NCBI RefSeq assembly: GCF_900129315.1
Contig: NZ_FQUS01000012.1
Coordinates: 1-64,000 of the forward strand
Length of the DNA stretch: 64,000 nt
Source: Fodinibius roseus
GTDB taxonomy: Bacteria > Bacteroidota > Rhodothermia > Balneolales > Balneolaceae
Direction: 5' to 3'
Under the pieces are notes generated by a model. That model made no database searches, was not told where the DNA came from, and was given only the letters and a program-made list of their open reading frames with translations. The position numbers and the translations under genes were made by a program. This document shows, one piece after another, positions 1-64,000 of the stretch. Position 1 is the first letter of the stretch, and every line of letters starts with the position of its first letter.

Positions 1-589
1 TGGTTATGATTTTAAGCGATCAATCAAAACCTAGCCATGGCCTTTCTTTTTTTCCAATTCCTTACCTACTTTTACAGAAACTAATTTACACAGCGTTCAA
101 GAAAGCGATCGTATATATGATCGAAATTTTCTAAATACATTCATTTTTTACCTTATAATTGCCTTTTTTAAGGCATAGCATAGAAAGGATCTGATAATAA
201 ATGACAGGATATTATTTTTTGACCGCTTCTAATTACTTAATTACTATCCTTCATACTTCAACAATATAGAAACGACAATGTGGCAATTGTCCCGTATCAA
301 ATTCAAAAATCTATGTCTTATCAAAATGAGAGCAGCAGTTACTTATAGTAGGCTTTGAAAACCAGGAATCTTTGTCAAGGTCAAGGCGAGAGGGAGATTG
401 GAATCGCAGCATATCCCATATGTGGGCATTTCAATCGGAAGATAACGCAGATATTGGGCAAAAAAGCGGTTTTGCAATGGCTTCTTGTATGGGAGAGGAA
501 GGCAGATAGGCTCATCCACTTCTCCTATAAAATTTCATGCATTGAATTAGCCCTGATCTGCTTATGTAAACCAAAATTATAAGTAATTC
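1..589. other. Intergenic region at left edge
   Basis: AT-rich stretch downstream of the first gene. I see no convincing gene. Short plus-strand reading frames here have no recognisable domain and run against every other gene in the window. It contains one copy of the minus-strand GGGACAAT motif (286-293), which may belong to a promoter of a gene beyond the left edge. A short segment near 205-230 resembles the region upstream of the sigma gene at about 8575-8590. Confidence 0.5.
284..306 (-). promoter_or_regulatory. Candidate GGGACAAT regulatory motif, copy 1
   Basis: These 23 bases match 7535-7557 at all but two positions. The core read on the minus strand is GGGACAAT. Two other copies of the core lie about 70 nt upstream of start codons in this window, so this copy could belong to the promoter of an unseen gene to the left. 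Function is inferred from position and recurrence only. Confidence 0.3.
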
Positions 590-2950
590 CTACAAATGTT
601 GGTCAATAAACTCAAAAGTTCCCTTGCCATGAATCTTATGAGGGCCATTGAAATATTCGATACGGGCGGCTTCCGAGAGATCGAGCAAATCGTAGTGACG
701 GCGGACCTTGGCAAACTCATAAGCCACCCACTCATCTTTTCCGACTCCATCAAAATGCCCCCGTTCGACCATAAAAGGACGGGGTGCAATCAGTGCAGCC
801 ATTTCAGCATAATTGTAAGTATGTCCCAAATCCCATTCCGGTATTTCATACTCTTTTGTAAAGGGATAGCTGTTATATGCATCAGGTCCGGCATTTGCAA
901 CTTTACGTACCCATTCATTAAAATCACCAGAACATATAGAGAGGGCATATTCCTCAACCAATGCAGGTACTCGCATTGCTGTCTTTCCACCATAGGAAAG
1001 CCCATAAAATCCAATGCGTTCCGAATCAATGTAGGATTGTTCCCCCAACCACTCAACGATACGCTGATGCTGCCCGACCATAAATGAATACAACGACAGT
1101 CCCAATGGATTGGCTTTTCGCTGAATCAGGCGGAAATTTTCTTCCCCTCGGAATAATCCCTGGGGCGCAAACGTGACATACCCCTTTTCTGCCAGCGTTG
1201 AAGCAAATCCTTCATATACTTCATACGCCCTGGTTCCCGGTTCCTTTGTTATCACGTCCTCAGGTCTTCCTTCCAAACCATGTTGACAAACTACAACAGG
1301 CCTCTGAACTCCCTCCTTCACATCTGTAGGAACCAATAATATGCCACTAACCTCCACTTCCGGCCATACATCCAACCTCACATTATAACTGGTCCATTTC
1401 TTGCCCTTCTCCATCACTTCCACCCGCGGATTTGCCGGAACCGAAGGAGACGGAAGACGACCTATAACATCCCATAATCGATTTCTGTGAAATTCCTTAA
1501 TCGGTTTAAGCCCATCACTGTCACACTCAGTATTCCCGGATGTTTTATCCTCCTTCAATGTATCCCAGAATTTTTTCTTGCGAGTCTTTTCGCTCATTCT
1601 AAGTACCTGTTGGATATGGGACTCAATATCCCGTATCGTCCTTTCCTGACGTTTTTTTGCATCTATCCATTTCTCAACTTCAAGAACACGCCGGCTTAAA
1701 TCAATTTCCCCTGATAACTGAACTTCCAGTCCAGAAGCCAATGCACTTACAGCATTTCGTGAAAACGGTGTTTTTAAAGCTGCGCCTTCATCGTCATACC
1801 ACTGCAGATGATTTTGTTCTTTTGGAATTTTCTCAACAGCTCGTTCCCATTCAGCTTTTGCTCTGGTTAGACTGGGCGTAGTGATGCGGCCAGGAGCTGC
1901 TCCCGAACGCCCCTCTGAAACAGGAGGAGGCCCCGTCACTTCAGGGAATTCGGCATGTTCAATAATCAATTTCCGGGGCCATGACATGGAAGCCAATTCC
2001 GCATCACCGAACTGCTTCAGCATGCCAAATACATTACGATAAATCGGCTCTCTCCAAACGTCTTCACGTGAATCAAAATAACCGCTAACCAAAGTGGAAG
2101 TTATGCGCGTATCAAGAGCCGAGGCCAATAAAGCGAGCATCCCGCCCTCACCATAACCTGCCACACCTACAGATCCACGGCTGCCATCGGTTTTAGCAAG
2201 GGATCGGAACCAGTCTACTGCTGCAAAAATTTTCTGCAATTCATAGCCGATAATGTGTCGTCCCAATACAAAACCCTGACGATAAATCCATTCACGGTGG
2301 GGCTGATTCGTATAGCGATCCAATTGCTTATTTCCTGAAAAGGTATCATTTCGGTTAACAAGAGCAGGGATCAATACTTCAAAACCATTTTCCGCAAGCA
2401 AGTTAGCCATTCCGAATCCCGGCTTGTTCGATCCCTGAATACCAGCCGCGACTTCAGGAATTATATCAGCATCCGGCAGCAGGATGATCCGACCTTGTAT
2501 CTCTTCTTGAGGTTTAAGATATAGTCCTTCTGCCCAGAGATCGTTGTATATGCCACCAAGTACTTGCCAGCGAACGGCGCGTATGGTGCATTGTTCCGTG
2601 TCAATTATAAATCTCCGAAGATGGTTACCGGTAAGTGTCTCCATGTTCACCGGGGAGACCCGATCATCTACCACCCCTAACTGATAAGCCAGTTCTTCGC
2701 GTTGAGATGCAATAGATTCGTTAAACTTCATATTGGAAGAGAAATCATACTTCCAAAACCGGTCCCTCCTTTTTTTAAAAGATTGTATTTCAGAATCCAA
2801 AAACCTGTGAACCCCCTCCACCATTATGGAGGCGAGATCATCATCTATACCATCATTTCTCATGGACTGCTGTAAAAGGGAAATTGAACCCGGAAATCCA
2901 AGTGCTGTTCCAAAAAAAGCTGAGGACTTGATAAAGTTACGTCTATCCAT
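590..2950 (-). CDS. Tandem-domain alpha/beta hydrolase (acetyl-xylan-esterase/dienelactone-hydrolase-like)
   Basis: 786-residue secreted hydrolase. The N-terminus carries a twin-arginine-type signal (RRNFIKSS, residues 3-10) with a hydrophobic stretch to about residue 28. Two alpha/beta-hydrolase folds are visible. The C-terminal one has an intact nucleophile elbow GLSYGG with Ser652, a likely acid at Asp734 (GHFDGVG) and a late His (771 or 774, GPHKIHG). The N-terminal one has GYGEGG at 265-270, where the expected Ser is Gly267, so it is probably catalytically dead. Such proteins usually remove ester groups from carbohydrates or act as peptidases; the locus favours a carbohydrate esterase. 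Base composition is AT-richer than the sulfatase genes. It sits last in the run, 86 bp after the beta-helix gene. The ATG at 2950 directly precedes the signal. Confidence 0.8.
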   Translation of the reverse strand: MDRRNFIKSSAFFGTALGFPGSISLLQQSMRNDGIDDDLASIMVEGVHRFLDSEIQSFKKRRDRFWKYDFSSNMKFNESIASQREELAYQLGVVDDRVSPVNMETLTGNHLRRFIIDTEQCTIRAVRWQVLGGIYNDLWAEGLYLKPQEEIQGRIILLPDADIIPEVAAGIQGSNKPGFGMANLLAENGFEVLIPALVNRNDTFSGNKQLDRYTNQPHREWIYRQGFVLGRHIIGYELQKIFAAVDWFRSLAKTDGSRGSVGVAGYGEGGMLALLASALDTRITSTLVSGYFDSREDVWREPIYRNVFGMLKQFGDAELASMSWPRKLIIEHAEFPEVTGPPPVSEGRSGAAPGRITTPSLTRAKAEWERAVEKIPKEQNHLQWYDDEGAALKTPFSRNAVSALASGLEVQLSGEIDLSRRVLEVEKWIDAKKRQERTIRDIESHIQQVLRMSEKTRKKKFWDTLKEDKTSGNTECDSDGLKPIKEFHRNRLWDVIGRLPSPSVPANPRVEVMEKGKKWTSYNVRLDVWPEVEVSGILLVPTDVKEGVQRPVVVCQHGLEGRPEDVITKEPGTRAYEVYEGFASTLAEKGYVTFAPQGLFRGEENFRLIQRKANPLGLSLYSFMVGQHQRIVEWLGEQSYIDSERIGFYGLSYGGKTAMRVPALVEEYALSICSGDFNEWVRKVANAGPDAYNSYPFTKEYEIPEWDLGHTYNYAEMAALIAPRPFMVERGHFDGVGKDEWVAYEFAKVRRHYDLLDLSEAARIEYFNGPHKIHGKGTFEFIDQHL

Positions 2951-3036
2951 AATATGATAAGTTTGCTGAATAAATCATTTTGATAGTGACCAATCGAAAA
3001 TACAGGGTATAAAAGTTTTATTTACACTGGTATTAC

Positions 3037-4494
3037 TTACATTGATTTCTCAATATTGCCATTCATGTGACCAATCGTATCATCAACTGAAAATGAATTT
3101 CCGAATAGATTATTCGTAATCATGTTATCCCTGCCGCTTTTCCAGCGAATAGCAATGGCTTCTTCCCTCCATTCAGCCCGATTTTCTCGTATAATACAGT
3201 CAGACACTTTGCTATCAGACACATTTTCAAGCAGAAGCCCCTGCCTTCCAAAATCAAGAATATTACAATTTGCTACATTCATGTGTCTACTGTCACGGAT
3301 GGTCACGGCAGATTCGATCTCCCCTGCCCCTCGAATATGATTTCCACTTATTATCCCTCCGTCGCAGTCACTAAATAACACAGCCAAATTCCAGTTATCT
3401 CTTCTGGAGGAATGGTAGACAGGATTACGGTCAAACATGTTGTCAGATACGATGAAATTCTCACAGCAATGAACGCGTAAGTTATAGTTATACCCCATCC
3501 ATATCGTATTTCCCGTAATGACAACGCCCCGAGCATTTTGAAGATCAATATTCATGTTAGCATCTGACATTACATTTCCCACAATCGTAATGTTACCATC
3601 TTTGTGTTGTCTTGTATTAGACTGTGCTGCCACTTTCCCATCAATAAAGATATTTGTAGAATCCGGGGCTTCATGAGTGTGCTGAATGGTACACCCCATA
3701 ATCGCTATCTCTCCACAGCTCCCTTTTCGAGATTCAATGTAAATATTTGCAGCCACGTTTGATTCCGCATCGCCCATATTGCCTTCGATATCACAAGAGC
3801 CGATCTGTAAGTTTCTCAATTCCGTTCCCTTCGAGACCACGCCTCCTTTGCTATTGTAGCTGATGTGACAGTTGACAATATTAATTTGGTGGAGATTGAG
3901 ATTATCGAGAAATATCCCTATGCCTCTGTTATCATAGAAATGGCATTCAGAAATAACGACATTGCGATTCCGTTTGATCAGATGTACAGCATGAAATGCA
4001 GACCGTATAGAAGTGCGAGTGACCGTGAACTGGATGGTACCTTCCGCCTGAATTCCAATGGCTTCCTTATGAGCCCCGACAATTTCGATCCCATCCACCA
4101 TGGGAGAACGCTGGTGCTTCCATACATCGTCTTTTACGGTCGATGGATTTGCCGTACCTTCGTGGGTTCCTATAAATCTAAAAGCGGGTCCCTTTCCCTC
4201 CATTAAAATACGAGCTGTCCCATTGCCAAAAATGGAAGTAACCCCCACACTATTAAGATCGATTGTAATGGTTTTGGTAATCCGGTAGATACCTTTCGGA
4301 AAATAGATATCTCCAATACCCGCATCCACTACCTGCTGGATAACAGATGAGGCATCTTTCTTACCATCGTTATATTCCGTAAAATCGGGTACTTCCTGTT
4401 TCTCAGAGGATACAAGTCGGGTGTTGTTACAACCTGCCAAGCCCATTGTAACTGTACCCAGGCCGGCCTTTTTCATAAAACTCTTTCTATTCAT
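3037..4494 (-). CDS. Right-handed beta-helix lipoprotein (pectate-lyase-fold superfamily)
   Basis: 485 residues. It begins NRKSFMKKAGLG, a near-Tat signal, followed by a lipobox (LAGC, Cys near 22), so it is probably a lipid-anchored extracytoplasmic protein. After the signal, the segment with DASSVIQQVVDAG and IYFPKGIYRI is the typical start of the Pectate_lyase_3-like beta-helix, where many polysaccharide lyases, epimerases and glycosidases of this fold begin. The rest is a long run of I-x-G-N/D-x-I rungs. No catalytic residues can be assigned by eye, so it could be a lyase, a GH28-like hydrolase or a binding protein. It lies 111 bp downstream of the cytochrome gene and 86 bp upstream of the hydrolase gene, with similar AT-rich composition to the latter. 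Confidence 0.8.
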   Translation of the reverse strand: MNRKSFMKKAGLGTVTMGLAGCNNTRLVSSEKQEVPDFTEYNDGKKDASSVIQQVVDAGIGDIYFPKGIYRITKTITIDLNSVGVTSIFGNGTARILMEGKGPAFRFIGTHEGTANPSTVKDDVWKHQRSPMVDGIEIVGAHKEAIGIQAEGTIQFTVTRTSIRSAFHAVHLIKRNRNVVISECHFYDNRGIGIFLDNLNLHQINIVNCHISYNSKGGVVSKGTELRNLQIGSCDIEGNMGDAESNVAANIYIESRKGSCGEIAIMGCTIQHTHEAPDSTNIFIDGKVAAQSNTRQHKDGNITIVGNVMSDANMNIDLQNARGVVITGNTIWMGYNYNLRVHCCENFIVSDNMFDRNPVYHSSRRDNWNLAVLFSDCDGGIISGNHIRGAGEIESAVTIRDSRHMNVANCNILDFGRQGLLLENVSDSKVSDCIIRENRAEWREEAIAIRWKSGRDNMITNNLFGNSFSVDDTIGHMNGNIEKSM

Positions 4495-4605
4495 AACAAA
4501 TCATTTTTGGAATCCGGCGAACTTTCAACTTCAGGGTATTTACTGCATTAGTTTATTTCTTGAACCCTATTAAATTTCAATAATTTCAAACTCTTCCCTT
4601 ATCCC

Positions 4606-7335
4606 TCATTGTCCTGTTTCTACCCCGGACAGTTCCTGGCGGGTCCAGGGATGGTCACGTCCGGTGGTCTCCCCGCGCACACTATCTATTGCCTCCGGAG
4701 AAATGGGGCCGGCCCCGTTCCCCCACCGGTTGCGAATGTAGGTCAGGATATCCGCCAAGTCCTCGTCGCTCAGCGTTTTCATCGGCGGCATTTGCAACTC
4801 GCCGCGAAGCCCGTGCAGGACCAGGCGGATAAGCTGCTTCGGGTTTCCGCTGACCCAGCGGGAATTTCGGAGCGGGGCGGCCATCCGTTCCATCCCACTA
4901 CCGTCGGACTGGTGGCAAGAGCCGCAATGGGTCTCGTAGGCCTGCTTCCCCTCCGCAAGGCGTTGCTGGAGGCGCTCTTCACCGGAGAGGAGCGGACGGG
5001 CCGGCAGCGGCTGATCCCACGGCAGCTCGGCCGCCTCTCCCAGCCGCACCGCTACCTGGGCCAGTGCCTCCGAGCGGGGAAACTCCCGGCGCAGCTCCCG
5101 GAGCGTTTGCTGCAAGGCCGGCGGAATCTGCTCCACAGGAGCCCCCTGGTCCAGCCCGGCGGCCATCCCTTCCAGCAGAAGCTCCCTGGCGGCCCGCGTG
5201 GGGGCCATCTCCAGCAGCCGGGCCAGCCGCCCCAGATTTCGATTGCTTACCGCAGGGGTGTAATTGGTACGCCACTCGCTGTAGTCGCCCTTCCCGTCCG
5301 GCATGCGGCTGCGGGGATGCTCGGCATAGGCCATCCAGTTTTTATACGGGTTCTTCCGCGAATAGGAAGGGGAATCGCCCCGCTCCCAAGCCAGACGCCG
5401 GGCCAGCCGGCTGGCCAAGTGCTGCTCAAACAGCGGGGCTTCCCACAGCTGGGGGTGCTCCTCCAGGAAGTCCAGTACCGCATCGGCCTCGCGGCTCACC
5501 ATCTCCTCCAGGGCCCACCACAGCAGCAGCGGTATATGCTTGTCCCCGCAGTCCTCGGGCCGCCCGATGAGTTCCCGCAGAACGGGCAGCGCCTGCCCGG
5601 GGTCCAGCCGGCGCAGGGAGGCGGCCAGCTGGCTGCGCACCTCCGCATGCGGTTCGCTGCGAGCCAGTTCTGTCAATCGGTTCCGAAAGGCCCCGCGCAG
5701 CTGCCGGGTATCGGCCGCCAGGCGGATCGTCCAGGCCCGCACGTAGGGATTCGGGTGGCCGAGCAACTCCAGCGCCCACCGCTGGTCGAGCCCCTCGATT
5801 AAATGGATCGTCCACAGCGCTTCGAGGGCAAGCTGACCCTTTTCACTGGTCGCCAGCTCCCGAAGCCGGGGCAGAACCGAGCGGTCAGCGCGCTGGCCGA
5901 GCAGCCGGCGCGCCTGCTCGCGGTACCATTTACGCTCATCGGAGAGCAGGGCGATCAGCTCCCCGTTGCTGGCCTCAGTCAGATCAAAGGGAGCCGCGGG
6001 CTGGTAATCATCGGGCTGCAGCCGCCAGATCCGCCCACAGGACTTATTCCAGGTATCCACCGGCTGCACATGGTTCATGCGGATATCACACCAGTCGGCG
6101 ATATAAACGGCTCCGTCGGGACCCGCTTTCATATCAACCGGACGAAATCCACGGTCCGGCGTTGTCACCAGCGAGTCGGTATCCACGGTTCGCAGGGTTG
6201 ACCCGTCCTGGAGAAAACGGGACGCCTGCACCCGGTTGGTCAGGGCCATCCCCGAGATATGCTGGCCGTGGTAGCCCCCGAGCCTGTTTTCCTCATAAAT
6301 CAGAAACGTCATCGCAAACCGTTCCGAATAGCCCTCGTGGTCCATGTGGTCGAAATACCCAAAGGCATACGGGGTCGTCAGCGGACCGTGTTTGGCCCAG
6401 CCCTTGCGATAGCGCCCCCCCTGCACCACATGCAGTCCCCGGGTATTCCCGGCATTCGTTCCCATAAACGCGCGCCCCTGGCTGTCAAAATCCAGCGCCC
6501 AGCTGTTACCCCCGCCTTCGGAGAACAGCTCAAACCGGTCGGTCTTCGGGTGGTAGCGCCAGACCACCTGCCCCAGCCAGGATTGTCCGGCCACCTCGGC
6601 GGTGCTGGTACTGCCCTGCACCCCGTAGATCCATCCATCCGGACCAAAGGTCAGGGCATTGGCCACCGAGTGGGTGTCCTCCAGGCCAAATCCTTCCAGG
6701 CGGACCTCCGGTTCGCCCTCGGGCAGCCCGTCTGCATCCTCATCGGGATAAAACAGCAGGTGCGGCGGACTCATGACCCACAGTCCCCCGTAGGCATACA
6801 GCACGCTCGTGGTAATATCCAGCCCGGTAATCACATCCCGGTGGCTATCGTAGGTCCCGTCCCCGTTGGTATCTTCCAGCAGCGTAATCTTGTCGGCTCC
6901 CCGCACGTGGCCGGGCGGGGGCGACAGCTCGCGGTCGTAGCCGGCCCGCAGGTATTGATCGTAAAAATTGATCGTCGCACCGGCCGGAAACGGGTACTGC
7001 AGGTACTGGACCACCCACAGCCGACCGCGGGCGTCAAAGTGCAGATCAATCGGCTGCTGGACCACCGGCTCGGAGGCTACGTGATCCATTTGCAGCCCCT
7101 CAATCACGTTGAATTGTTCCAAAGACGCCTCCGGACTCAGCGTCGTGTCCTCCCCCATCCAGTCCACCAGCCGCTGCCCCCCGTGCTCCCAGTACACCTC
7201 CGCAAACTCTTCTACCTGCGGCGTCCACGGCCATGGCTCCGGCGCTGAGGGACGCTCATGGCAGCTTATGAGCATCATACCAGCAAGAAGCGGTGTAAAA
7301 ACGTTGATCCAACCTGTTTTTGTTCTAATACCCAT
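4606..7335 (-). CDS. PVC-type heme-binding lipoprotein: beta-propeller, HEAT repeats and cytochrome c
   Basis: 909 residues. A lipoprotein signal (LISC, lipid Cys about 25) is followed by an NHL/glucose-dehydrogenase-like propeller (about 80-430), HEAT-like helical repeats (about 440-760) and a C-terminal class I cytochrome c domain with CGSCH at 804-808 and a likely Met ligand in MPPM near 850. This is the architecture called PVC-type heme-binding CxxCH protein, common beside sulfatases in Planctomycetota, Verrucomicrobiota and marine Bacteroidota. Its substrate is unknown; the fold suggests a periplasmic sugar or aldehyde dehydrogenase passing electrons to heme. It is strongly GC-rich, unlike its two downstream neighbours, which suggests a separate origin. 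A GGGACAAT motif lies 73 nt upstream of its ATG. Confidence 0.85.
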   Translation of the reverse strand: MGIRTKTGWINVFTPLLAGMMLISCHERPSAPEPWPWTPQVEEFAEVYWEHGGQRLVDWMGEDTTLSPEASLEQFNVIEGLQMDHVASEPVVQQPIDLHFDARGRLWVVQYLQYPFPAGATINFYDQYLRAGYDRELSPPPGHVRGADKITLLEDTNGDGTYDSHRDVITGLDITTSVLYAYGGLWVMSPPHLLFYPDEDADGLPEGEPEVRLEGFGLEDTHSVANALTFGPDGWIYGVQGSTSTAEVAGQSWLGQVVWRYHPKTDRFELFSEGGGNSWALDFDSQGRAFMGTNAGNTRGLHVVQGGRYRKGWAKHGPLTTPYAFGYFDHMDHEGYSERFAMTFLIYEENRLGGYHGQHISGMALTNRVQASRFLQDGSTLRTVDTDSLVTTPDRGFRPVDMKAGPDGAVYIADWCDIRMNHVQPVDTWNKSCGRIWRLQPDDYQPAAPFDLTEASNGELIALLSDERKWYREQARRLLGQRADRSVLPRLRELATSEKGQLALEALWTIHLIEGLDQRWALELLGHPNPYVRAWTIRLAADTRQLRGAFRNRLTELARSEPHAEVRSQLAASLRRLDPGQALPVLRELIGRPEDCGDKHIPLLLWWALEEMVSREADAVLDFLEEHPQLWEAPLFEQHLASRLARRLAWERGDSPSYSRKNPYKNWMAYAEHPRSRMPDGKGDYSEWRTNYTPAVSNRNLGRLARLLEMAPTRAARELLLEGMAAGLDQGAPVEQIPPALQQTLRELRREFPRSEALAQVAVRLGEAAELPWDQPLPARPLLSGEERLQQRLAEGKQAYETHCGSCHQSDGSGMERMAAPLRNSRWVSGNPKQLIRLVLHGLRGELQMPPMKTLSDEDLADILTYIRNRWGNGAGPISPEAIDSVRGETTGRDHPWTRQELSGVETGQ

Positions 7336-7408
7336 ACTTTAAACTTAATCATTTCTATACTTTTGTGGTCGTACTAAAAACTTAACATCGTATAAAATTG
7401 ATTTATCT

Positions 7409-7416
7409 ATTGTCCC
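7409..7416 (-). promoter_or_regulatory. Candidate GGGACAAT motif upstream of cytochrome gene
   Basis: The motif ends 73 nt before the cytochrome start codon. A copy at nearly the same distance precedes the sigma gene at 8500. It could be the -35 part of a promoter read by the sigma factor encoded just upstream; this is inference. Confidence 0.3.
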
Positions 7417-7534
7417 TTTAATAACAGACGAGAATATCGTTACTATTGAATCCGCAACGTATGAACCAAGGGGTAAGGTATTAATAATGCCCGAAAACTT
7501 TATTTCAGAATGGACCATTTATTAGGTAAGAGTT

Positions 7535-7557
7535 CACAATTGTCCCTTACCAAATTC
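7535..7557 (-). promoter_or_regulatory. Candidate GGGACAAT motif, extended copy
   Basis: A 23-bp near-copy of 284-306 (two mismatches). The conserved part includes both the GGGACAAT core and TTGAATTTG beside it on the minus strand. It lies between the sigma terminator and the cytochrome gene. Confidence 0.3.
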
Positions 7558-7558
7558 A

Positions 7559-7599
7559 ACCAAAAATAAAAGCCAGGGAGGCGTCACCTTCCCTGGCTT
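7559..7599 (-). terminator. Rho-independent terminator of the sigma gene
   Basis: Read on the minus strand: a 10-bp perfect stem (AAGCCAGGGA at 7599-7590 pairing with TCCCTGGCTT at 7579-7570) with a 10-nt loop, followed immediately by a T-rich tract (TTTTATTTTTG). It is about 295 nt downstream of the sigma stop codon. This is the clearest intrinsic terminator in the window. Confidence 0.85.
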
Positions 7600-7894
7600 G
7601 TATAAGGGATACTACAACAACTGTCTAACATGTTTTATCTGTTAAACAGCAACCTTATGGTGATGTACCCGAGGGGTAAGAGTAGCTTCAATCTATCCCT
7701 CAGTGAAGGTTTCTACTTGCAAAGAGGCCCTCTTATGCCCAATGTCCCGGCTTTTTCTCAGAATATTTTTATGAAATCTCATTTGACAAAGACTCGTGCA
7801 ATAATAGTTATGCAGGAATGGAAAAAATCCGGGCGCAAAGAATTAAACCAAGCTGAATCAGCCAGAATAAAAGCATAAGCTTATCACAATACAG

Positions 7895-8500
7895 CTATTC
7901 TTCTTTAATTTTACCGGTCTGTTCACTAATCTCTTTCTTTAACCGCTTGGTAGCTTCATATATAAGATTTCTAACCCGCTTATCGGATATCTCCATTATT
8001 TTAGATATTTCCCCGTTGCTCATCCCGCTGTCCACCCGCAAGAGAAGGGCTTCTTTTTGCCGCGGGGTTAACTGCTGCAGGGCCTTTAGAAATAGTTCCT
8101 GGCGTTTCTTTCGCTCTTCTTTAAAAATAATCAACTCCTCCATCGAGAAGATATGGTCCAGCTCTTCTTCCATAAAGGCGATATTTCGCTCTTGTCTCGA
8201 TTGTTGCCGCTCTTTTTGTCTGAGCAGGATCCGGCGCAGTGATACATACAGATAACCATCTACGGATTGGGGACAAGTCAGCTTGCTTCTTTTTTTCCAA
8301 AGTCGAAAGAAAAGCTTCTGTATCCCGTCTTTAACAGTATCCTCATTGGATGCAAAATGCATTCCATATCGAAAAAGTCGTTCATAACATCGTAGAAATA
8401 ACACAGAAAATGCTTCTCTGTTATCCTCAGTGAATGAAGTCCACAGCTCTTCCTTATTTCTGAGTTTCCACTTATCAGATAGGTTTGACTGATTCAGCAT
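7895..8500 (-). CDS. ECF RNA polymerase sigma-70 factor without adjacent FecR
   Basis: 201 residues. Region 2 begins with FSVLFLRCYERLFRYG and KDGIQKLFFRLW; region 4 has the helix-turn-helix segment LTPRQKEALLLRVDSG followed by MSNGEISKIMEISDKRVRNL. The size and the KxLFFRLW type match the Bacteroidetes-family ECF sigma factors (RpoE-like) that normally partner a FecR anti-sigma factor. Here no FecR follows: the next gene is the cytochrome lipoprotein, beyond a terminator. It may act in trans, be controlled by a distant FecR, or be expressed constitutively. The ATG at 8500 is the only reasonable start. A GGGACAAT motif 68 nt upstream could mean autoregulation. Confidence 0.9.
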   Translation of the reverse strand: MLNQSNLSDKWKLRNKEELWTSFTEDNREAFSVLFLRCYERLFRYGMHFASNEDTVKDGIQKLFFRLWKKRSKLTCPQSVDGYLYVSLRRILLRQKERQQSRQERNIAFMEEELDHIFSMEELIIFKEERKKRQELFLKALQQLTPRQKEALLLRVDSGMSNGEISKIMEISDKRVRNLIYEATKRLKKEISEQTGKIKEE

Positions 8501-8785
8501 ATTAATACATTTCCTGTAGTTCCCTTCGTTTTGCCCCTTCCTGTTTATGCAGAGACTACCCCTTTGAAATTGTCCCGGATATTATTTTTGACAGCAATGC
8601 CCTTTTATTTAATTACTAAAATTAAATAATATTTACAAATACGATAGTGTTATGCCTTTCTCAGCAGGTAGGAACCAGGCACACTATTTTGGACAAATAC
8701 TTCTCTTAGCACTAAACAAGTAGACGCTCTCTTGATACTAAAGAAATGGAGGATGTTATCAACTGACTAAAACAATCTCCCAGAC
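8501..8785. other. Upstream region of orphan sigma factor
   Basis: 285 bp, AT-rich, no gene. It holds the GGGACAAT motif at 8569-8576 and an AT-rich segment at 8577-8640. Confidence 0.5.
8569..8576 (-). promoter_or_regulatory. Candidate GGGACAAT motif upstream of orphan sigma gene
   Basis: Same eight-base core as at 286, 7409 and 7537, placed 68 nt before the sigma start codon, close to the 73-nt spacing seen for the cytochrome gene. Confidence 0.3.
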
Positions 8786-10477
8786 CTACCTTTCCGGATT
8801 TTCTACATCGTATTTCTGCTGGAGCTCCCTGATCTTCTGTTTGAGCTCTTCCTGCACCTCCGCGTACTCCGGGTCGCCATACACGCTCTGCAGCTGTTCG
8901 GGGTCCTCCTGCAGGTCGAACAGTTCCCACTCGTCATGGGTATAAAAGTGCGCCAGGGTATAGCGGTCAGTGCGAACGCCGTAGTGTTTGGCCACGTCAT
9001 GCCATCCCCTTTCCAGCTCGGGACCTTCATAATAGTGGTAATACACCGCATCGCGCCAGTCGGCCGGCTCCTCGCCTTTCAGCAGGGGGACCAGCGAGCG
9101 GCCCTGCATCTGCCCGGGAATTTCCGCCCCGGCCAGGTCCAGAATAGTGGGGGCCAGATCGAGGTTCTGGACCAGCTGCTTGTTGACCGACTCCGGGGCA
9201 ATACCCTCCGGCCAGTGGACGATCAGCGGCATGCGCATCGACTCCTCATAGATCCAGCGCTTGTCAAACCAGCCGTTTTCGCCCAGGAAGAACCCCTGGT
9301 CCCCCGCGTAGATCACCACGGTGTTGTCCAGCAGGTTCTCGCGCTTCAGGTAATCCATCATGCGTCCCACTTCATTGTCGACTTCGCGAATGACCCTCAG
9401 GTAGTCCTTGACATAGCGCTGGTACCGCCAGCGCAGCCGCTCCTTATCCGTCATTTGCGCATAATTTTCGTAGAGATACTCATTGTCCTCTGCATACGCT
9501 TCCTTGATGCGCTCCAGCTGGGCGTCGGTCAGACTGTTTCCTTTGACCAGGTTGTTCCAGCTCTCGTTGACTTCACCGGTCTCCGGGTGCAGGGGGACTT
9601 TCAAATCCCGGCCCCATCGCATGTCGGAACCTCCGACTTCCCCGATCTCCATATCCTGCTCGTGCGCGGCGGTCGTCAGCCCGGAATAGTCGTAAAACAA
9701 GCTGGGGGGCTCCGGCAGGTCCCGCTTCTGGTAGTCGTTCAGCGACGGACCCGGCAGCCATTCCCGGTGCGGGGCCTTGTGGTTGTAGATCATCATAAAC
9801 GGCTCGTCCCGGTCCCGTTCCATGCGCAGCCAGCGCAGCGCTATGTCGGTAATAATGCCGGTCGTGTGTCCCTGGTAGTCCTTATCCCCCTCCGGGGTCC
9901 GCATCGTCGGGTTGTAATAGGGACCCTGCCCGTGGAGTACTTCATAGTAATCGAAACCCTGGGGCTCGGTGCCCAGGTGCCATTTGCCGATCATGGCCGT
10001 CTGATAGCCAGCCTGTTGGAGGAGTTGGGGAAATGTTTCCAAATCAACGTCAATCGATTGCAAGTTCGTGATCACCCCGTTCAGGTGGCTGTGCTGGCCC
10101 GTCAGCAATACCGCCCGCGAGGGTTTGCAGATGGAGTTGGTGACAAAAGCGTTGTCGAAGCGCATGCCTTCTTCGGCCATCCGGTCGATGTTGGGCGTGG
10201 GCGTGTGATCCAACTTGAGCCCGTAATTCAGCGCTTCCCGGTAGGCGCCGATGGACTGGGCGGTGTGGTCGTCGGAGTACATGACGATGATATTGGGCGG
10301 GCTCTCCTCTCCGGCATCGGATGAACGCGATCCGGTCCCGGATGCGGCCGCGCTATAGGACTGCCCCACTGACAGCTGTCCCCCGCCGGCCATGGCAAGG
10401 AACAGAACCGGCAGACAACATCGTTTTAAAAGGCGGGTAAACTTATATTTATATGAGTCCATGTGTTGATAGATCAT
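8786..10477 (-). CDS. Type I sulfatase, N-acetylglucosamine-6-sulfatase-like (S1_11-like), copy A
   Basis: 563 residues with an N-terminal hydrophobic signal (about residues 18-32). The alkaline-phosphatase-fold metal site SDD is at 68-70 and the formylglycine site C-K-P-S-R starts at Cys117, followed by LLTG. Later landmarks are GKWHLG, NHKAPHR, the AGDQGFFLGENGWFDKRW block with metal Asp, and the ELFDLQEDPEQL C-terminal subdomain. The pattern SDDH plus TNSICKPSR resembles GlcNAc-6-sulfatase-type enzymes of SulfAtlas S1_11 (by memory, not searched). It is highly similar to the sulfatase at 24354-25961, apart from the N-terminus and a few short indels. A possible alternative ATG is at 10462. 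Confidence 0.9.
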   Translation of the reverse strand: MIYQHMDSYKYKFTRLLKRCCLPVLFLAMAGGGQLSVGQSYSAAASGTGSRSSDAGEESPPNIIVMYSDDHTAQSIGAYREALNYGLKLDHTPTPNIDRMAEEGMRFDNAFVTNSICKPSRAVLLTGQHSHLNGVITNLQSIDVDLETFPQLLQQAGYQTAMIGKWHLGTEPQGFDYYEVLHGQGPYYNPTMRTPEGDKDYQGHTTGIITDIALRWLRMERDRDEPFMMIYNHKAPHREWLPGPSLNDYQKRDLPEPPSLFYDYSGLTTAAHEQDMEIGEVGGSDMRWGRDLKVPLHPETGEVNESWNNLVKGNSLTDAQLERIKEAYAEDNEYLYENYAQMTDKERLRWRYQRYVKDYLRVIREVDNEVGRMMDYLKRENLLDNTVVIYAGDQGFFLGENGWFDKRWIYEESMRMPLIVHWPEGIAPESVNKQLVQNLDLAPTILDLAGAEIPGQMQGRSLVPLLKGEEPADWRDAVYYHYYEGPELERGWHDVAKHYGVRTDRYTLAHFYTHDEWELFDLQEDPEQLQSVYGDPEYAEVQEELKQKIRELQQKYDVENPER

Positions 10478-10540
10478 TTTATCGATCGGTGTTTATTTAA
10501 TTGGTATTATATATTTTAAGTGAGCTTAATAAAACTTTTG

Positions 10541-10666
10541 TTTTGCCCAATCTCTACATTTTCGCGCATCCAACATCCTCACATAATCCTTACATCGAAA
10601 AGGCTGTGGTTTTGAACTTGCTCAAGAGTTGGTATTGATTAAATTTCCTGTTTTTTAAAAGTTCTA
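10541..10666. repeat. Intergenic repeat family A, copy 1
   Basis: About 115-125 bp resembling 20551-20665, with blocks such as 'ttttcgcgcat', 'caacatcctcaca', 'gtggttttgaa' and 'attgattaaatttcctg'. It overlaps the last codons and stop of the sulfatase ending at 10639. Each copy lies between the stop of one sulfatase gene and the start of the next. Confidence 0.5.
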
Positions 10667-12117
10667 TTGCCGGGGCCCTTGCTGCGAGTACTATCTTGCT
10701 GCTCCCGGAGATTACGCATGGGCGGGATTTCCTTTGAAAACCAGACGCCGGTCATGCGATCCGTGTGGTCGCCCCGCACCCGCAGGTGAGGCGGAAAATC
10801 GCCGGTTTCCTCTCTCCATTCGTTGAGCTGCTGGGCCAGCTCGCGGGCCTTCTCCCAGTGCTCCGAGCTGGCCGCCACGTTACGGATTTCCCATGGATCT
10901 TCCTGCAGGTCGTACAGCTCGATGCGGGGACGCGGGACCTCGAACAGTCGGGACTGCGCATGCGTGAGCGTGTCCGCTTTCTTGGCCTCGATCAGGCTCC
11001 GAAACGAGGGACTGCCCCCGATGTCCGCGGGCGTGCCGTGCGGCAGCTCCACGTAGGCATTCTGGATGAGCCGGAAGCGCTCGGTGCGCAGGCTCCGGAT
11101 ATGCTCATCGGTATCGTGCCAGTTCCGCTCGCTGTAGACATACTCCCGGCCCGGCAGCGTCTGATCGGAAAGAACACCCAGGATGCTCCTCCCCTGCATG
11201 TTTTCCGGAATGGAGGCGCCCGTCAGCTCCAACAGGGTCGGGGCCAGGTCAATCACGCTCGTTAGTCCCCCGTACCGGCTGTCCGCCTCAACGCCCTCCG
11301 GCCAGTGGAATATCAGCGGCGTGCGCACACCCGCATCGTAGACCGTCCCCTTGGCCCGCGGAAAGGGTGCCCCGTTGTCGCTCAGAAAGATAACCAGGGT
11401 ATTTTCGGCCTGACCCCGCTCCTCCAACTCCTCCATAAACCGGCCGATCTGCCCGTCCATCCGGGCGATTTCATCGTAATAGCGGGCCAGGTCGGCGCGG
11501 GTCTGCGGGGTATCCGCTAGGTACGGCGGCACCTTTACCTCTTCCGGCGAATGACGGGCGGGGGCGTCGTTATAGGGACGGTGGGGATCGGAGAATCCCA
11601 CCCACAGGAAAAAAGGGTCCTCGCCGGACTCCGCCAAAAAATCGGGGAATGCCCCGGAGAGCTCCTCGCTGTACCAGTCGAACTGGGCATCGGCGTGGGG
11701 ACCGTAGTGCGTTTTTTTCATGTGTCCGGTGTAATAGCCTTCGTCGGACAGGTAGCCGGGCAGGATCCGGCTGCCTTCCGGGAGCGGCATGTGCAGGTCC
11801 TCCGCCCCCGTGGCATGCGGGTAGCGCCCGGTCAGGATGGAGATGCGGGAGGGACTGCACTGGGGAGTCGTCAGAAACGCCTGCTCAAACAGCAGTCCGC
11901 CGGAGGCCAGCTTGTCGATGTTCGGGGTCCGGATGACCTCATTGCCGTACGCGCCGGAATCCCGCCACCCCGCGTCGTCGGCAACGAAAATCAGGATATT
12001 GGGACGCTCCCCGGCAGAGGCGGGTTGGGCCTGGGTGATTATTCCCATTCCCGAACCCAGGATTAAACACACCAGGAGTAAAAATATATTCGATAGAAAG
12101 CGTGTGTGGAGAACCAT
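10639..12117 (-). CDS. Type I sulfatase, sulfamidase-like (S1_8-like)
   Basis: 492 residues, signal peptide about 1-30 (ending near TQAQPASA). Metal site ADD at 46-48; formylglycine site C-S-P-S-R from Cys87 in TTPQCSPSRISILTGRYP. The central YYDEIARMDGQIG and LSDNGAPFPRAKGTVYDAG blocks, and a C-terminal ELYDLQEDPWE, match the heparan N-sulfatase-like group (S1_8), whose members in algae-degrading bacteria act on O-sulfated sugars as well. It lies 161 bp upstream of copy A and 133 bp downstream of the glycosidase gene. The last residues fall within an intergenic-type repeat, so the C-terminal dozen residues may be recently acquired. Subfamily assignment is from motifs only. Confidence 0.9.
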   Translation of the reverse strand: MVLHTRFLSNIFLLLVCLILGSGMGIITQAQPASAGERPNILIFVADDAGWRDSGAYGNEVIRTPNIDKLASGGLLFEQAFLTTPQCSPSRISILTGRYPHATGAEDLHMPLPEGSRILPGYLSDEGYYTGHMKKTHYGPHADAQFDWYSEELSGAFPDFLAESGEDPFFLWVGFSDPHRPYNDAPARHSPEEVKVPPYLADTPQTRADLARYYDEIARMDGQIGRFMEELEERGQAENTLVIFLSDNGAPFPRAKGTVYDAGVRTPLIFHWPEGVEADSRYGGLTSVIDLAPTLLELTGASIPENMQGRSILGVLSDQTLPGREYVYSERNWHDTDEHIRSLRTERFRLIQNAYVELPHGTPADIGGSPSFRSLIEAKKADTLTHAQSRLFEVPRPRIELYDLQEDPWEIRNVAASSEHWEKARELAQQLNEWREETGDFPPHLRVRGDHTDRMTGVWFSKEIPPMRNLREQQDSTRSKGPGNRTFKKQEI

Positions 12118-12175
12118 TGTTCTTAGTTTTTGACGGATTGAATTATAATCTGAGTTCGAGCAGTTTATGCAACGT

Positions 12176-12240
12176 AACTAACCCGGACTTCACACCATGA
12201 AATTTGTTCTTCAGCAAGGCGAGGGAAAAATGACAGCGCA
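12176..12240 (+). repeat. Interspersed repeat family B, copy 1 (left flank of glycosidase gene)
   Basis: About 60 bp starting 'acccggactt', with inner blocks 'gaaatttgt' and 'ggaaaaatg'. It aligns without gaps to 13740-13799 (I count 7 mismatches in 60) and more weakly to 34261-34320. It is in the same orientation as the copy on the other side of the glycosidase gene. Confidence 0.7.
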
Positions 12241-12250
12241 AACGCACCAT

Positions 12251-13687
12251 TTATCCTTCCTCACTGATAACAGCGACCCACGGCCCATCACCGGGAGCAC
12301 GCAGGGATACCTTTTGTCGGGATAATATGGTCTGAGGGCGGACCCACTGGCTGTTGGATATATCGAGCCAGCGGACCTGCCACCGGCGACCGCTCTCCGG
12401 AAGCTGAAGCTCCACTTCGCCCCCGCCGGTAAAAAAGACGGCATATTGTTCCTCCTCCCTGTAACTGAGATATGCCTCGTCTTCCCCGCGGCCGGATAAA
12501 AGTCGGTGCCCGGTATCGGGACGTGCTTCAAAAATATTGAACTCCTCTAAAAACATGCGAGCGCTGCGAAGCTGTGTTTTAGCCAGGGCACTGAGACCGA
12601 TGCCGGAACTGGGACGGTGGAAACGGGCGGAGGCTGCGCCGGCAAATATGAGCCGCCACATTTTTTCCACCGCGTCGATATTATCCCCCCCGTGCCGGCC
12701 GCCGTCGGCTCCGTAAATTTTAACGCTGTTGATGGGACGGGGATGGTCGCTGATGTAGTCCCGCACCCAGAGAAAATTCTGCCAGTGCGTTTCGTTCCGC
12801 TGGTGGTTGTTCTGGGAGACATCCACGAAATCAAATCGCTGCGGGTGATCGAGCGTGCGCCGGTGCTCTTCTGCCGTCAGATCCCAGTCGTCCCACATTT
12901 CGGTCAGGTACACGGATTTGTTTTCCTGCCCGGCCCGCTGGCGGACAAACTCCGCCCAGTACACCGCCCAGGCTTCTTCGCCGGAGGTCTCGTTGTCCAT
13001 ACAGTACAAAACATTGGGATATTCCAGGGCGTAATCAAGCATCTTGTTCACGAACTTCTGCTGGTACTGCAGGACGGTCTCATTATTCCGCTGCCGGGGG
13101 GTGGTAAAAAAGAACGGCTGCTCATTCGCCCCCGGGTGATTGGGATATTCGGGCCGAAATCCCGACTCCTCATAGCTGTAGTTGATATTATTCCGGGGAT
13201 TGTACGGGTGCGGCGGCCAGTTATCACGGGAATAGTCGAACCGGTCCCAGATTTCAATCTGCACGATAATGTCGCGATCGGAGGTCCATCTCAACATGTT
13301 TTCAAAACGATGCCAATACTCTTCATTCCACTGATCCAGGTCGTATTTACCGTTGTCCAGCTGTTTAAAAGGGTATTCCACAAATCCGCTGCCGGGACGC
13401 TCACCATCCATGGGACGGTCGCTCATGGTGTTGCGGATATAGTTGCCCCCGGCCCCGGAAATCTCCTCCAGGTGCTCCCTCAACCGGGGAATCTGAAACA
13501 GGTTGTCATCCTTCGATCCCCCCAGAAGCAGCACGGGCTCACCCTTGTACTGCCAGTAATAAGGGTTCTCCTCCCAGGGCTGGATGCGGTCCTGATCGTC
13601 CTGGGCTGAGGCGGTTTCCGCGCCGAAACAAGCTGCAAAAGTCAGTCCCGCCGCCAGCCAAAAAGTTAAGTTGTTGAAATATTTCAT
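12251..13687 (-). CDS. Secreted TIM-barrel glycoside hydrolase-like protein with C-terminal beta-sandwich
   Basis: 478 residues with a signal peptide (about 1-28, ending TASAQ). The segment YYWQYKGEPVLLLGG (43-57) resembles the start of DUF4038/GH140-like and related clan GH-A barrels. MDNETSG with Glu233 in an Asn-Glu pair is a candidate acid/base; the nucleophile is uncertain (Glu263 in LTEMWDD is one option). The last ~90 residues (AVFFTGGGEVELQLPE, WQVRWLDIS) look like the small beta-sandwich that follows such barrels. I cannot name the family or substrate. The gene is bracketed by two direct copies of repeat family B about 1.56 kb apart, which suggests a cassette inserted between two sulfatase-locus genes. 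Confidence 0.7.
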   Translation of the reverse strand: MKYFNNLTFWLAAGLTFAACFGAETASAQDDQDRIQPWEENPYYWQYKGEPVLLLGGSKDDNLFQIPRLREHLEEISGAGGNYIRNTMSDRPMDGERPGSGFVEYPFKQLDNGKYDLDQWNEEYWHRFENMLRWTSDRDIIVQIEIWDRFDYSRDNWPPHPYNPRNNINYSYEESGFRPEYPNHPGANEQPFFFTTPRQRNNETVLQYQQKFVNKMLDYALEYPNVLYCMDNETSGEEAWAVYWAEFVRQRAGQENKSVYLTEMWDDWDLTAEEHRRTLDHPQRFDFVDVSQNNHQRNETHWQNFLWVRDYISDHPRPINSVKIYGADGGRHGGDNIDAVEKMWRLIFAGAASARFHRPSSGIGLSALAKTQLRSARMFLEEFNIFEARPDTGHRLLSGRGEDEAYLSYREEEQYAVFFTGGGEVELQLPESGRRWQVRWLDISNSQWVRPQTILSRQKVSLRAPGDGPWVAVISEEG

Positions 13688-13734
13688 GATCCCTTTATTT
13701 GTTTTCGTGTGTACGCTAATATAATACGTTTATC

Positions 13735-13860
13735 GGCTAACCCGGATTTCTCACCAGGAAATTTGTACTTCAACAAGGCGAAGGAAAAATGCCAGCGCAG
13801 ACCTGCCCCCTGCACCCGCCACGCTATTGTTATCTTCAACGCCGCTGACCGGCAATGTTC
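13735..13860 (+). repeat. Interspersed repeat family B, copy 2 (right flank of glycosidase gene)
   Basis: Core 13740-13799 matches 12181-12240 closely. The similarity to copy 3 continues further right ('atcttcaacg' and 'ggcaatgttcg' here, 'tttttcaacg' and 'ggctcaatttcg' at about 34350-34381), so the original element was at least about 115 bp. It may be an insertion-sequence end or MITE remnant (inference). Confidence 0.65.
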
Positions 13861-13981
13861 GACGTATGTTGCATACTGTCATATTTTTTTGACCTTAAAA
13901 ATCGATATAAGGTTATCCGTATCATAAGATTACAACAATATATCATAAATCTTTGTGAAAAATACGGGCTAAAGCAACCTC

Positions 13982-15322
13982 TCACTCTTTTACCACATGA
14001 TACAGTTCCAGCGGTCGGGCGGCGGGTACCGGCGCTTCGCGGGGCCGGTCGCGGTTTCGGTTCAGGGACTCCCAGCGCAACAGGTAATATTCTTCACCGT
14101 CGATTTTATCGGTGACCATGTTCACCCGCATTTCCGGGTGATCCGCACGGACACCATCCAGGTATGCAGGGTATGTATGATCAGCTCTCAGTTGTTCAAC
14201 GGCTTTCAGATCCGATTTATCCAGCGCATACCTTTGTACCCCCACCGTATCAATCCAAAACCGCTGGACCAGCTGGTCGCCCTCCGGTTGTACCGGGTAG
14301 ACCCCCACCCTGTTATTGATCGAGCCGCGCCCGCCGAAATCCCAGCGGAAATCCCAGCCAGTCGCCTGGTAAATCTGCCAGCCGTTCTCTTCGCGCCGGG
14401 CGTTATAGACCTGGGTACGGCCCTCCGCATCGAATTTGTGATAGGTCACTACCGGGCGGTCCTGATGATCAAATCCGATCACGGTGTTGCCATTGAGCAT
14501 GCCCCCGCCCGCCGGGACCGCGTCGATGATCTCCCCATTATCGATGGTGATGGGAAGCGGCTGGTCCGAACCGTCACTCTTCTGCCAGTGTACGAGATCC
14601 CTGCTTTTGGCGTAGCTGATATCATGATTGGTCGCAGCATCCGGGGTATCGCGCCAGACCCAGATAAGATGGTAATAATCATCCGGTCCCAATACCGGAC
14701 CATGCAGGTAGGCATTCATTTCCCCCTGTCCATCCACCAGGGGCTCGTCGATCAGCCGCTTCCACTTCCCCGTCCCGGGATCATACCTGTTGTAGATCTG
14801 ATTCCCCCGGCCGCTTCCGCCATCCCGGTAGGTAAAGATCAGATCTCCCCGGGGGCCCTCAAAAAATTCCGGATAGGTAACACGATCCTCCTGTTCCCCG
14901 GTCAGCGCATGCACCCTTTCGAGGCTTTGGATATCATACGGGTCAGCAGATTGAAAATAGACCAGCGTATCCACGTGCATATTCCCTGAAATGTGGAGAT
15001 ACCCTTTGCTGTCCAGGGCCATGGCTATATAATTATGAGTATCCCAGCCGATCTTCTCATTCAGGCGTCTCTTTTCCCAGTTATCACTCCCCAGCTCCCG
15101 GTGAGCGACGGTCATCACCCTGTTGCTGTCATAATAGGCGATATACTGGTGCGGGGACTCTGTTATCATCGCAAACCCCACAGGATGCGCCGGCCAGATA
15201 AAACCGACCTGCAGAGAATCTTTAATGACAAGCCGTTTTTCTGATTGCGAAACATCGTTGCAACCAGAGACCAGGACGGTCGTCATAACCAATAAAAGAG
15301 GCAACAGCGGCAATAATTTCAT
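13982..15322 (-). CDS. BNR_4-type beta-propeller lipoprotein, candidate PL24/PL25-like lyase
   Basis: The longer frame opens at 15427, but the ATG at 15322 gives a clean lipoprotein signal (MKLLPLLPLLLVMTTVLVSGC, Cys21) and is preferred: 446 residues. The conserved blocks H110-ISGNM-H116, YRDGGSGRGN (165-174), YLHGP (205-209) and HLIWVWRDTPDAATNH (218-233) are hallmarks of the BNR repeat-containing family (PF15892). That fold includes the seven-bladed propeller ulvan lyases of PL24/PL25, where His, Tyr and Arg residues in equivalent blocks do catalysis. A lyase role is plausible given the sulfatases around it, but many members are uncharacterised. It is separated by 294 bp from the glycosidase gene and 185 bp from the sulfatase upstream. 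Confidence 0.75.
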   Translation of the reverse strand: MKLLPLLPLLLVMTTVLVSGCNDVSQSEKRLVIKDSLQVGFIWPAHPVGFAMITESPHQYIAYYDSNRVMTVAHRELGSDNWEKRRLNEKIGWDTHNYIAMALDSKGYLHISGNMHVDTLVYFQSADPYDIQSLERVHALTGEQEDRVTYPEFFEGPRGDLIFTYRDGGSGRGNQIYNRYDPGTGKWKRLIDEPLVDGQGEMNAYLHGPVLGPDDYYHLIWVWRDTPDAATNHDISYAKSRDLVHWQKSDGSDQPLPITIDNGEIIDAVPAGGGMLNGNTVIGFDHQDRPVVTYHKFDAEGRTQVYNARREENGWQIYQATGWDFRWDFGGRGSINNRVGVYPVQPEGDQLVQRFWIDTVGVQRYALDKSDLKAVEQLRADHTYPAYLDGVRADHPEMRVNMVTDKIDGEEYYLLRWESLNRNRDRPREAPVPAARPLELYHVVKE

Positions 15323-15507
15323 ACATGAACCCGATGTGTTATATGGTATTATAGTTAACAGACATGAAAATTGTCTGACATGAGGGTTTGCAGGCCTGTT
15401 CACTGATTTGTTCATCCACCATTTCATTTTCAGGCTGGATTTCGTTATAGATAATTATAACCCTTTTAACCGGGGGATATACACGAAAATATTCAAGGGA
15501 CTCCTAT

Positions 15508-16983
15508 TTAATGAAGTTTCCGCTCATCCGCCTGAAATCCGCCGGGTCGCCGGAACTTCACGTCCGTGGCCCCGCTGGCCTCGAAGATCTCAAACATTTC
15601 ATTGCGCATCCGCTGAACCCGCTCCTGCTGGGCCGGGACGTCAATCAGGTTGTGCATCTCCCGGGGATCCTCCTGCAGGTCATACAGCTCATTGGTGTCC
15701 CATACCCCATGGTAGTAAATATACTTGTAGCGGTCCCCCCGAATCGCGTAGGTCGTGGGCGTATGCGGGAAGGCGTGCTCCCAAAAATACTGGTAGACAA
15801 ACGTCTCCCGCCAGTCATCCACAGTCTTCCCTCCCAGCAGCGGCAAAAACGACTGTCCGTCGACAGTATGCCCCGACGGCATGGAGCCCCCAGCCAGATC
15901 CAGGATGGTGGGCGTGATATCAATATTCAGCACATTCTCCCCAATGGTGCTGCCCGCCTCAATGAATCCCGGCGACCAGGCCAGCATCGGCACCCGCATG
16001 GACTCCTCGTAGGCCTGTCGCTTGTCGATCAACCCGTGCTCGCCCAGCATAAAACCGTTGTCGCCCATATAGATAACCAGTGTATTTTCCGCCAGTCCCT
16101 GCTCCCGAAGATAGTCCAGCACCCGGCTGATGCTTTCGTCCACACCCATCAGAGACTCACTGTAGCGCGGGATAATCTCATCGATCCCCTGCGGGTGATC
16201 CGCCCGACCGTGATACATGTGCTCGACCCCGTGCCAGCTGTAGCGCTGCTCGCGCACCCAGTCCGGCTTGCCCTCGTAGTTCGATTCAATATTCTTCATC
16301 GACTGGGGCGTGGGGATCTGCGCCTCTTCATACATCCCCTCATGACGCTCCGCCGGCTCGAATTCGGCGTGGACCGCCTTGTGAGAGAGGTATGCAAAGA
16401 AAGGCTGGTCCCGGTCGACCTCCTCCAGCCACTCAAGGGTATAGTCGGTCAGCAAGTCCGTAATATAGCCCTCCACCTGCCGGCGCTCCCCGTCGATATT
16501 CAGGGTCGGATCGTAGTAGACGCCCTGCCCGCGGAAGCTCACCCAACGGTCAAAGCCGGGCTGGGGGTCATCATGGGCATGACCGATGTGCCACTTGCCG
16601 AAGTAGCCGGTCTGGTAGCCCGCCTCCTGGAGAGCTTCGGAAAACAGCGGGGTCCCTTCCGGCATCACATTGTTGTTATCGACTACGCCGTGGCGAAACG
16701 GGTACTGCCCGGTCAGGATCGAGGCCCGGCTGGGCGAGCAGAGGGAGGTGGTCACGAAGGCGTTGGCCAGGTGCGCCCCCTCTTCGGCCATCCGGTCCAT
16801 GCCCGGGGTCTTCAGAAAATCCGGGCTCTCCGGGTGAAAGCCAATGTAGTCGTAGCGGTGGTCATCGCTCAGGATAAAGATGACATTCTGCGGCGGTGAC
16901 TGTGACTGGGCCTGTCCCGCACCTACGTTCATTAACCCCATTAATAATAGTACCGGCAGCATTCCTTTTCCGATTGATGTCAT
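15508..16983 (-). CDS. Type I sulfatase, S1_11-like
   Basis: 491 residues, signal peptide about 1-26 (GAGQAQS). Metal site SDD at 39-41 and formylglycine site C-S-P-S-R from Cys82. GKWHIGH, the GQGVYYDPTLN block, HKAVHAEFEP and YMGDNGFMLGEHGLIDKR follow, then ELYDLQEDPREM near the C-terminus. The GQGxYYxPT and LGExGxxDKR blocks are shared with the sulfatases at 8786 and 24354, so the three form one subgroup, though this one is clearly more distant. A candidate Bacteroidota -7 box lies about 110 bp upstream of the ATG. Confidence 0.9.
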   Translation of the reverse strand: MTSIGKGMLPVLLLMGLMNVGAGQAQSQSPPQNVIFILSDDHRYDYIGFHPESPDFLKTPGMDRMAEEGAHLANAFVTTSLCSPSRASILTGQYPFRHGVVDNNNVMPEGTPLFSEALQEAGYQTGYFGKWHIGHAHDDPQPGFDRWVSFRGQGVYYDPTLNIDGERRQVEGYITDLLTDYTLEWLEEVDRDQPFFAYLSHKAVHAEFEPAERHEGMYEEAQIPTPQSMKNIESNYEGKPDWVREQRYSWHGVEHMYHGRADHPQGIDEIIPRYSESLMGVDESISRVLDYLREQGLAENTLVIYMGDNGFMLGEHGLIDKRQAYEESMRVPMLAWSPGFIEAGSTIGENVLNIDITPTILDLAGGSMPSGHTVDGQSFLPLLGGKTVDDWRETFVYQYFWEHAFPHTPTTYAIRGDRYKYIYYHGVWDTNELYDLQEDPREMHNLIDVPAQQERVQRMRNEMFEIFEASGATDVKFRRPGGFQADERKLH

Positions 16984-17290
16984 TGGACTGTTTCTTTTTG
17001 ATTTACATTAAATAGCGAAACTGTATTTCTTTGCTTGAAAATAGCTTGCATCCGTAATTAAAAGGATCGGGATCCACTTTTCATTACCTCACAAATATAA
17101 AATAACACAAGCCACCTTGTAACAATGAATGATCAATGTTATAAACATAAGCTACATTAACCGCCTCTATACTGTGAAAGAAGCAAAATTTCAGGCCCTT
17201 GTAACATATTGCAACTGATATAAGATTTAAAATTTCCTGCCTTAACCGGTGTCCGGAATCCGAGTATTGGATTACCAGGGCTTAGGATTC
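16984..17290. other. Intergenic region between two sulfatases
   Basis: About 305 bp, AT-rich, with no gene. A TAtaTTTG box is on the minus strand at 17092-17099; otherwise I see nothing in it. Confidence 0.5.
17092..17099 (-). promoter_or_regulatory. Possible Bacteroidota-type -7 box for sulfatase at 16983
   Basis: Minus-strand TATATTTG fits the TAnnTTTG consensus of Bacteroidota vegetative promoters. No TTTG -33 element sits at the expected 19-21 nt, so support is weak. Confidence 0.25.
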
Positions 17291-18721
17291 TCAGGGCCAC
17301 TGAGGCAGGGGAGCCCCTGTCCTTTCGAGCCACTCTTCCAGCTTCCGTTTCAGCTTGTCCCGCTGTTTTGGCCTGCTTCCGGCAAGATTTTGCTCTTCAC
17401 CGGCGTCCTCCTGCAGGTTATAAAGCTGAAAGTCATTGGTTTCATAGAACTTCAGCAATTTCCACGATCCCGACCGGATCACACTCACCGGCGTCGTTCG
17501 CCAGGCATTATTCGGGTAGCCGGGAAAGTGCCAATATAGGTTATCCCGCTTCAGCGAAGCCTTCGGATCCTCCAGCAGAGGCACCAGGCTGAGTCCGTCC
17601 AGCGGGTAATGGCGTGGGTTGTCCATTCCGGCCAACTCCAGGTAGGTCGGGTAAAAATCTATGCTGATCACCGGCTCCCGGCTTGTTGATCCAGGTGCAA
17701 CCACCCCCGGCCATCGGATAATCAGCGGTACCCGGATGCCCCCTTCATAAAAGGTCCCCTTCCCTCCTTTCAGGGGAGCGTTGTCGGTAATATTGGCCTC
17801 CCCGTGTCCCAAAAATCCATATCCGCCCCGCCCACCGTTGTCCGAGTAGAAAATGACCACGGTATTACGAGCCAGTTCGCGTTCCTCAAGCGCATCCAAA
17901 ATTTTACCAACATTCCGGTCCAACCGTTCAATCATCGCAGCATAGGCCGAGTGAGAATGTCCCCGGTCCCCCTTCTTCCGGTCATATTTTTCGACAAGTT
18001 CCTCCGGCGCCTGGAAGGGACTGTGCGGGGTATAAAAGGAAAGATTGAGATAAAAAGGTCCCCCGCGGTGATCATCTATATACGCTATCGCTTTCCTGGT
18101 CAGGTAATCGGTCAGGTATTCCCCTTGCCGGGCATCCGCGATATGGGGATTATTGCCGGGGTTAAAATAGCCGCCCTCCCAGCTGCCGGGATTTCCGGCC
18201 CCATACCCGCCAATATTGTAGTCGTATCCCTGCTGCCCGGGTCCGTGCGCCGGTGGATCGCCCAAATGCCATTTGCCGATCAGAGCGGTACTGTACCCAG
18301 CCTGCCCCAGCATTTCAGCTTCGGTTATTTTTTCGGTAGGGAGCGCGTGGGCGTTTTCGGCGGGAATCATGGCACCGGGACCCGAATCTCCTACGTGGTA
18401 GATCGGCTGACGCGGATAATATTGTCCGCTGACCAGCGCCGCCCGCGTGGGCGAACAGTTGGCGGCATTGGTATAGGCGTTTAAAAATTTCATTCCCTCT
18501 GCGGCCAGGCGATCGATATTCGGGGTTTCATAGAAGGTGCGTTTCAGCGGATCAAAACTGTTAATGTCGGTCAAACCCAGGTCATCGGCCATGATGAAAA
18601 CGATGTTGGGCTTTTTATCAGGAGTTCCTTCCTGTCCCGCAACAGAACTGATACCCATGGCCAATATCAACAAGCTGAGGAAAAAGTGCCTTGCAAATCC
18701 TTTAAAGATTAATCGTTTCAT
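17291..18721 (-). CDS. Type I sulfatase (arylsulfatase A-like)
   Basis: The frame is open from an ATG at 18796 that overlaps the upstream gene by 20 nt, but the ATG at 18721 starts a standard signal peptide (MKRLIFKGFARHFFLSLLIL to about residue 29), giving 476 residues. Metal site ADD at 45-47; formylglycine site C-S-P-T-R from Cys89 (NAANCSPTRAALVSG). GKWHLGDPP, FYTPHSPFQAP and YSDNGGRGGYG with a C-terminal QLYNLQEDAGE complete the fold. A (TA)8 dinucleotide tract directly abuts the chosen start and lies in frame inside the longer alternative, so its length would decide whether translation from the upstream ATG is productive. Confidence 0.88.
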   Translation of the reverse strand: MKRLIFKGFARHFFLSLLILAMGISSVAGQEGTPDKKPNIVFIMADDLGLTDINSFDPLKRTFYETPNIDRLAAEGMKFLNAYTNAANCSPTRAALVSGQYYPRQPIYHVGDSGPGAMIPAENAHALPTEKITEAEMLGQAGYSTALIGKWHLGDPPAHGPGQQGYDYNIGGYGAGNPGSWEGGYFNPGNNPHIADARQGEYLTDYLTRKAIAYIDDHRGGPFYLNLSFYTPHSPFQAPEELVEKYDRKKGDRGHSHSAYAAMIERLDRNVGKILDALEERELARNTVVIFYSDNGGRGGYGFLGHGEANITDNAPLKGGKGTFYEGGIRVPLIIRWPGVVAPGSTSREPVISIDFYPTYLELAGMDNPRHYPLDGLSLVPLLEDPKASLKRDNLYWHFPGYPNNAWRTTPVSVIRSGSWKLLKFYETNDFQLYNLQEDAGEEQNLAGSRPKQRDKLKRKLEEWLERTGAPLPQWP

Positions 18722-18738
18722 TATATATATATATATAT
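18722..18738. repeat. (TA)8 microsatellite at a sulfatase start codon
   Basis: Seventeen bases of strictly alternating T and A immediately upstream (minus strand) of the ATG at 18721. It encodes an Ile-Tyr run in the extended reading frame starting at 18796. A change of one unit (2 bp) would put upstream starts out of frame while leaving the ATG at 18721 intact but altering its leader. Confidence 0.85.
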
Positions 18739-18776
18739 CTGACCCTTTCATCATATCTAATCCTGCAAATAATGCA

Positions 18777-20315
18777 TTATTCCCAAAAACGAGCATCCTG
18801 TACGTCCTGCTGCTTTACATTGAAGGTTTTCCTCATTTTTTCGAGGATATCTCTATACCCGGCATCATCCGCCAGGTTATCATATTCTTCCGGATCATTT
18901 TTATGATCGTACAGCTCTTCGTTATGAGCCTGAACCTCATCCCCCCATCGCGTATACCTCCATCTTTCCGTCCTGATTGAAGCAGCATTTCCCTGGTAGG
19001 AAACGGTATAGGCTAATTGGTCTGTAAGCCCGGGTTCTTTCTCTGTCAGATGCCTCACCAGGCTTTTCCCCTGGAGTATGGTCGGAACTTCCCCAGCATA
19101 GCCTGTTAAATCTGTCAGGGTAGGATAGAGGTCTATAAGTTCGGTAATTTGCCGGCTCTTTTTCCCATAATTCTTTTGATACTTTCTTCCCGGTACCGAT
19201 AAAATAAGGGGAACCCGCGCGCTGCCTTCCCACAGACTGATCTTTGACCAGCTGTCATGTTCGCCGAGGTTATAGCCGTGATCCGATAGAAAAACAACAA
19301 TCGTTTCTTCCCTGACCTCAAGCCGGTCAAGCGCATCGAGAATACGTCCCACCTGCCGATCCATAAACCGCACGCTTGCCATATAACCGCTGATCACCTG
19401 CCTTTTTTGCCATTCATTCATCCCGAACTTGTTATCATTTTGCTGTCTGAGGGCCTGATCGGGAACATTTTTATCAACCTTGCCGGGAGGCAACACAACC
19501 TCCTCCTCCGGATAGGACTGAAAAGAACTTCTCGGCGCAATAAAGGGAACATGGGGCCGGACAAAACCAACGGCAAGAAAAAAAGGAGCATCCGGTTTTT
19601 CCCGTACTAAATTTGTTGCTCCCTCTGCGATATCGCCCGTCCGATTTTCCAAAACAGCGATAGCCTGGCTGGCCGCGAGGTAATCGGTCTGGGTATGTTT
19701 CATGCTGTCCGCTATAACCATGCGCGAAAAGTTGCCCCCATAGTGATGATTATCCGGGGAAAGTAACTCCAGCTGTCCCGGTCCCAGCGTCTCGGGCCCC
19801 ATCACATTGTAGGCATAATCCCATGAATCGGGATCATCTCCGCCGGCACCGCCCCGTTCAATCCCGCCCGGCACGCCCATGTGAAATATTTTTGATACCC
19901 TGGCGGTATAATACCCTTGTTGCCGGAAAAAGCCGGCCATCGAAGGATGATCCGAAAGATCGGGCGTCTTTTTTTTGTAGCTGCCGAGCTGCGTGGAATT
20001 ACCCAGTACCCCGTTTGTTTCGGGATACAACCCACTCATGAGCGAAGCACGCGAGGGACCACATATCGGGTATTGTGCGTAGGCTCTGGTAAACCGAACG
20101 CCCTCCCGGGCCAGCCGGTCAAGGTTCGGTGTGTGATGGTCAATATCCATATACGGACCGATCCGGGTGTTTAAATCATCCGCAATAATTAGTACGACGT
20201 TTGGCTTGTCTTGTCCCTGTAGCATCCCGGGAAATAATAACAGACATAAAAGGAAGGTGGGCAGACCTGTACGGAGATATTTTATTTGATTTATACTCTT
20301 AAACGTGTTAATCAT
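18777..20315 (-). CDS. Type I sulfatase, iduronate-2-sulfatase-like (S1_7-like)
   Basis: The open frame extends to 20444, but the ATG at 20315 begins a good signal peptide (hydrophobic about 17-33, ending MLQGQ), giving 512 residues. KPNVVLIIADDLNTRIGPY puts the metal site at 46-47; the formylglycine site is C-G-P-S-R from Cys85 in QYPICGPSRASLMSG. The ADDLNTxxGxY and RPHVPFIAP motifs together with SDHGYNLGEHDSWSK are diagnostic of iduronate-2-sulfatase-type enzymes (S1_7), which in algal loci act on sulfated uronate or rhamnose oligosaccharides. Its stop overlaps the extended frame of the next sulfatase, consistent with one transcript. GC content is lower than in neighbouring sulfatases. Confidence 0.88.
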   Translation of the reverse strand: MINTFKSINQIKYLRTGLPTFLLCLLLFPGMLQGQDKPNVVLIIADDLNTRIGPYMDIDHHTPNLDRLAREGVRFTRAYAQYPICGPSRASLMSGLYPETNGVLGNSTQLGSYKKKTPDLSDHPSMAGFFRQQGYYTARVSKIFHMGVPGGIERGGAGGDDPDSWDYAYNVMGPETLGPGQLELLSPDNHHYGGNFSRMVIADSMKHTQTDYLAASQAIAVLENRTGDIAEGATNLVREKPDAPFFLAVGFVRPHVPFIAPRSSFQSYPEEEVVLPPGKVDKNVPDQALRQQNDNKFGMNEWQKRQVISGYMASVRFMDRQVGRILDALDRLEVREETIVVFLSDHGYNLGEHDSWSKISLWEGSARVPLILSVPGRKYQKNYGKKSRQITELIDLYPTLTDLTGYAGEVPTILQGKSLVRHLTEKEPGLTDQLAYTVSYQGNAASIRTERWRYTRWGDEVQAHNEELYDHKNDPEEYDNLADDAGYRDILEKMRKTFNVKQQDVQDARFWE

Positions 20316-20550
20316 GAGATTACGGACATTCTGTATTTGATTCCATGTGATAATTATGCAGGCAGCTCCACGCTCAATAACGGCTTCCGAATTTCTATTT
20401 TGCGCCATTAGCCCAGGCAAAATAGATCCCGAAAATAGCAGCAAATTGCAAATCGAATCCCGATCGTCGAATTTCTGGGATCTTAGCGCCGTACTATAGT
20501 TTACTCTTCAACAGGGTTTTCTTTCCTATAAGCCTATGCAAAATTATTCT

Positions 20551-20665
20551 TTTGACCAATATTTGCATTTTCACGCATTCAACATTCTCACAATATACCA
20601 CGAGGGTGGTTTTGAATGTGCTCGGGCCTTGATATTGACTAAAGTTCCTGGTTTTCAAAGTCTTC
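20551..20665. repeat. Intergenic repeat family A, copy 2
   Basis: Resembles 10541-10666 over most of its length ('ttttcacgcattcaacattctcaca', split here as 'ttttcacgcat' and 'caacattctcaca'; then 'gtggttttgaa' and 'aaagttcctg'). It lies between the S1_7-like sulfatase start and the stop of the next sulfatase. Confidence 0.5.
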
Positions 20666-20690
20666 TCCCATGCTCTGCAACCATTAAAAT

Positions 20691-22493
20691 CTAATCGATC
20701 CTGGTTAGCATAAGAGTCCTGAAATCCATGGCGGCGCTGCCCGGGATCTCAAGCGCCCGCAGCACCAGAGGGGCCCTGCCTCCGGGCAGGGATATCGTCC
20801 CCATTTCCAGTGGTTTAAAATCTTTGACATATGATTCGATCCGCTCCACCCGGTCGTCCTCCATTCCCCGAAGCGGGGGATTGTGGGCCTGCCTGATCGT
20901 GTCGGTGACGGCGGCGGATCCAAAGGAGAGTTGCACGACGGTCCCCAGGTCTTTCGGGGGACAGGTGTAGTAGAGTTTCACCCGGTAGGTGCCGGGCTCC
21001 CGCACCTCCACATCCCAGCTGATGCTGTCGGCGGTGCTCGTCCAGTTGGTAAAAAACGACGCATTCGGGAAGCGGTTGGACCGCTCAATATTGCCGTGCG
21101 GCCTCCCGTCGCGGGCCGGCAGCTGGGTATATTTGAAGTCCGGGTCTCCCACGAGGAAAGGACGCTTTGTTTCCCCCCGCTCCTCCGGGATCACCGCCCG
21201 TTCCCATCCCTGCAGGGTATCCCTAAGCGTCTCCGTTACCTGCGGGTGCCGACTGGACACCTCCCGGTGCTGCCCGCGGTCTTCGGTGATATCGTAGAGC
21301 CTTCCCTGATGGTCCAGCCGGTAGGCGGGACTCCGCACGCTGGTTCGCCCGTTCCAGTGCGAAAATATCAGCCGCTCATCCCAATTCTGCTTTCCTCCGC
21401 TCAGCAGGGGGACAAGGCTGATCCCGTCCACCGGCTTACGGGTCTGCAGCTTCACGCCCGCCAGGTCGGACAGGGTGGGCAGCAGGTCAATGGCCGCGGC
21501 AATTTCCGGGATCTCGGTTCCGGGTTCAATGAGCTGCGGCCAGCGGATAAACAGAGGGGAACGCACGCCTCCCTCGTCGGTCGATCCCTTCCGGCCCCGC
21601 ATCCCGCCGTTCCAGCGCCAGCTGTTGGGACCATTGTCACTCATATACGCCACAATCGTCTGCTCGCCCAGCTCCAGCTCCCGCAGCTTGTCCATAATCC
21701 GTCCCACGTTCCAGTCGATATTCTCGACCATCGCCAGCGCCGCCCGGGTAAACGCCGGATCCTCTTTGCCGGGATCCCGGTGGCGCATGGCAAGCTCCCT
21801 GCCTTCAAGCGCCTCCCACCACCGGTCGGGCACCTGCATGGGCGAATGCGGGGTATTGTAGGGCAGGTACAGCAGGAAGGGATCCCCGCTCCCACCATGG
21901 TCCTCGATAAATTCCAGGGCTTTGCCGGTTACATCATCGGGCAGGTAACCGTCCCCCTGCACCAGCTCCCCGTTGTGTTCCAGCAGCGAGGGACTGAAAT
22001 AATCGCCCCAGTGGCCGGAGGCAAAGCCATAAAATTCATCAAAGCCCCGGCCGTTGGGGTGGTAGGGATACTGCATCCCGTTATGCCATTTTCCGAAAAC
22101 GCCTGTCGCATAGCCGGCCCGACTGAATACCTCAGCGATCGTGGTTTCATCGAGGTCCAGCCGCTCACCGCCGGCCGAGGTGCCGTACACCCCACCCCGC
22201 GGATGGTATCGCCCCGTCAGCAGTTCTGCTCGCGTGGGCGAGCACACCGGACTCACGTAAAAATTCGAAAAGGATGCTCCCCGGGAAGCCAGAGCATCAA
22301 TATTCGGGGTGTGCACATTCGTGTTTCCATGAACGCTCAGGTCCCCCCATCCCTGGTCGTCAGTGACAATCAGTACAATATTGGGGGCTGTGCGATCCCC
22401 TGGCGCCGGCTCCTCCTCACCGGCACACCCCTGTAGGACTGACAAGGGGATGATCAGCCATAGCATGTATATAATTTGCCTGTAATGAATCAT
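20691..22493 (-). CDS. Type I sulfatase lipoprotein with C-terminal carbohydrate-binding-like domain
   Basis: 600 residues. Lipoprotein signal with lipobox LQGC (Cys23). Metal site TDD at 44-46, formylglycine site C-S-P-T-R from Cys84. GKWHNG and LPYNTPHSPMQVPD (substrate-side His), MSDNGPNSWRWNGG (metal DN) and the LYDITEDRGQ segment follow. The last ~140 residues (from about 455) form a beta-rich extension with ISWDVEVREPGTYRVKLYY, a pattern typical of CBM6/CBM35-like or DUF5077-like sandwiches. The protein is therefore longer than a usual S1 enzyme and may bind the polysaccharide directly. It lies 125 bp downstream of the next sulfatase. Confidence 0.88.
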   Translation of the reverse strand: MIHYRQIIYMLWLIIPLSVLQGCAGEEEPAPGDRTAPNIVLIVTDDQGWGDLSVHGNTNVHTPNIDALASRGASFSNFYVSPVCSPTRAELLTGRYHPRGGVYGTSAGGERLDLDETTIAEVFSRAGYATGVFGKWHNGMQYPYHPNGRGFDEFYGFASGHWGDYFSPSLLEHNGELVQGDGYLPDDVTGKALEFIEDHGGSGDPFLLYLPYNTPHSPMQVPDRWWEALEGRELAMRHRDPGKEDPAFTRAALAMVENIDWNVGRIMDKLRELELGEQTIVAYMSDNGPNSWRWNGGMRGRKGSTDEGGVRSPLFIRWPQLIEPGTEIPEIAAAIDLLPTLSDLAGVKLQTRKPVDGISLVPLLSGGKQNWDERLIFSHWNGRTSVRSPAYRLDHQGRLYDITEDRGQHREVSSRHPQVTETLRDTLQGWERAVIPEERGETKRPFLVGDPDFKYTQLPARDGRPHGNIERSNRFPNASFFTNWTSTADSISWDVEVREPGTYRVKLYYTCPPKDLGTVVQLSFGSAAVTDTIRQAHNPPLRGMEDDRVERIESYVKDFKPLEMGTISLPGGRAPLVLRALEIPGSAAMDFRTLMLTRID

Positions 22494-22618
22494 ATCGGGT
22501 ATTTATACCTATATAGCAATAGGCAGTATAATGATAACCTTGTAACTCTTCTGAAAATTAATAGTCCATCACATTTCCAAGCCTGCAAACAATGGTTGCC
22601 AGAGATAACTTCATTATC

Positions 22619-24151
22619 CTATTCATACTGTTCGAGCCGTCCTTTCAGGCGGTCCACCACTTCCGGATGCTTGTTCCATACGTTGTTCGTTTCGGCCAAA
22701 TCCTCCTCAAGATTGTAAAGTTGTCCCCCGGGATCCCCCGGACCTGCTTCAATATGGGCGGGATCGGTAAATCCACCGGAGCCCAACGCTTCGATCAGTT
22801 TCCACTGGCCGTCCTGGATGGCCCGGACGCCGCGGGCTGAGACAGAGACCACCGGCGGCCGAATCGACTCATCTTCCGGCTGGTCGCCGGTGAGGACCGG
22901 AAGCAGGCTGAAGCTGTCTTCGCCGGCCCCTTCGGGTAGATCCACCGCAAGGATATCGGCAAACGTTGCCATCATATCCGTAAAAGAAATCGTCTGACTG
23001 GTCACGGATCCCGGGTCAATCACGCCCGGCCAGCGTACGATAAACGGCATACGGTGACCCGCCTCGTAGGCATCCCCTTTCATCCCCCGCAGTCCGCCCT
23101 GGGAATCGTGGTTAAACTGCTCACGGTCTTTATCATACCACACCGGACCGTTGTCGCTGGTAAAAATCACCAGGGTCTCATCGGACATGTTTTCCTGTTC
23201 TAGGGCCGCGAGTATCTCTCCAACTTTTGCATCGACCATCGCCGTAAAATCACCATACATTCCGGCACCACTCACGCCCTCAAATTCCGGGGCAGGCAGC
23301 CAGGGTGTATGGGGAGCTGGAAATGCCACATACAGCAGCAATGGCTGATCCGAATGCTCAGAACCGTGCCTCTGGATAATATCAATCGATTCCCTGGTAA
23401 AACGCGGCAACACATCCGACAGGTCCAGATCGGGTGCGATGCCACCGGCCCGCCAGAACGCTCCCTGTATATCGGTCCATTTACCCCCGCTGTAATGGGA
23501 TTCAACCGTATCGGTCGGTGGGGTTACCACCTGGTCGCCGCGTATATAAAAGTAGGGCGGAATATCGGTTGAGGCCCGGATGCCGAAGAAGCTGTCGAAA
23601 CCCCGATCCACGGGTCCCCCCGTCAGCGGTATATCCGGGTCATACTGCCGGTAGGCGGCCCGGGTATTTTCACCCGCCTGCAGGTTCGCCGACCGGTCGG
23701 TGGTGTGAGATTCATCAAAGCCCAGGTGCCACTTGCCCACCATCGCCGTCCGGTAGCCTTCTGACTGCAGCAGGGAAGCAATCGTCATGCGATCTTCGTC
23801 GATGACCGGCTCGTTCGGCCACACCCCGGTATTGGTCCGAAAAGGGTACCGTCCCGTCAACAAACCGTACCGGGACGGATGGCATACGGCGCCGGGCGCG
23901 TGGGCATCGGTAAACCGCATGCCTTCCTGCGCCAGCCGGTCGAGGTGGGGCGTGGGAATCCGGGACTCGCTGTTATACGCCCCTGCATCCCCATACCCCA
24001 TATCATCGGCAAACAGAATCACGATGTTCGGTTTTTCCGGTGCGGGCGAAGCAGACCGGTCGTCCCGGTTACATCCCCCCAGGAACGCACAAATAACAAG
24101 AGAAGCGATCACGATCTGCAGCTGTAGTGTAAAGCGGTTACCGGTAATCAT
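22619..24151 (-). CDS. Type I sulfatase lipoprotein (arylsulfatase A-like, S1_15-like)
   Basis: The frame opens at 24229, but the ATG at 24151 gives a proper lipoprotein signal (MITGNRF..., lipobox LGGC, Cys27), 510 residues. Metal site ADD at 48-50; formylglycine site C-H-P-S-R from Cys90 in PGAVCHPSRYGLLTGRYPFR. GKWHLGFDES, AFPAPHTPWLPAPE and TSDNGPVWYDKD are present, and the C-terminus ends with QLYNLEEDLAET. His at the second position of the C-x-P-S-R site is the variant seen in galactosamine-6-sulfatase-like S1_15 enzymes (from memory). It lies 125 bp upstream of the CBM-bearing sulfatase. Confidence 0.88.
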   Translation of the reverse strand: MITGNRFTLQLQIVIASLVICAFLGGCNRDDRSASPAPEKPNIVILFADDMGYGDAGAYNSESRIPTPHLDRLAQEGMRFTDAHAPGAVCHPSRYGLLTGRYPFRTNTGVWPNEPVIDEDRMTIASLLQSEGYRTAMVGKWHLGFDESHTTDRSANLQAGENTRAAYRQYDPDIPLTGGPVDRGFDSFFGIRASTDIPPYFYIRGDQVVTPPTDTVESHYSGGKWTDIQGAFWRAGGIAPDLDLSDVLPRFTRESIDIIQRHGSEHSDQPLLLYVAFPAPHTPWLPAPEFEGVSGAGMYGDFTAMVDAKVGEILAALEQENMSDETLVIFTSDNGPVWYDKDREQFNHDSQGGLRGMKGDAYEAGHRMPFIVRWPGVIDPGSVTSQTISFTDMMATFADILAVDLPEGAGEDSFSLLPVLTGDQPEDESIRPPVVSVSARGVRAIQDGQWKLIEALGSGGFTDPAHIEAGPGDPGGQLYNLEEDLAETNNVWNKHPEVVDRLKGRLEQYE

Positions 24152-24214
24152 AATTTTCCGTTTTATATAAAAGATATAAGAAAGCTTTGTAAAACCGCTC
24201 ATTGGGCGAATTGC

Positions 24215-24320
24215 TGTATGTTCGTGCATGCACCATTCCCACCTGTGCTTTTATGCTGTGGTGTTGCATTCGCCCGGAGATTGACAGCGATTAATTTTCC
24301 GGTTTTCAAAGATTCTATAC
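24215..24320. repeat. Intergenic repeat family A, degenerate copy 3
   Basis: Shares 'attttccggttttcaaagat' and 'ttcgtgcatgcac' with copies 1 and 2, again between two sulfatase genes. Similarity is patchy. Confidence 0.35.
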
Positions 24321-24353
24321 ATTGGATGAAAAATAAAAAGGCGGTCTTATAGC

Positions 24354-25961
24354 CTATCGCTGTGGATGTTCAACACCGTATTGCTGCTGCAGCTCCCTGA
24401 TCTTTCCCTTGAGCTTTTCCTGCACCTCCCTGTACTCCGGGTCCCCATAAACGCTCTGCAGCTGCTCGGGGTCCTCCTGCAGGTCAAACAGCTCCCACTC
24501 GTCGTTCTCATAGAAATGGGCCAGCGTGTAGCGGCCGGTGCGCACTCCGTAATGGCGGGCGACCTTGTGAACGGCCGGGGGTCCTTCGTAATAGTGGTAA
24601 TACACAGCCTCGCGCCAGTCGGCCGGCTCCTCACCTTTCAGCAGGGGGACCAGCGAGCGGCCCTGCATCTGCCCGGGAATCTCTGCCCCGGCAAGATCAA
24701 GTATCGTGGGGGCCAAATCGAGGTTCTGGACCAGCTGCTTGCTGACCGACTCCGGGGCAATGCCCTCCGGCCAGTGGATGATCAGGGGCATGCGCATCGA
24801 CTCCTCATAGATCCAGCGCTTGTCAAACCAGCCATTTTCGCCCAAGAAGAACCCTTGGTCCCCCGCGTAGATCACCACCGTGTTATCCAGCAGGTTCTCG
24901 CGTCTCAGGTAGTCCATCACCCGGCCGACCCCGTCGTCCACGCCCCGGATCACCCGCAGGTAATCCTTCACGTAGCGCTGGTAGCGCCAGCGCAGCCGTT
25001 CTTTTTCGGACATTTGCCCGTAATCTTCGTAAAGCTGCTCGTTCTGCTCGCCATAAGCCTGCTCCAGGCGCTCCAGCTGCCGGTCAGTCAGCCGGTTGCG
25101 CTCGACCAGCCGGTCCCACCCCTCCGAGGGTTCCCCGGTTTCGGGGTTCCGGGGGACTTTAAGGTCCCAGCCCCAGCTCATGGTCGTTCCGATCTCCATA
25201 TCCTGCTCCCGAGCCGCGGTCGTCAGCCCGGAATAGTCGTAAAACAGGCTGGGGGGCTCCGGCAGGTCCCGGTTGCGGTAGTCATTCAGGTGATCCGGAC
25301 CCGGAAGCCAGTTGCGGTGCGGGGCCTTATGGTTGTAGATCATCATAAACGGGGTGCCCCGCTGCCGATCGTCCCGCAGCCAGCGCAAGGCACTGTCGGT
25401 GATCACCCGGCTGGTATGTCCCGCCCGGTCCACATCACCCTCCGGGGTGCGCATGGTCGGATTATAATAGGGCCCCTGCCCGTGCAGTACTTCATAATAA
25501 TCGAAGCCCTGCGGCTCAGTGCCCAGGTGCCATTTCCCGACCATGGCGGTCTGGTAGCCTGCCTGCCGGAGCAGTTGCGGGAATGTTTCCAGGGTTACGT
25601 CAATGGATTCCCCGTTGGTCAAGACCCCGTTCTTATGGCTGTGCATCCCGGTCAACAGAACGGCACGGGAAGGTTTGCAGATGGAGTTGGTGACAAAAGC
25701 ATTATCGAAGCGCATGCCCTCTGCGGCAAGCCGGTCGATGTTGGGCGTGGGCGAGTGATCCAGCTTGAGCCCGTACTCCAGAGCCTCCCGGTAGGCGCCG
25801 ATGGACTGGGCGGTATGGTCGTCGGAGTACATCACAATGATGTTGGGCGGGCTATTCCCGGGGTTTTTTTCCGCTTCTGCCTCCGTTGATTCACATCCCA
25901 GAGCTGCAATAGAAACAAGCACTAAAAGAGCAACGGAAGAGCATTCTCGAATAAAAAACAT
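24354..25961 (-). CDS. Type I sulfatase lipoprotein, N-acetylglucosamine-6-sulfatase-like (S1_11-like), copy B
   Basis: The open frame reaches 26021; the ATG at 25961 begins a lipoprotein signal (MFFIRECSSVALLVLVSIAALGC, split as a hydrophobic run then lipobox AALGC), giving 535 residues. Formylglycine site C-K-P-S-R from Cys95, metal SDDH at 46-49. It is a close paralogue of 8786-10477: long blocks such as LPEPPSLFYDYSGLTTAA and AGDQGFFLGENGWFDKRW are identical, and DNA similarity is obvious along the gene. The N-termini differ: this copy is a lipoprotein, whereas copy A has a plain signal. Eight genes separate the copies. Differing localisation could divide labour between the cell surface and periplasm (inference). 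Confidence 0.9.
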   Translation of the reverse strand: MFFIRECSSVALLVLVSIAALGCESTEAEAEKNPGNSPPNIIVMYSDDHTAQSIGAYREALEYGLKLDHSPTPNIDRLAAEGMRFDNAFVTNSICKPSRAVLLTGMHSHKNGVLTNGESIDVTLETFPQLLRQAGYQTAMVGKWHLGTEPQGFDYYEVLHGQGPYYNPTMRTPEGDVDRAGHTSRVITDSALRWLRDDRQRGTPFMMIYNHKAPHRNWLPGPDHLNDYRNRDLPEPPSLFYDYSGLTTAAREQDMEIGTTMSWGWDLKVPRNPETGEPSEGWDRLVERNRLTDRQLERLEQAYGEQNEQLYEDYGQMSEKERLRWRYQRYVKDYLRVIRGVDDGVGRVMDYLRRENLLDNTVVIYAGDQGFFLGENGWFDKRWIYEESMRMPLIIHWPEGIAPESVSKQLVQNLDLAPTILDLAGAEIPGQMQGRSLVPLLKGEEPADWREAVYYHYYEGPPAVHKVARHYGVRTGRYTLAHFYENDEWELFDLQEDPEQLQSVYGDPEYREVQEKLKGKIRELQQQYGVEHPQR

Positions 25962-26021
25962 AAGTAATAGAGAGTTATTTAATGGTGGTTTTTCTACACA
26001 AAACAGTTTTAGACAATTCAA

Positions 26022-26279
26022 TATAATGCATGATCAACATAAAGATTTATTCTGTTTACTGCTTAGCCCTATTTCTTTATTGACCCGATTAATTACATGT
26101 CTGATCTGAAAGTTTAGAGGGTATATGGTGCGGATTTAATTGTAAGAGGTGTTTAACGAATAGTATAAAAAAAATTTATTGAGTAGTAATAATTTACCTT
26201 TTGTTATCATTCGGTAATTTGTTTCACAGGACTTAACAGGTCTCTAAATCAAACGTATTCCCAACTAAGCTTTTACCAT
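26022..26279. other. AT-rich intergenic region
   Basis: Very AT-rich, 258 bp between the DUF4832 protein gene and sulfatase copy B. It probably contains a promoter, but no consensus element can be assigned. No gene seen. Confidence 0.4.
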
Positions 26280-27773
26280 TCATTCTTCATCTTTGATCGT
26301 AATCTCCCCGAGCGAGTACCAGCCCTCTTGCGTGCGTCCATCAATAGCCAGGTCCACGGCCGGACGGGGCGGCTCGTTTAGCTCTCGCAGCGGCTCGACC
26401 AGTCCCACTTGCAGGGTATAGTCGCCTTCCGGCAGCTCCCGGGGAATAAAGACCGCCCCGTCATACAGGTTGTCGCCCGGCATCCATTCCCGGATGTCGG
26501 CGCCGGTCAGCAGCACCGTACTCTGCCCCGCTCCCTGCAGTCGCAGGGCCAGCGGATACTTGCGGTAGATCGGGGCCACTCCCCGGTTCTCCCACCAGGA
26601 GGTAAACCACAGCTTCCCGCCCGGGGCCACCCGCTGCGGATAGGCAAACCGCCGAAGGGCAAACCGGTAGCCCATCTGCTTCAGCCACTCGTTTACCGCC
26701 GGCCGCCACTCTTCGGGGACCGGCGAGGACTTGGCGTTGAACGAGGACATATGCCACTTCAGGGCCTGGTCAAATATATATTTCACGTCCTCCAGGTCGT
26801 AACCCTCCTCTTCCTTCCATCGGGTGAAAGTGCCACAAATCTCAAAGGTAACCGGGGCCATCTTCCAGGCATCTTCCATTCCGTAATCAATGGTTGTCTG
26901 GGGATAATAGTCGTACATATGGGTCCAGTCACCTTCGTCTTCGGCCCAAAAACCCAGATCCCCCAGGCAGTCCTGCCGCCAGCCGACTTCGGCCTGTGAT
27001 TTGGCATACCGGACTGATTCCTCTCCATGCAACAAGGTAACCAGAGACGTTTCCCGGAATGACTCCAGGTATGCATCCATCAGCGCCTGCATCGTCTGCC
27101 GGGTCAGCAGTTCTGTTCCTCCTCCCTCACCCCAGGCTCCCACAATTCGGGCATCCACACTTTCCAGGTCGGGATGTCCGTCGTAGCGCTCTCCCAAAGC
27201 CCGGATTAGTCCCCCATAATATTTTATATACCGGGCATCTTCGGGATCTACCAGCCATTTATTGACAGGATTATCATACTCCCAATCGGTCTTTTCACCA
27301 ACCATTTCCCGATACCAGTCGGGGACATCATTTTCTTCATCTCCCTCTGACCCATAAGGCATAACAGAGAGCATCAGGGTTTGGCCTCTTTCATGAGCCG
27401 TTTTCAATGCTCTGTCAATAATTTCCCATCGATATTCTCCTTTTTGAGGTTCAATGTATCTCCAGTAAAACCTGAAGTAGGCAATCTTTGTATCTGGATA
27501 ATCTTCATTTACCAGTTCCATCTCCGTATCCCGGTTAACCGGAAATGGGAATTCTTCCCTGAAATTACCGCAGCAATTGTTGAGAACATTTGCTGTATCT
27601 CCGTTAAACCGCTGGAAAGTCATAAAACCCTTGCCGGGATTATCGAGCACCTTGTCAGTCATCTGAGGTTTTACCACGACTGTTTCGGTTGTACCTGTAT
27701 CCTGGGCAAGTACATTTCCCGACATGAATAAAAATGCCCAAAGAAACAGATACAAAATTTTTGGATTAAACAT
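26280..27773 (-). CDS. DUF4832/DUF4874-type secreted protein, glycosidase-like TIM barrel
   Basis: 497 residues with a cleavable signal (about 1-24, GNVLAQ). LDNPGKGFMTFQRF near residue 42-55 is the signature opening of the DUF4874 (N-terminal) plus DUF4832 (C-terminal) architecture. IAYFRFYWRYIEPQKGEYRW and the ALKTAHERGQTLMLSVMPYG strand are typical of GH42/GH-A-like barrels; IVGAWGEGGGTELL carries a candidate catalytic Glu. The C-terminal ~150 residues form a beta-sandwich (LWFTSWWENRGVAPIYRKY). No member I know of has a settled activity. It is the first gene downstream of SusD module 1 (245-bp gap), so it is probably part of that module. Confidence 0.78.
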   Translation of the reverse strand: MFNPKILYLFLWAFLFMSGNVLAQDTGTTETVVVKPQMTDKVLDNPGKGFMTFQRFNGDTANVLNNCCGNFREEFPFPVNRDTEMELVNEDYPDTKIAYFRFYWRYIEPQKGEYRWEIIDRALKTAHERGQTLMLSVMPYGSEGDEENDVPDWYREMVGEKTDWEYDNPVNKWLVDPEDARYIKYYGGLIRALGERYDGHPDLESVDARIVGAWGEGGGTELLTRQTMQALMDAYLESFRETSLVTLLHGEESVRYAKSQAEVGWRQDCLGDLGFWAEDEGDWTHMYDYYPQTTIDYGMEDAWKMAPVTFEICGTFTRWKEEEGYDLEDVKYIFDQALKWHMSSFNAKSSPVPEEWRPAVNEWLKQMGYRFALRRFAYPQRVAPGGKLWFTSWWENRGVAPIYRKYPLALRLQGAGQSTVLLTGADIREWMPGDNLYDGAVFIPRELPEGDYTLQVGLVEPLRELNEPPRPAVDLAIDGRTQEGWYSLGEITIKDEE

Positions 27774-28017
27774 ACCCCGTGTAAAGATCAGTTTTGGATA
27801 GGTTTTGAATTCCCTCCATATATAGTATGATATTTATATACTCATTTTTTTTACTATAGGAAAATTCATAAAGAAGAAAAATAGGAAGCTGATTCGAAAA
27901 ATACTCGCTTAAGTCAACAATATCCCTGGCACAAACCCGTACCTGCAATTCCTGTTAATTTATGCTCCCCAGGTATGGAGTGTATTGGATAGGGACCATT
28001 TCCGATGGATTTAGGAA

Positions 28018-29550
28018 TCAACGATTTTTTGCTTTCGGGGGTGGAAACGTTCCCTGATCCGGATGTTCATATGGCAGATCCGCTTTGGCATCCCACCATA
28101 CCCTGCTCATCAGATCATCACCATTTTCGAGGCGCCCGGCCGCCTGCTGTACATTCTGACTATTTAATGAATATTCCTGCTGGGGGTACGTTAAACGCCT
28201 GGGAATGTGTCCCCCCGTATCGCCTTGTTCTGCTCCCTTCCACATTAGTGGATAGCCGGTTCTTCTGTATTCAGCCCAGGCTTCACGCGATTGGTAATAG
28301 AGAGACAGGTATTTTTGACCAATAATCTGTTGTAGCTGTTCTTCCGGAGTACCGAAAAGTATACCTTCAGAGGTAGCCAGGTAATCCGTAATATCACTAC
28401 CCGGAATGGCATAGATCTCCATTGCCTTTCTGATTCCTTCGCGATAGGCAGCCTGTGCATCTCCGGCAGCCAAACCAGTCATATAAGCTTCGGCCTTCAG
28501 AAAAGAGACCTCAGCATCTGTCATCACTTTAATATTATATTCAGGAGCCCAGAACAATTCTCCCAATCTTGCAGTCGTTTGCTCTGTATAGACCCCTTTT
28601 TGCTCTGCTCCCAACAGCTGAATAGGGCGGCCGTTATAACCGGAAGTCCCATCTGCTGCGGGTAAACAATATATAGGAAGACGGGGATCATCTCTTTCCT
28701 GTAAATTATCGGTAATGGTATAGGTACACCACATAGGATAAAAGTCGGGCAGATACCTGTTATAAAGAGGATTTCTGTTCTCGGTATCTGCCGCAGATTC
28801 TCCTTCTGTAGTCAACGAAGCAATCTGGTTACTTTCAGAAATCAAAGGGGCATCAATCACCTCGGAAATATGCTGGCCGGCCAGATCTTCATCAACATAT
28901 CTTACTCTCATTGCCAATCGCAATCGAAGCGAATTGGCAAATCGCCTCCATAAGTCGATATCACCTTGATAAAGTATATCTGCTTCCCCATAGTTTAATT
29001 GGGACGGATCATCGCTCAAAACCTCGGAGGCTTCCTTAAGCTCGTTGAGCATATCAGTATATATACTCTGCTGTGTATCATACTTGGGCTGTGATACAGA
29101 TTCCTGAGCACTTAAAACGGCCTCTGAGTAAGGTAGATCACCATACGCATCCGTAAGCCGGTGAAACAACCAAACCTTCCAGATCCTGGCAATCGCATTT
29201 TTATTCACCAGATTAGGTTGCTCCTCGGTCAGCCGAATCACTTCTGCAATATTTATCAAATAGTCTTGATAATATCCACTAAAATCATAATCAGTATTGT
29301 TGAAAATATTTCCGGAGGCCTGGTTGCTATAATAATACGCAAACTCCGAGATTCTTCCACCGTTGTGTATGGAAAAAATGGAATTTTTCAAGACATTTGT
29401 TAATAGTAAATCCGGATCTACAATATCTTCGGTCACCAGGGATGGATCAGTGTTTAAATCATTGAAATCTTCAGTACACGAACTGAACATTAACAAAATC
29501 AATACTCCGCTTACAGCAATTTTTGTTGTGGTACTTTTTAATAGCTTCAT
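28018..29550 (-). CDS. SusD/RagB-family outer-membrane lipoprotein, module 1
   Basis: 510 residues from the ATG at 29550, which gives a lipoprotein signal (lipobox FSSC, Cys25). NDLNTDPSLVTEDIVDPDLLLTN and the following helical TPR-like region, with LFHRLTDAYGDLPYSEAV, match the SusD-like_2 family (PF12771-type). It would sit on the outer leaflet over the SusC channel and bind the polysaccharide. The SusC stop (29580) is 29 nt upstream, so the two are cotranscribed. A 5' extension to 29583 is possible but would destroy the signal. Base composition is AT-richer than the sulfatases. Confidence 0.92.
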   Translation of the reverse strand: MKLLKSTTTKIAVSGVLILLMFSSCTEDFNDLNTDPSLVTEDIVDPDLLLTNVLKNSIFSIHNGGRISEFAYYYSNQASGNIFNNTDYDFSGYYQDYLINIAEVIRLTEEQPNLVNKNAIARIWKVWLFHRLTDAYGDLPYSEAVLSAQESVSQPKYDTQQSIYTDMLNELKEASEVLSDDPSQLNYGEADILYQGDIDLWRRFANSLRLRLAMRVRYVDEDLAGQHISEVIDAPLISESNQIASLTTEGESAADTENRNPLYNRYLPDFYPMWCTYTITDNLQERDDPRLPIYCLPAADGTSGYNGRPIQLLGAEQKGVYTEQTTARLGELFWAPEYNIKVMTDAEVSFLKAEAYMTGLAAGDAQAAYREGIRKAMEIYAIPGSDITDYLATSEGILFGTPEEQLQQIIGQKYLSLYYQSREAWAEYRRTGYPLMWKGAEQGDTGGHIPRRLTYPQQEYSLNSQNVQQAAGRLENGDDLMSRVWWDAKADLPYEHPDQGTFPPPKAKNR

Positions 29551-29579
29551 AGTATTCGGAATTGTTAAATTTTCCTGGA

Positions 29580-32500
29580 TCAAAACTGGAGATTTACGTT
29601 AATAGCCAAACTTCTCGGCAAGGGCATATTCCTGGCCTCATAACCCTGAGCAGGCGCACTACGACTATATGCACTTTCGGGGGTTATCCCCATCACCTCA
29701 AACTCATCGGCCCTGTCAATGTAGAAGATATTCTTTCCAACAAGAGAAATATCAAATGCAACGAGAGGGGTGTTCGACAAAAAAGCAGGTTGGAAAGAAT
29801 ATCTGACAGATGCTTCTCTCAGTGCTATATAACTCCCATCAATCACAAATTCTTCGCCTATATTCCCCCATGCCCGTTGTGCATAATATCTATGTGAAAC
29901 AACTTCTGTGGTATTCGGACTATAGCTCCCATCAGGATTTTTCACTACGCCATCTACCACGAGATTTCCCCTATCCTCGGTAAATTTCCCCGTTCCTTTG
30001 GCCATTTGATCATATTTAGAATAGGAGTAGACCTCTCCCCCTTGCCGGATATCAATCAATGCACTCAAGGACAACCCTTTATAACGAAAGGTGTTGGTGA
30101 TACCACCCAGCCAGTCGGGTTGGATATTACCGAGGATAGTTTGTTCATCAGCCCGTTGTGGAGCACCGTCTGAGGTGACGACCTTCTGTCCCTGTTCATT
30201 TCTTTTATACTCATATCCAATGATATTACCAAAAGGTTCGCCGGGGCGGGCCTCAATATTGGCACCAAAACTGGAAATGAGAATATGGCTGTCGACCCCG
30301 GAGGCCAGAGAGACGACTTCTGAAGAGTTTTTGGAAAAATTTAATTTCAAATTCCATTGAAAATCCTGTAACTGTATCGGGGTTGCATTGATGAGTACTT
30401 CAACCCCCTTATTTTGGATCTCTCCGGCATTGATAATACGTTGGGAAAAACCTGTGGTAGAGGATATATCTACAGGTAAAATTTGGTTTGTTGTGGAGGA
30501 ATTATAATAGGTGAAGTCAATCCCCAGATTGTTGTTAAAAAAACGCAAATCTGTCCCAAATTCGTAGGAAGTGGTGAGTTCATTCTTTAAATTTGTCAGT
30601 GGAATGGAACCCTGAATGGAAGCAAAATTTTGTCCTCCAAAGCTGGAAGAAGAAATATTATATCCATAATTGGTAAGATAGGGATCGGCATCGACTCCCG
30701 TTTCAGCATATGATGCTCGTAGTTTCCCGAATGTTAAAAGGTCCGAATCCATATCCAAAGCATCAGTGAAAGCAAATGAAAGGCTGGCCGATGGGTAGAA
30801 GAATGAGTTATTATCCTCGCCTAAAGTAGAAGACCAATCATTTCTGGCAGTTAAATCCAAAAAGAGAAAGTTTTTATATACTATTTGTCCCATCGTATAC
30901 AATGAATTAATCTCTTTCCGTGAAAGCCAGTATCTTGGAGTAACCTGTCTTGCGTTGCTTATATGGTATAAACCCGATACATTTAGATTTTCTCCACGAT
31001 TGCCGGTAATCTCGGTTTCGCTATATAGGTGGTTCCCTCCCAGTGAGAGCGTACCGGTAAAATCTTCTGTCAGGTTGCCATTGGCGGTCAGCATGAAATC
31101 AGAATTATTTTCCTGTACGTTAAACGTATTGTTTTCTACCGCGCCGTTAAGAGTTCCCGGGGTTCCAACGGAAGTTCGGGAGGCCCGCTCATCCGTATAG
31201 GTATCTGTGCCTGTTCTGACTTTGAGATTTAACCAATTTGTAAAGTCATATTCAGCAGAAATGAATCCAATAATTCGGTTGCGACTATCATCATTTGTGA
31301 GCTCATTAATAACCCAATATGGATTCATGGGATAACTGTTTTTCCAGTTTACATACTCTCCTGTATCCGTTTTATAATCTTTAAGCCAATCTAAATCAAC
31401 GAAGCGAGGCATAAGAATGACATTTTGAAATGGATTTCTAAAAGTTGCTGCCAATTCAGGGCGATTATGGCCTTCCTGTCTGATATAATTCGCTTTACCA
31501 TCAATGCTTAATCGGTCTGTTATATCAGCGATAATTCGCAGATTAACAGAATTTCTGTCGAATGTGCTTTTGGGGACAATTCCCGAATTAGACAAATCGG
31601 AAGCCGATATTCGGAAGGAAGTTGTTTCGGATCCGCCGGAATAAGCCAGTGTATTGGTAAATGTCATTCCGGTATCAAAGAAATTTTTAATGTTATCAAT
31701 CGGCTGAGGGCTTAAAGGAACCGGCCCCAGTTCAGGCATTTTTTGTAAAATAACCTCCCTGCCGTCCATTGCCGGTCCCCACTGGTCCAACAGCCAACTT
31801 GGATATAGCAAATATTCCTGCCCGTTGTAGGTTGTGGTACCATATGCGCTCGTATTGTCATCATACCCCCCGGCCCATTTATTTTGAAATGTCGGAAATA
31901 CGCTGAGTTGCTGGAGACTGATATTACTTGAATAGGAAAGGCCAACTCCTCTTGTCTGTCCGCGCCCGGACTTCGTTGTTATAATAACAGCTCCGTTTGC
32001 GGCTCGTGCCCCGTACATTGCGGCAGCATTAGGTCCTTTTAAAATATTGATGTTCTTGATATCCTCAGCATTGATATTACCGATCCCATCTCCATAATCA
32101 ATGCCTCCAAAAAGACCTGGCGAATCCAAATTTTGGTTGTCGATCGGAATACCATCCACCACAATCAACGGTTGATTATTGCCGGAAATCGAATTTGCCC
32201 CTCTTATGATTATTCCGGTAGATCCGCCGGGTGTGGGGGACTCCGATATACTGACTCCCGAAACTTTTCCCTTTAGAGAACTGACAAAGTTGGTTTCTCC
32301 CACATTGCCCAGTTCATCACCGCTGACTTCCTGTGTCGAATATCCAAGTGCTTTTCGCTCTCTCTCCATACCAAAAGCTGTTATTACCACTTCATCTCCT
32401 TCCACCGCCTGTGGTCTCATTTGCACATCAATGGTTTCACGTCCTTCTATGGGGACATCCCGGGTTTGATAACCGACAAAGGAAAAAATAAGTGTATCCT

Positions 32501-33029
32501 GCAACGACTCCACATTCAATTCAAATGACCCGTCACTATCCGTTGAAGTACCTGTTGAGGTTCCTTTAACCAAGACATTGACGCCGGGCAGGGTCTCTCC
32601 GGATTGGGCGTCGGTAACCGTTCCGGAAACCATTTGCATCAAAAACGCCTTGTCCAAAGGCAGATGCCTGGGCATCAGTAAAAATATACCCTCATGGATT
32701 TCATCGTATGCCAGTCCCAACTCCTGTAATATACGCGATAGCTCGGGACCGGGATTCCCGCTCAACCCGGCTTTAGAGCGGCTAACAAATTTGTCTGTAA
32801 CCGTTTGATGATCATATAAGAATGTGACGCTGAACCTCTCCTCAAGCCGTGACAGCAGATCTGCAAGCGAAACCTGGTCCGTATTCCACTGCAGTATATT
32901 ATCTGTACTATTATTGTTGTTAACCAATAACTGGCTTTGCTGCTGATCTTGTGCCAATAATTCAACATTTGCTACATGAACAGCCAGGAAGGTAATAACC
33001 AGTATGATAGAGAGTCGTAGCTTATTCAT
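29580..33029 (-). CDS. SusC/RagA TonB-linked outer-membrane transporter with STN domain, module 1
   Basis: 1149 residues from the ATG at 33029 (a GTG at 33038 is also open). Signal about 1-27; STN (secretin/TonB N-terminal) domain about 45-130 (SLADLLSRLEERFSVTFLYD); CarboxypepD_reg-like beta-sandwich about 135-215 (GVNVLVKGTSTGTSTDSDG); plug domain from about 225 (LGYSTQEVSGDELG, VIIRGANSISGNNQPLIVVDG region); then the 22-strand barrel, ending in aromatic-rich LAINVNLQF. The STN domain can signal to the FecR protein encoded 107 bp upstream, which controls its sigma factor, so transport and gene expression are coupled. Confidence 0.95.
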   Translation of the reverse strand: MNKLRLSIILVITFLAVHVANVELLAQDQQQSQLLVNNNNSTDNILQWNTDQVSLADLLSRLEERFSVTFLYDHQTVTDKFVSRSKAGLSGNPGPELSRILQELGLAYDEIHEGIFLLMPRHLPLDKAFLMQMVSGTVTDAQSGETLPGVNVLVKGTSTGTSTDSDGSFELNVESLQDTLIFSFVGYQTRDVPIEGRETIDVQMRPQAVEGDEVVITAFGMERERKALGYSTQEVSGDELGNVGETNFVSSLKGKVSGVSISESPTPGGSTGIIIRGANSISGNNQPLIVVDGIPIDNQNLDSPGLFGGIDYGDGIGNINAEDIKNINILKGPNAAAMYGARAANGAVIITTKSGRGQTRGVGLSYSSNISLQQLSVFPTFQNKWAGGYDDNTSAYGTTTYNGQEYLLYPSWLLDQWGPAMDGREVILQKMPELGPVPLSPQPIDNIKNFFDTGMTFTNTLAYSGGSETTSFRISASDLSNSGIVPKSTFDRNSVNLRIIADITDRLSIDGKANYIRQEGHNRPELAATFRNPFQNVILMPRFVDLDWLKDYKTDTGEYVNWKNSYPMNPYWVINELTNDDSRNRIIGFISAEYDFTNWLNLKVRTGTDTYTDERASRTSVGTPGTLNGAVENNTFNVQENNSDFMLTANGNLTEDFTGTLSLGGNHLYSETEITGNRGENLNVSGLYHISNARQVTPRYWLSRKEINSLYTMGQIVYKNFLFLDLTARNDWSSTLGEDNNSFFYPSASLSFAFTDALDMDSDLLTFGKLRASYAETGVDADPYLTNYGYNISSSSFGGQNFASIQGSIPLTNLKNELTTSYEFGTDLRFFNNNLGIDFTYYNSSTTNQILPVDISSTTGFSQRIINAGEIQNKGVEVLINATPIQLQDFQWNLKLNFSKNSSEVVSLASGVDSHILISSFGANIEARPGEPFGNIIGYEYKRNEQGQKVVTSDGAPQRADEQTILGNIQPDWLGGITNTFRYKGLSLSALIDIRQGGEVYSYSKYDQMAKGTGKFTEDRGNLVVDGVVKNPDGSYSPNTTEVVSHRYYAQRAWGNIGEEFVIDGSYIALREASVRYSFQPAFLSNTPLVAFDISLVGKNIFYIDRADEFEVMGITPESAYSRSAPAQGYEARNMPLPRSLAINVNLQF

Positions 33030-33135
33030 AATCCGCACAATTTAGAAATTTAGATGTTATTTTTTATAGTTTTACAACACCGCTTATTTTGATCACTTTC
33101 TGCTAATTCTTTAAACAAGAATGCATTTTTGATCA

Positions 33136-34224
33136 TCAATCCAATTTGACTGACTCTGATTTAGGCTCAATATGCAGCACTTGACCTTGTTGTCTGACCT
33201 CTGCATCGAGAAGCTTTGCAAGGGCTTCTTTCAACACCTCAAGGTTGGGTATTCTGATAGAACCTGACAACCTTCTTCTTCGCAAAGATTCATCCGTAAT
33301 CTTAATTTTTACCCCAAAAGTATTTTCTATTCGTGTACTCACCTCCGTCACAGGGGTCTTCTCAAACACCAGCTTATCATCAGTCCAGGAGGTATACACC
33401 AGCGGATTGACTTCCTGAAGAGCTATGGTCTTGCGCGACCGGCCAAACCGAGCCAAATCGCCCGGTTTTAGTATTTGCTCCACTTTGTGACCCTGTAAAT
33501 CGTTCTTAGCCCTAACCTTTACTTTTCCTTCACTTAATACCGTCTGAGTTTCTTCACCAAATGAGTTAACGGCAAATTTAGTACCCAGCACCTGAACCGC
33601 TCCATCGCGAGTGTGGACGGTAAAAAACCGTTGGTTCTCATTACCGTAATGAGTTATATCAAAATAAGCCTCTCCTTGCAGCCAAACTTCTATATCCTCT
33701 CCTCTTTTTATGTTGGGATTGTATCTCAACTGGGAATTCGAATTAAGTACGATCTCCGAACCGTCCTTCAGGCGCAGGGTTTTCTTTTTTCCAAAATCAG
33801 TTCGAAATTCCTGAACCGGTGCCGCTTCGGCCACACTTTCTTGTCGGCTGGTTTCCTCATGGTAATTCATATAGAATCCCCCACTCAGAATAGCTAAAAC
33901 CAACAAAATGCTGGCGGCAACCATCCACGATCTTTTAGAAAAGCGAGGGCTTATATTTGCACCGAGTACAGCACGATCCTCTTTTTTGTCCCAGCTGATC
34001 TTATTCCTGAGCTTTCCCAGTTCATCTTCTATATCGCCGGAATCAAGCTGATGTTTCTCTGTAGTAAGTAAGAGTTTCGCCTCCTCCACCAGTTCGTGGT
34101 GCTGAGGGTCCTTTTCAACCCAATTATTCCAATAGCTGTTTTCTGTCGGATTCCCTTCATCACGGATCCAGCGTACAAAAGAAACGCTGGTCAACAGGTC
34201 TTCTAAATTCGGATTTTCTGACAC
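33136..34224 (-). CDS. FecR-family anti-sigma factor, module 1
   Basis: 362 residues starting at a GTG (34224); no upstream ATG is in frame without a stop. A short cytoplasmic helical domain (about 1-90) is followed by one membrane segment (SWMVAASILLVLAILSGGFYM, about 97-117), the FecR domain (about 140-240; TDFGKKKTLRLKDGSEIVLN, LQGEAYFDI, VQVLGTKFAVN) and a C-terminal DUF4974/STN-like domain (TPVTEVSTRIENTFGVKI). It would hold the module-1 ECF factor and release it when the SusC STN domain signals. It is 352 bp away from the sigma gene, an unusually long gap containing a family B repeat. Confidence 0.93.
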   Translation of the reverse strand: MSENPNLEDLLTSVSFVRWIRDEGNPTENSYWNNWVEKDPQHHELVEEAKLLLTTEKHQLDSGDIEDELGKLRNKISWDKKEDRAVLGANISPRFSKRSWMVAASILLVLAILSGGFYMNYHEETSRQESVAEAAPVQEFRTDFGKKKTLRLKDGSEIVLNSNSQLRYNPNIKRGEDIEVWLQGEAYFDITHYGNENQRFFTVHTRDGAVQVLGTKFAVNSFGEETQTVLSEGKVKVRAKNDLQGHKVEQILKPGDLARFGRSRKTIALQEVNPLVYTSWTDDKLVFEKTPVTEVSTRIENTFGVKIKITDESLRRRRLSGSIRIPNLEVLKEALAKLLDAEVRQQGQVLHIEPKSESVKLD

Positions 34225-34256
34225 GATATAACTCTTATGTTACTTGTTTACATTAT

Positions 34257-34385
34257 CCCTGCCCGGATTATTCACAAAGAAATTTGTATGTGAATGAAGC
34301 GAACGAAAAATGGTGGCAGAAAGGTACTTATGTACCTTGGGCACGTCATTTTTTTCAACGAAGTGCACGGCTCAATTTCGCAGCC
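34257..34385 (+). repeat. Interspersed repeat family B, copy 3
   Basis: Begins 'gcccggattattcacaaaga' and shares 'gaaatttgta' and 'cgaaaaatgg'-type blocks with the copies at 12176 and 13735. Its first 18 bases from 34265 are identical to 44059-44076. This copy keeps internal inverted repeats, so it may be closest to the intact element. Confidence 0.6.
34321..34338. repeat. Perfect hairpin within repeat family B
   Basis: AAGGTAC-TTAT-GTACCTT: 7-bp arms around a 4-nt loop. It is not followed by a T tract on either strand, so it is not an intrinsic terminator. Confidence 0.7.
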
Positions 34386-34575
34386 CATTGCGACTGCACT
34401 AAACTTTGAGCTATACGTACTATTCGATAGGTCTATCAATAGCAATGGCTTACTCTTTAATTGTTACTATTTCGTGAATAATCCCGGACTGCTTTCCCTT
34501 CACTATTATAGAAACAGCGACCTGATAAAACTCTTGGATTTTTTTGAAATTTATTTCAGAAAGAAGGGAAATGTT

Positions 34576-35166
34576 TTAAGCCCTTTCGCTAATCTCTTTT
34601 TTTATGCTCTTGGTGGCATGGTAAATAAGATCCTCCACCCGCCCTTTGGTAATCTCCATCACATAGGCAATTTCCTCATTGTCCAACCCCTGATGCAGTC
34701 GCAGTACAAACGCTTCTTTTTGCCTCTTCGTCAATGAGTTTAGTGCGGTTTCCAAAAGTACCTTGTGTTCTTCTGTAATTTCCCGATCTATTATACTTTG
34801 CTCTACAGCATGGCTTATCTTTGAAAAATCACTTGCATATTCCCTGTTTCTCTCCTTTCTCGCCGATCTTTTCTTCTTATCCCGGAGCATTATTCTCCTC
34901 AGGGATACCAGCAAATAGGCCCTTGGAGACTGGATATCCCTTAAATAATATTCCTTTTTTCTCCATAATCGCAAGAAGAGCGTCTGAATGCAGTCTTTGA
35001 CAAATGCTTTACTGGAGTAAAAGCTCATCCCGTATTGATAAAGAGCGTTATAATGCCGCCGGAACAACTCAGAAAAGGCGTCTTCATCTCCCCACCTTGT
35101 TAAACGACATAGCTCTAAGTCACTTGTATCCCCATATGCCTTTCTGTTGTTATCTCGGATGAGCAT
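34576..35166 (-). CDS. ECF RNA polymerase sigma-70 factor, module 1
   Basis: 196 residues from the ATG at 35166; a TTG-initiated extension to 35244 is possible but adds a poorly conserved basic stretch. Region 2: FSELFRRHYNALYQYGMSF and KDCIQTLFLRLWRKK; region 4: LTKRQKEAFVLRLHQGLDNEE then IAYVMEITKGRVEDLIYH, a typical helix-turn-helix. It partners the FecR at 33136-34224. It probably activates the SusC/SusD genes and perhaps the sulfatases downstream. The gene starts 121 bp after the module-2 esterase stop, so read-through from module 2 is possible. Confidence 0.93.
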   Translation of the reverse strand: MLIRDNNRKAYGDTSDLELCRLTRWGDEDAFSELFRRHYNALYQYGMSFYSSKAFVKDCIQTLFLRLWRKKEYYLRDIQSPRAYLLVSLRRIMLRDKKKRSARKERNREYASDFSKISHAVEQSIIDREITEEHKVLLETALNSLTKRQKEAFVLRLHQGLDNEEIAYVMEITKGRVEDLIYHATKSIKKEISERA

Positions 35167-35287
35167 CCTGAAGGTATTGACTTTTTTATTTCCGACACGC
35201 CGGATCTTACACCGTCCATAAGTAAAATAATGGCCTGCGTTCAAATGTCAAATACAATTGAGAATGCTTTTCCTTCAGAAGGCTTTA

Positions 35288-36106
35288 TTACTGATTCGTA
35301 ATCCTGAGATATGCTTCTGCATATCGTTTTCCCAGTTCACGGGATGATCGCGTATCAAAATGGGCCAGGTCCCCTTTGTCTGTCAGTCCCCGGGAAGAAA
35401 CAAAAGCAGTATTTGACAGGCTGTCAGCCAGGGAGGCATTCGCCTGATTCACCATTGTACGCCATTTATCCCAGGGTTTTTTCTCAAAATGCGCCAACTG
35501 TCCGGCTATAAAGGGCAGTTCCGGAACATTCAGGTCGTTTCTGAACCGGCTAACCAAGTTATACAAACGATCCTTATAGGGGGGAGCCAGCCTGGCGTTG
35601 CTGTCTGACGCTCCCTGGTGCCAGAGAATGCCTTTCAGTACTCCGTCTTCCATCGCCTTCCGGCTACGCTTCATACAATCGTCATAGGGATAGCTTTGCG
35701 TTTGCTCATGAAATCCGCCGGGTTTCCAGGTCGTGACGGAAGATCCTCCGACGGCACAGGGAATCAAACCTATTTTAATCGTCGTATCTTCCTCAGCCAG
35801 TGCCATACCGAAACTGCGCCCGGGACCTACACCGGCCCTGGGCTTGTCATAATGCACCGGTTCTACGGCAGGTACCCACTTGCCCTCCCGGCTTAGCTTA
35901 AAAACTCGCTCAGGTGGTTTTCGGTCCCGGGACCGGACCTCTCCACGGCCGGCCATATTTGACTGGCCCGCTAAAATAAAGAGATGAAGCTTTTTCTTAT
36001 TCTGCGAATTTTCTTTTGCAGAATCCGGCGCTTTATCACACTGAATGTGTAAAACCGCCAGCAGGCATAAACCGGTTAAGAGCAGGGATATCCTGATATT
36101 CGCCAT
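35288..36106 (-). CDS. SASA/CE6-type carbohydrate acetylesterase lipoprotein
   Basis: 272 residues with a hydrophobic leader and probable lipobox (Cys about 23). LFILAGQSNMAGRG places the SGNH-like nucleophile Ser49 in the GQSNM block, and ILWHQGASDSN is the second catalytic block (His/Asp) of the sialate O-acetylesterase/acetyl-xylan-esterase family (PF03629, CE6-like). The role would be removal of acetyl groups from the polysaccharide or its oligomers. It is the last gene of module 2, 239 bp downstream of SusD 2. Confidence 0.88.
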   Translation of the reverse strand: MANIRISLLLTGLCLLAVLHIQCDKAPDSAKENSQNKKKLHLFILAGQSNMAGRGEVRSRDRKPPERVFKLSREGKWVPAVEPVHYDKPRAGVGPGRSFGMALAEEDTTIKIGLIPCAVGGSSVTTWKPGGFHEQTQSYPYDDCMKRSRKAMEDGVLKGILWHQGASDSNARLAPPYKDRLYNLVSRFRNDLNVPELPFIAGQLAHFEKKPWDKWRTMVNQANASLADSLSNTAFVSSRGLTDKGDLAHFDTRSSRELGKRYAEAYLRITNQ

Positions 36107-36345
36107 CTATTTTACTTGGTTTATTAATTCATATATCAGTTACTGTTTGGTCAAGCCGGTTAATTAACCTGCTCAATCCCTCTCACTAAAGGTCATTGCA
36201 GCAAGAAAATATAATAGTTGTACCCTTCTTCAGAAAGACTCCGATATAAAAACTTCGGCAAACCAACCCGTACCTCCTGGAAAAACATACAGGGATCCAA
36301 TTAATTTGTGATGACCTCTTCCTATTTTTCGGGGGATTCCTTTAT

Positions 36346-38145
36346 TTACTCCAGGTCGCTTAGATCAAGGGGAGGAACGTTATCCTCGGCCCCGGAATAC
36401 CCCTCATTCTGATTGATATTCCCCTGTACATTGGCATCAATTTCGTCTTGGGGCACGGGCCAATATACATGGTAGGGTCTTATTCTATAGGTATTTGCGC
36501 CATAGGTCAGTTCTTCCCGGTAATAGACATTTTTACCGGTAACCCGATCATAGTACCAGTTGTCCTGAGACATGTTGTCTATGCTATAACCGTTTCGCCC
36601 CGATTGAGCCATGATGTAGGCCACACGGGTCAGTTCGGTTTTCCTCGGCGTCTCCATATACAGTTCACGGGCCCGCTCATCAAAGATATAACCGATCGTA
36701 ACCTCTCCGGCATTTACGGGAGTTGCCTGGGCTCGTTCACGGACCACATTGATATCACCGGCCGCATCCCCCATTTCTCCCTGCCAATAATGGGCTTCAG
36801 CCCGCAACAGGTAGGTTTCCGCCAGGCGAAAGATATACCAGTCGCTATGTCCCCCCTGCTTCCTGGTCTCATTCACCTCGTCACGGACATACAGCTTATT
36901 ATAAGCAAAGGGATACCACGACCGTATAGTATCCTGAATAAACTCCCCTACGAAAGGTTCACCATAGTATTCGGAGGAGGGATTGTTATAATAAAAATCA
37001 TCTTTTGAAAACCAGTTCACCTCACTATGCCGCAAATCATTGGAATCCTGCCAGATGGTGTAGTTATAATACGGAACGGTAGCACAGAAACCCGATCCCC
37101 TTCCCAATGAGTCAGAAAGCGGATTGCCCGCGGGACCATCCGTTGCGCCCGGAGCGCCGTTGGGATCTCTCACGCGTCCCCACCACCAAACAGGAAGGGT
37201 ATTCCGGATCATTTGCGTCCCCATCTGGTTACCCGATCCCCTGTTTCCCTCCGTATCTATCTGGTCTTGAGAAGCCAGTATCATTTCAGTGTTACCGCTG
37301 CTACTTATATTCTCTTTTTGATGCAGATCCCACAAAACGTTGAAGTCGGGATTATCCGCATAGGGACCGTTACCAAACCTGTCGGTCATCAAGGCATGGC
37401 TGCCATTGTCAATTACCTGAGTGGCCGCTTCCTCTGCATTCTGGAATTCCCTCAGGGAAAGATAAATTTTGGTAAGCAGATGATATCCCGCCGCGCGGTT
37501 CTCCCTGCCGGGCTCCACATCCCGGGGAAGCCACTGAACCGCAAACTCCATGTCATTTTTTATTTGTGTCAGGATTGATTCACGCGTAAAGGTATTGAAA
37601 TCAAGTCTTGGCTCCTGTACTTCTTCCAACACAAGCGGTACATCTCCAAACTGATGAACCAATCGATAATACCAGTAGGATCGATGAAAGTATGCCTCTG
37701 CTAATACAGTATTTCTTTCTTCGTCGCTTTGCCAGTTTACCCTGTCTTTGTCAATATTAGAGATAACAATATTGGCATAATTCACGGCGTCAAAGCCTCG
37801 ATCCCAGTATTCTATTATTTTTGCGGAACCATCGCCGGTGGGAGTAATTTGCCGCTCCATATTATGAGGGTGTACACTCGGCCCGGCAGCATTTACCGCA
37901 ATATCCGTAAAATAATATTCTGAAAGTATCCCGGCATGAAAGCCATAAAACTCTGTCCCCAGTGCCCTTCGGTTAGCTAATAGTACTGCTTCAAATCCGG
38001 ACCGGTCGATCAACGTGTTCTGGGGAGTTAAAAACGATTTCGGATCAGGTTCCAAAAAGGTATCACCACAGGAGCTGGTACCTATTGCGACAAGAATAGC
38101 AAGCACCAAACCGACTTTAATATCCTTCAAGTACGAATAGTTCAT
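36346..38145 (-). CDS. SusD/RagB-family outer-membrane lipoprotein, module 2
   Basis: 599 residues, lipobox TSSC (Cys26) then GDTFLEPDPKSFLTPQNT, the usual SusD N-terminus. YFHRSYWYYRLVHQFGDVPLV lies in the TPR-like region, and the C-terminal half has YLLRAEAHYWQGEMGDAAGDIN, VRERAQATPV and RARELYMETPRKTEL, as in classical RagB/SusD (PF07980/PF14322). It is larger than and of a different subfamily from the module-1 SusD, so the modules likely bind different glycan structures. It starts 21 nt after the SusC 2 stop. Confidence 0.93.
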   Translation of the reverse strand: MNYSYLKDIKVGLVLAILVAIGTSSCGDTFLEPDPKSFLTPQNTLIDRSGFEAVLLANRRALGTEFYGFHAGILSEYYFTDIAVNAAGPSVHPHNMERQITPTGDGSAKIIEYWDRGFDAVNYANIVISNIDKDRVNWQSDEERNTVLAEAYFHRSYWYYRLVHQFGDVPLVLEEVQEPRLDFNTFTRESILTQIKNDMEFAVQWLPRDVEPGRENRAAGYHLLTKIYLSLREFQNAEEAATQVIDNGSHALMTDRFGNGPYADNPDFNVLWDLHQKENISSSGNTEMILASQDQIDTEGNRGSGNQMGTQMIRNTLPVWWWGRVRDPNGAPGATDGPAGNPLSDSLGRGSGFCATVPYYNYTIWQDSNDLRHSEVNWFSKDDFYYNNPSSEYYGEPFVGEFIQDTIRSWYPFAYNKLYVRDEVNETRKQGGHSDWYIFRLAETYLLRAEAHYWQGEMGDAAGDINVVRERAQATPVNAGEVTIGYIFDERARELYMETPRKTELTRVAYIMAQSGRNGYSIDNMSQDNWYYDRVTGKNVYYREELTYGANTYRIRPYHVYWPVPQDEIDANVQGNINQNEGYSGAEDNVPPLDLSDLE

Positions 38146-38166
38146 AATAATTGAAGCTTTAATGTT

Positions 38167-41100
38167 TTAGAAAGTGAGATTAATACCGAGCGAATATATT
38201 CTGGGAGCTTGATCTCTGGTTTCCGGATCCCAAAAATCCCAGCCGGCAAGCGGCGTTACATAGGCATTTCGTACATTAACATAGGCTTGCAGGCTTTTGA
38301 TATTAACTTTTTGCAGCAGAGACGTGGGGAAATTATAGGCCAGTGACGCATTTTGCAGCCGGATAAAGGAACGGTTTTCCCAGTAAGTAAAATTCGGGTT
38401 TTCTCCTCTGGAGTCTAACCGCGCCCATTCATTTGTGGGATTTTCCGGTGTCCAATAAGGGACATCATAATTATTAGCTCTTCCATATCTCCAATCGGTA
38501 TGTTTATGTATATTCGCGGCCCCGTAGTAATCGAGATGTGAGATAAACATGGTTGACAAATCGAAGTTTTTGTAGCTAAAGGTATTACCCAGGCTAAGCC
38601 GATAGCGAGGTTTGGTATAACCCTGGAATACCTTGTCTTCCACCGGTGAAAGAACGCCATCTTCATTCACATCCAACAGCTTCAAATCGCCCGGTTGCAT
38701 ACCGTATTCCGCGGCTTCCTCTGCTTCATCCGTCTGCCACACTCCCAACACTTTATAATCATATATTTGATCCAGTGCATGACCGATGAACCAACCATTT
38801 TGACGATCATCTGCTTCTTTTTGACCAATAACATTCCCCTCTTCATCTACAATATCCTCCATGGTTCCATAGAGATGTTTGATTTCATTGCGATTCATGG
38901 AAAAAGTGAAGGTGGACTGCCATACAAAATTTTCTTTCTGTATATTTCTGGATTCCAAACTCATTTCCAGACCTTTGTTGCCGACCTCGCCAAGATTAGC
39001 CCATATATTTTCATACCCCGTAATGCTTGGCAATGATCTTTGAAGCAGTAAGTTTTTGGTCGACATCTGATAGGCATTTATAGAACCGGATAATCGATCG
39101 GAAAATAATCCGAAATCAACGCCAATATTCGTGTTTCTGGTTTCTTCCCATTTTAAGTCGGCATTGGCAAGATTATTGGCATAAACCCCTTTTACCGTCG
39201 AGGTTCCATAAATATAGTCGGCCGTGCTGTATCTTTGTAAAGCAGAATACGTGCCAATGGATCTGTTGCCGTTTATCCCCCATGAGAGTCGCAGCTTTAA
39301 GTTATTGATAAAGTCAGCATTGAAAAAAGGTTCCTCAGATAGTCTCCATCCAACGGCGGCAGCAGGGAAATAGGCGTAGGGATTGCTTTCACCAAAAGCT
39401 GAATATCCATCCCTCCGATAAGACACCGTAAGCAAATAGCGGTCCATTAATCGGTAATTTAATCGCCCCATCAATGCCGTTCCCGTAGACCGGGTGTCAT
39501 TATTGTTAACCGTCGGGTTTTCTCCGGATTCGATGCCGCTGAATCCTAAGTTTTCATTGGGCTCAAAGCTTTCATTCGCTAATCTCGAAGTCCAGTCATC
39601 ATGGGCTTCAGCATTGAAAAGAAAAGTAAAATCAAACTCGTGATTCTCTTGTATCGTTCGATTCCATGTCAATATATTATCCAGGGTCCAATCATAGGTT
39701 GTACTTTCACGCCTGTTTGAGTTACCCCCGGGCAGCCCCATCGGTACTGTTGACGGGTTGAAGATATAATCTCTCACCATTCCCCACATATTGTTCCACC
39801 GTACTTTATACCCGAGACCAAAAGGCAAATCAATTAATTCAGCGTGGATATTACCAATAATCAAATTAATGTTATCCATCGATTCTCTTCCGCTTTCGGT
39901 GGTATACAGAAAGGGATTCGTGGCTGCAACACGATCATTGTTAGGCGCCCAACGCAGTGACCCGTCTTCCTCATATTTATCCCCAAATGGACTTTGATAA
40001 GTTACCTGATCGGCAGATGCACTCAGATATCCCTCTTCTCTGTTTTGATACTGGCTTTTAATACCTACCCTGATAAAATCAGCCACTTCTGTTTCAACAT
40101 TCAAGCGGGTTCGAACCGTCTTGAATCGACTCCCGGTAACAGTACCGTTGTTATCGGTGTATCCGAGCGACCAGTAATAATTTAGTCCCCCTTCCCGGCC
40201 CGACAAGCTTAAGTTTTGGTTGGTTCTAACCCCTTTTTGATAGACCTGGTCATACCAGTCAATCGTCTTGCCATTCATAAAATTTTCAATCTCATTACTG
40301 GCCAGCCCTATCCGTCCCAGCCAGATCTCCTCAGGACTCCCTGACGTAGCCGAATCCATGGCTTTCCATTCCTCAAGCGTCAAATCAGCAGGAAGATCCC
40401 TGGGGTCGGAATAATAATGGTCCGGCTGGCCGGGATTCTGCCTCGTTGCCACATCACTTCGCTGCTGCAAATATTCTTCGGGACCGTAGGGACGCTGGTT
40501 GGAACCATTCTCTGTAAAGCCAACACTGCTGTTAAACGTTATTGACGGTTCTGCATCTCCCCCCTGTTTCGTTGTTATCTCAATAACGCCCGCAGCTGCG
40601 CTGGCTCCATATACAGCTGCCGCACTGGCATCCTTCAGTACATCGATCGACTGAATGTCATTGGGATTAATCGCCGATAAGTTTCCGTAATAAGGAGCCC
40701 CGTCAAGCACAATAAGCGGGTCGTTGCCGGCCTGAATAGAATTTCGTCCCCTCACCTCAAGACTTGTCGACCCCCTCGGTCCCGTTGCAAGCCCGGCATT
40801 AAGTCCCGGCACCGTTCCCTGAAAAAACTGCTCCAGGTTGGTGATAGACTCTACCTGGGCCCGTTCAGAAATATTCACACTCCCGATCGAACCGGTGACA
40901 TCTTTTCTTTGTGCGGTTCCGTATCCGATCACCACTAACTCATCTCCCGCAATCGCCTGTGGTTGCAGGGCCACATCAATCTCCGTCCTCCCGTCAATCG
41001 GCACTTCCCGAGTCTGATAACCCACAAAAGAAAACACCAGCGTATCCCGCAGCGACTCCAGGGTCAGCTTATACGTCCCGTCGCTGCCGGAAGAGGTACC

Positions 41101-41598
41101 GGTGGTCGTTCCCTTTACAATGACATTGACGCCGGGCAGGGTTTCTCCGGACTCGGCATCCGTGACTACCCCTTGAATCTGTTCCTGTGCCTTTTGTTCT
41201 TTCTTGGTGGCGTATCTGGTAAGGTCAAATGAAATAGCGAACGTCCGGTTATTTATACGAGAATAGGTAAGGTTGTATGGCTCCAGTATTTTTTTCAGAA
41301 CAAGTGTCAGGTTATCATGCTCAAGATGTTCAACAGGCACTAATATTTTTGACAGTAACTTATTGTCGAATGAAAACAATCCGGTTTTATACATAAAGGA
41401 GATATCATATTCTTCCTCTAATCGCTCCAGGGCTTTAGACAGTTGTATCCCGGAATCGGGTACATTGTCCAAATGCTCATTATGTATTAATTCAGCCTGA
41501 GCCATTCTCTTCTCCACTGTTTGAGCGTGCAGCGAGTCTACACTACCAAAACACAGGCAAAAAAGCACCCCTATTATTCCTCCTATTCTCTTTTGCAT
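38167..41598 (-). CDS. SusC/RagA TonB-linked outer-membrane transporter with STN domain, module 2
   Basis: 1143 residues from the ATG at 41598 (MQKRIGGIIGVLFCLCF signal); an upstream ATG at 41646 is open but precedes the signal. STN domain about 40-130 (LSKALERLEEEYDISFMYKT), CarboxypepD_reg-like domain about 145-220 (GVNVIVKGTTTGTSSGSDG), plug from about 230 (VVIGYGTAQRKDVTGSIGSV, LEVRGRNSIQAGNDPLIVLDG region), then barrel ending SLGINLTF. The GYGTAQRKDVTGS motif is the classical SusC consensus. It begins 49 nt after the FecR 2 stop, so both are cotranscribed. Confidence 0.95.
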   Translation of the reverse strand: MQKRIGGIIGVLFCLCFGSVDSLHAQTVEKRMAQAELIHNEHLDNVPDSGIQLSKALERLEEEYDISFMYKTGLFSFDNKLLSKILVPVEHLEHDNLTLVLKKILEPYNLTYSRINNRTFAISFDLTRYATKKEQKAQEQIQGVVTDAESGETLPGVNVIVKGTTTGTSSGSDGTYKLTLESLRDTLVFSFVGYQTREVPIDGRTEIDVALQPQAIAGDELVVIGYGTAQRKDVTGSIGSVNISERAQVESITNLEQFFQGTVPGLNAGLATGPRGSTSLEVRGRNSIQAGNDPLIVLDGAPYYGNLSAINPNDIQSIDVLKDASAAAVYGASAAAGVIEITTKQGGDAEPSITFNSSVGFTENGSNQRPYGPEEYLQQRSDVATRQNPGQPDHYYSDPRDLPADLTLEEWKAMDSATSGSPEEIWLGRIGLASNEIENFMNGKTIDWYDQVYQKGVRTNQNLSLSGREGGLNYYWSLGYTDNNGTVTGSRFKTVRTRLNVETEVADFIRVGIKSQYQNREEGYLSASADQVTYQSPFGDKYEEDGSLRWAPNNDRVAATNPFLYTTESGRESMDNINLIIGNIHAELIDLPFGLGYKVRWNNMWGMVRDYIFNPSTVPMGLPGGNSNRRESTTYDWTLDNILTWNRTIQENHEFDFTFLFNAEAHDDWTSRLANESFEPNENLGFSGIESGENPTVNNNDTRSTGTALMGRLNYRLMDRYLLTVSYRRDGYSAFGESNPYAYFPAAAVGWRLSEEPFFNADFINNLKLRLSWGINGNRSIGTYSALQRYSTADYIYGTSTVKGVYANNLANADLKWEETRNTNIGVDFGLFSDRLSGSINAYQMSTKNLLLQRSLPSITGYENIWANLGEVGNKGLEMSLESRNIQKENFVWQSTFTFSMNRNEIKHLYGTMEDIVDEEGNVIGQKEADDRQNGWFIGHALDQIYDYKVLGVWQTDEAEEAAEYGMQPGDLKLLDVNEDGVLSPVEDKVFQGYTKPRYRLSLGNTFSYKNFDLSTMFISHLDYYGAANIHKHTDWRYGRANNYDVPYWTPENPTNEWARLDSRGENPNFTYWENRSFIRLQNASLAYNFPTSLLQKVNIKSLQAYVNVRNAYVTPLAGWDFWDPETRDQAPRIYSLGINLTF

Positions 41599-41647
41599 AT
41601 CTGTATTCCCTATATGTTGATTAAGCATCAATCTGTATCGATCCATA

Positions 41648-42727
41648 TCATATTTTTCCCTTATTGATATTTTGCTTTCTGGCTATCAAGAATAAATTAT
41701 CCTTTTGCTCCACTATCGTTACATTCAGCACAGCTTCTACCCCTTCCAGCAAGGTTTGCAAGTCCGGATTTCGGAGTGATCCCGAAATTTTCTTTTTTGA
41801 CAATGTCGAATCCTGAACCTCCACGGATACTCCGTAGGTTTGCTCAATATTTTTGATCAAGTCGCTAAGAGGAGTCTCTCTAAATTCAAGCTTTCCGTCA
41901 AGCCAGGCGGTATAAAGCAGGGTATCCACCTCCTGCAGCTGAATGTCAGACTGACTTGAAGAAAACTGGGCCCGTTGTCCCGGCTTGAGCTTGAAATTTT
42001 CCGGTTTCCCTTTTGCAGGGTCTTTGAACAGTATTTCTAAACTCCCTTCTTCCAGTACGACCCCCGTTCGGTCAAAACGAGTATTTACATTAAAGCGAGT
42101 TCCGAGTATATGTATATCACCATCAGGAGTATGGACAATAAAATTTCGATTCTTCCCATCCGGGTTTCTGGTAATCGAAAAATGAGCTTCCCCCTCTAAC
42201 CAGACTTCCACGAGAGCTCGATTGAACTGTTCAGGGCTATATCGCAAGGTGGAATTAGCGTTCAGCCGAATTCTTGAGCCGTCACTGATCTTTAAATTCG
42301 CTTTTTCACCATACCCTACTTCAACATTTGAATACAGCGGCTCTGAGTTAGCCTTTTTCGGTTGCTGCTGAGTAAAGAGTGTGATAGCTGCAACCATTGC
42401 TATAAGAAGTGCGATACTGGCTGCGACTGCCCAGCGGTATCCGGTACTACTTTGCCTGGTTTTGTCAGGTAGTTGAAATATGTTATTACGCTCATCAATA
42501 CGTTCCTGGAGTTGCTTTAACTCTTGCTGAAGGTCACTACCCCGGCTTTCTTCCATCGGCAAGTTATAAAGCATATCGGCTTTTTTCCTGACCCTTGCAT
42601 GCAGAGGGGACTCCTCCTGCCAGTTTTCCCACCTTTTTTGCTCTGTTCTACCAGCTTCTCCATTAATCCAGCGATTAAAGGAAGGATCATCTAATAGATC
42701 TAATAATATCTGTTCCTCTTCTGACAC
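41648..42727 (-). CDS. FecR-family anti-sigma factor, module 2
   Basis: 359 residues, starting at a GTG followed by TCA GAA exactly as in the module-1 FecR. One membrane segment (AVAASIALLIAMVAAITLF, about 98-117), FecR domain (VGYGEKANLKISDGSRIRLN, LEGEAHFSIT, IHILGTRFNVN) and a C-terminal DUF4974 domain (TPLSDLIKNIEQTYGVSVEV). It partners the ECF at 43273-43833 but is 545 bp away from it. Confidence 0.93.
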   Translation of the reverse strand: MSEEEQILLDLLDDPSFNRWINGEAGRTEQKRWENWQEESPLHARVRKKADMLYNLPMEESRGSDLQQELKQLQERIDERNNIFQLPDKTRQSSTGYRWAVAASIALLIAMVAAITLFTQQQPKKANSEPLYSNVEVGYGEKANLKISDGSRIRLNANSTLRYSPEQFNRALVEVWLEGEAHFSITRNPDGKNRNFIVHTPDGDIHILGTRFNVNTRFDRTGVVLEEGSLEILFKDPAKGKPENFKLKPGQRAQFSSSQSDIQLQEVDTLLYTAWLDGKLEFRETPLSDLIKNIEQTYGVSVEVQDSTLSKKKISGSLRNPDLQTLLEGVEAVLNVTIVEQKDNLFLIARKQNINKGKI

Positions 42728-43272
42728 TGTTGGTAGCTTTATTTATCTGGTTAATTTTCTATTCCATATTTATAAAGGAAGCCATACCTAAAATCTACTC
42801 ATCTAAAATTCTTTTTTTCTAAAATCAACAATATTTTCCAAAATCAGCTGCATGCAAGAAGATTATCACCAACCGGCACAACCGACTCATTTATTTCGGA
42901 GTTGAGAGCGATTTTACTATCTTAAACTCCATTTACAACAAGATAAGCCCTAAAAGACATGTACTGCTTCCGCTTTATCATTACGTCCGATTAAAGGTGT
43001 ATTTGAACGCACAGAATGAATTTATTTGACTGTGCAGTAGTGATGAATTGTTTTTTTAAAAAGAAAAGGTGGAGGCATACCTGTCCAGTCATTCGATTGA
43101 GAGATCGGCTGCCGCTGGATTTAACCCGTAATCCTGAAAAATAAACAAACCGGACAGAGTTTAGATTACACTACCCAACACCGCCGGGTTTAATTTACAC
43201 TACCCTCCCAGCCATGAGCAATTCAAGGAAAAGCCTTTATTCTAATTTCAGTCTGAAATTCGGCACCAGAAT
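42728..43272. other. Long sigma-FecR spacer, module 2
   Basis: 545 bp without a gene. It holds a short direct repeat at 43159-43205 near the sigma stop; the rest is AT-rich without recognisable structure. It is longer than needed for a single promoter, so a small RNA or leader cannot be excluded. Confidence 0.5.
43159..43205. repeat. Pair of 18-bp direct repeats
   Basis: 'gtttagattacactaccc' (43159-43176) and 'gtttaatttacactaccc' (43188-43205), 29-bp period, two to three mismatches. It lies 68 bp beyond the sigma stop codon, in the spacer before FecR 2. It could be an operator or a replication-slippage relic. Confidence 0.6.
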
Positions 43273-43833
43273 CTATACATTCAAAAACTTTTTCAATGCC
43301 TGAATGGCCCGGTGCACGTAATTATAGACACTCTGCCGGTTCACTTCCATAACCTCGGCAATTTCTGCATTTGACAATCCACTGTAAAATTTCAGGAAAA
43401 TTGTCTCTTTTTCTCTCTGATTAAGTGTTTCGAGGGCTCTTTTTAGTTCCTGTTTTTGCTCTCGTTCGAATTCTTCCATCATCATCAGATCCTCTTTATT
43501 TACCACATGCCGGAAAGACTCTTCAGAATAGGACTGCTCTCTCTTATTTCTTTTTTGTTTAATTTCATTCTGTCTGTAAATAGTTCTTCTGAGGGATATA
43601 TACAAATAGGAACGGACATACTCTATGTCCGACAGATTACTCCGCTGCTCCCAAATGGAATAAAACAGTTCCTGTATACTATCTTTTACCAGCTCTTCCC
43701 GCGGAATAAGCTTTAATCCATAGTTCAGCAATGGCCTGTAATATTTTTGAAACAGTTCGGATAATGCCTCGCGATCATCGTCGAGAAGACGCTTCCACAA
43801 TCTGACATCTTCTGCATAATGGTCTTTTTTCAT
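43273..43833 (-). CDS. ECF RNA polymerase sigma-70 factor, module 2
   Basis: 186 residues from an ATG. Region 2: LSELFQKYYRPLLNYGLKL and KDSIQELFYSIWEQR; region 4: LNQREKETIFLKFYSGLSNAE then IAEVMEVNRQSVYNYVHRAI. It belongs to the Bacteroidetes ECF type that pairs with FecR/SusC. It is the most divergent of the three ECF factors here in the helix-turn-helix recognition segment, so a distinct promoter specificity is likely. Confidence 0.93.
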   Translation of the reverse strand: MKKDHYAEDVRLWKRLLDDDREALSELFQKYYRPLLNYGLKLIPREELVKDSIQELFYSIWEQRSNLSDIEYVRSYLYISLRRTIYRQNEIKQKRNKREQSYSEESFRHVVNKEDLMMMEEFEREQKQELKRALETLNQREKETIFLKFYSGLSNAEIAEVMEVNRQSVYNYVHRAIQALKKFLNV

Positions 43834-43997
43834 AACATTGTCTGGATAAACCTGGCAGCAATGTTTATCCAGTATCGCATGGACACAGTTATTCCTCGAA
43901 CGATTGACATCTTAACCCAAGCTCAATTAATACCTGATTTTGAATACTATTTTGCTAAATTTTTACTCCCATCCGTTCCCATTTCTATGGGAGATCC

Positions 43998-44068
43998 TAC
44001 CTTTAGATTTTCTTTATAAAATCTAAATTATTTATTTAAATCAAAATCAATCTAAGCTGGATTATTCA
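43998..44068. repeat. Repeat family C, copy 1
   Basis: 71 bp that align without gaps to 49698-49768 (I count about 6 mismatches). It includes a perfect AT-rich inverted repeat TTTAGATTTT/AAAATCTAAA with a 6-nt spacer (44002-44027) and ends in 'ggattattcac', the start of repeat family B. It lies upstream of the module-2 sigma gene. Confidence 0.75.
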
Positions 44069-44087
44069 CAAAGAAAAGCGGTCTCTC

Positions 44088-45797
44088 TTATTCATATTCC
44101 AGGACCTGTCCGTCCCCGAGCAGCTGCTCGCGCAGCAGCGAGTAGTCCAGGGCCTGCACGCTCACCTCCTCTTCAAGGGCCAGAGCCGCCGCGGCGGCCG
44201 CGCTGTGCCCTAAAATCATAAATACCGGTTCCATGCGGATCGACCCGAAAGCAATATGGGAGGCCGACAGCGCTACCGGGACCAGCAGGTTCTCCGCCTG
44301 AGCTTCTTTCGGCACGAGCGACCCGTAGGCTATCTGGTAGGGTTGATCCGGGTGCACCCCGATGTCGCCCTCGTTTTGAACATACCCTTCCGGGGTAATA
44401 TATCGCTGCACGTTATGGGAGTCCATCGTATAAGACCCCATCCCGACCGGCTCGGGCACCTCGCGCTTGCCCAGCACTTCGTGTTCGGTCATGACATACC
44501 GGCCGATCATCCGCCGGGCTTCCCGGATATAGAGCTGGTGCGGCCAGTGGCCGTTGTCCGTAAATTCATCTTTAGCCAGTCCCCACCGGTTCACTTCTTC
44601 CTGTATCTCCGCGGGCACCCGCGGGTCGTTGGCCAGAAAATACATCAGTCCCTTCTGGTAATCCTCGTGTTCCCGGATGATTTGCTCCCGGCGCTGGTAC
44701 GAAGCCTCCGGGTAATCGTAGTTCATTCCGATATAGTCGGTGCTGACCGGCCCGTGGTTGTTGGTATCGGTCTTGCGGTTCGGGATCGCATCGTATTTGG
44801 CAAAAAAGTTATTTCGCTCATGCCAGCCGGTTTCAAACATCCGCAGTAACAACAGGTACTGAGAGGGTTCGTAGCTGTCGGGCTTTGGGAAAGGGACCTG
44901 GTTGTCGGGATGGTCGCTCAGGCACATCCGGAAACAGTAGGCCTGGATTTTCTGGTCGCCGGACCCTTTCCGGCCGGGTGGAGCGGCCGAAACGCCCCCG
45001 ATAATACCGCTGGAGGGCTCGCCGGGTGAAAAGTAAGGTGAAACCTGATCCGTTTCCGGATCAAAGTGGTGGCTGTGATGAAAGACTCCCGTCTGCACCC
45101 CGTTCCAGTTTTCGTCGTATACGCTGTTGGCCTCCCGTCCCACGTGGTAGTCGACCCCGGCGGCCGCCATCAGGTCCCCTTCGTACGTAGCATCAATAAA
45201 CATCTGTCCCCGGAAAACTTTCCCGCTCAGGGTCTCGATCGATCGGATCCTGCCCTGCTCCTTGATCACCCCGCCCTTGCGGTCCAGCCACTCATCACGA
45301 AGTACGGTGATCGCTTCCTCTGCTATCCACTCCTCATAGACCTGCTCCGCCACATGGGGCTCGAAGATCCACATGGTAGCCTTGTCTTTGTCCACGGCCG
45401 GGGTACCCTGCCCGCGCAGCTCACCAAAATCGGCGTGATCCTGCCACCGCCAGGCCGCCGTATCCTGGTAATGGGTATACACCCGCTGGTAAAATTCCCG
45501 TGAGAGTCCCCCGATAACCGCCTTGTCCCCCACATCCGTATACCCGAGTCCCCCGGAAGTCAGCCCGCCCAGGTGGATATCCGGTGACACCATGATTACC
45601 GACTTTCCCATGCGGGACGCCTGCACCGCCGCCGTCACCGCCGCTGAGGCGCCCCCGTAGATAACGACATCCGCCTGGTAGTGACCGGCCTTTTTTGGAG
45701 CATTATGCTGCTGCGCAAACAGCAGGGGAGCGATACCCATTAAAATGAAGACAAGGGATAGTCTTTTTATGTAATATTTAGACTGGCTCATTCTCAT
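44088..45797 (-). CDS. FAD-dependent oxidoreductase (PF12831 type), paralogue 1
   Basis: 569 residues from the ATG at 45797; the frame is open to 45857, but this start gives a signal peptide (YYIKRLSLVFILMGIAPLLF, ending near FAQQ). The dinucleotide-binding segment VVIYGGASAAVTAAVQASRMG is followed by LGGLTSGGLGYTDVG and the family block FIDATYEGDLMAAAGVDYHVGREAN. These flavoproteins are frequent in sulfatase-rich polysaccharide loci, and some are mis-annotated as xanthan lyases; the reaction is unknown, presumably oxidation or dehydration of a sugar. It is paralogous to its upstream neighbour and strongly GC-rich, unlike the sigma gene downstream of it. Confidence 0.85.
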   Translation of the reverse strand: MRMSQSKYYIKRLSLVFILMGIAPLLFAQQHNAPKKAGHYQADVVIYGGASAAVTAAVQASRMGKSVIMVSPDIHLGGLTSGGLGYTDVGDKAVIGGLSREFYQRVYTHYQDTAAWRWQDHADFGELRGQGTPAVDKDKATMWIFEPHVAEQVYEEWIAEEAITVLRDEWLDRKGGVIKEQGRIRSIETLSGKVFRGQMFIDATYEGDLMAAAGVDYHVGREANSVYDENWNGVQTGVFHHSHHFDPETDQVSPYFSPGEPSSGIIGGVSAAPPGRKGSGDQKIQAYCFRMCLSDHPDNQVPFPKPDSYEPSQYLLLLRMFETGWHERNNFFAKYDAIPNRKTDTNNHGPVSTDYIGMNYDYPEASYQRREQIIREHEDYQKGLMYFLANDPRVPAEIQEEVNRWGLAKDEFTDNGHWPHQLYIREARRMIGRYVMTEHEVLGKREVPEPVGMGSYTMDSHNVQRYITPEGYVQNEGDIGVHPDQPYQIAYGSLVPKEAQAENLLVPVALSASHIAFGSIRMEPVFMILGHSAAAAAALALEEEVSVQALDYSLLREQLLGDGQVLEYE

Positions 45798-45917
45798 GTT
45801 ACTATATCCTATGTTAGTTGAAATGAAATTCAATGCTTCTGCTAAGTAATCCTGCATAGAAAAACCGTGTCTGTATGTATATTAAAAATCCTGCGGACGC
45901 TATATGATTCTTGCTCC

Positions 45918-47651
45918 TTACAGCCGGCCGCAGTCAGCCTGACACAGTTCATCGGTGGGCTGGTCCGCCGGGGGCCACTGCTCGAGATCGATATCGAGTT
46001 TCTGTCCCTCTTCAAGCAGCCGCTCTCTGAGTTGCCGGTACGGGACCTCCTGCACCGCACTGTTGGTCTCCAGGGCAATATCGGCCGCATTGGCCGCTGA
46101 CTGGGCCAACACCATAAAGACCGGCTCCATGCGAATGGAACCGAACGAAATATGGGAAGCGGACACGCCATTACAGCACACGAGTAAATTTGAGCATTCC
46201 TCGCTGCGAGGGGTCAGTGATCTGTACGAGATGGCATAGGGACCGCCCGGGGTATATTCAATGTTGCCTTCATTTTGCGCGTATCCCTCCTCCGTGATAT
46301 GACGCTGCGCGTTATGGGAGTCCATATTGTAGGACCCCAGTCCCACCGGATCATCGGCCATCTCCAGCCGGCGGCAATCGTGTTCGGTCATTACGTACTC
46401 CCCGAGCATGCGTCTGGACTCCCGGATATACAGCTGTGGTGTCCAGGATCCGTTATCCCGGAATTCATCGGCCGCGAGTCCCCACTTCCCTATTTCACTG
46501 CGCACACTCTCAGGCACCCTGGAATGATTGGCAAGCGCCCATAACAGGCCCTGCTGGTAATTCCGGTGCTCGTCAATGATGGCGGAACGGGTGGCGTAAT
46601 TGCCCTCCGGATAATCATAATTCATCCCGATATTATCCGTTGAAAACGCCAGCCTGTTATTAATATCCGTCTTTCGGTTGGGCATGGGAGAGTTTATCCA
46701 GGGAATCCGGTGATCGCCCGCCTCGAAGTTACGGAACAGCAGTTCATACCTGAGCTCATCATATCCTTCAGGCTTTTCGATCGGAATTTGATTTTCGGAT
46801 ACATCGGTAAGCGTCAAGCGAAAACAGTAGGCCTGCACGCGATCATCGCCCTCTCCATCCTCGCCCGGGTTTTCGTTATGGACGCCGGGCAATACCCCGC
46901 TGCCGGGCTGCCCGGCTTCTACATAGGGATCCACCTGTTCTCTGAAAATGTGGTTATGGGCCCTTCTTTTCTGAACCCCGTTCAGGGTCTCCCCGTATTT
47001 GGAATTTGCTTCCCGTCCCACGGTGTAGGAAACCCCTGCCATAGCCATAAGATCTGCTTCGTAGCTCGCATCAATAAACATCTTACCCTTGTAGACATTT
47101 CCCGAGGTGGTTTCGACGGCGGTGATTTTATCCTGATTCATCCTCACCCCCCGGCCGCCGAGGATAATCCGCTCATTCATAACCACCGGAACGCCGGCCT
47201 CATCAAGCATCGTTTGATATACCTGCTTGGCCACATGCGGCTCAAAGGCAAACATGCCGTCACTTCCCTCCTGCAGGCGGTCGGTCCGGTTCATAAATTC
47301 ATCCCGGGTCTGGTACTGCCAGGCGTCGTCATTGGTATAGTACTCGCGGATTTTGCTGTAAAACTCCAGTGACATCCCGCCTATGGTACCTTCAATGCCA
47401 ATATCAGTCTGTCCGAGTCCCCCGGTAGTCAGTCCTCCCAGGTGTCCCGACGGCTCCAGGAGTATCACGGAACGCCCTTTGCGGGCGGCAGCCACCGCCG
47501 CAATCACCCCGGCGGAGGTCGCCCCGTAAATCACCATATCATACTTTTCGTCCCGGGGAGCACCGCTACAGCCCGCAAGATACCGGGGCACCAGAAGTCC
47601 GCTTGTAAGCACCATAGAACGTTTCAAAAAATCTCTTCGATTGACCGACAT
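45918..47651 (-). CDS. FAD-dependent oxidoreductase (PF12831 type), Tat-exported paralogue 2
   Basis: 577 residues. The N-terminus has a twin-arginine motif (NRRDFLKRS) and a possible lipobox (LAGC about 28), implying export folded with its cofactor. FAD-binding VIYGATSAGVIAAVAAARKG, then LGGLTTGGLGQTDIG, FIDASYEADLMAMAGVSYTVG and the C-terminal SASHISFGSIRMEPVFMVL are each shared in form with the gene at 44088. The two genes are 120 bp apart and cotranscribed. Tat signal here against a Sec-like signal in paralogue 1 is a notable difference for two flavoproteins. Confidence 0.87.
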   Translation of the reverse strand: MSVNRRDFLKRSMVLTSGLLVPRYLAGCSGAPRDEKYDMVIYGATSAGVIAAVAAARKGRSVILLEPSGHLGGLTTGGLGQTDIGIEGTIGGMSLEFYSKIREYYTNDDAWQYQTRDEFMNRTDRLQEGSDGMFAFEPHVAKQVYQTMLDEAGVPVVMNERIILGGRGVRMNQDKITAVETTSGNVYKGKMFIDASYEADLMAMAGVSYTVGREANSKYGETLNGVQKRRAHNHIFREQVDPYVEAGQPGSGVLPGVHNENPGEDGEGDDRVQAYCFRLTLTDVSENQIPIEKPEGYDELRYELLFRNFEAGDHRIPWINSPMPNRKTDINNRLAFSTDNIGMNYDYPEGNYATRSAIIDEHRNYQQGLLWALANHSRVPESVRSEIGKWGLAADEFRDNGSWTPQLYIRESRRMLGEYVMTEHDCRRLEMADDPVGLGSYNMDSHNAQRHITEEGYAQNEGNIEYTPGGPYAISYRSLTPRSEECSNLLVCCNGVSASHISFGSIRMEPVFMVLAQSAANAADIALETNSAVQEVPYRQLRERLLEEGQKLDIDLEQWPPADQPTDELCQADCGRL

Positions 47652-47870
47652 ATTCCACCATGTTATTTATTTCAAATTGCATGCTAACCTCTTCACGATG
47701 ATCATGAAGCCGCATCTTTACCTCGCTTTAATCTTTCTTCAAGAATAACCCGCAATGAATACTTTATTTTTAGCTCTTTACCATTTGCTGCAAACAGAAC
47801 CTCAAGTGTGTGGCAACCTCCGGAAATAGCTGAATATGCTGTGACGGCATTAATGCTTTCATTCTTCCCT

Positions 47871-49229
47871 TCAGTCCCGAAGACTTTTCAGCGTTTGTTC
47901 CAGCTGCTTTAACGTGTTTCTATCCGTTTCACTCAGTTCAGTTTCATCAACCTCCACTGCATCCGTGGGATATGGTTTGACTCTTTTAAATTTTCCATCA
48001 TCCGTGACGATCCATTCTTTTGTACGCAGATAGCGTCCATTGGCCGTTTGGACATGAACCCACTCTTTGGGCTGATAAGAACCGTCATCACCGGTAAGGC
48101 TCTTAGCAAAACTTTTACCGTCGATCGACTGGTTTGGCAGCGGCGCACCGGTAATCTCACTTAAAGTAGGAAGAAAGTCAGCGGCCTCAATCAAATGGGT
48201 ATTTTCACTCCCGGGCTCAATTTTTTCTGGCCATCGTATCAGCAGGGGCACTTGTGATCCGCGGTCGGTAAGGGTGGCTTTCCCTCCATACAGCGTTTGC
48301 TCCTCAAATTTTGAATACAGATGCTGATCCGTACCGTTGTCAGTCAGAAATATCACTACCGTATTATCAGCAATTCCCAACCGATCCAGGGTTTCCAGGA
48401 GATGGCCAACGTTATAGTCCAGACGCCGAACCATATCCGGAAAATATTTTGGCACACCATAGTTTATACCCCGCTCAAGACTACCGGACAGGCTGGAATC
48501 TTTGCTGTCGGGGGTCGGTACCCAGGGGAAATGAGGCAGCAACGAAGTGTAGTACGCCATAAACGGACGGCCTTCCCGGTGGCTATCGGTTATAAAGTCG
48601 GTAAGAAAGTCAACCATAACATCCGGACCGTATCGATCGTTGATCTCTTCGTGAATAACCTTTCCATCCCTGCGATAGTATGGATTATGGTATCTCGTCG
48701 TCCGCTCATTATTCTCCGTCATGATTTGCCAGAACTGGTAGGTATCAAATCCAAAGTCACGGACCCAATCTTGTTTTGACAAAAACGAGAGCTGCCATTT
48801 GCCGGCTATAGCGGTTCTATACCCCGCTTTTTTTAACTGCCGGGCGAAACTTGGCTCGGATGTTTTTAACACATCATTTTTATGGCGCTCATAATCTGAT
48901 ATGGGAAAGAGGGTCTGCGTCCGAAACGGGTATCGTCCCGTCAACAGCTCAGAACGTGTCGGAGTGCAATAGGGATTCACAAACATGTGGGAAAACTTCA
49001 TCCCCTCTTTGGCAAGGCGGTCAATGTTGGGAGTTTCGACGAGTTCTCCACCATAGGCACTGATCCCATCGAGCCCGAGATCATCAGCCAGGATAAATAG
49101 AATATTGGGTCTATCTTTATGGACTTCCTTTTCTTTGCTAATCTTCGCTTCAGATGATGAAACTAATAAAAACAATAAGATTAACAGTACAATAGATCCA
49201 AGGTTTACAACCAGATGTGGGATTTTCAT
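47871..49229 (-). CDS. Type I sulfatase (arylsulfatase A-like)
   Basis: 452 residues, signal peptide about 1-28. Metal site ADD at 48-50; formylglycine site C-T-P-T-R from Cys88 in VNPYCTPTRSELLTGRYPFR. Unlike most sulfatases here, the GKW is followed by QLSFLSKQDW rather than HLG, so the substrate-pocket His usually seen after GKW is missing. TSLLPHFPWVPTP supplies the next His, and LTDNGTDQHLYSKFEE the metal site. It is moderately AT-rich and stands alone between the FAD genes (219 bp downstream) and the long spacer at 49230-50047. Confidence 0.87.
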   Translation of the reverse strand: MKIPHLVVNLGSIVLLILLFLLVSSSEAKISKEKEVHKDRPNILFILADDLGLDGISAYGGELVETPNIDRLAKEGMKFSHMFVNPYCTPTRSELLTGRYPFRTQTLFPISDYERHKNDVLKTSEPSFARQLKKAGYRTAIAGKWQLSFLSKQDWVRDFGFDTYQFWQIMTENNERTTRYHNPYYRRDGKVIHEEINDRYGPDVMVDFLTDFITDSHREGRPFMAYYTSLLPHFPWVPTPDSKDSSLSGSLERGINYGVPKYFPDMVRRLDYNVGHLLETLDRLGIADNTVVIFLTDNGTDQHLYSKFEEQTLYGGKATLTDRGSQVPLLIRWPEKIEPGSENTHLIEAADFLPTLSEITGAPLPNQSIDGKSFAKSLTGDDGSYQPKEWVHVQTANGRYLRTKEWIVTDDGKFKRVKPYPTDAVEVDETELSETDRNTLKQLEQTLKSLRD

Positions 49230-49697
49230 AAGTTTATTCCAAAATTACTTGTTATCGATATACTGGGGTCATTTACCCCATCCATAACCACCGGCTAAAA
49301 ATGACGCTCTAATAGGGAGTTCCCAACGGGTAAATTTCTTCTGTAGGATCCAGAGTCCGATCATTTATTTGATCCATCAACCGACTTATCTCTACTTGGG
49401 AGAGTTAAATAGGTAGTCTTTAATTTTTCTTTATTTCACGATATTTATCTTTTATATCATACACATCTTAATCACCATTTCCCGGCCGCATTTTTAAACA
49501 TCCACATGAAACATTAAACAGATATTTCGGTGCCAAATATAATGCGGCAGTCAACCGACTTTCAGTATAGGTTCTCTTGTGAATTGGTTTACCCATAACC
49601 ACAATATGTGTTCCGATACATTTTTGAAATACTTACTAATGATACTGTATGAAGCAAGGTTTTTATACAGCGCATTCCCCCATTTCTAAAAATATCT

Positions 49698-49768
49698 TAC
49701 CTTTAGATCTTCTTTATAAAATGTTAATTATTTATTTAAATCAAAATCAATCTAGTTTGGATTATTCA
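49698..49768. repeat. Repeat family C, copy 2
   Basis: Near-copy of 43998-44068, offset exactly 5700 bp. The block 'tttatttaaatcaaaatcaa' is identical in both. In this copy the AT-rich inverted repeat has decayed, and the right end runs into the 32-bp palindrome. Confidence 0.75.
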
Positions 49769-49784
49769 TGAATAATCCAAACTA
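49753..49784. repeat. Perfect 32-bp palindrome
   Basis: Two 16-base arms with no spacer: TAGTTTGGATTATTCA followed by its exact reverse complement. Each arm contains GGATTATTCA, the beginning of repeat family B. This looks like two element ends joined head to head, or a strong dimeric operator. Confidence 0.9.
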
Positions 49785-49940
49785 AACGTACTTACTAATT
49801 TGAAAAGAAAAATAGAACCAGTATAAACCGCTGGGTGGGAATGAGATAAACAGGATAGAGATCACCCGGGCAAAGACGGTGTTGACCATCAACATCAGGA
49901 TCAGGATAATAAACAAAGACAGGATCCGGACGATTTATCT
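49784..49940 (-). pseudogene. Possible remnant of a membrane-protein gene
   Basis: About 51 sense codons on the minus strand encode a very hydrophobic peptide (segments ILSLFIILILMLMVNTVF and ISILFISFPPSGLYWFYF) ending at a TAG that abuts the palindrome. It is preceded by a stop and has no domain I recognise. It looks like the C-terminal end of a transporter, but the call is weak. Confidence 0.25.
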
Positions 49941-50047
49941 TATAATTCGTCTTCGTCAATTTAAAATAAATAATTCCTGCATAGAATTATTCTTAGATAT
50001 GGACCTGCCATGGCAAAAATATTGTGTTCTTCTCCTTCTTAGGAAGG

Positions 50048-52267
50048 TCATTTTATAATTGGCGAGAGCCCCTCCTGCAGGGGGACCGTGGCCGTAACAG
50101 GGGGTTCGCCCTCCACCTCCACGCGGATCCTGGCCTGCCGGGGGGTAGCCTCCAGCAGCGTTGCCCGCACGGGCGGGACCTCCCCGCCGGCGGGCGTCAA
50201 CACCCAGCCGAAGACCGCATCGCCGTCGATCTCCGCCCTGTAGACCGCCGTGGGATTCGGGGTTTTCCGGCCATAGGTCTCGCTGTACCATCCCTGGATA
50301 ACCGGCTCCGTTTGGCCCTCTACAACCTCCAGCGTCCACTCCATGGCACCGGGACCGGCCGGGGTGATGCGCAGGTTGGCCCCGCCCGGGCTGGTCGAGA
50401 CCACCTGCCGGTGCCCCTCGCTTTGCAGCGGCAGCCCGGGGGCATAATGCCACAGGGCCTGAATTTCACGCGGGCGATCCGTGGCGATGCGGTCCACTAC
50501 CACCCAGTATCGTCCCCGCACATACAGCACCGCGCGGGTATGGGCCGCCCCTCCCGCGGCCCCGGCATAGGCTCCCCCGTAGGTGCCACGCGCGTAGTCA
50601 AAACCAGGCCTGTTCAGGTAATCGTCCCCGGATACCAGGGCCGCTTCGGCCCGGTTGGATTCGCTGGTTTGTCCCCCTCCGTCGACCAGAATCACATTAT
50701 GGGAAAATGAGCTGCGAAAATACCCCCGCCAGGTGGTCGGGTCAAAACTAAAGTAGTTCTCATGGGTATAGCGTCCCCCGTCCACCAGCAGGTCCCGCCC
50801 GTAGGCGGACACCGACAGGTGCAGCTTGTCGCTGTGCTGGTGGCCGGTGCCGAAGGGACCCGTATCAAAGAACCCCCACTGGGCCTGCGGGCCCCACCCA
50901 TCGCGCATCACATGAATGCCGGCCCACGGGAAAACCGCCGACGGCACACCCCCGGGCGGCTGTCCCTCCCGGCCGTTGGTGGCAATCCAGCGCCAGTCCG
51001 GCCGCCCGTATGTGCCGGCGGCTTCCAGGACTCTCGGCCGGAGATCCTCCCGGTCGGAATCATTGTTCAGCGGCTGGTGTCCGTCGGGGCGCATGCTGTA
51101 GGCCAGGTACCGGTACATCTGCTCCAGCCGCTCCACATAGCTCCCCGGGACCGCCTGTCCCGCTTGCATAAAATTATCCGCCAGCGACTCAAAGCGCTTT
51201 AACGCTGTCCACTGAATCTTTGTTGATAGTTCTGTTTGAACTCCATCTGGATATACCTGATTATTGATTTCACCCTCCATTACCTCAAGAGCATATTGAG
51301 TCCAATCTTCCGCCTTTCTGAATTCAGGAAAAGCAAGTCCAATTAGGGAAAGACCATGCATTTCTAAAATAGTCCAATTACTTCCCTCTTTATGATATTC
51401 CCGCAGGTACCCGGCATGTTCGGCAATACTTGAAAGCATAAGCAGGCGAGTGGCTGGAAGTAAATCTTCGGATTGTTGAAATCCATAAAATATTTGAGGC
51501 CAGGTAGCGCCCATACGAACTCCCGCTTCTAAATCTCTCCACCGGACCTCCGTGATATCCCTCCAGTCCAGGGTTTCCGTGGACGTATTGAGCACCATAT
51601 ACATCGAATCCTGTTCACTGGGCAGTGGATTGTGAATGATCCAGTCTCTCATTATAGAATCAATTTTTTTTATATATTCATCCTTTTTAATACTTATACC
51701 TGCCTTATATAAAGAGACTAGATATTCGTGTGCATTTAACTTATATGCTACCTCTTTATCTTTCTCTGGTCCTTTGAAATCCCACTGCCACCCTCCTTTA
51801 TCATTGGAAGGTATAGTTAATTGAGTTCCACTGATATTAACAGAGTTATCTAAGAGTTGATTTGCCTCTCTAAGAACAGAAGTCTCTAAAGAATTGAAAG
51901 ACTTATTCCTCAGCCATAAACCAGAGTCGGATTCTTTGTAATACGCTATTAAAGATTTGGCGGCCTTAACCGTATCCCCATTTTGCACGGCTACCCTCAC
52001 TTTTTCGAGTCCCGCTTTATCAAGATCCAGCTGTTCCATCAGAAATCGAACCCGGTCCGGATAAGCACCCCAAACCTCTTCAACGCTCCTTATCGCCCTC
52101 CAGTCTGTTGAATCCTCCGTGAGTTCGGCGGACAGTAAAACCCTTTCTTCTGCCGTACCCACTATCTTATCCTCTGTTATACCTGCAGCTGTATTCACAA
52201 CCGTAACAGGAGGTACGGCTAAAAAGGTTATGGCAGCCCATAGAATAAAAGAAATATAATTATACAT
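50048..52267 (-). CDS. Heparinase II/III-fold polysaccharide lyase, chimeric copy A
   Basis: 739 residues, signal peptide about 1-28. An alpha-helical toroid domain (about 60-400), with the family block NWTILEMHGLSLIGLAFPEF, precedes the beta-sandwich Hepar_II_III domain (PF07940), with GTGHQHSD (His476, His478), RYTHENY (Tyr500) and SSFSHNVILVDGG (His523) as likely catalytic and metal residues. It would cleave uronate-containing chains by beta-elimination; the same fold occurs in alginate, heparin and some ulvan (PL40-type) lyases. From about codon 354 to the end the DNA is almost identical to the gene at 62717, while the first half is AT-rich and diverged. The composition change falls at that point, so the gene is a recombinant. 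Confidence 0.88.
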   Translation of the reverse strand: MYNYISFILWAAITFLAVPPVTVVNTAAGITEDKIVGTAEERVLLSAELTEDSTDWRAIRSVEEVWGAYPDRVRFLMEQLDLDKAGLEKVRVAVQNGDTVKAAKSLIAYYKESDSGLWLRNKSFNSLETSVLREANQLLDNSVNISGTQLTIPSNDKGGWQWDFKGPEKDKEVAYKLNAHEYLVSLYKAGISIKKDEYIKKIDSIMRDWIIHNPLPSEQDSMYMVLNTSTETLDWRDITEVRWRDLEAGVRMGATWPQIFYGFQQSEDLLPATRLLMLSSIAEHAGYLREYHKEGSNWTILEMHGLSLIGLAFPEFRKAEDWTQYALEVMEGEINNQVYPDGVQTELSTKIQWTALKRFESLADNFMQAGQAVPGSYVERLEQMYRYLAYSMRPDGHQPLNNDSDREDLRPRVLEAAGTYGRPDWRWIATNGREGQPPGGVPSAVFPWAGIHVMRDGWGPQAQWGFFDTGPFGTGHQHSDKLHLSVSAYGRDLLVDGGRYTHENYFSFDPTTWRGYFRSSFSHNVILVDGGGQTSESNRAEAALVSGDDYLNRPGFDYARGTYGGAYAGAAGGAAHTRAVLYVRGRYWVVVDRIATDRPREIQALWHYAPGLPLQSEGHRQVVSTSPGGANLRITPAGPGAMEWTLEVVEGQTEPVIQGWYSETYGRKTPNPTAVYRAEIDGDAVFGWVLTPAGGEVPPVRATLLEATPRQARIRVEVEGEPPVTATVPLQEGLSPIIK
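50061..51206 (-). repeat. 1.15-kb near-identical direct duplication, left copy
   Basis: Matches 62736-63881 with an offset of 12,675 bp. I see only scattered single-base differences, for example near 50089, 50092, 50216 and 50992. The match ends inside the last codons on the left and around codon 354 on the right. Confidence 0.93.
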
Positions 52268-52310
52268 AGTACGGACATACAGAACTTTGAATCAAAATAC
52301 CAGCTCACAT

Positions 52311-52318
52311 TTTGTCCC
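52311..52318 (-). promoter_or_regulatory. GGGACAAA motif upstream of lyase copy A
   Basis: One-base variant of the GGGACAAT motif, 43 nt before the lyase start codon. The distance differs from the 68-73 nt seen at 7.4 and 8.5 kb, so it may be chance. Confidence 0.15.
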
Positions 52319-52396
52319 TCCTTACTGCTCCGTTGGGATCCATCTTAACCGTTTAAAGTGCTATCGGGACCAGGGGGACGGTATACTTATATGACG

Positions 52397-53803
52397 CTAT
52401 TGTTGCTCCTTTTTTTCCGGCTCCGGCAGCTCCGCTCCCACTTCCCTGGCAAGCTCTTCTATCTTGCCCTGCAGCCGGTCCACAATCCCGGGATGCTCCT
52501 CCGCCCGGTTCCACCGCTCGCCCGGGTCGTTTTGCAGGTTGAACAGCTGGGGTTCCGGCTCCATAATGCGCAACTTCCACGGCCCCTCCCGGTACGCCTG
52601 CAGCTGTCCCCGCAGAAAATAGGGATACTCCTTGCGGGGCGAGGCTTCCTGCTCTCCCTTCAAAAAGGGCATCAGATCGTAGCCGTCCAGGGTATGATCG
52701 GGCAGATCTGCCCCGCCCGCCTCCATCAGCGTCCGGTAGATATCCGGCATCCCCGCAAGCTCATCGGTCACCTGTCCGGCGGGAATCTGACCCGGCCAGC
52801 GAATCATCGCCGGTACCCTCGTGCCGCCCTCGTAGGTAGTAGCTTTATATCCGCGCAGCAGCCCGGGCGAGCCCGTATGCCAGTGCTTGTTGCCTTCCTG
52901 CAGCATCCGCTTCGGAAGGTTGTTCCACGGACCGTTGTCGGAAGCAAAAAACACAATCGTATTTTCAGAGAGTCCTTCGGACTCCAGGGCCTCCAGAACC
53001 CGGCCCACGCTCCAGTCGATGGTTTCGATGACATCCCCGTAGTAGCCCCCGCGCGACTGCCCGCGAAATTCCTCCGTGGTGTGAATCGGCAGGTGCGGCA
53101 TGTTGTAGGCCAGGTAGAAGAACAGCGGCTGGTCCTCCCCGGCCCGGGAGGTGATAAAGTCGACGGCCTCTTCGGTGTATCGGACCGTCAGGGAATCCTG
53201 GTTAACCGGATGCTCTACCATCTGTGTCCCCCGGTACAGCCCCAGCGGCTCCTCGGTCTGAACCCACGGCTTGCGGTAGTCATTGGAATAGGGAAGCCCC
53301 AACCAGCTGTCAAAACCCTGGTTGGGAGGCAGAAACTCCTCTTCCATATACCCCAGGTGCCACTTGCCCGCCATGCCGGTGGCATACCCGGCCGCCTGGA
53401 GCCCTTCGGCCAGCGTCACCTCGCTGTCGGGTAGCCCCCCTTCCCCGTCGGAGCCGGTGCCCCCGCCCAGGTCCACCCGCGGCAGGTGACGTCCGGTCAG
53501 CAGCTCCGTACGCGAGGGCACGCACCAGGAGGCGGTGACAAAGGAGGTAAACCGCACCCCCTGCCCGGCCAGACTGTCAATATTCGGGGTCGCAATCGTA
53601 GGGTGCCCGTAACTGCTCAGATCACCATACCCCATGTCATCGGCGAATAAAATAACAATATTCGGCGGCTGTCCCTCGTCTGCTGCCTGCTCTCCGCAAC
53701 CGGCGAGGCCTATGCATGAAAACAGTAACAAAACGATGCCTGCGATTCGGGGGAACGTGCGCTGTTTAAAATTTGAAAATACCTTACTACTATTATGCAA
53801 CAT
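52397..53803 (-). CDS. Type I sulfatase lipoprotein (arylsulfatase A-like)
   Basis: 468 residues with lipobox LAGC (Cys36). Metal site ADD at 54-56, formylglycine site C-V-P-S-R from Cys94 in ASWCVPSRTELLTGRH. GKWHLGYMEEE, LAYNMPHLPIHTTEEFRG and ASDNGPWNNLP follow, then QLFNLQNDPGERWN. It shares the 'YNMPHxPxxxxxxFxGxSxxGxYGDVIExIDWSVGxVLxAL' arrangement with the sulfatase at 57836, so those two are paralogues. Stop to next start: 129 bp to the lyase at 52267; it starts 30 nt after the HEAT-sulfatase stop, so those two genes are one operon. Confidence 0.9.
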   Translation of the reverse strand: MLHNSSKVFSNFKQRTFPRIAGIVLLLFSCIGLAGCGEQAADEGQPPNIVILFADDMGYGDLSSYGHPTIATPNIDSLAGQGVRFTSFVTASWCVPSRTELLTGRHLPRVDLGGGTGSDGEGGLPDSEVTLAEGLQAAGYATGMAGKWHLGYMEEEFLPPNQGFDSWLGLPYSNDYRKPWVQTEEPLGLYRGTQMVEHPVNQDSLTVRYTEEAVDFITSRAGEDQPLFFYLAYNMPHLPIHTTEEFRGQSRGGYYGDVIETIDWSVGRVLEALESEGLSENTIVFFASDNGPWNNLPKRMLQEGNKHWHTGSPGLLRGYKATTYEGGTRVPAMIRWPGQIPAGQVTDELAGMPDIYRTLMEAGGADLPDHTLDGYDLMPFLKGEQEASPRKEYPYFLRGQLQAYREGPWKLRIMEPEPQLFNLQNDPGERWNRAEEHPGIVDRLQGKIEELAREVGAELPEPEKKEQQ

Positions 53804-53833
53804 ACTGATATTAGGTTATTTAATTATTGAATC

Positions 53834-55714
53834 TTATTCTGCGACCAGTCTCGAGGCGGCCCGGTGCACATAGTTGCCGGTCCCGTCACTGCCTTCGTAT
53901 TGTTCGGCGAGGGCACGCAGCCGCTCGGTCAGCTCCCCGGGAAACGGATCCGAGCGTACCGTCTCCAGAAAGTTGATCGCCCGCAGTTTCACATGATCAT
54001 CGGGATGCTCGAGGCTCTCCCCGAGCATGCCGAAGGCTTCCTCCCGGCGACCCAGCGCATACAGCGCTTCCGCAACGGCGACCCGGACCACCCCCGACGG
54101 ATCATCAGTGCGCTCCAATAGCTGTTGCTCGTAGGCCGAGGCGTGCTCGTGGCCGATCGCCAGTCCCATCGCCGCCCAGTACCGCACCGAGGGATCTTCG
54201 TGGTCCAGCCGGTCGGCCAGCTCCCCTATATGGTCGTCCACGCCCCGCGAGGCCATCTCGGCGGTTCGAATAATCTCCCCGAGGGGGACTTCATCCTCGC
54301 GGACCGCCTCGACCAGGGGGCGTTCGCCGCGGAGAGGATCGATAATACCCTCCGGGATGAAGCCCACATCCCGCTGCCCGCGGATCCATTCCCGGTTGGC
54401 TTCCCGCAGCCGCCTCAGCTCTTCCTGATATTCCGGGTCGTCCGCCAGGTTATGGACCGTGTAGGGGTCGTCGGAGAGCTTATACAGTTCTTCGGCCGGC
54501 TTGGGCTCAAAAAAGCGGCGCTGGATTTCATCCAGGGTGCCCGCCTGATATTCCGTATGCCAGCTCTGCATCGAGGGCGCTTTCCACAGGTACCACAGAT
54601 GCTGCCCGTATATCCGCTGGGGCATGTAGTTTCGGACATACAAAAACTCTTTGTCATGGACCGCCCTCACCAGGTCGTACCGCTCGTCCATGCGTCCCCG
54701 GTACGTATGCACATACTCCCGGGGGACAGCTTCGTATTCCCCCAAAAAGGGTCTGCCGTCCATAAATTCGGGCGGTTCGATGCCGGCCAGGCTCAGCACT
54801 GTCGCCGGGAAGTCCACAAAGGAAACCAGCCGGTCGGTGCGGGGGTCCTCCGGGGCCAGGTGCCGGTATTTCGGGGGCACATACACCATCAGGGGCACCT
54901 GCAGCCCCCGCTGGTTCATAAACCGTTTGGAGCCGGGCACCGCTCCCCCGTGATCACCGTAATAAAAGATAATGGTGTTTTCGGCCTCGCCGGAGGCTTC
55001 CAGCTCTTCGAGGATCTCACCTACCTGGCGGTCCATCCGCGTGACTTCATCGTAATAGTGGGCCCAGTCTTTCTTCACGGCTTCCGTCTGCGGGTGGTAG
55101 GGGGGAACCGGCGCATGGCCGGGATCATGAATCAGCGTATCAATGGGATCGTGCAGGCTGCTCTCGTGGCTGATGGTAATATTGCGTACATGGAAAAAGG
55201 GCTGGCCCTCTTCGCGGTCGCGGTAGTGGGCTTCCCCGCTGGACTCATCCCAGGCCCCGGGCTGGTCCACCGTATTGTAATCCTTTTTCCGGTTGTTGGT
55301 CGTATGATAGCCCGCCTCCTGCAGGTAGTGCGGGAAAAAACGGATCTGCTCCGGGATGGGAAAGCGGCTGCGCATATTTTCGGTGCCCATCCGGTTGGCG
55401 TAGGTGCCGGTGATCAGGGTGAACCGGGAGGGTGCGCATACGGGCGTGGTGGCATAGGCGTTCTCATAGACCGTGCCCCGCTCGGCCAGCCGGTCGAGAT
55501 GGGGTGTATCCGCATAGTCGTCCCCATACGCCCCGAGAATCGGACTGTTGTCCTCGCTGGTTATCCACAGGATGTTCGGCGGCGGCAGCTCCTCCAGGGT
55601 CTCTTCCGGAGAGTCTTCCGTGGATTCCCCGCAGCCGACCAGGCCGCAAACCAGCAGCAGAATCAATCCCGTTCCTGTGATAGATGTCCAAATTCTTTTC
55701 CCTGTCCAATTCAT
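53834..55714 (-). CDS. Type I sulfatase lipoprotein fused to HEAT-like repeats (S1_8-like)
   Basis: 626 residues; lipobox LVGC (Cys28). The first metal motif is TSED (52-55) rather than DD, as in many sulfamidase-like enzymes, and the formylglycine site is C-A-P-S-R from Cys93. YYDEVTRMDRQVGEILEEL and YYGDHGGAVPGSKRFMNQRG are S1_8-type blocks. From about 500 to the end the protein is helical repeats (DHIGELADRLDHEDPSVRYW, HPDDHVKLRAINFLETV), i.e. HEAT-like units as also seen in the cytochrome lipoprotein at 4606. The repeats may mediate complex formation. It lies 284 bp downstream of the next sulfatase. Confidence 0.9.
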   Translation of the reverse strand: MNWTGKRIWTSITGTGLILLLVCGLVGCGESTEDSPEETLEELPPPNILWITSEDNSPILGAYGDDYADTPHLDRLAERGTVYENAYATTPVCAPSRFTLITGTYANRMGTENMRSRFPIPEQIRFFPHYLQEAGYHTTNNRKKDYNTVDQPGAWDESSGEAHYRDREEGQPFFHVRNITISHESSLHDPIDTLIHDPGHAPVPPYHPQTEAVKKDWAHYYDEVTRMDRQVGEILEELEASGEAENTIIFYYGDHGGAVPGSKRFMNQRGLQVPLMVYVPPKYRHLAPEDPRTDRLVSFVDFPATVLSLAGIEPPEFMDGRPFLGEYEAVPREYVHTYRGRMDERYDLVRAVHDKEFLYVRNYMPQRIYGQHLWYLWKAPSMQSWHTEYQAGTLDEIQRRFFEPKPAEELYKLSDDPYTVHNLADDPEYQEELRRLREANREWIRGQRDVGFIPEGIIDPLRGERPLVEAVREDEVPLGEIIRTAEMASRGVDDHIGELADRLDHEDPSVRYWAAMGLAIGHEHASAYEQQLLERTDDPSGVVRVAVAEALYALGRREEAFGMLGESLEHPDDHVKLRAINFLETVRSDPFPGELTERLRALAEQYEGSDGTGNYVHRAASRLVAE

Positions 55715-55998
55715 GGTTTTATCTGTTAATGCGAATATGGGTTAGATAACTGTTTATAAAATGGCTGTCCCGTGCATAAAGTCCATCCTCCGATCCTTGC
55801 CGACAAGTACATCCATCTCTGCAAGCTCTGGGGGCGTACCGGAGGTACCCGCAGATCCCATGACCGGTAAAAATAGTATAAAAAATTATTGACTCCCCCC
55901 GGCGGCCGTTGGGTAAGAGAGGGATCGGGCAATCATATCCCGTTTTAAAAACCTGAACCCTGACCAATTAACAAAATCTAATTCAAAAATAACAATCT

Positions 55999-57567
55999 TC
56001 AATCCTCTTTCACCGGCAGCACCCATTCCGGGGCCGGGAATTCCCGCATGGGTCCCCGGAGACGAGGGTAGCTTTCCCACACATCACCGTCACCGGCCAC
56101 GCGCGGATCTCCTGTTTTGTTGAGAACTCCCCTCAACCGCTCCCGGAAACTTTGGGTAAGCTCTTCGTATTCGGGATCCAGCGCCAGGTTGTTGATACAG
56201 GCGGGATCCTTCTTAATATTGTATAGTTCTTCAGCGGGACGCCGGCCAACGGCCAGGTGCAGGTACCGGTTGAAATAGGGATCATCGGCCTGTTCCGTCA
56301 TCACCTCCAGCGCGGGAGCGGCGTCAATATCGTGATAGCCGCTGTGCATGGGAGTCAGCTGTCCATCTTCAATGCGGCGCGGACTCCCGGCCGGCCATCG
56401 CTGGGGGGCGAAGTTCCGGATGTAGAGGTATTGATGCGTGCGCAGGGACCGCTGGGGGTACCCCAGGTGGTTCCAGCGGGAACTCGAGTGACGCTCCCGT
56501 CCCGAATAAACCGCCAAGCGGGAGGGATCCACGATGCCCTCTTCGGAGGAGGTCAGGATATTCATCAGGCTCTTTCCGGTCATCACGTATTCGCCCCGGT
56601 GCTCGACCCCGGCCGCCTCGAGAACGGTCGGCATAATATCGATTAAACTGACCAGATCCTCAACCACGCGTCCCCCTGCCACGTGCTCCCCCCATCTTAT
56701 GGCCAGCGGCACGTGAATCCCGTCCTCATAGAGGTTCGCCTTGGCCCGCGGGAACGGCATCCCGTTGTCGGAAGTCACAATAATCATGGTATTTTCAAGC
56801 TCACCCCGCTCCTTCAACAGTGCGAGCGCTTCTCCCAGGTGCCGGTCGAACCATTCGATTTCAACAGCGTAATCGAGCAGATCGCCTCGCACTTCAGGCG
56901 TATCCGGCAGGTAGTCCGGCACCTCCACATCCTCAAGCTTTTTGCCCGCCGCCCGGCCTATACCCTCTTCATAGGCCCGGTGCGGTTCGGAAGTGCCCAG
57001 CCAGAAATAAAAGGGAGATTCCTGCGGACGCTGTTCCAGGAAAACCCGGAAGTTGCCCGCATAATCGGTATCGCGTATATAGTCATGGGGCGGGGTAAGC
57101 TCCTCATCCTGGAACGCAGGTCCCGCCGGATTCCGCTCCCTGCCCCCCGCCTCCCAGTCCCCCGGTCCCCATCCCTTGCCGGTATAGCCCACCGTGTATC
57201 CCGCTTCTTCAAGCAGGTCGGGCAGTACGGTATATTTCTCAGAAAACGAACTGGCGTGCGTCCCCGCGGCCTCGTTTTGCCAGGGATATCTCCCCGTCAG
57301 TATCGCAGCGCGCGAGGGACTGCAGCCGGGTGAGGCCACAAAACCATTCATAAACAAAATGCCTTCCCCGGCCACCCGGTCGAAAGCAGGGGTATCCACA
57401 AACTCCGATCCGTAGGCCGAGGCGTGCGGAAAGGACTGATCGTCGCTGATGACAAACAGGATATTGGGACGCTGCTCCTGGGCGTGACCGGATATCCCCC
57501 AGCATGTGATCAAACTCAAGAGCAGTATTTTCTTAGCAAGGAAACCAAACGAGCGAACAGTGTTCAT
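55999..57567 (-). CDS. Type I sulfatase, sulfamidase-like (S1_8-like)
   Basis: 522 residues, signal about 1-30 (GISGHAQ). Metal site SDD at 41-43, formylglycine site C-S-P-S-R from Cys82 in ASPGCSPSRAAILTGRYPWQ. The GKGWGPGDWE block in place of GKWHLG, the GTSEPHRAYEEG block and TSDNGMPFPRAKANLYEDG place it with the heparan N-sulfatase-like group together with 10639 and 53834. GC-rich. A 268-bp gap separates it from the next gene upstream, and 284 bp from the HEAT-sulfatase. Confidence 0.9.
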   Translation of the reverse strand: MNTVRSFGFLAKKILLLSLITCWGISGHAQEQRPNILFVISDDQSFPHASAYGSEFVDTPAFDRVAGEGILFMNGFVASPGCSPSRAAILTGRYPWQNEAAGTHASSFSEKYTVLPDLLEEAGYTVGYTGKGWGPGDWEAGGRERNPAGPAFQDEELTPPHDYIRDTDYAGNFRVFLEQRPQESPFYFWLGTSEPHRAYEEGIGRAAGKKLEDVEVPDYLPDTPEVRGDLLDYAVEIEWFDRHLGEALALLKERGELENTMIIVTSDNGMPFPRAKANLYEDGIHVPLAIRWGEHVAGGRVVEDLVSLIDIMPTVLEAAGVEHRGEYVMTGKSLMNILTSSEEGIVDPSRLAVYSGRERHSSSRWNHLGYPQRSLRTHQYLYIRNFAPQRWPAGSPRRIEDGQLTPMHSGYHDIDAAPALEVMTEQADDPYFNRYLHLAVGRRPAEELYNIKKDPACINNLALDPEYEELTQSFRERLRGVLNKTGDPRVAGDGDVWESYPRLRGPMREFPAPEWVLPVKED

Positions 57568-57835
57568 AATCCAACATTTTTAATAGTAAGCATTAACATA
57601 GCTCATAACGAAATATGTATCTTGGCTTTCTCTTTCGGGCCAGCGAAAAAGCGTGCAAAACAGGCGCTGACCACGCCGCATCTGTCCTGAGATATCCGGG
57701 AAGATAGAAGGCTGCCCGGCGAGCCCACTTCGCAAATTACATGAGAACATAACGTTTTAATTTATATTTAAAAGTACTATAGTCCATCCTCATAGGGTGG
57801 TGTATTGTAATTTCGTTCTTTTGGGGGAGCAGGCG

Positions 57836-59179
57836 TTACTCTTCCTCTTCCCTGGCCAGCGGTTCGAGTTCCTGCCTCCCTCTTTCCAGCCGTTTCACCA
57901 TCTCTTCGACCACCCCGGGCTGCTCCCGGGTATAGCTGAACTGTTCGGAGGGATTGCACTCCAGGTCGAACAGCAGTCCCGGGTCATAGTAATGAGGCTC
58001 CCCTCCCCGTTCCCCCTCGAAGCGGGTCAGTCCCCGCCGGTAGTAGGAACGGACCACAAACTTCCAGCGCTGGGATCGTACCGCGGTGATCTCCTGGTTG
58101 TTGAAGAAATAGAGATACTCGTGAGGCGACTGCTCTCCGCCCTGCAACACCGGCCAGATATTCTTCCCGTCGATGGTCCGGTCCCCGGGCACTTCTGCCC
58201 CGGCCAGTGCCAGCAGCGTGGGAAACAGATCAAAGTTCATCGTAATCGCATCCGAGCTGACCCCCGGTGGAATCTGTCCGGGCCAGCGGGCAATTAACGG
58301 CACGCCCTGTCCCCCTTCCCAGCTTGCCGCCCCCTTGCGGTCGCGCAGCCGGCCGGAGCTGCCCTCGAACCATGGACCGTTGTCGCTGGTAACAATGACC
58401 AGGGTGTTCTCGTCGATGCCCTGCCGCTCCAGGGCTCCGAGCACTTCTCCCACGCTCCAGTCGATCTCCTCGATCACATCCCCGTACAAGCCCGCTTTAG
58501 ACCGTCCCTGGAACGCCTCGGAGGCATACAGCGGCACATGCGGCATCGAATGGGCCAGGTAGAGGAAAAACGGTTCATCCGGCTGCTCTTCGATAAACTG
58601 AACGGCCTCCCGGGTATACCGTTTGGTGAGGGTGGTCTGATCGACAGGCTCTTCAAGAACTTCCTTGTTGCGGTACAGCGGAAGCGGACTCATATCATTA
58701 CTGTAGGGCAGCCCGTAAAAATAATCGAAGCCGTTGCCGGTGGGCCAGGAGACATCAACCGTTCCCAGATGCCACTTGCCCACCATGCCGGTCCGGTATC
58801 CCTCCTGCCTGAGGGCCTCGGCGAGGGTAACTTCCTCGTCCGGCAAGCCGTGATTATCATCCGGAAACAGCACGCTGTGGGCCAGTCCCGTCCGGATGGG
58901 ATACCGGCCGGTCAGGAGTCCCGCCCGCGCCGGGGTGCACACGTTGGCACTGGAGTAATGGTGGGCCAGTTTGACTCCTTCGGCTTCCATCCGGTCGATA
59001 TGAGGCGTCTGGATCAGCGGCGAGCCGGAGCGGCCGACATCCCCGTAGCCGAGATCATCATTAAAGATGATGATGAAATTCGGGTGTTCGCCGGCTTTGT
59101 CCCCCTGGGCGAAAGCATTTACAGGCCCCAGTGCAAAAAAAACTATCAAAGTAAAGGCTATAGCTACGTTTTTAAACAT
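57836..59179 (-). CDS. Type I sulfatase with C-T-P-A-R active site
   Basis: 447 residues from the ATG at 59179, which starts a clean signal peptide (MFKNVAIAFTLIVFFALGPV, ending AFAQ); an ATG at 59209 is also open. Metal site NDD at 40-42; formylglycine site C-T-P-A-R from Cys81, i.e. Ala where Ser or Thr usually sits, which known variants tolerate. GKWHLGTVDV, LAHSMPHVPLYASEAFQG and TSDNGPWFEGSS follow. It is paralogous to the sulfatase at 52397. Its C-terminus is acidic (LAREEEE). 268 bp to the next gene downstream. Confidence 0.9.
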   Translation of the reverse strand: MFKNVAIAFTLIVFFALGPVNAFAQGDKAGEHPNFIIIFNDDLGYGDVGRSGSPLIQTPHIDRMEAEGVKLAHHYSSANVCTPARAGLLTGRYPIRTGLAHSVLFPDDNHGLPDEEVTLAEALRQEGYRTGMVGKWHLGTVDVSWPTGNGFDYFYGLPYSNDMSPLPLYRNKEVLEEPVDQTTLTKRYTREAVQFIEEQPDEPFFLYLAHSMPHVPLYASEAFQGRSKAGLYGDVIEEIDWSVGEVLGALERQGIDENTLVIVTSDNGPWFEGSSGRLRDRKGAASWEGGQGVPLIARWPGQIPPGVSSDAITMNFDLFPTLLALAGAEVPGDRTIDGKNIWPVLQGGEQSPHEYLYFFNNQEITAVRSQRWKFVVRSYYRRGLTRFEGERGGEPHYYDPGLLFDLECNPSEQFSYTREQPGVVEEMVKRLERGRQELEPLAREEEE

Positions 59180-59209
59180 GGTGTTTTTTTTATCAGTTAG
59201 TGTATTCAC

Positions 59210-59519
59210 AGGTTGTTAATCGGAGGGGAGTCGGCAGGTTTTCTTTCCAATTGCTGGCCTATTGCCGTATTCCCCGAAAAGAAAAAAAATTAACGGGTAC
59301 CATAAGATTATAAGCGAGGCCTTTGTATATACTTTGTATTTAAAATCCATCCTTAAAAGCATCTTTTGATCTATTCCCTGATATTACCCGGTTTATTTTA
59401 ACTACTGAAAAATTATAAGCATACCAACTTTTTTGCCTCCGGGCTGAATTATTTCAGTTTAATCCCAGCCGCCATGGGGACAACCTTCCTGCAGATTGAC
59501 TGCCGGTGGGGAACAAGGA
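59210..59519. other. Intergenic region between two sulfatases
   Basis: About 310 bp, AT-rich, no gene and no terminator or promoter consensus that I can identify. Confidence 0.4.
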
Positions 59520-61085
59520 TTATTCTTCTACTCCGATCTCCCCGGCCCACTCCTGCCATTGGGATGCCAATCGATCGACCACATCCGGGTGCTGTTCGGC
59601 CAGGTTCGTTGTTTCCGTGCGGTCGGTCTGCCGGTCATACAGCTCCCAGTCATCCTCCCAGCGCACCAGCTTCCACTTTCCGGTCTGAATAGCGCGTCCA
59701 CTGTTCCACTCGTAATACAGCGGCTGCTCGCGCTCTATGGAATCTCCCTTAAGCAGGGGAAGCAGGCTGACGCCTTCCATGGGATGCATGGATTCGCCGC
59801 GGTACTCGTCGGGATAGTCCGCCCCGCTTACCTCAACGAGCGTGGGCATGATGTCGATAAAATGAAGCAGGCTGTGATCAATTTGTCCCCCTTCGGAGAT
59901 GACCTCCGGCCAGTGAACGATAAAGGGCGTGGCCGTGCCCCCTTCGTGGGAGTAGTTCTTGTAGAAACGGAATGGGGTATTGGCCACGTTGGCCCAGTCT
60001 TCTTTCAGCGAGGCCCACCGGGTCATGCTGCCTATGGGTCCCTCCCCGATTTGCACGACCTCGGATGAGGCGCCGTTGTCGGAGGCAAACATGAGGAGCG
60101 TATTGTCCAGCTCGCCCCGCTCTTCGAGGTAATCGAGCAGTCGCCCGATATTCTGATCCAGCCGGTCGATCATGGCGGCATAGACCTGCATCCGCCGCAG
60201 CTGGTCGGCCTTCGTGGAGTCGTCAAGGTCTGACCAGGGGCGGTGGGTCGGCTTTGATCGCGGGTAGCGCTCGTCGAGCAGTCCCATCCGGCGCTGTCGC
60301 TCGTAGCGGGCCCGGGCAATAGCCTCATAACCGACGTCATACACTCCTTCGTATTTCTCGATATCCTCCCGTGGGGCCTGCAGCGGATCGTGCGGGGCCT
60401 GGTAGGACAAATACAGCATAAAGGGCCGGGGGTCCTCTTCATAGCGGCCCAGCAGCTCCAGCGCCCAGTCGGTCCAGCTGTCGGTGCCGTAGTAATCCTC
60501 CGGGGGCGTGTAGGGTTCAGCCAGCGAGTCGTCGAATGCAAAGATCCGCGGGTAAAAGCCCTGTTTCTGGGCAGGGGGACCCGGGTCCCCGGGACGCTGC
60601 TCACCGGGATTGAAGTAGTTGGCCGCCCCGTCGCGCAGTCCCCAGTAGTGATCAAAACCCCACTCGTAGGGATTATCCGTACTGTGATGCTTTCCCACAA
60701 AAATGGTAGTGTAATCGGCCCCGCTGAGCACTTCCCCGAACATCACCGCCTGCTCGAAATCCCCCGGTGACTCGCTCATCCCCACCCGCTGGGCATATTG
60801 TCCCGTCAGGAGCACCGCTCGCGAGGGAAAACATTTGCTTGTATTATGCATCTGGGTAAACCGGATACCGTTGTCCGCCAGCCGGTCCAGATTCGGGGTC
60901 TCTATTTCGGATCCGTATGCCCCGATATCCGAGTAACCGAGGTCATCGGCCAGGATGAACACGATGTTGGGCCGGGGAGATTCATTTCGGTCCCCGGACG
61001 CCTGACCGCAGCCGACAAGCATGGAGGCGACAAACAACAATGTTACAGGATATACGCAGTATTCTAATAAGAGCCTGGAATTCAT
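59520..61085 (-). CDS. Type I sulfatase lipoprotein (arylsulfatase A-like)
   Basis: 521 residues, lipobox LVGC (Cys26). Metal site ADD at 46-48; formylglycine site C-F-P-S-R from Cys85 in NTSKCFPSRAVLLTGQY. GKHHSTDNPYEWGFDHYWG replaces the usual GKWHLG, LSYQAPHDPLQAP gives the substrate-side His, and ASDNGASSEVVQIGEGPIGS the second metal site. The C-terminus has ELYDRQTDRTETTNLAEQHP. It lies 20 nt after the phosphoesterase stop, so the two are cotranscribed; 310 bp precede the next gene downstream. Confidence 0.9.
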   Translation of the reverse strand: MNSRLLLEYCVYPVTLLFVASMLVGCGQASGDRNESPRPNIVFILADDLGYSDIGAYGSEIETPNLDRLADNGIRFTQMHNTSKCFPSRAVLLTGQYAQRVGMSESPGDFEQAVMFGEVLSGADYTTIFVGKHHSTDNPYEWGFDHYWGLRDGAANYFNPGEQRPGDPGPPAQKQGFYPRIFAFDDSLAEPYTPPEDYYGTDSWTDWALELLGRYEEDPRPFMLYLSYQAPHDPLQAPREDIEKYEGVYDVGYEAIARARYERQRRMGLLDERYPRSKPTHRPWSDLDDSTKADQLRRMQVYAAMIDRLDQNIGRLLDYLEERGELDNTLLMFASDNGASSEVVQIGEGPIGSMTRWASLKEDWANVANTPFRFYKNYSHEGGTATPFIVHWPEVISEGGQIDHSLLHFIDIMPTLVEVSGADYPDEYRGESMHPMEGVSLLPLLKGDSIEREQPLYYEWNSGRAIQTGKWKLVRWEDDWELYDRQTDRTETTNLAEQHPDVVDRLASQWQEWAGEIGVEE

Positions 61086-61105
61086 TTGATTAGTAAATAA
61101 TTTAT

Positions 61106-62569
61106 TTAATTGAAAATTTCCTCATTCACGACGGAACCTTCTACATCGTGATGCCGGAAGGATAGGTACGGTTCTCCCTCTTCCCGGTCAACCGTGATGC
61201 TCAAAAATCCCCCTTTGACCCGCAGAAACATATGCTCCGGCCGCATGTCATTCGGATCCCAACCCTGGGCATGACAATCGCTGACAGGCCCCGATCCCAC
61301 TTCAACCAACCCTGTTTCGCGATCCCGGGAAACATACTGCCAGTGCCTGTCGCCGTTAACAACAAAAGCCCCTTCCTGGCCGGACAAATATTCTCGCAGC
61401 CACTCGCCCTCCGTATCAAAAGCCGAATTGGCATGATTATCATTTTTATTTTTCCGGTCCGGCCCCACCACCGGTGTAGCCGAAAACAGCAGTTTAAACG
61501 TCGCATCGGAAGAGGCCATGGTTTCTTTAAACCAGGCAACCTGCCGCTCTCCCCAAATCGTTTTCCGGGGACCATCTTCCCGGGTATTCGCCGACCGATA
61601 TTCCCGTCCCTCCACCAGCCATACCTGCAGATCCTTTCCCCAGCGAATGGTGCGGTAAGGTTTCTCCTGCAATGGTGCATTTTCGTGCCACAGCTTTAAA
61701 CCATCCTCAAAAGTGAGATCCCCATACCCGCCGGATCCCGGGAACACATCGTTTTTCAGCAGGTCATGATCATCTTTCACCATATAGATGGGCACCCGTT
61801 TATACAGCTCTTTGAGGGACGGCCGGGAATCCATCGCATGCCATTTATGACGTGCTTCCTTCACCGTCTTTGCCAGGGGGCCTGGTTTGTCATAATACAC
61901 ATAATCCCCGGTGTGAATAAAAAAATCAGGATCCAGCCTTCTCATGCTGTCGTAGCTCCTGAACCCTCGCCGGCGGTCATCAAAGCTCCAAAAATACTGG
62001 CAGGTCGAGGTCACTATACAGGTCCGCCGAACACGGTCCGGGCCGGGAGCGGTCGTAAATTCCCCTGTTGCTACTGTTGCGCTATCCGGTAAAGAAGGAC
62101 GGCCCTCAATTTCAACCTGGTATGCCTGGTTTTCCCGCAGATCATCAAACGGTATTTGGGCCGTGTAATCATCGGCGGCCTCCACCTTCACCCATTCGGA
62201 GACCTTTTCCTCCTCTGCGTTGAATACCCTCGCCCGCACATATCCCTCTGCGCCGGCCACGCCCCCGTCCATCGATTCCACCGGCTGCTCTTCGTCAAAA
62301 TCAATAGGATGACGAAAGACCTCCGGTCGCCTTTTGTGTTGAATGGGATTCGGGGTTTCCCGGTCACACAGCCGCGTCCAGATGATGGCGGAATGCCGGC
62401 TCACTTCCGAGATTTTGAACCCGGTCGTAAAATAAACAATCCGCTCTGAACGGTAACCCGGGAAGGCGCTTTTAACCCATGAGAACAGGGGGATATAATC
62501 CCCTATTGAAAAAGAGAGAAATCCCAGACCTATCTTTTTTAAAAAGCTCCTTCTGTTATTTTTGGACAT
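61106..62569 (-). CDS. PhoD-like alkaline phosphatase/phosphodiesterase, Tat-exported
   Basis: 487 residues. A textbook twin-arginine signal (NNRRSFLKKIGLG) starts the protein. HSAIIWTRL with an Ig-like N-terminal domain (PhoD_N) precedes the metallophosphatase domain: FFIHTGDYVYYD, KDDHDLLKND, LFSATPVVG and VNGDRHWQYVSRD supply the metal-binding Asp, Asn and His residues. PhoD enzymes are Ca/Fe phosphatases or diesterases. In this locus it could remove phosphate from the polysaccharide or act on a sulfate ester, since the superfamily is promiscuous; the true substrate is unknown. It sits between lyase copy B (148 bp upstream) and the sulfatase at 59520 (20 bp). Confidence 0.85.
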   Translation of the reverse strand: MSKNNRRSFLKKIGLGFLSFSIGDYIPLFSWVKSAFPGYRSERIVYFTTGFKISEVSRHSAIIWTRLCDRETPNPIQHKRRPEVFRHPIDFDEEQPVESMDGGVAGAEGYVRARVFNAEEEKVSEWVKVEAADDYTAQIPFDDLRENQAYQVEIEGRPSLPDSATVATGEFTTAPGPDRVRRTCIVTSTCQYFWSFDDRRRGFRSYDSMRRLDPDFFIHTGDYVYYDKPGPLAKTVKEARHKWHAMDSRPSLKELYKRVPIYMVKDDHDLLKNDVFPGSGGYGDLTFEDGLKLWHENAPLQEKPYRTIRWGKDLQVWLVEGREYRSANTREDGPRKTIWGERQVAWFKETMASSDATFKLLFSATPVVGPDRKNKNDNHANSAFDTEGEWLREYLSGQEGAFVVNGDRHWQYVSRDRETGLVEVGSGPVSDCHAQGWDPNDMRPEHMFLRVKGGFLSITVDREEGEPYLSFRHHDVEGSVVNEEIFN

Positions 62570-62716
62570 CGTGTTATCAGTCTTATGTATATATTTTTGA
62601 CGGACTTCTCCAAAAGCTGTATCAAGCTGACACCGGATCCCATCACGAATAGCCGGGCGCCAAAATGTCCCGCTTACAAAATAAAAAAGGCGGCATCTAA
62701 CGCAACCTTTTCATTC

Positions 62717-64000
62717 TCATTCTGTTTCTACCAACGGCGAGAGCCCCTCCTGCAGGGGGACCGTGGCTGTGACAGGGGGTTCGCCCTCCACCTCCACGCG
62801 GATCCTGGCCTGCCGGGGGGTAGCCTCCAGCAGCGTTGCCCGCACGGGCGGGACCTCCCCGCCGGCGGGCGTCAACACCCAGCCGAAGACCACATCGCCG
62901 TCGATCTCCGCCCTGTAGACCGCCGTGGGATTCGGGGTTTTCCGGCCATAGGTCTCGCTGTACCATCCCTGGATAACCGGCTCCGTTTGGCCCTCTACAA
63001 CCTCCAGCGTCCACTCCATGGCACCGGGACCGGCCGGGGTGATGCGCAGGTTGGCCCCGCCCGGGCTGGTCGAGACCACCTGCCGGTGCCCCTCGCTTTG
63101 CAGCGGCAGCCCGGGGGCATAATGCCACAGGGCCTGAATTTCACGCGGGCGATCCGTGGCGATGCGGTCCACTACCACCCAGTATCGTCCCCGCACATAC
63201 AGCACCGCGCGGGTATGGGCCGCCCCTCCCGCGGCCCCGGCATAGGCTCCCCCGTAGGTGCCACGCGCGTAGTCAAAACCAGGCCTGTTCAGGTAATCGT
63301 CCCCGGATACCAGGGCCGCTTCGGCCCGGTTGGATTCGCTGGTTTGTCCCCCTCCGTCGACCAGAATCACATTATGGGAAAATGAGCTGCGAAAATACCC
63401 CCGCCAGGTGGTCGGGTCAAAACTAAAGTAGTTCTCATGGGTATAGCGTCCCCCGTCCACCAGCAGGTCCCGCCCGTAGGCGGACACCGACAGGTGCAGC
63501 TTGTCGCTGTGCTGGTGGCCGGTGCCGAAGGGACCCGTATCAAAGAACCCCCACTGGGCCTGCGGGCCCCACCCATCGCGCATCACATGAATGCCGGCCC
63601 ACGGGAAAACCGCCGACGGCACACCCCCGGGCGGCTGTCCCTCCCGGCCGTTGGTAGCGATCCAGCGCCAGTCCGGCCGCCCGTATGTGCCGGCGGCTTC
63701 CAGGACTCTCGGCCGGAGATCCTCCCGGTCGGAATCATTGTTCAGCGGCTGGTGTCCGTCGGGGCGCATGCTGTAGGCAAGGTACCGGTACATCTGCTCC
63801 AGCCGCTCCACATAGCTCCCCGGGACCGCCTGTCCCGCTTGCCCGAAATTATCCGCCAGCGACTCAAAACGCTTTAACGCCACCCACTGTGTTTTCGTGG
63901 ATAACTCCGTCTGGGTGCCGTCGGGGTATACCTGATTGTTAATTTCTTTCTGCATCACCTCGAGGGCGTAGCGGGACCATGCTTCGGCCTGCTGAAATTC
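62717..64000 (-). CDS. Heparinase II/III-fold polysaccharide lyase, copy B (partial, 5' end beyond window)
   Basis: The reading frame is open to the window edge at 64000, giving 427 residues; the start lies further right. It carries the full beta-sandwich catalytic half with the same GTGHQHSD, RYTHENY and SSFSHNVIL blocks as copy A. It ends LSPLVETE, where copy A ends LSPIIK. Beyond the near-identical part (right of 63881) the protein stays homologous to copy A (YALEVMQKEINNQVYPDG) but the DNA is GC-richer and clearly diverged. Uniform composition on both sides of that boundary suggests this is the donor and copy A the recipient. A GTG at 63958 is an in-frame internal codon, not a likely start. 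Confidence 0.88.
   Translation of the reverse strand, partial: EFQQAEAWSRYALEVMQKEINNQVYPDGTQTELSTKTQWVALKRFESLADNFGQAGQAVPGSYVERLEQMYRYLAYSMRPDGHQPLNNDSDREDLRPRVLEAAGTYGRPDWRWIATNGREGQPPGGVPSAVFPWAGIHVMRDGWGPQAQWGFFDTGPFGTGHQHSDKLHLSVSAYGRDLLVDGGRYTHENYFSFDPTTWRGYFRSSFSHNVILVDGGGQTSESNRAEAALVSGDDYLNRPGFDYARGTYGGAYAGAAGGAAHTRAVLYVRGRYWVVVDRIATDRPREIQALWHYAPGLPLQSEGHRQVVSTSPGGANLRITPAGPGAMEWTLEVVEGQTEPVIQGWYSETYGRKTPNPTAVYRAEIDGDVVFGWVLTPAGGEVPPVRATLLEATPRQARIRVEVEGEPPVTATVPLQEGLSPLVETE
62736..63881 (-). repeat. 1.15-kb near-identical direct duplication, right copy
   Basis: Partner of 50061-51206 in the same orientation. Recombination between the copies would delete or loop out about 12.7 kb holding five sulfatases and the PhoD-like enzyme. 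Confidence 0.93.

Follow-up and report, generated by a model that had tools for sequence, protein, structure and literature searches.

A perfect 32-bp palindrome in the window (the whole 64,000-nucleotide stretch of Fodinibius roseus DNA analyzed here) is very probably what remains of an IS1380-type MITE that had been inserted at a CTAR target and was subsequently stripped of its interior. Both the insertion and the deletion at 49753–49784 are events that we infer from sequence comparison, with a dispersed element family in the same genome and with transposons of related bacteria as reference points. The reading would account for a striking palindrome by ordinary transposon decay, not by a new control signal.

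A solitary perfect palindrome

The sequence at 49753–49784, TAGTTTGGATTATTCATGAATAATCCAAACTA, is identical to its own reverse complement, with two 16-bp arms and no spacer, just as a sequence-only reading of the window had described it; the bordering bases, C and A, are unpaired and end the symmetry. No other spacer-free palindrome in the 64-kb window has arms of at least 9 bases (four have arms of 8), and the longest arms from 60 first-order Markov simulations of 64 kb (30 with global and 30 with local composition) measured 10, bearing out the earlier view that a palindrome of this size is unexpected by chance. Each arm contains GGATTATTCA, of which the window holds five copies (34265 and 44059 on the plus strand, 34475 on the minus strand, and both arms) compared to 0.28 expected; the sharing with 34265 and 44059 claimed previously was hence confirmed. 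After this shared stretch, both arms run on as CAT and the other copies as CAC. GGATTATTCAC proper occurs in the window at 34265, 34474 and 44059 only and not in the palindrome arms.

Of the 26-bp core, the F. roseus genome contains just this one copy (3 mismatches allowed), and of the 20-bp core no further copy turned up in 92 Balneolaceae genomes, that of F. roseus included (1 mismatch allowed), which gives no support to the suggestion of a strong, recurring binding site. The palindrome lies between co-directional genes for a heparinase II/III (50048–52267) and a sulfatase (47871–49229), 263 bp beyond the former and more than 520 bp before the start of the latter. That it is a selected site, whether as operator for a dimeric regulator or as a hairpin formed by minus-strand RNA transcribed between these genes, seems highly improbable: the predicted RNA hairpin is stable (−14.6 kcal/mol, z −6.2) and the minus strand was flagged as terminator-like, but the sequence is unique in its own and the 92 family genomes, offers only three G-C pairs and a poor T tail (TGATTTTGAT), and the distances to both neighboring genes likewise argue against such a role. 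Most likely, the palindrome has no selected function now, and we take it as neutral; isolated perfect palindromes need not be operators.

The hydrophobic coding remnant that the palindrome had been said to abut proved to be a fragment, about 100 bp in length, of the gene for carbon starvation protein A (cstA); the remnant is thus real, but it starts 45 bp to the right of the palindrome rather than adjoining it. This fragment is isolated, flanked by two polysaccharide-degradation genes. A gapless 1255-bp duplication (50061–51315 and 62736–63990; 96% identical), spanning the 3′ portion of the heparinase II/III gene, starts 277 bp to the right of the palindrome. Rows of sulfatase-like genes extend over 8700–26000 and 47800–61000 (Pfam-confirmed for 47871–49229 only), and repeat families D1, D2, D5 and others correspond to conserved sulfatase gene segments.

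Two element ends fused by their inner sides

Dissection of the palindrome and its flanks gave the layout CTAG/TTTGGATTATTCA-TGAATAATCCAAA/CTAA, i.e. two element ends whose inner sides are fused into 26 bp (Table 1). As the target CTAR is almost self-complementary, it extends the pairing by three bases at either end (13 + 13 + 3 + 3 = 32), and the fourth flanking pair fails because the right target copy reads CTAA. The palindrome tips, TTT/AAA, deviate from the family tip, CCY.

The sequence-only reading had also likened the palindrome to two ends joined after transposition. A junction of this kind, whether from a circle, from tandem copies or from an abortive transposition event, would agree with two family ends being directly joined, but is extremely improbable given their polarity. 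A circle or tandem junction would set the outer tips (CCYGG) face to face. In the palindrome, it is the inner sides that meet, with the tips pointing to the chromosome, which excludes a tip-to-tip junction; the outward tips beside CTAG and CTAA look like a single inserted element and fit one that lacks its interior.

Table 1. Coordinates of the palindrome, its parts and related features in the window.
Feature	Position	Strand	Remarks
32-bp perfect palindrome	49753..49784	.	Probable collapsed element (49756–49781) plus three symmetric target-duplication bases per side
Putative target duplication, left copy CTAG	49752..49755	+	Sequence; the family as a rule has 4-bp YTAR duplications
Left terminal repeat TTTGGATTATTCA	49756..49768	+	Agrees with family CCYGGATTATTCA
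Right terminal repeat TGAATAATCCAAA	49769..49781	-	Agrees with right end ATTATTCATGAATAATCC of intact copies
Putative target duplication, right copy CTAA	49782..49785	+	3/4 bases same as left copy
Left flank and left end, duplicated at 43978–44068	49679..49768	+	87%; sequence comparison
Left element end GCTGGATTATTCACAAAGAA of the sister copy, no credible right end	44056..44075	+	Sequence
Complete 226-bp MITE (CCCGGATTATTCAC ... GTGAATAATCCCGG)	34262..34487	+	CCTG/ACTG outside
Complete 228-bp sister-group MITE (CCCGGATTTCTCAC ends)	13741..13968	+	Locus L105; CTAA duplication
cstA gene fragment (flank, outside the element)	49829..49928	-	Matches cstA genes of other Balneolaceae

A dispersed MITE family in Fodinibius roseus

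The 5.08-Mb genome (64 contigs) contains 33 copies of GGATTATTCAC, the inner portion of the terminal inverted repeat CCYGGATTATTCAC, compared to a single copy of the reversed control pattern. The extended end TAACCYGGATTATTCAY produced 88 + 84 matches in this genome vs. 4 + 5 for the control (up to 3 mismatches), and a 281-bp query around 34265 produced 45 (E up to 10, the weakest of which may be due to chance). The genome-wide search that the sequence-only reading had called for thus returned both further copies and, as detailed below, likeness to insertion-sequence ends, not the absence of both that was to count against it. Its notion of a palindrome built from an element end holds: a MITE family dispersed in the genome, with ends of the IS1380 type, has the arm as its terminal repeat.

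The family consists of short non-coding elements of about 50–240 bp (candidates 53–237 bp) with CCYGGATTATTCAC inverted at both ends. Loci gathered from most of the listed sites comprised 40 regions and 80 loci, many of them overlapping. Among 37 paired-end candidates of at least 50 bp, 35 carried terminal inverted repeats at both ends with no more than 4 mismatches over the two ends together and were kept for counting duplications, while L031 (99 bp) and L092 (125 bp) were dropped for excess end mismatches; the 11 rows below 50 bp that were excluded from the count are mostly right ends paired with themselves. Identical 4-bp flanks were found in 9 of the 35 candidates. Re-pairing predicts 2.2, and 2000 rounds of it did not once reach 9; the observed rate is lowered by probable chance pairs still present in the set (e.g. 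L033, 96 bp; L078, 157 bp; L047). The other 26 have no identical 4-bp duplication. At flank lengths of 2, 3 and 5 bp, identity was seen once each, and at longer ones never. YTAR flanked these 35 candidates in 16 cases on the left and 13 on the right; the insertion target of the family is approximately YTAR, with a 4-bp duplication. YTAR is also the target of the IS701 family.

Shortened members of 61 and 68 bp are present as well, both with perfect duplications. All in all, the family has the properties that define MITEs, being multicopy, short and non-coding, with terminal inverted repeats and target duplication (three of four bases at the palindrome itself). When a longer left-end piece was scanned across the named genomes, it was found in Fodinibius salsisoli, which is classified in Balneolaceae, Balneolota, and in an uncultured Aliifodinibius. 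A sister MITE group (the copy at 13741–13968, L085, L095 and L106) has ends approximating CCYGGATTTCTCAC and duplications of CTAA (CTAA/CTAT at L085); its ends resemble those of L126, an IS1380 element of a relative.

Ends shared with IS1380 transposons of relatives

Judged by their ends, which are shared with transposase-bearing IS1380 copies in relatives, the elements are IS1380-type MITEs. A search for the IS1380-type transposase domain PF13701 returned no match, and hence no partner transposase, in the F. roseus genome; 14 of the 92 Balneolaceae genomes did contain matches. L126 is a 1702-bp element with two identical 14-bp ends (CCTGCATTTCTCAC) and CTAG on either side, and in L131 the two ends match (CCTGAATAATTCAT) and are flanked by TTAG/CTAA. 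At L127 and L128, the MITE end CCCGGATTATTCAT adjoins IS1380 transposase genes; the other end is absent from the L127 locus, and L128 has a shortened transposase gene and mismatched flanks. The two proteins tested, those of L126 and L127, are IS1380 family transposases (NCBIfam NF033539). Exact MITE ends were hit five times in IS1380 loci, at three distinct places (L153 repeats L128), and not at all in 20 Markov surrogates. Since most of the other loci among the 30 returned from relatives show no matching end pair, and given the defects of L128, the elements are assigned to the IS1380 type and not to one identified parent.

An IS630/Tc1-type MITE, suspected from the TA at both edges, was rejected in view of CCGG, TTAG and TCAG duplications and a lack of DDE_3 (PF13358) in the F. 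roseus genome. A PF01609 transposase was rejected as a partner as well; its one locus in this genome (C42) is surrounded by only three poor, unpaired end-like matches.

Probable collapse by internal deletion

Left ends of the family read GGATTATTCAC and right ends ATTATTCATGAATAATCC, the latter at six places besides the palindrome. Both ends contain the 8-bp ATTATTCA in the same direction (left GG-ATTATTCA-C, right AT-ATTATTCA-TGAATAATCC). In the proposed course of events, an intact MITE would have inserted at CTAR, duplicating the 4-bp target, and slippage or recombination between these direct repeats would then have deleted one repeat together with all that lay between. The expected product, GG-ATTATTCA-TGAATAATCC, is self-complementary because the element ends are inverted repeats, and the near-symmetric CTAR would lengthen the symmetry to 32 bp. 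More generally, inverted ends, one of which holds a direct repeat of the other, may collapse into near-perfect palindromes in one step.

In silico deletion at the longest exact repeat of both ends generated the exact 20-bp core GGATTATTCATGAATAATCC in 6 of the 37 candidates, four of which (L075, L077, L078 and L079) used the full 8-bp repeat; the remaining 31 gave no core. Deletion alone leaves the like change of both tips (TTT/AAA vs. CCY) unexplained, and it is our guess that the equal tips might have arisen when an imperfect palindrome was later corrected on its own hairpin as template. Elements of a ~95-bp class look like products of a deletion running from the left end to a partial copy of that end in the interior. 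This internal copy matches at 15 of 18 bases in L070 (shuffle maximum 14 in 500) and at 10 or 11 of 18 in five other long copies, which is roughly what was calculated for chance in L070; as L070 alone exceeds chance, the class is a weak precedent for the collapse.

A 91-bp duplicated stretch, absent from the sequence-only reading, ends inside the left arm of the palindrome and matches the left flank of the 44059 copy. This sister locus comprises the shared flank, an intact left end and then CACAAAGAA, which supports an originally complete left end at the palindrome. It also bears on the alternative that only a truncated right end was ever present, whose 16-bp palindrome ATTATTCATGAATAAT, known from intact right ends, grew to 32 bp through template switching (hairpin-templated correction), no deletion between two ends being involved. 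Such an origin, favored by the six other occurrences of ATTATTCATGAATAATCC and by literature summaries describing template switching that evens out inverted repeats, appears unlikely, for the left arm and its flank match 43978–44068, where a left end with CACAAAGAA comes after that very flank, and the CTAG/CTAA flanks suit a two-ended element. Neither an empty nor a filled orthologous site was found in relatives with three first-look candidates scored per genome: a 1601-bp query matched 15 relatives, always in the sulfatase side or the cstA fragment and never in the palindrome segment.

A hairpin common to full-length copies

An imperfect hairpin of ~115 nt beside the left end is common to 14 full-length copies (12 in the F. 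roseus genome plus L083 and L084). Its carriers include 34262–34487, 13741–13968, L060, L067, L077 and L085, and so span both end types. Of the cells in the hairpin alignment, 90.7% are paired vs. 81.4% after shuffling, 16 of 34 pairs have changes on both sides (shuffled mean 9.1), and the covariation score is 0.348, with slid structures reaching no more than 0.090. The margin over these controls is overstated, because one and the same alignment served to predict the structure and the copies are related to one another. Such covariation could also arise from template switching between the arms. A search of five loci against Rfam, including the palindrome-bearing L001, returned no match up to E = 1. 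We tentatively suggest, while regarding it as rather doubtful, that the family is kept or spread partly through this hairpin, as structured RNA or DNA, and that the palindrome is the form after loss of the module. If this were true, the palindrome would show that ends alone can persist.

Comparison with known mobile elements

With the present analysis, an IS1380-type MITE family is described in Balneolota. Among the titles and abstracts consulted, none describes such MITEs in Balneolaceae; an earlier publication may nonetheless exist. Like members of the IS1380 family (NF033539/PF13701), the elements have same-type terminal repeats, with a CC-rich tip followed by GGATTATTCAY or GCATTTCTCAC, and a 4-bp duplication, which for the complete element L126 is CTAG. 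Unlike those members, the palindrome relic is 26 bp in length and devoid of a transposase, and its own genome harbors no IS1380 gene. Correia/NEMIS, RUP and ERIC-type repeats are comparable in being short, interspersed and non-coding and in combining terminal inverted repeats with a potential to form hairpins. Correia and RUP elements, however, have a TA target and IS630-type ends, whereas the target here is a 4-bp YTAR and the F. roseus genome has no DDE_3 transposase.

According to one study (PMC10813416), the piggyBac superfamily targets the 4-bp TTAA and variants of it, TTAG and CTAA among them, and IS1380 transposases serve as its outgroup; the likeness is one of target only, piggyBac being eukaryotic. 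Bacterial MITEs (e.g. MITEAba12) are similarly short, non-coding and multicopy, with terminal inverted repeats and target duplications but no transposase; what sets the present case apart from them is that the ends are of IS1380 type and that the relic consists of two ends alone.
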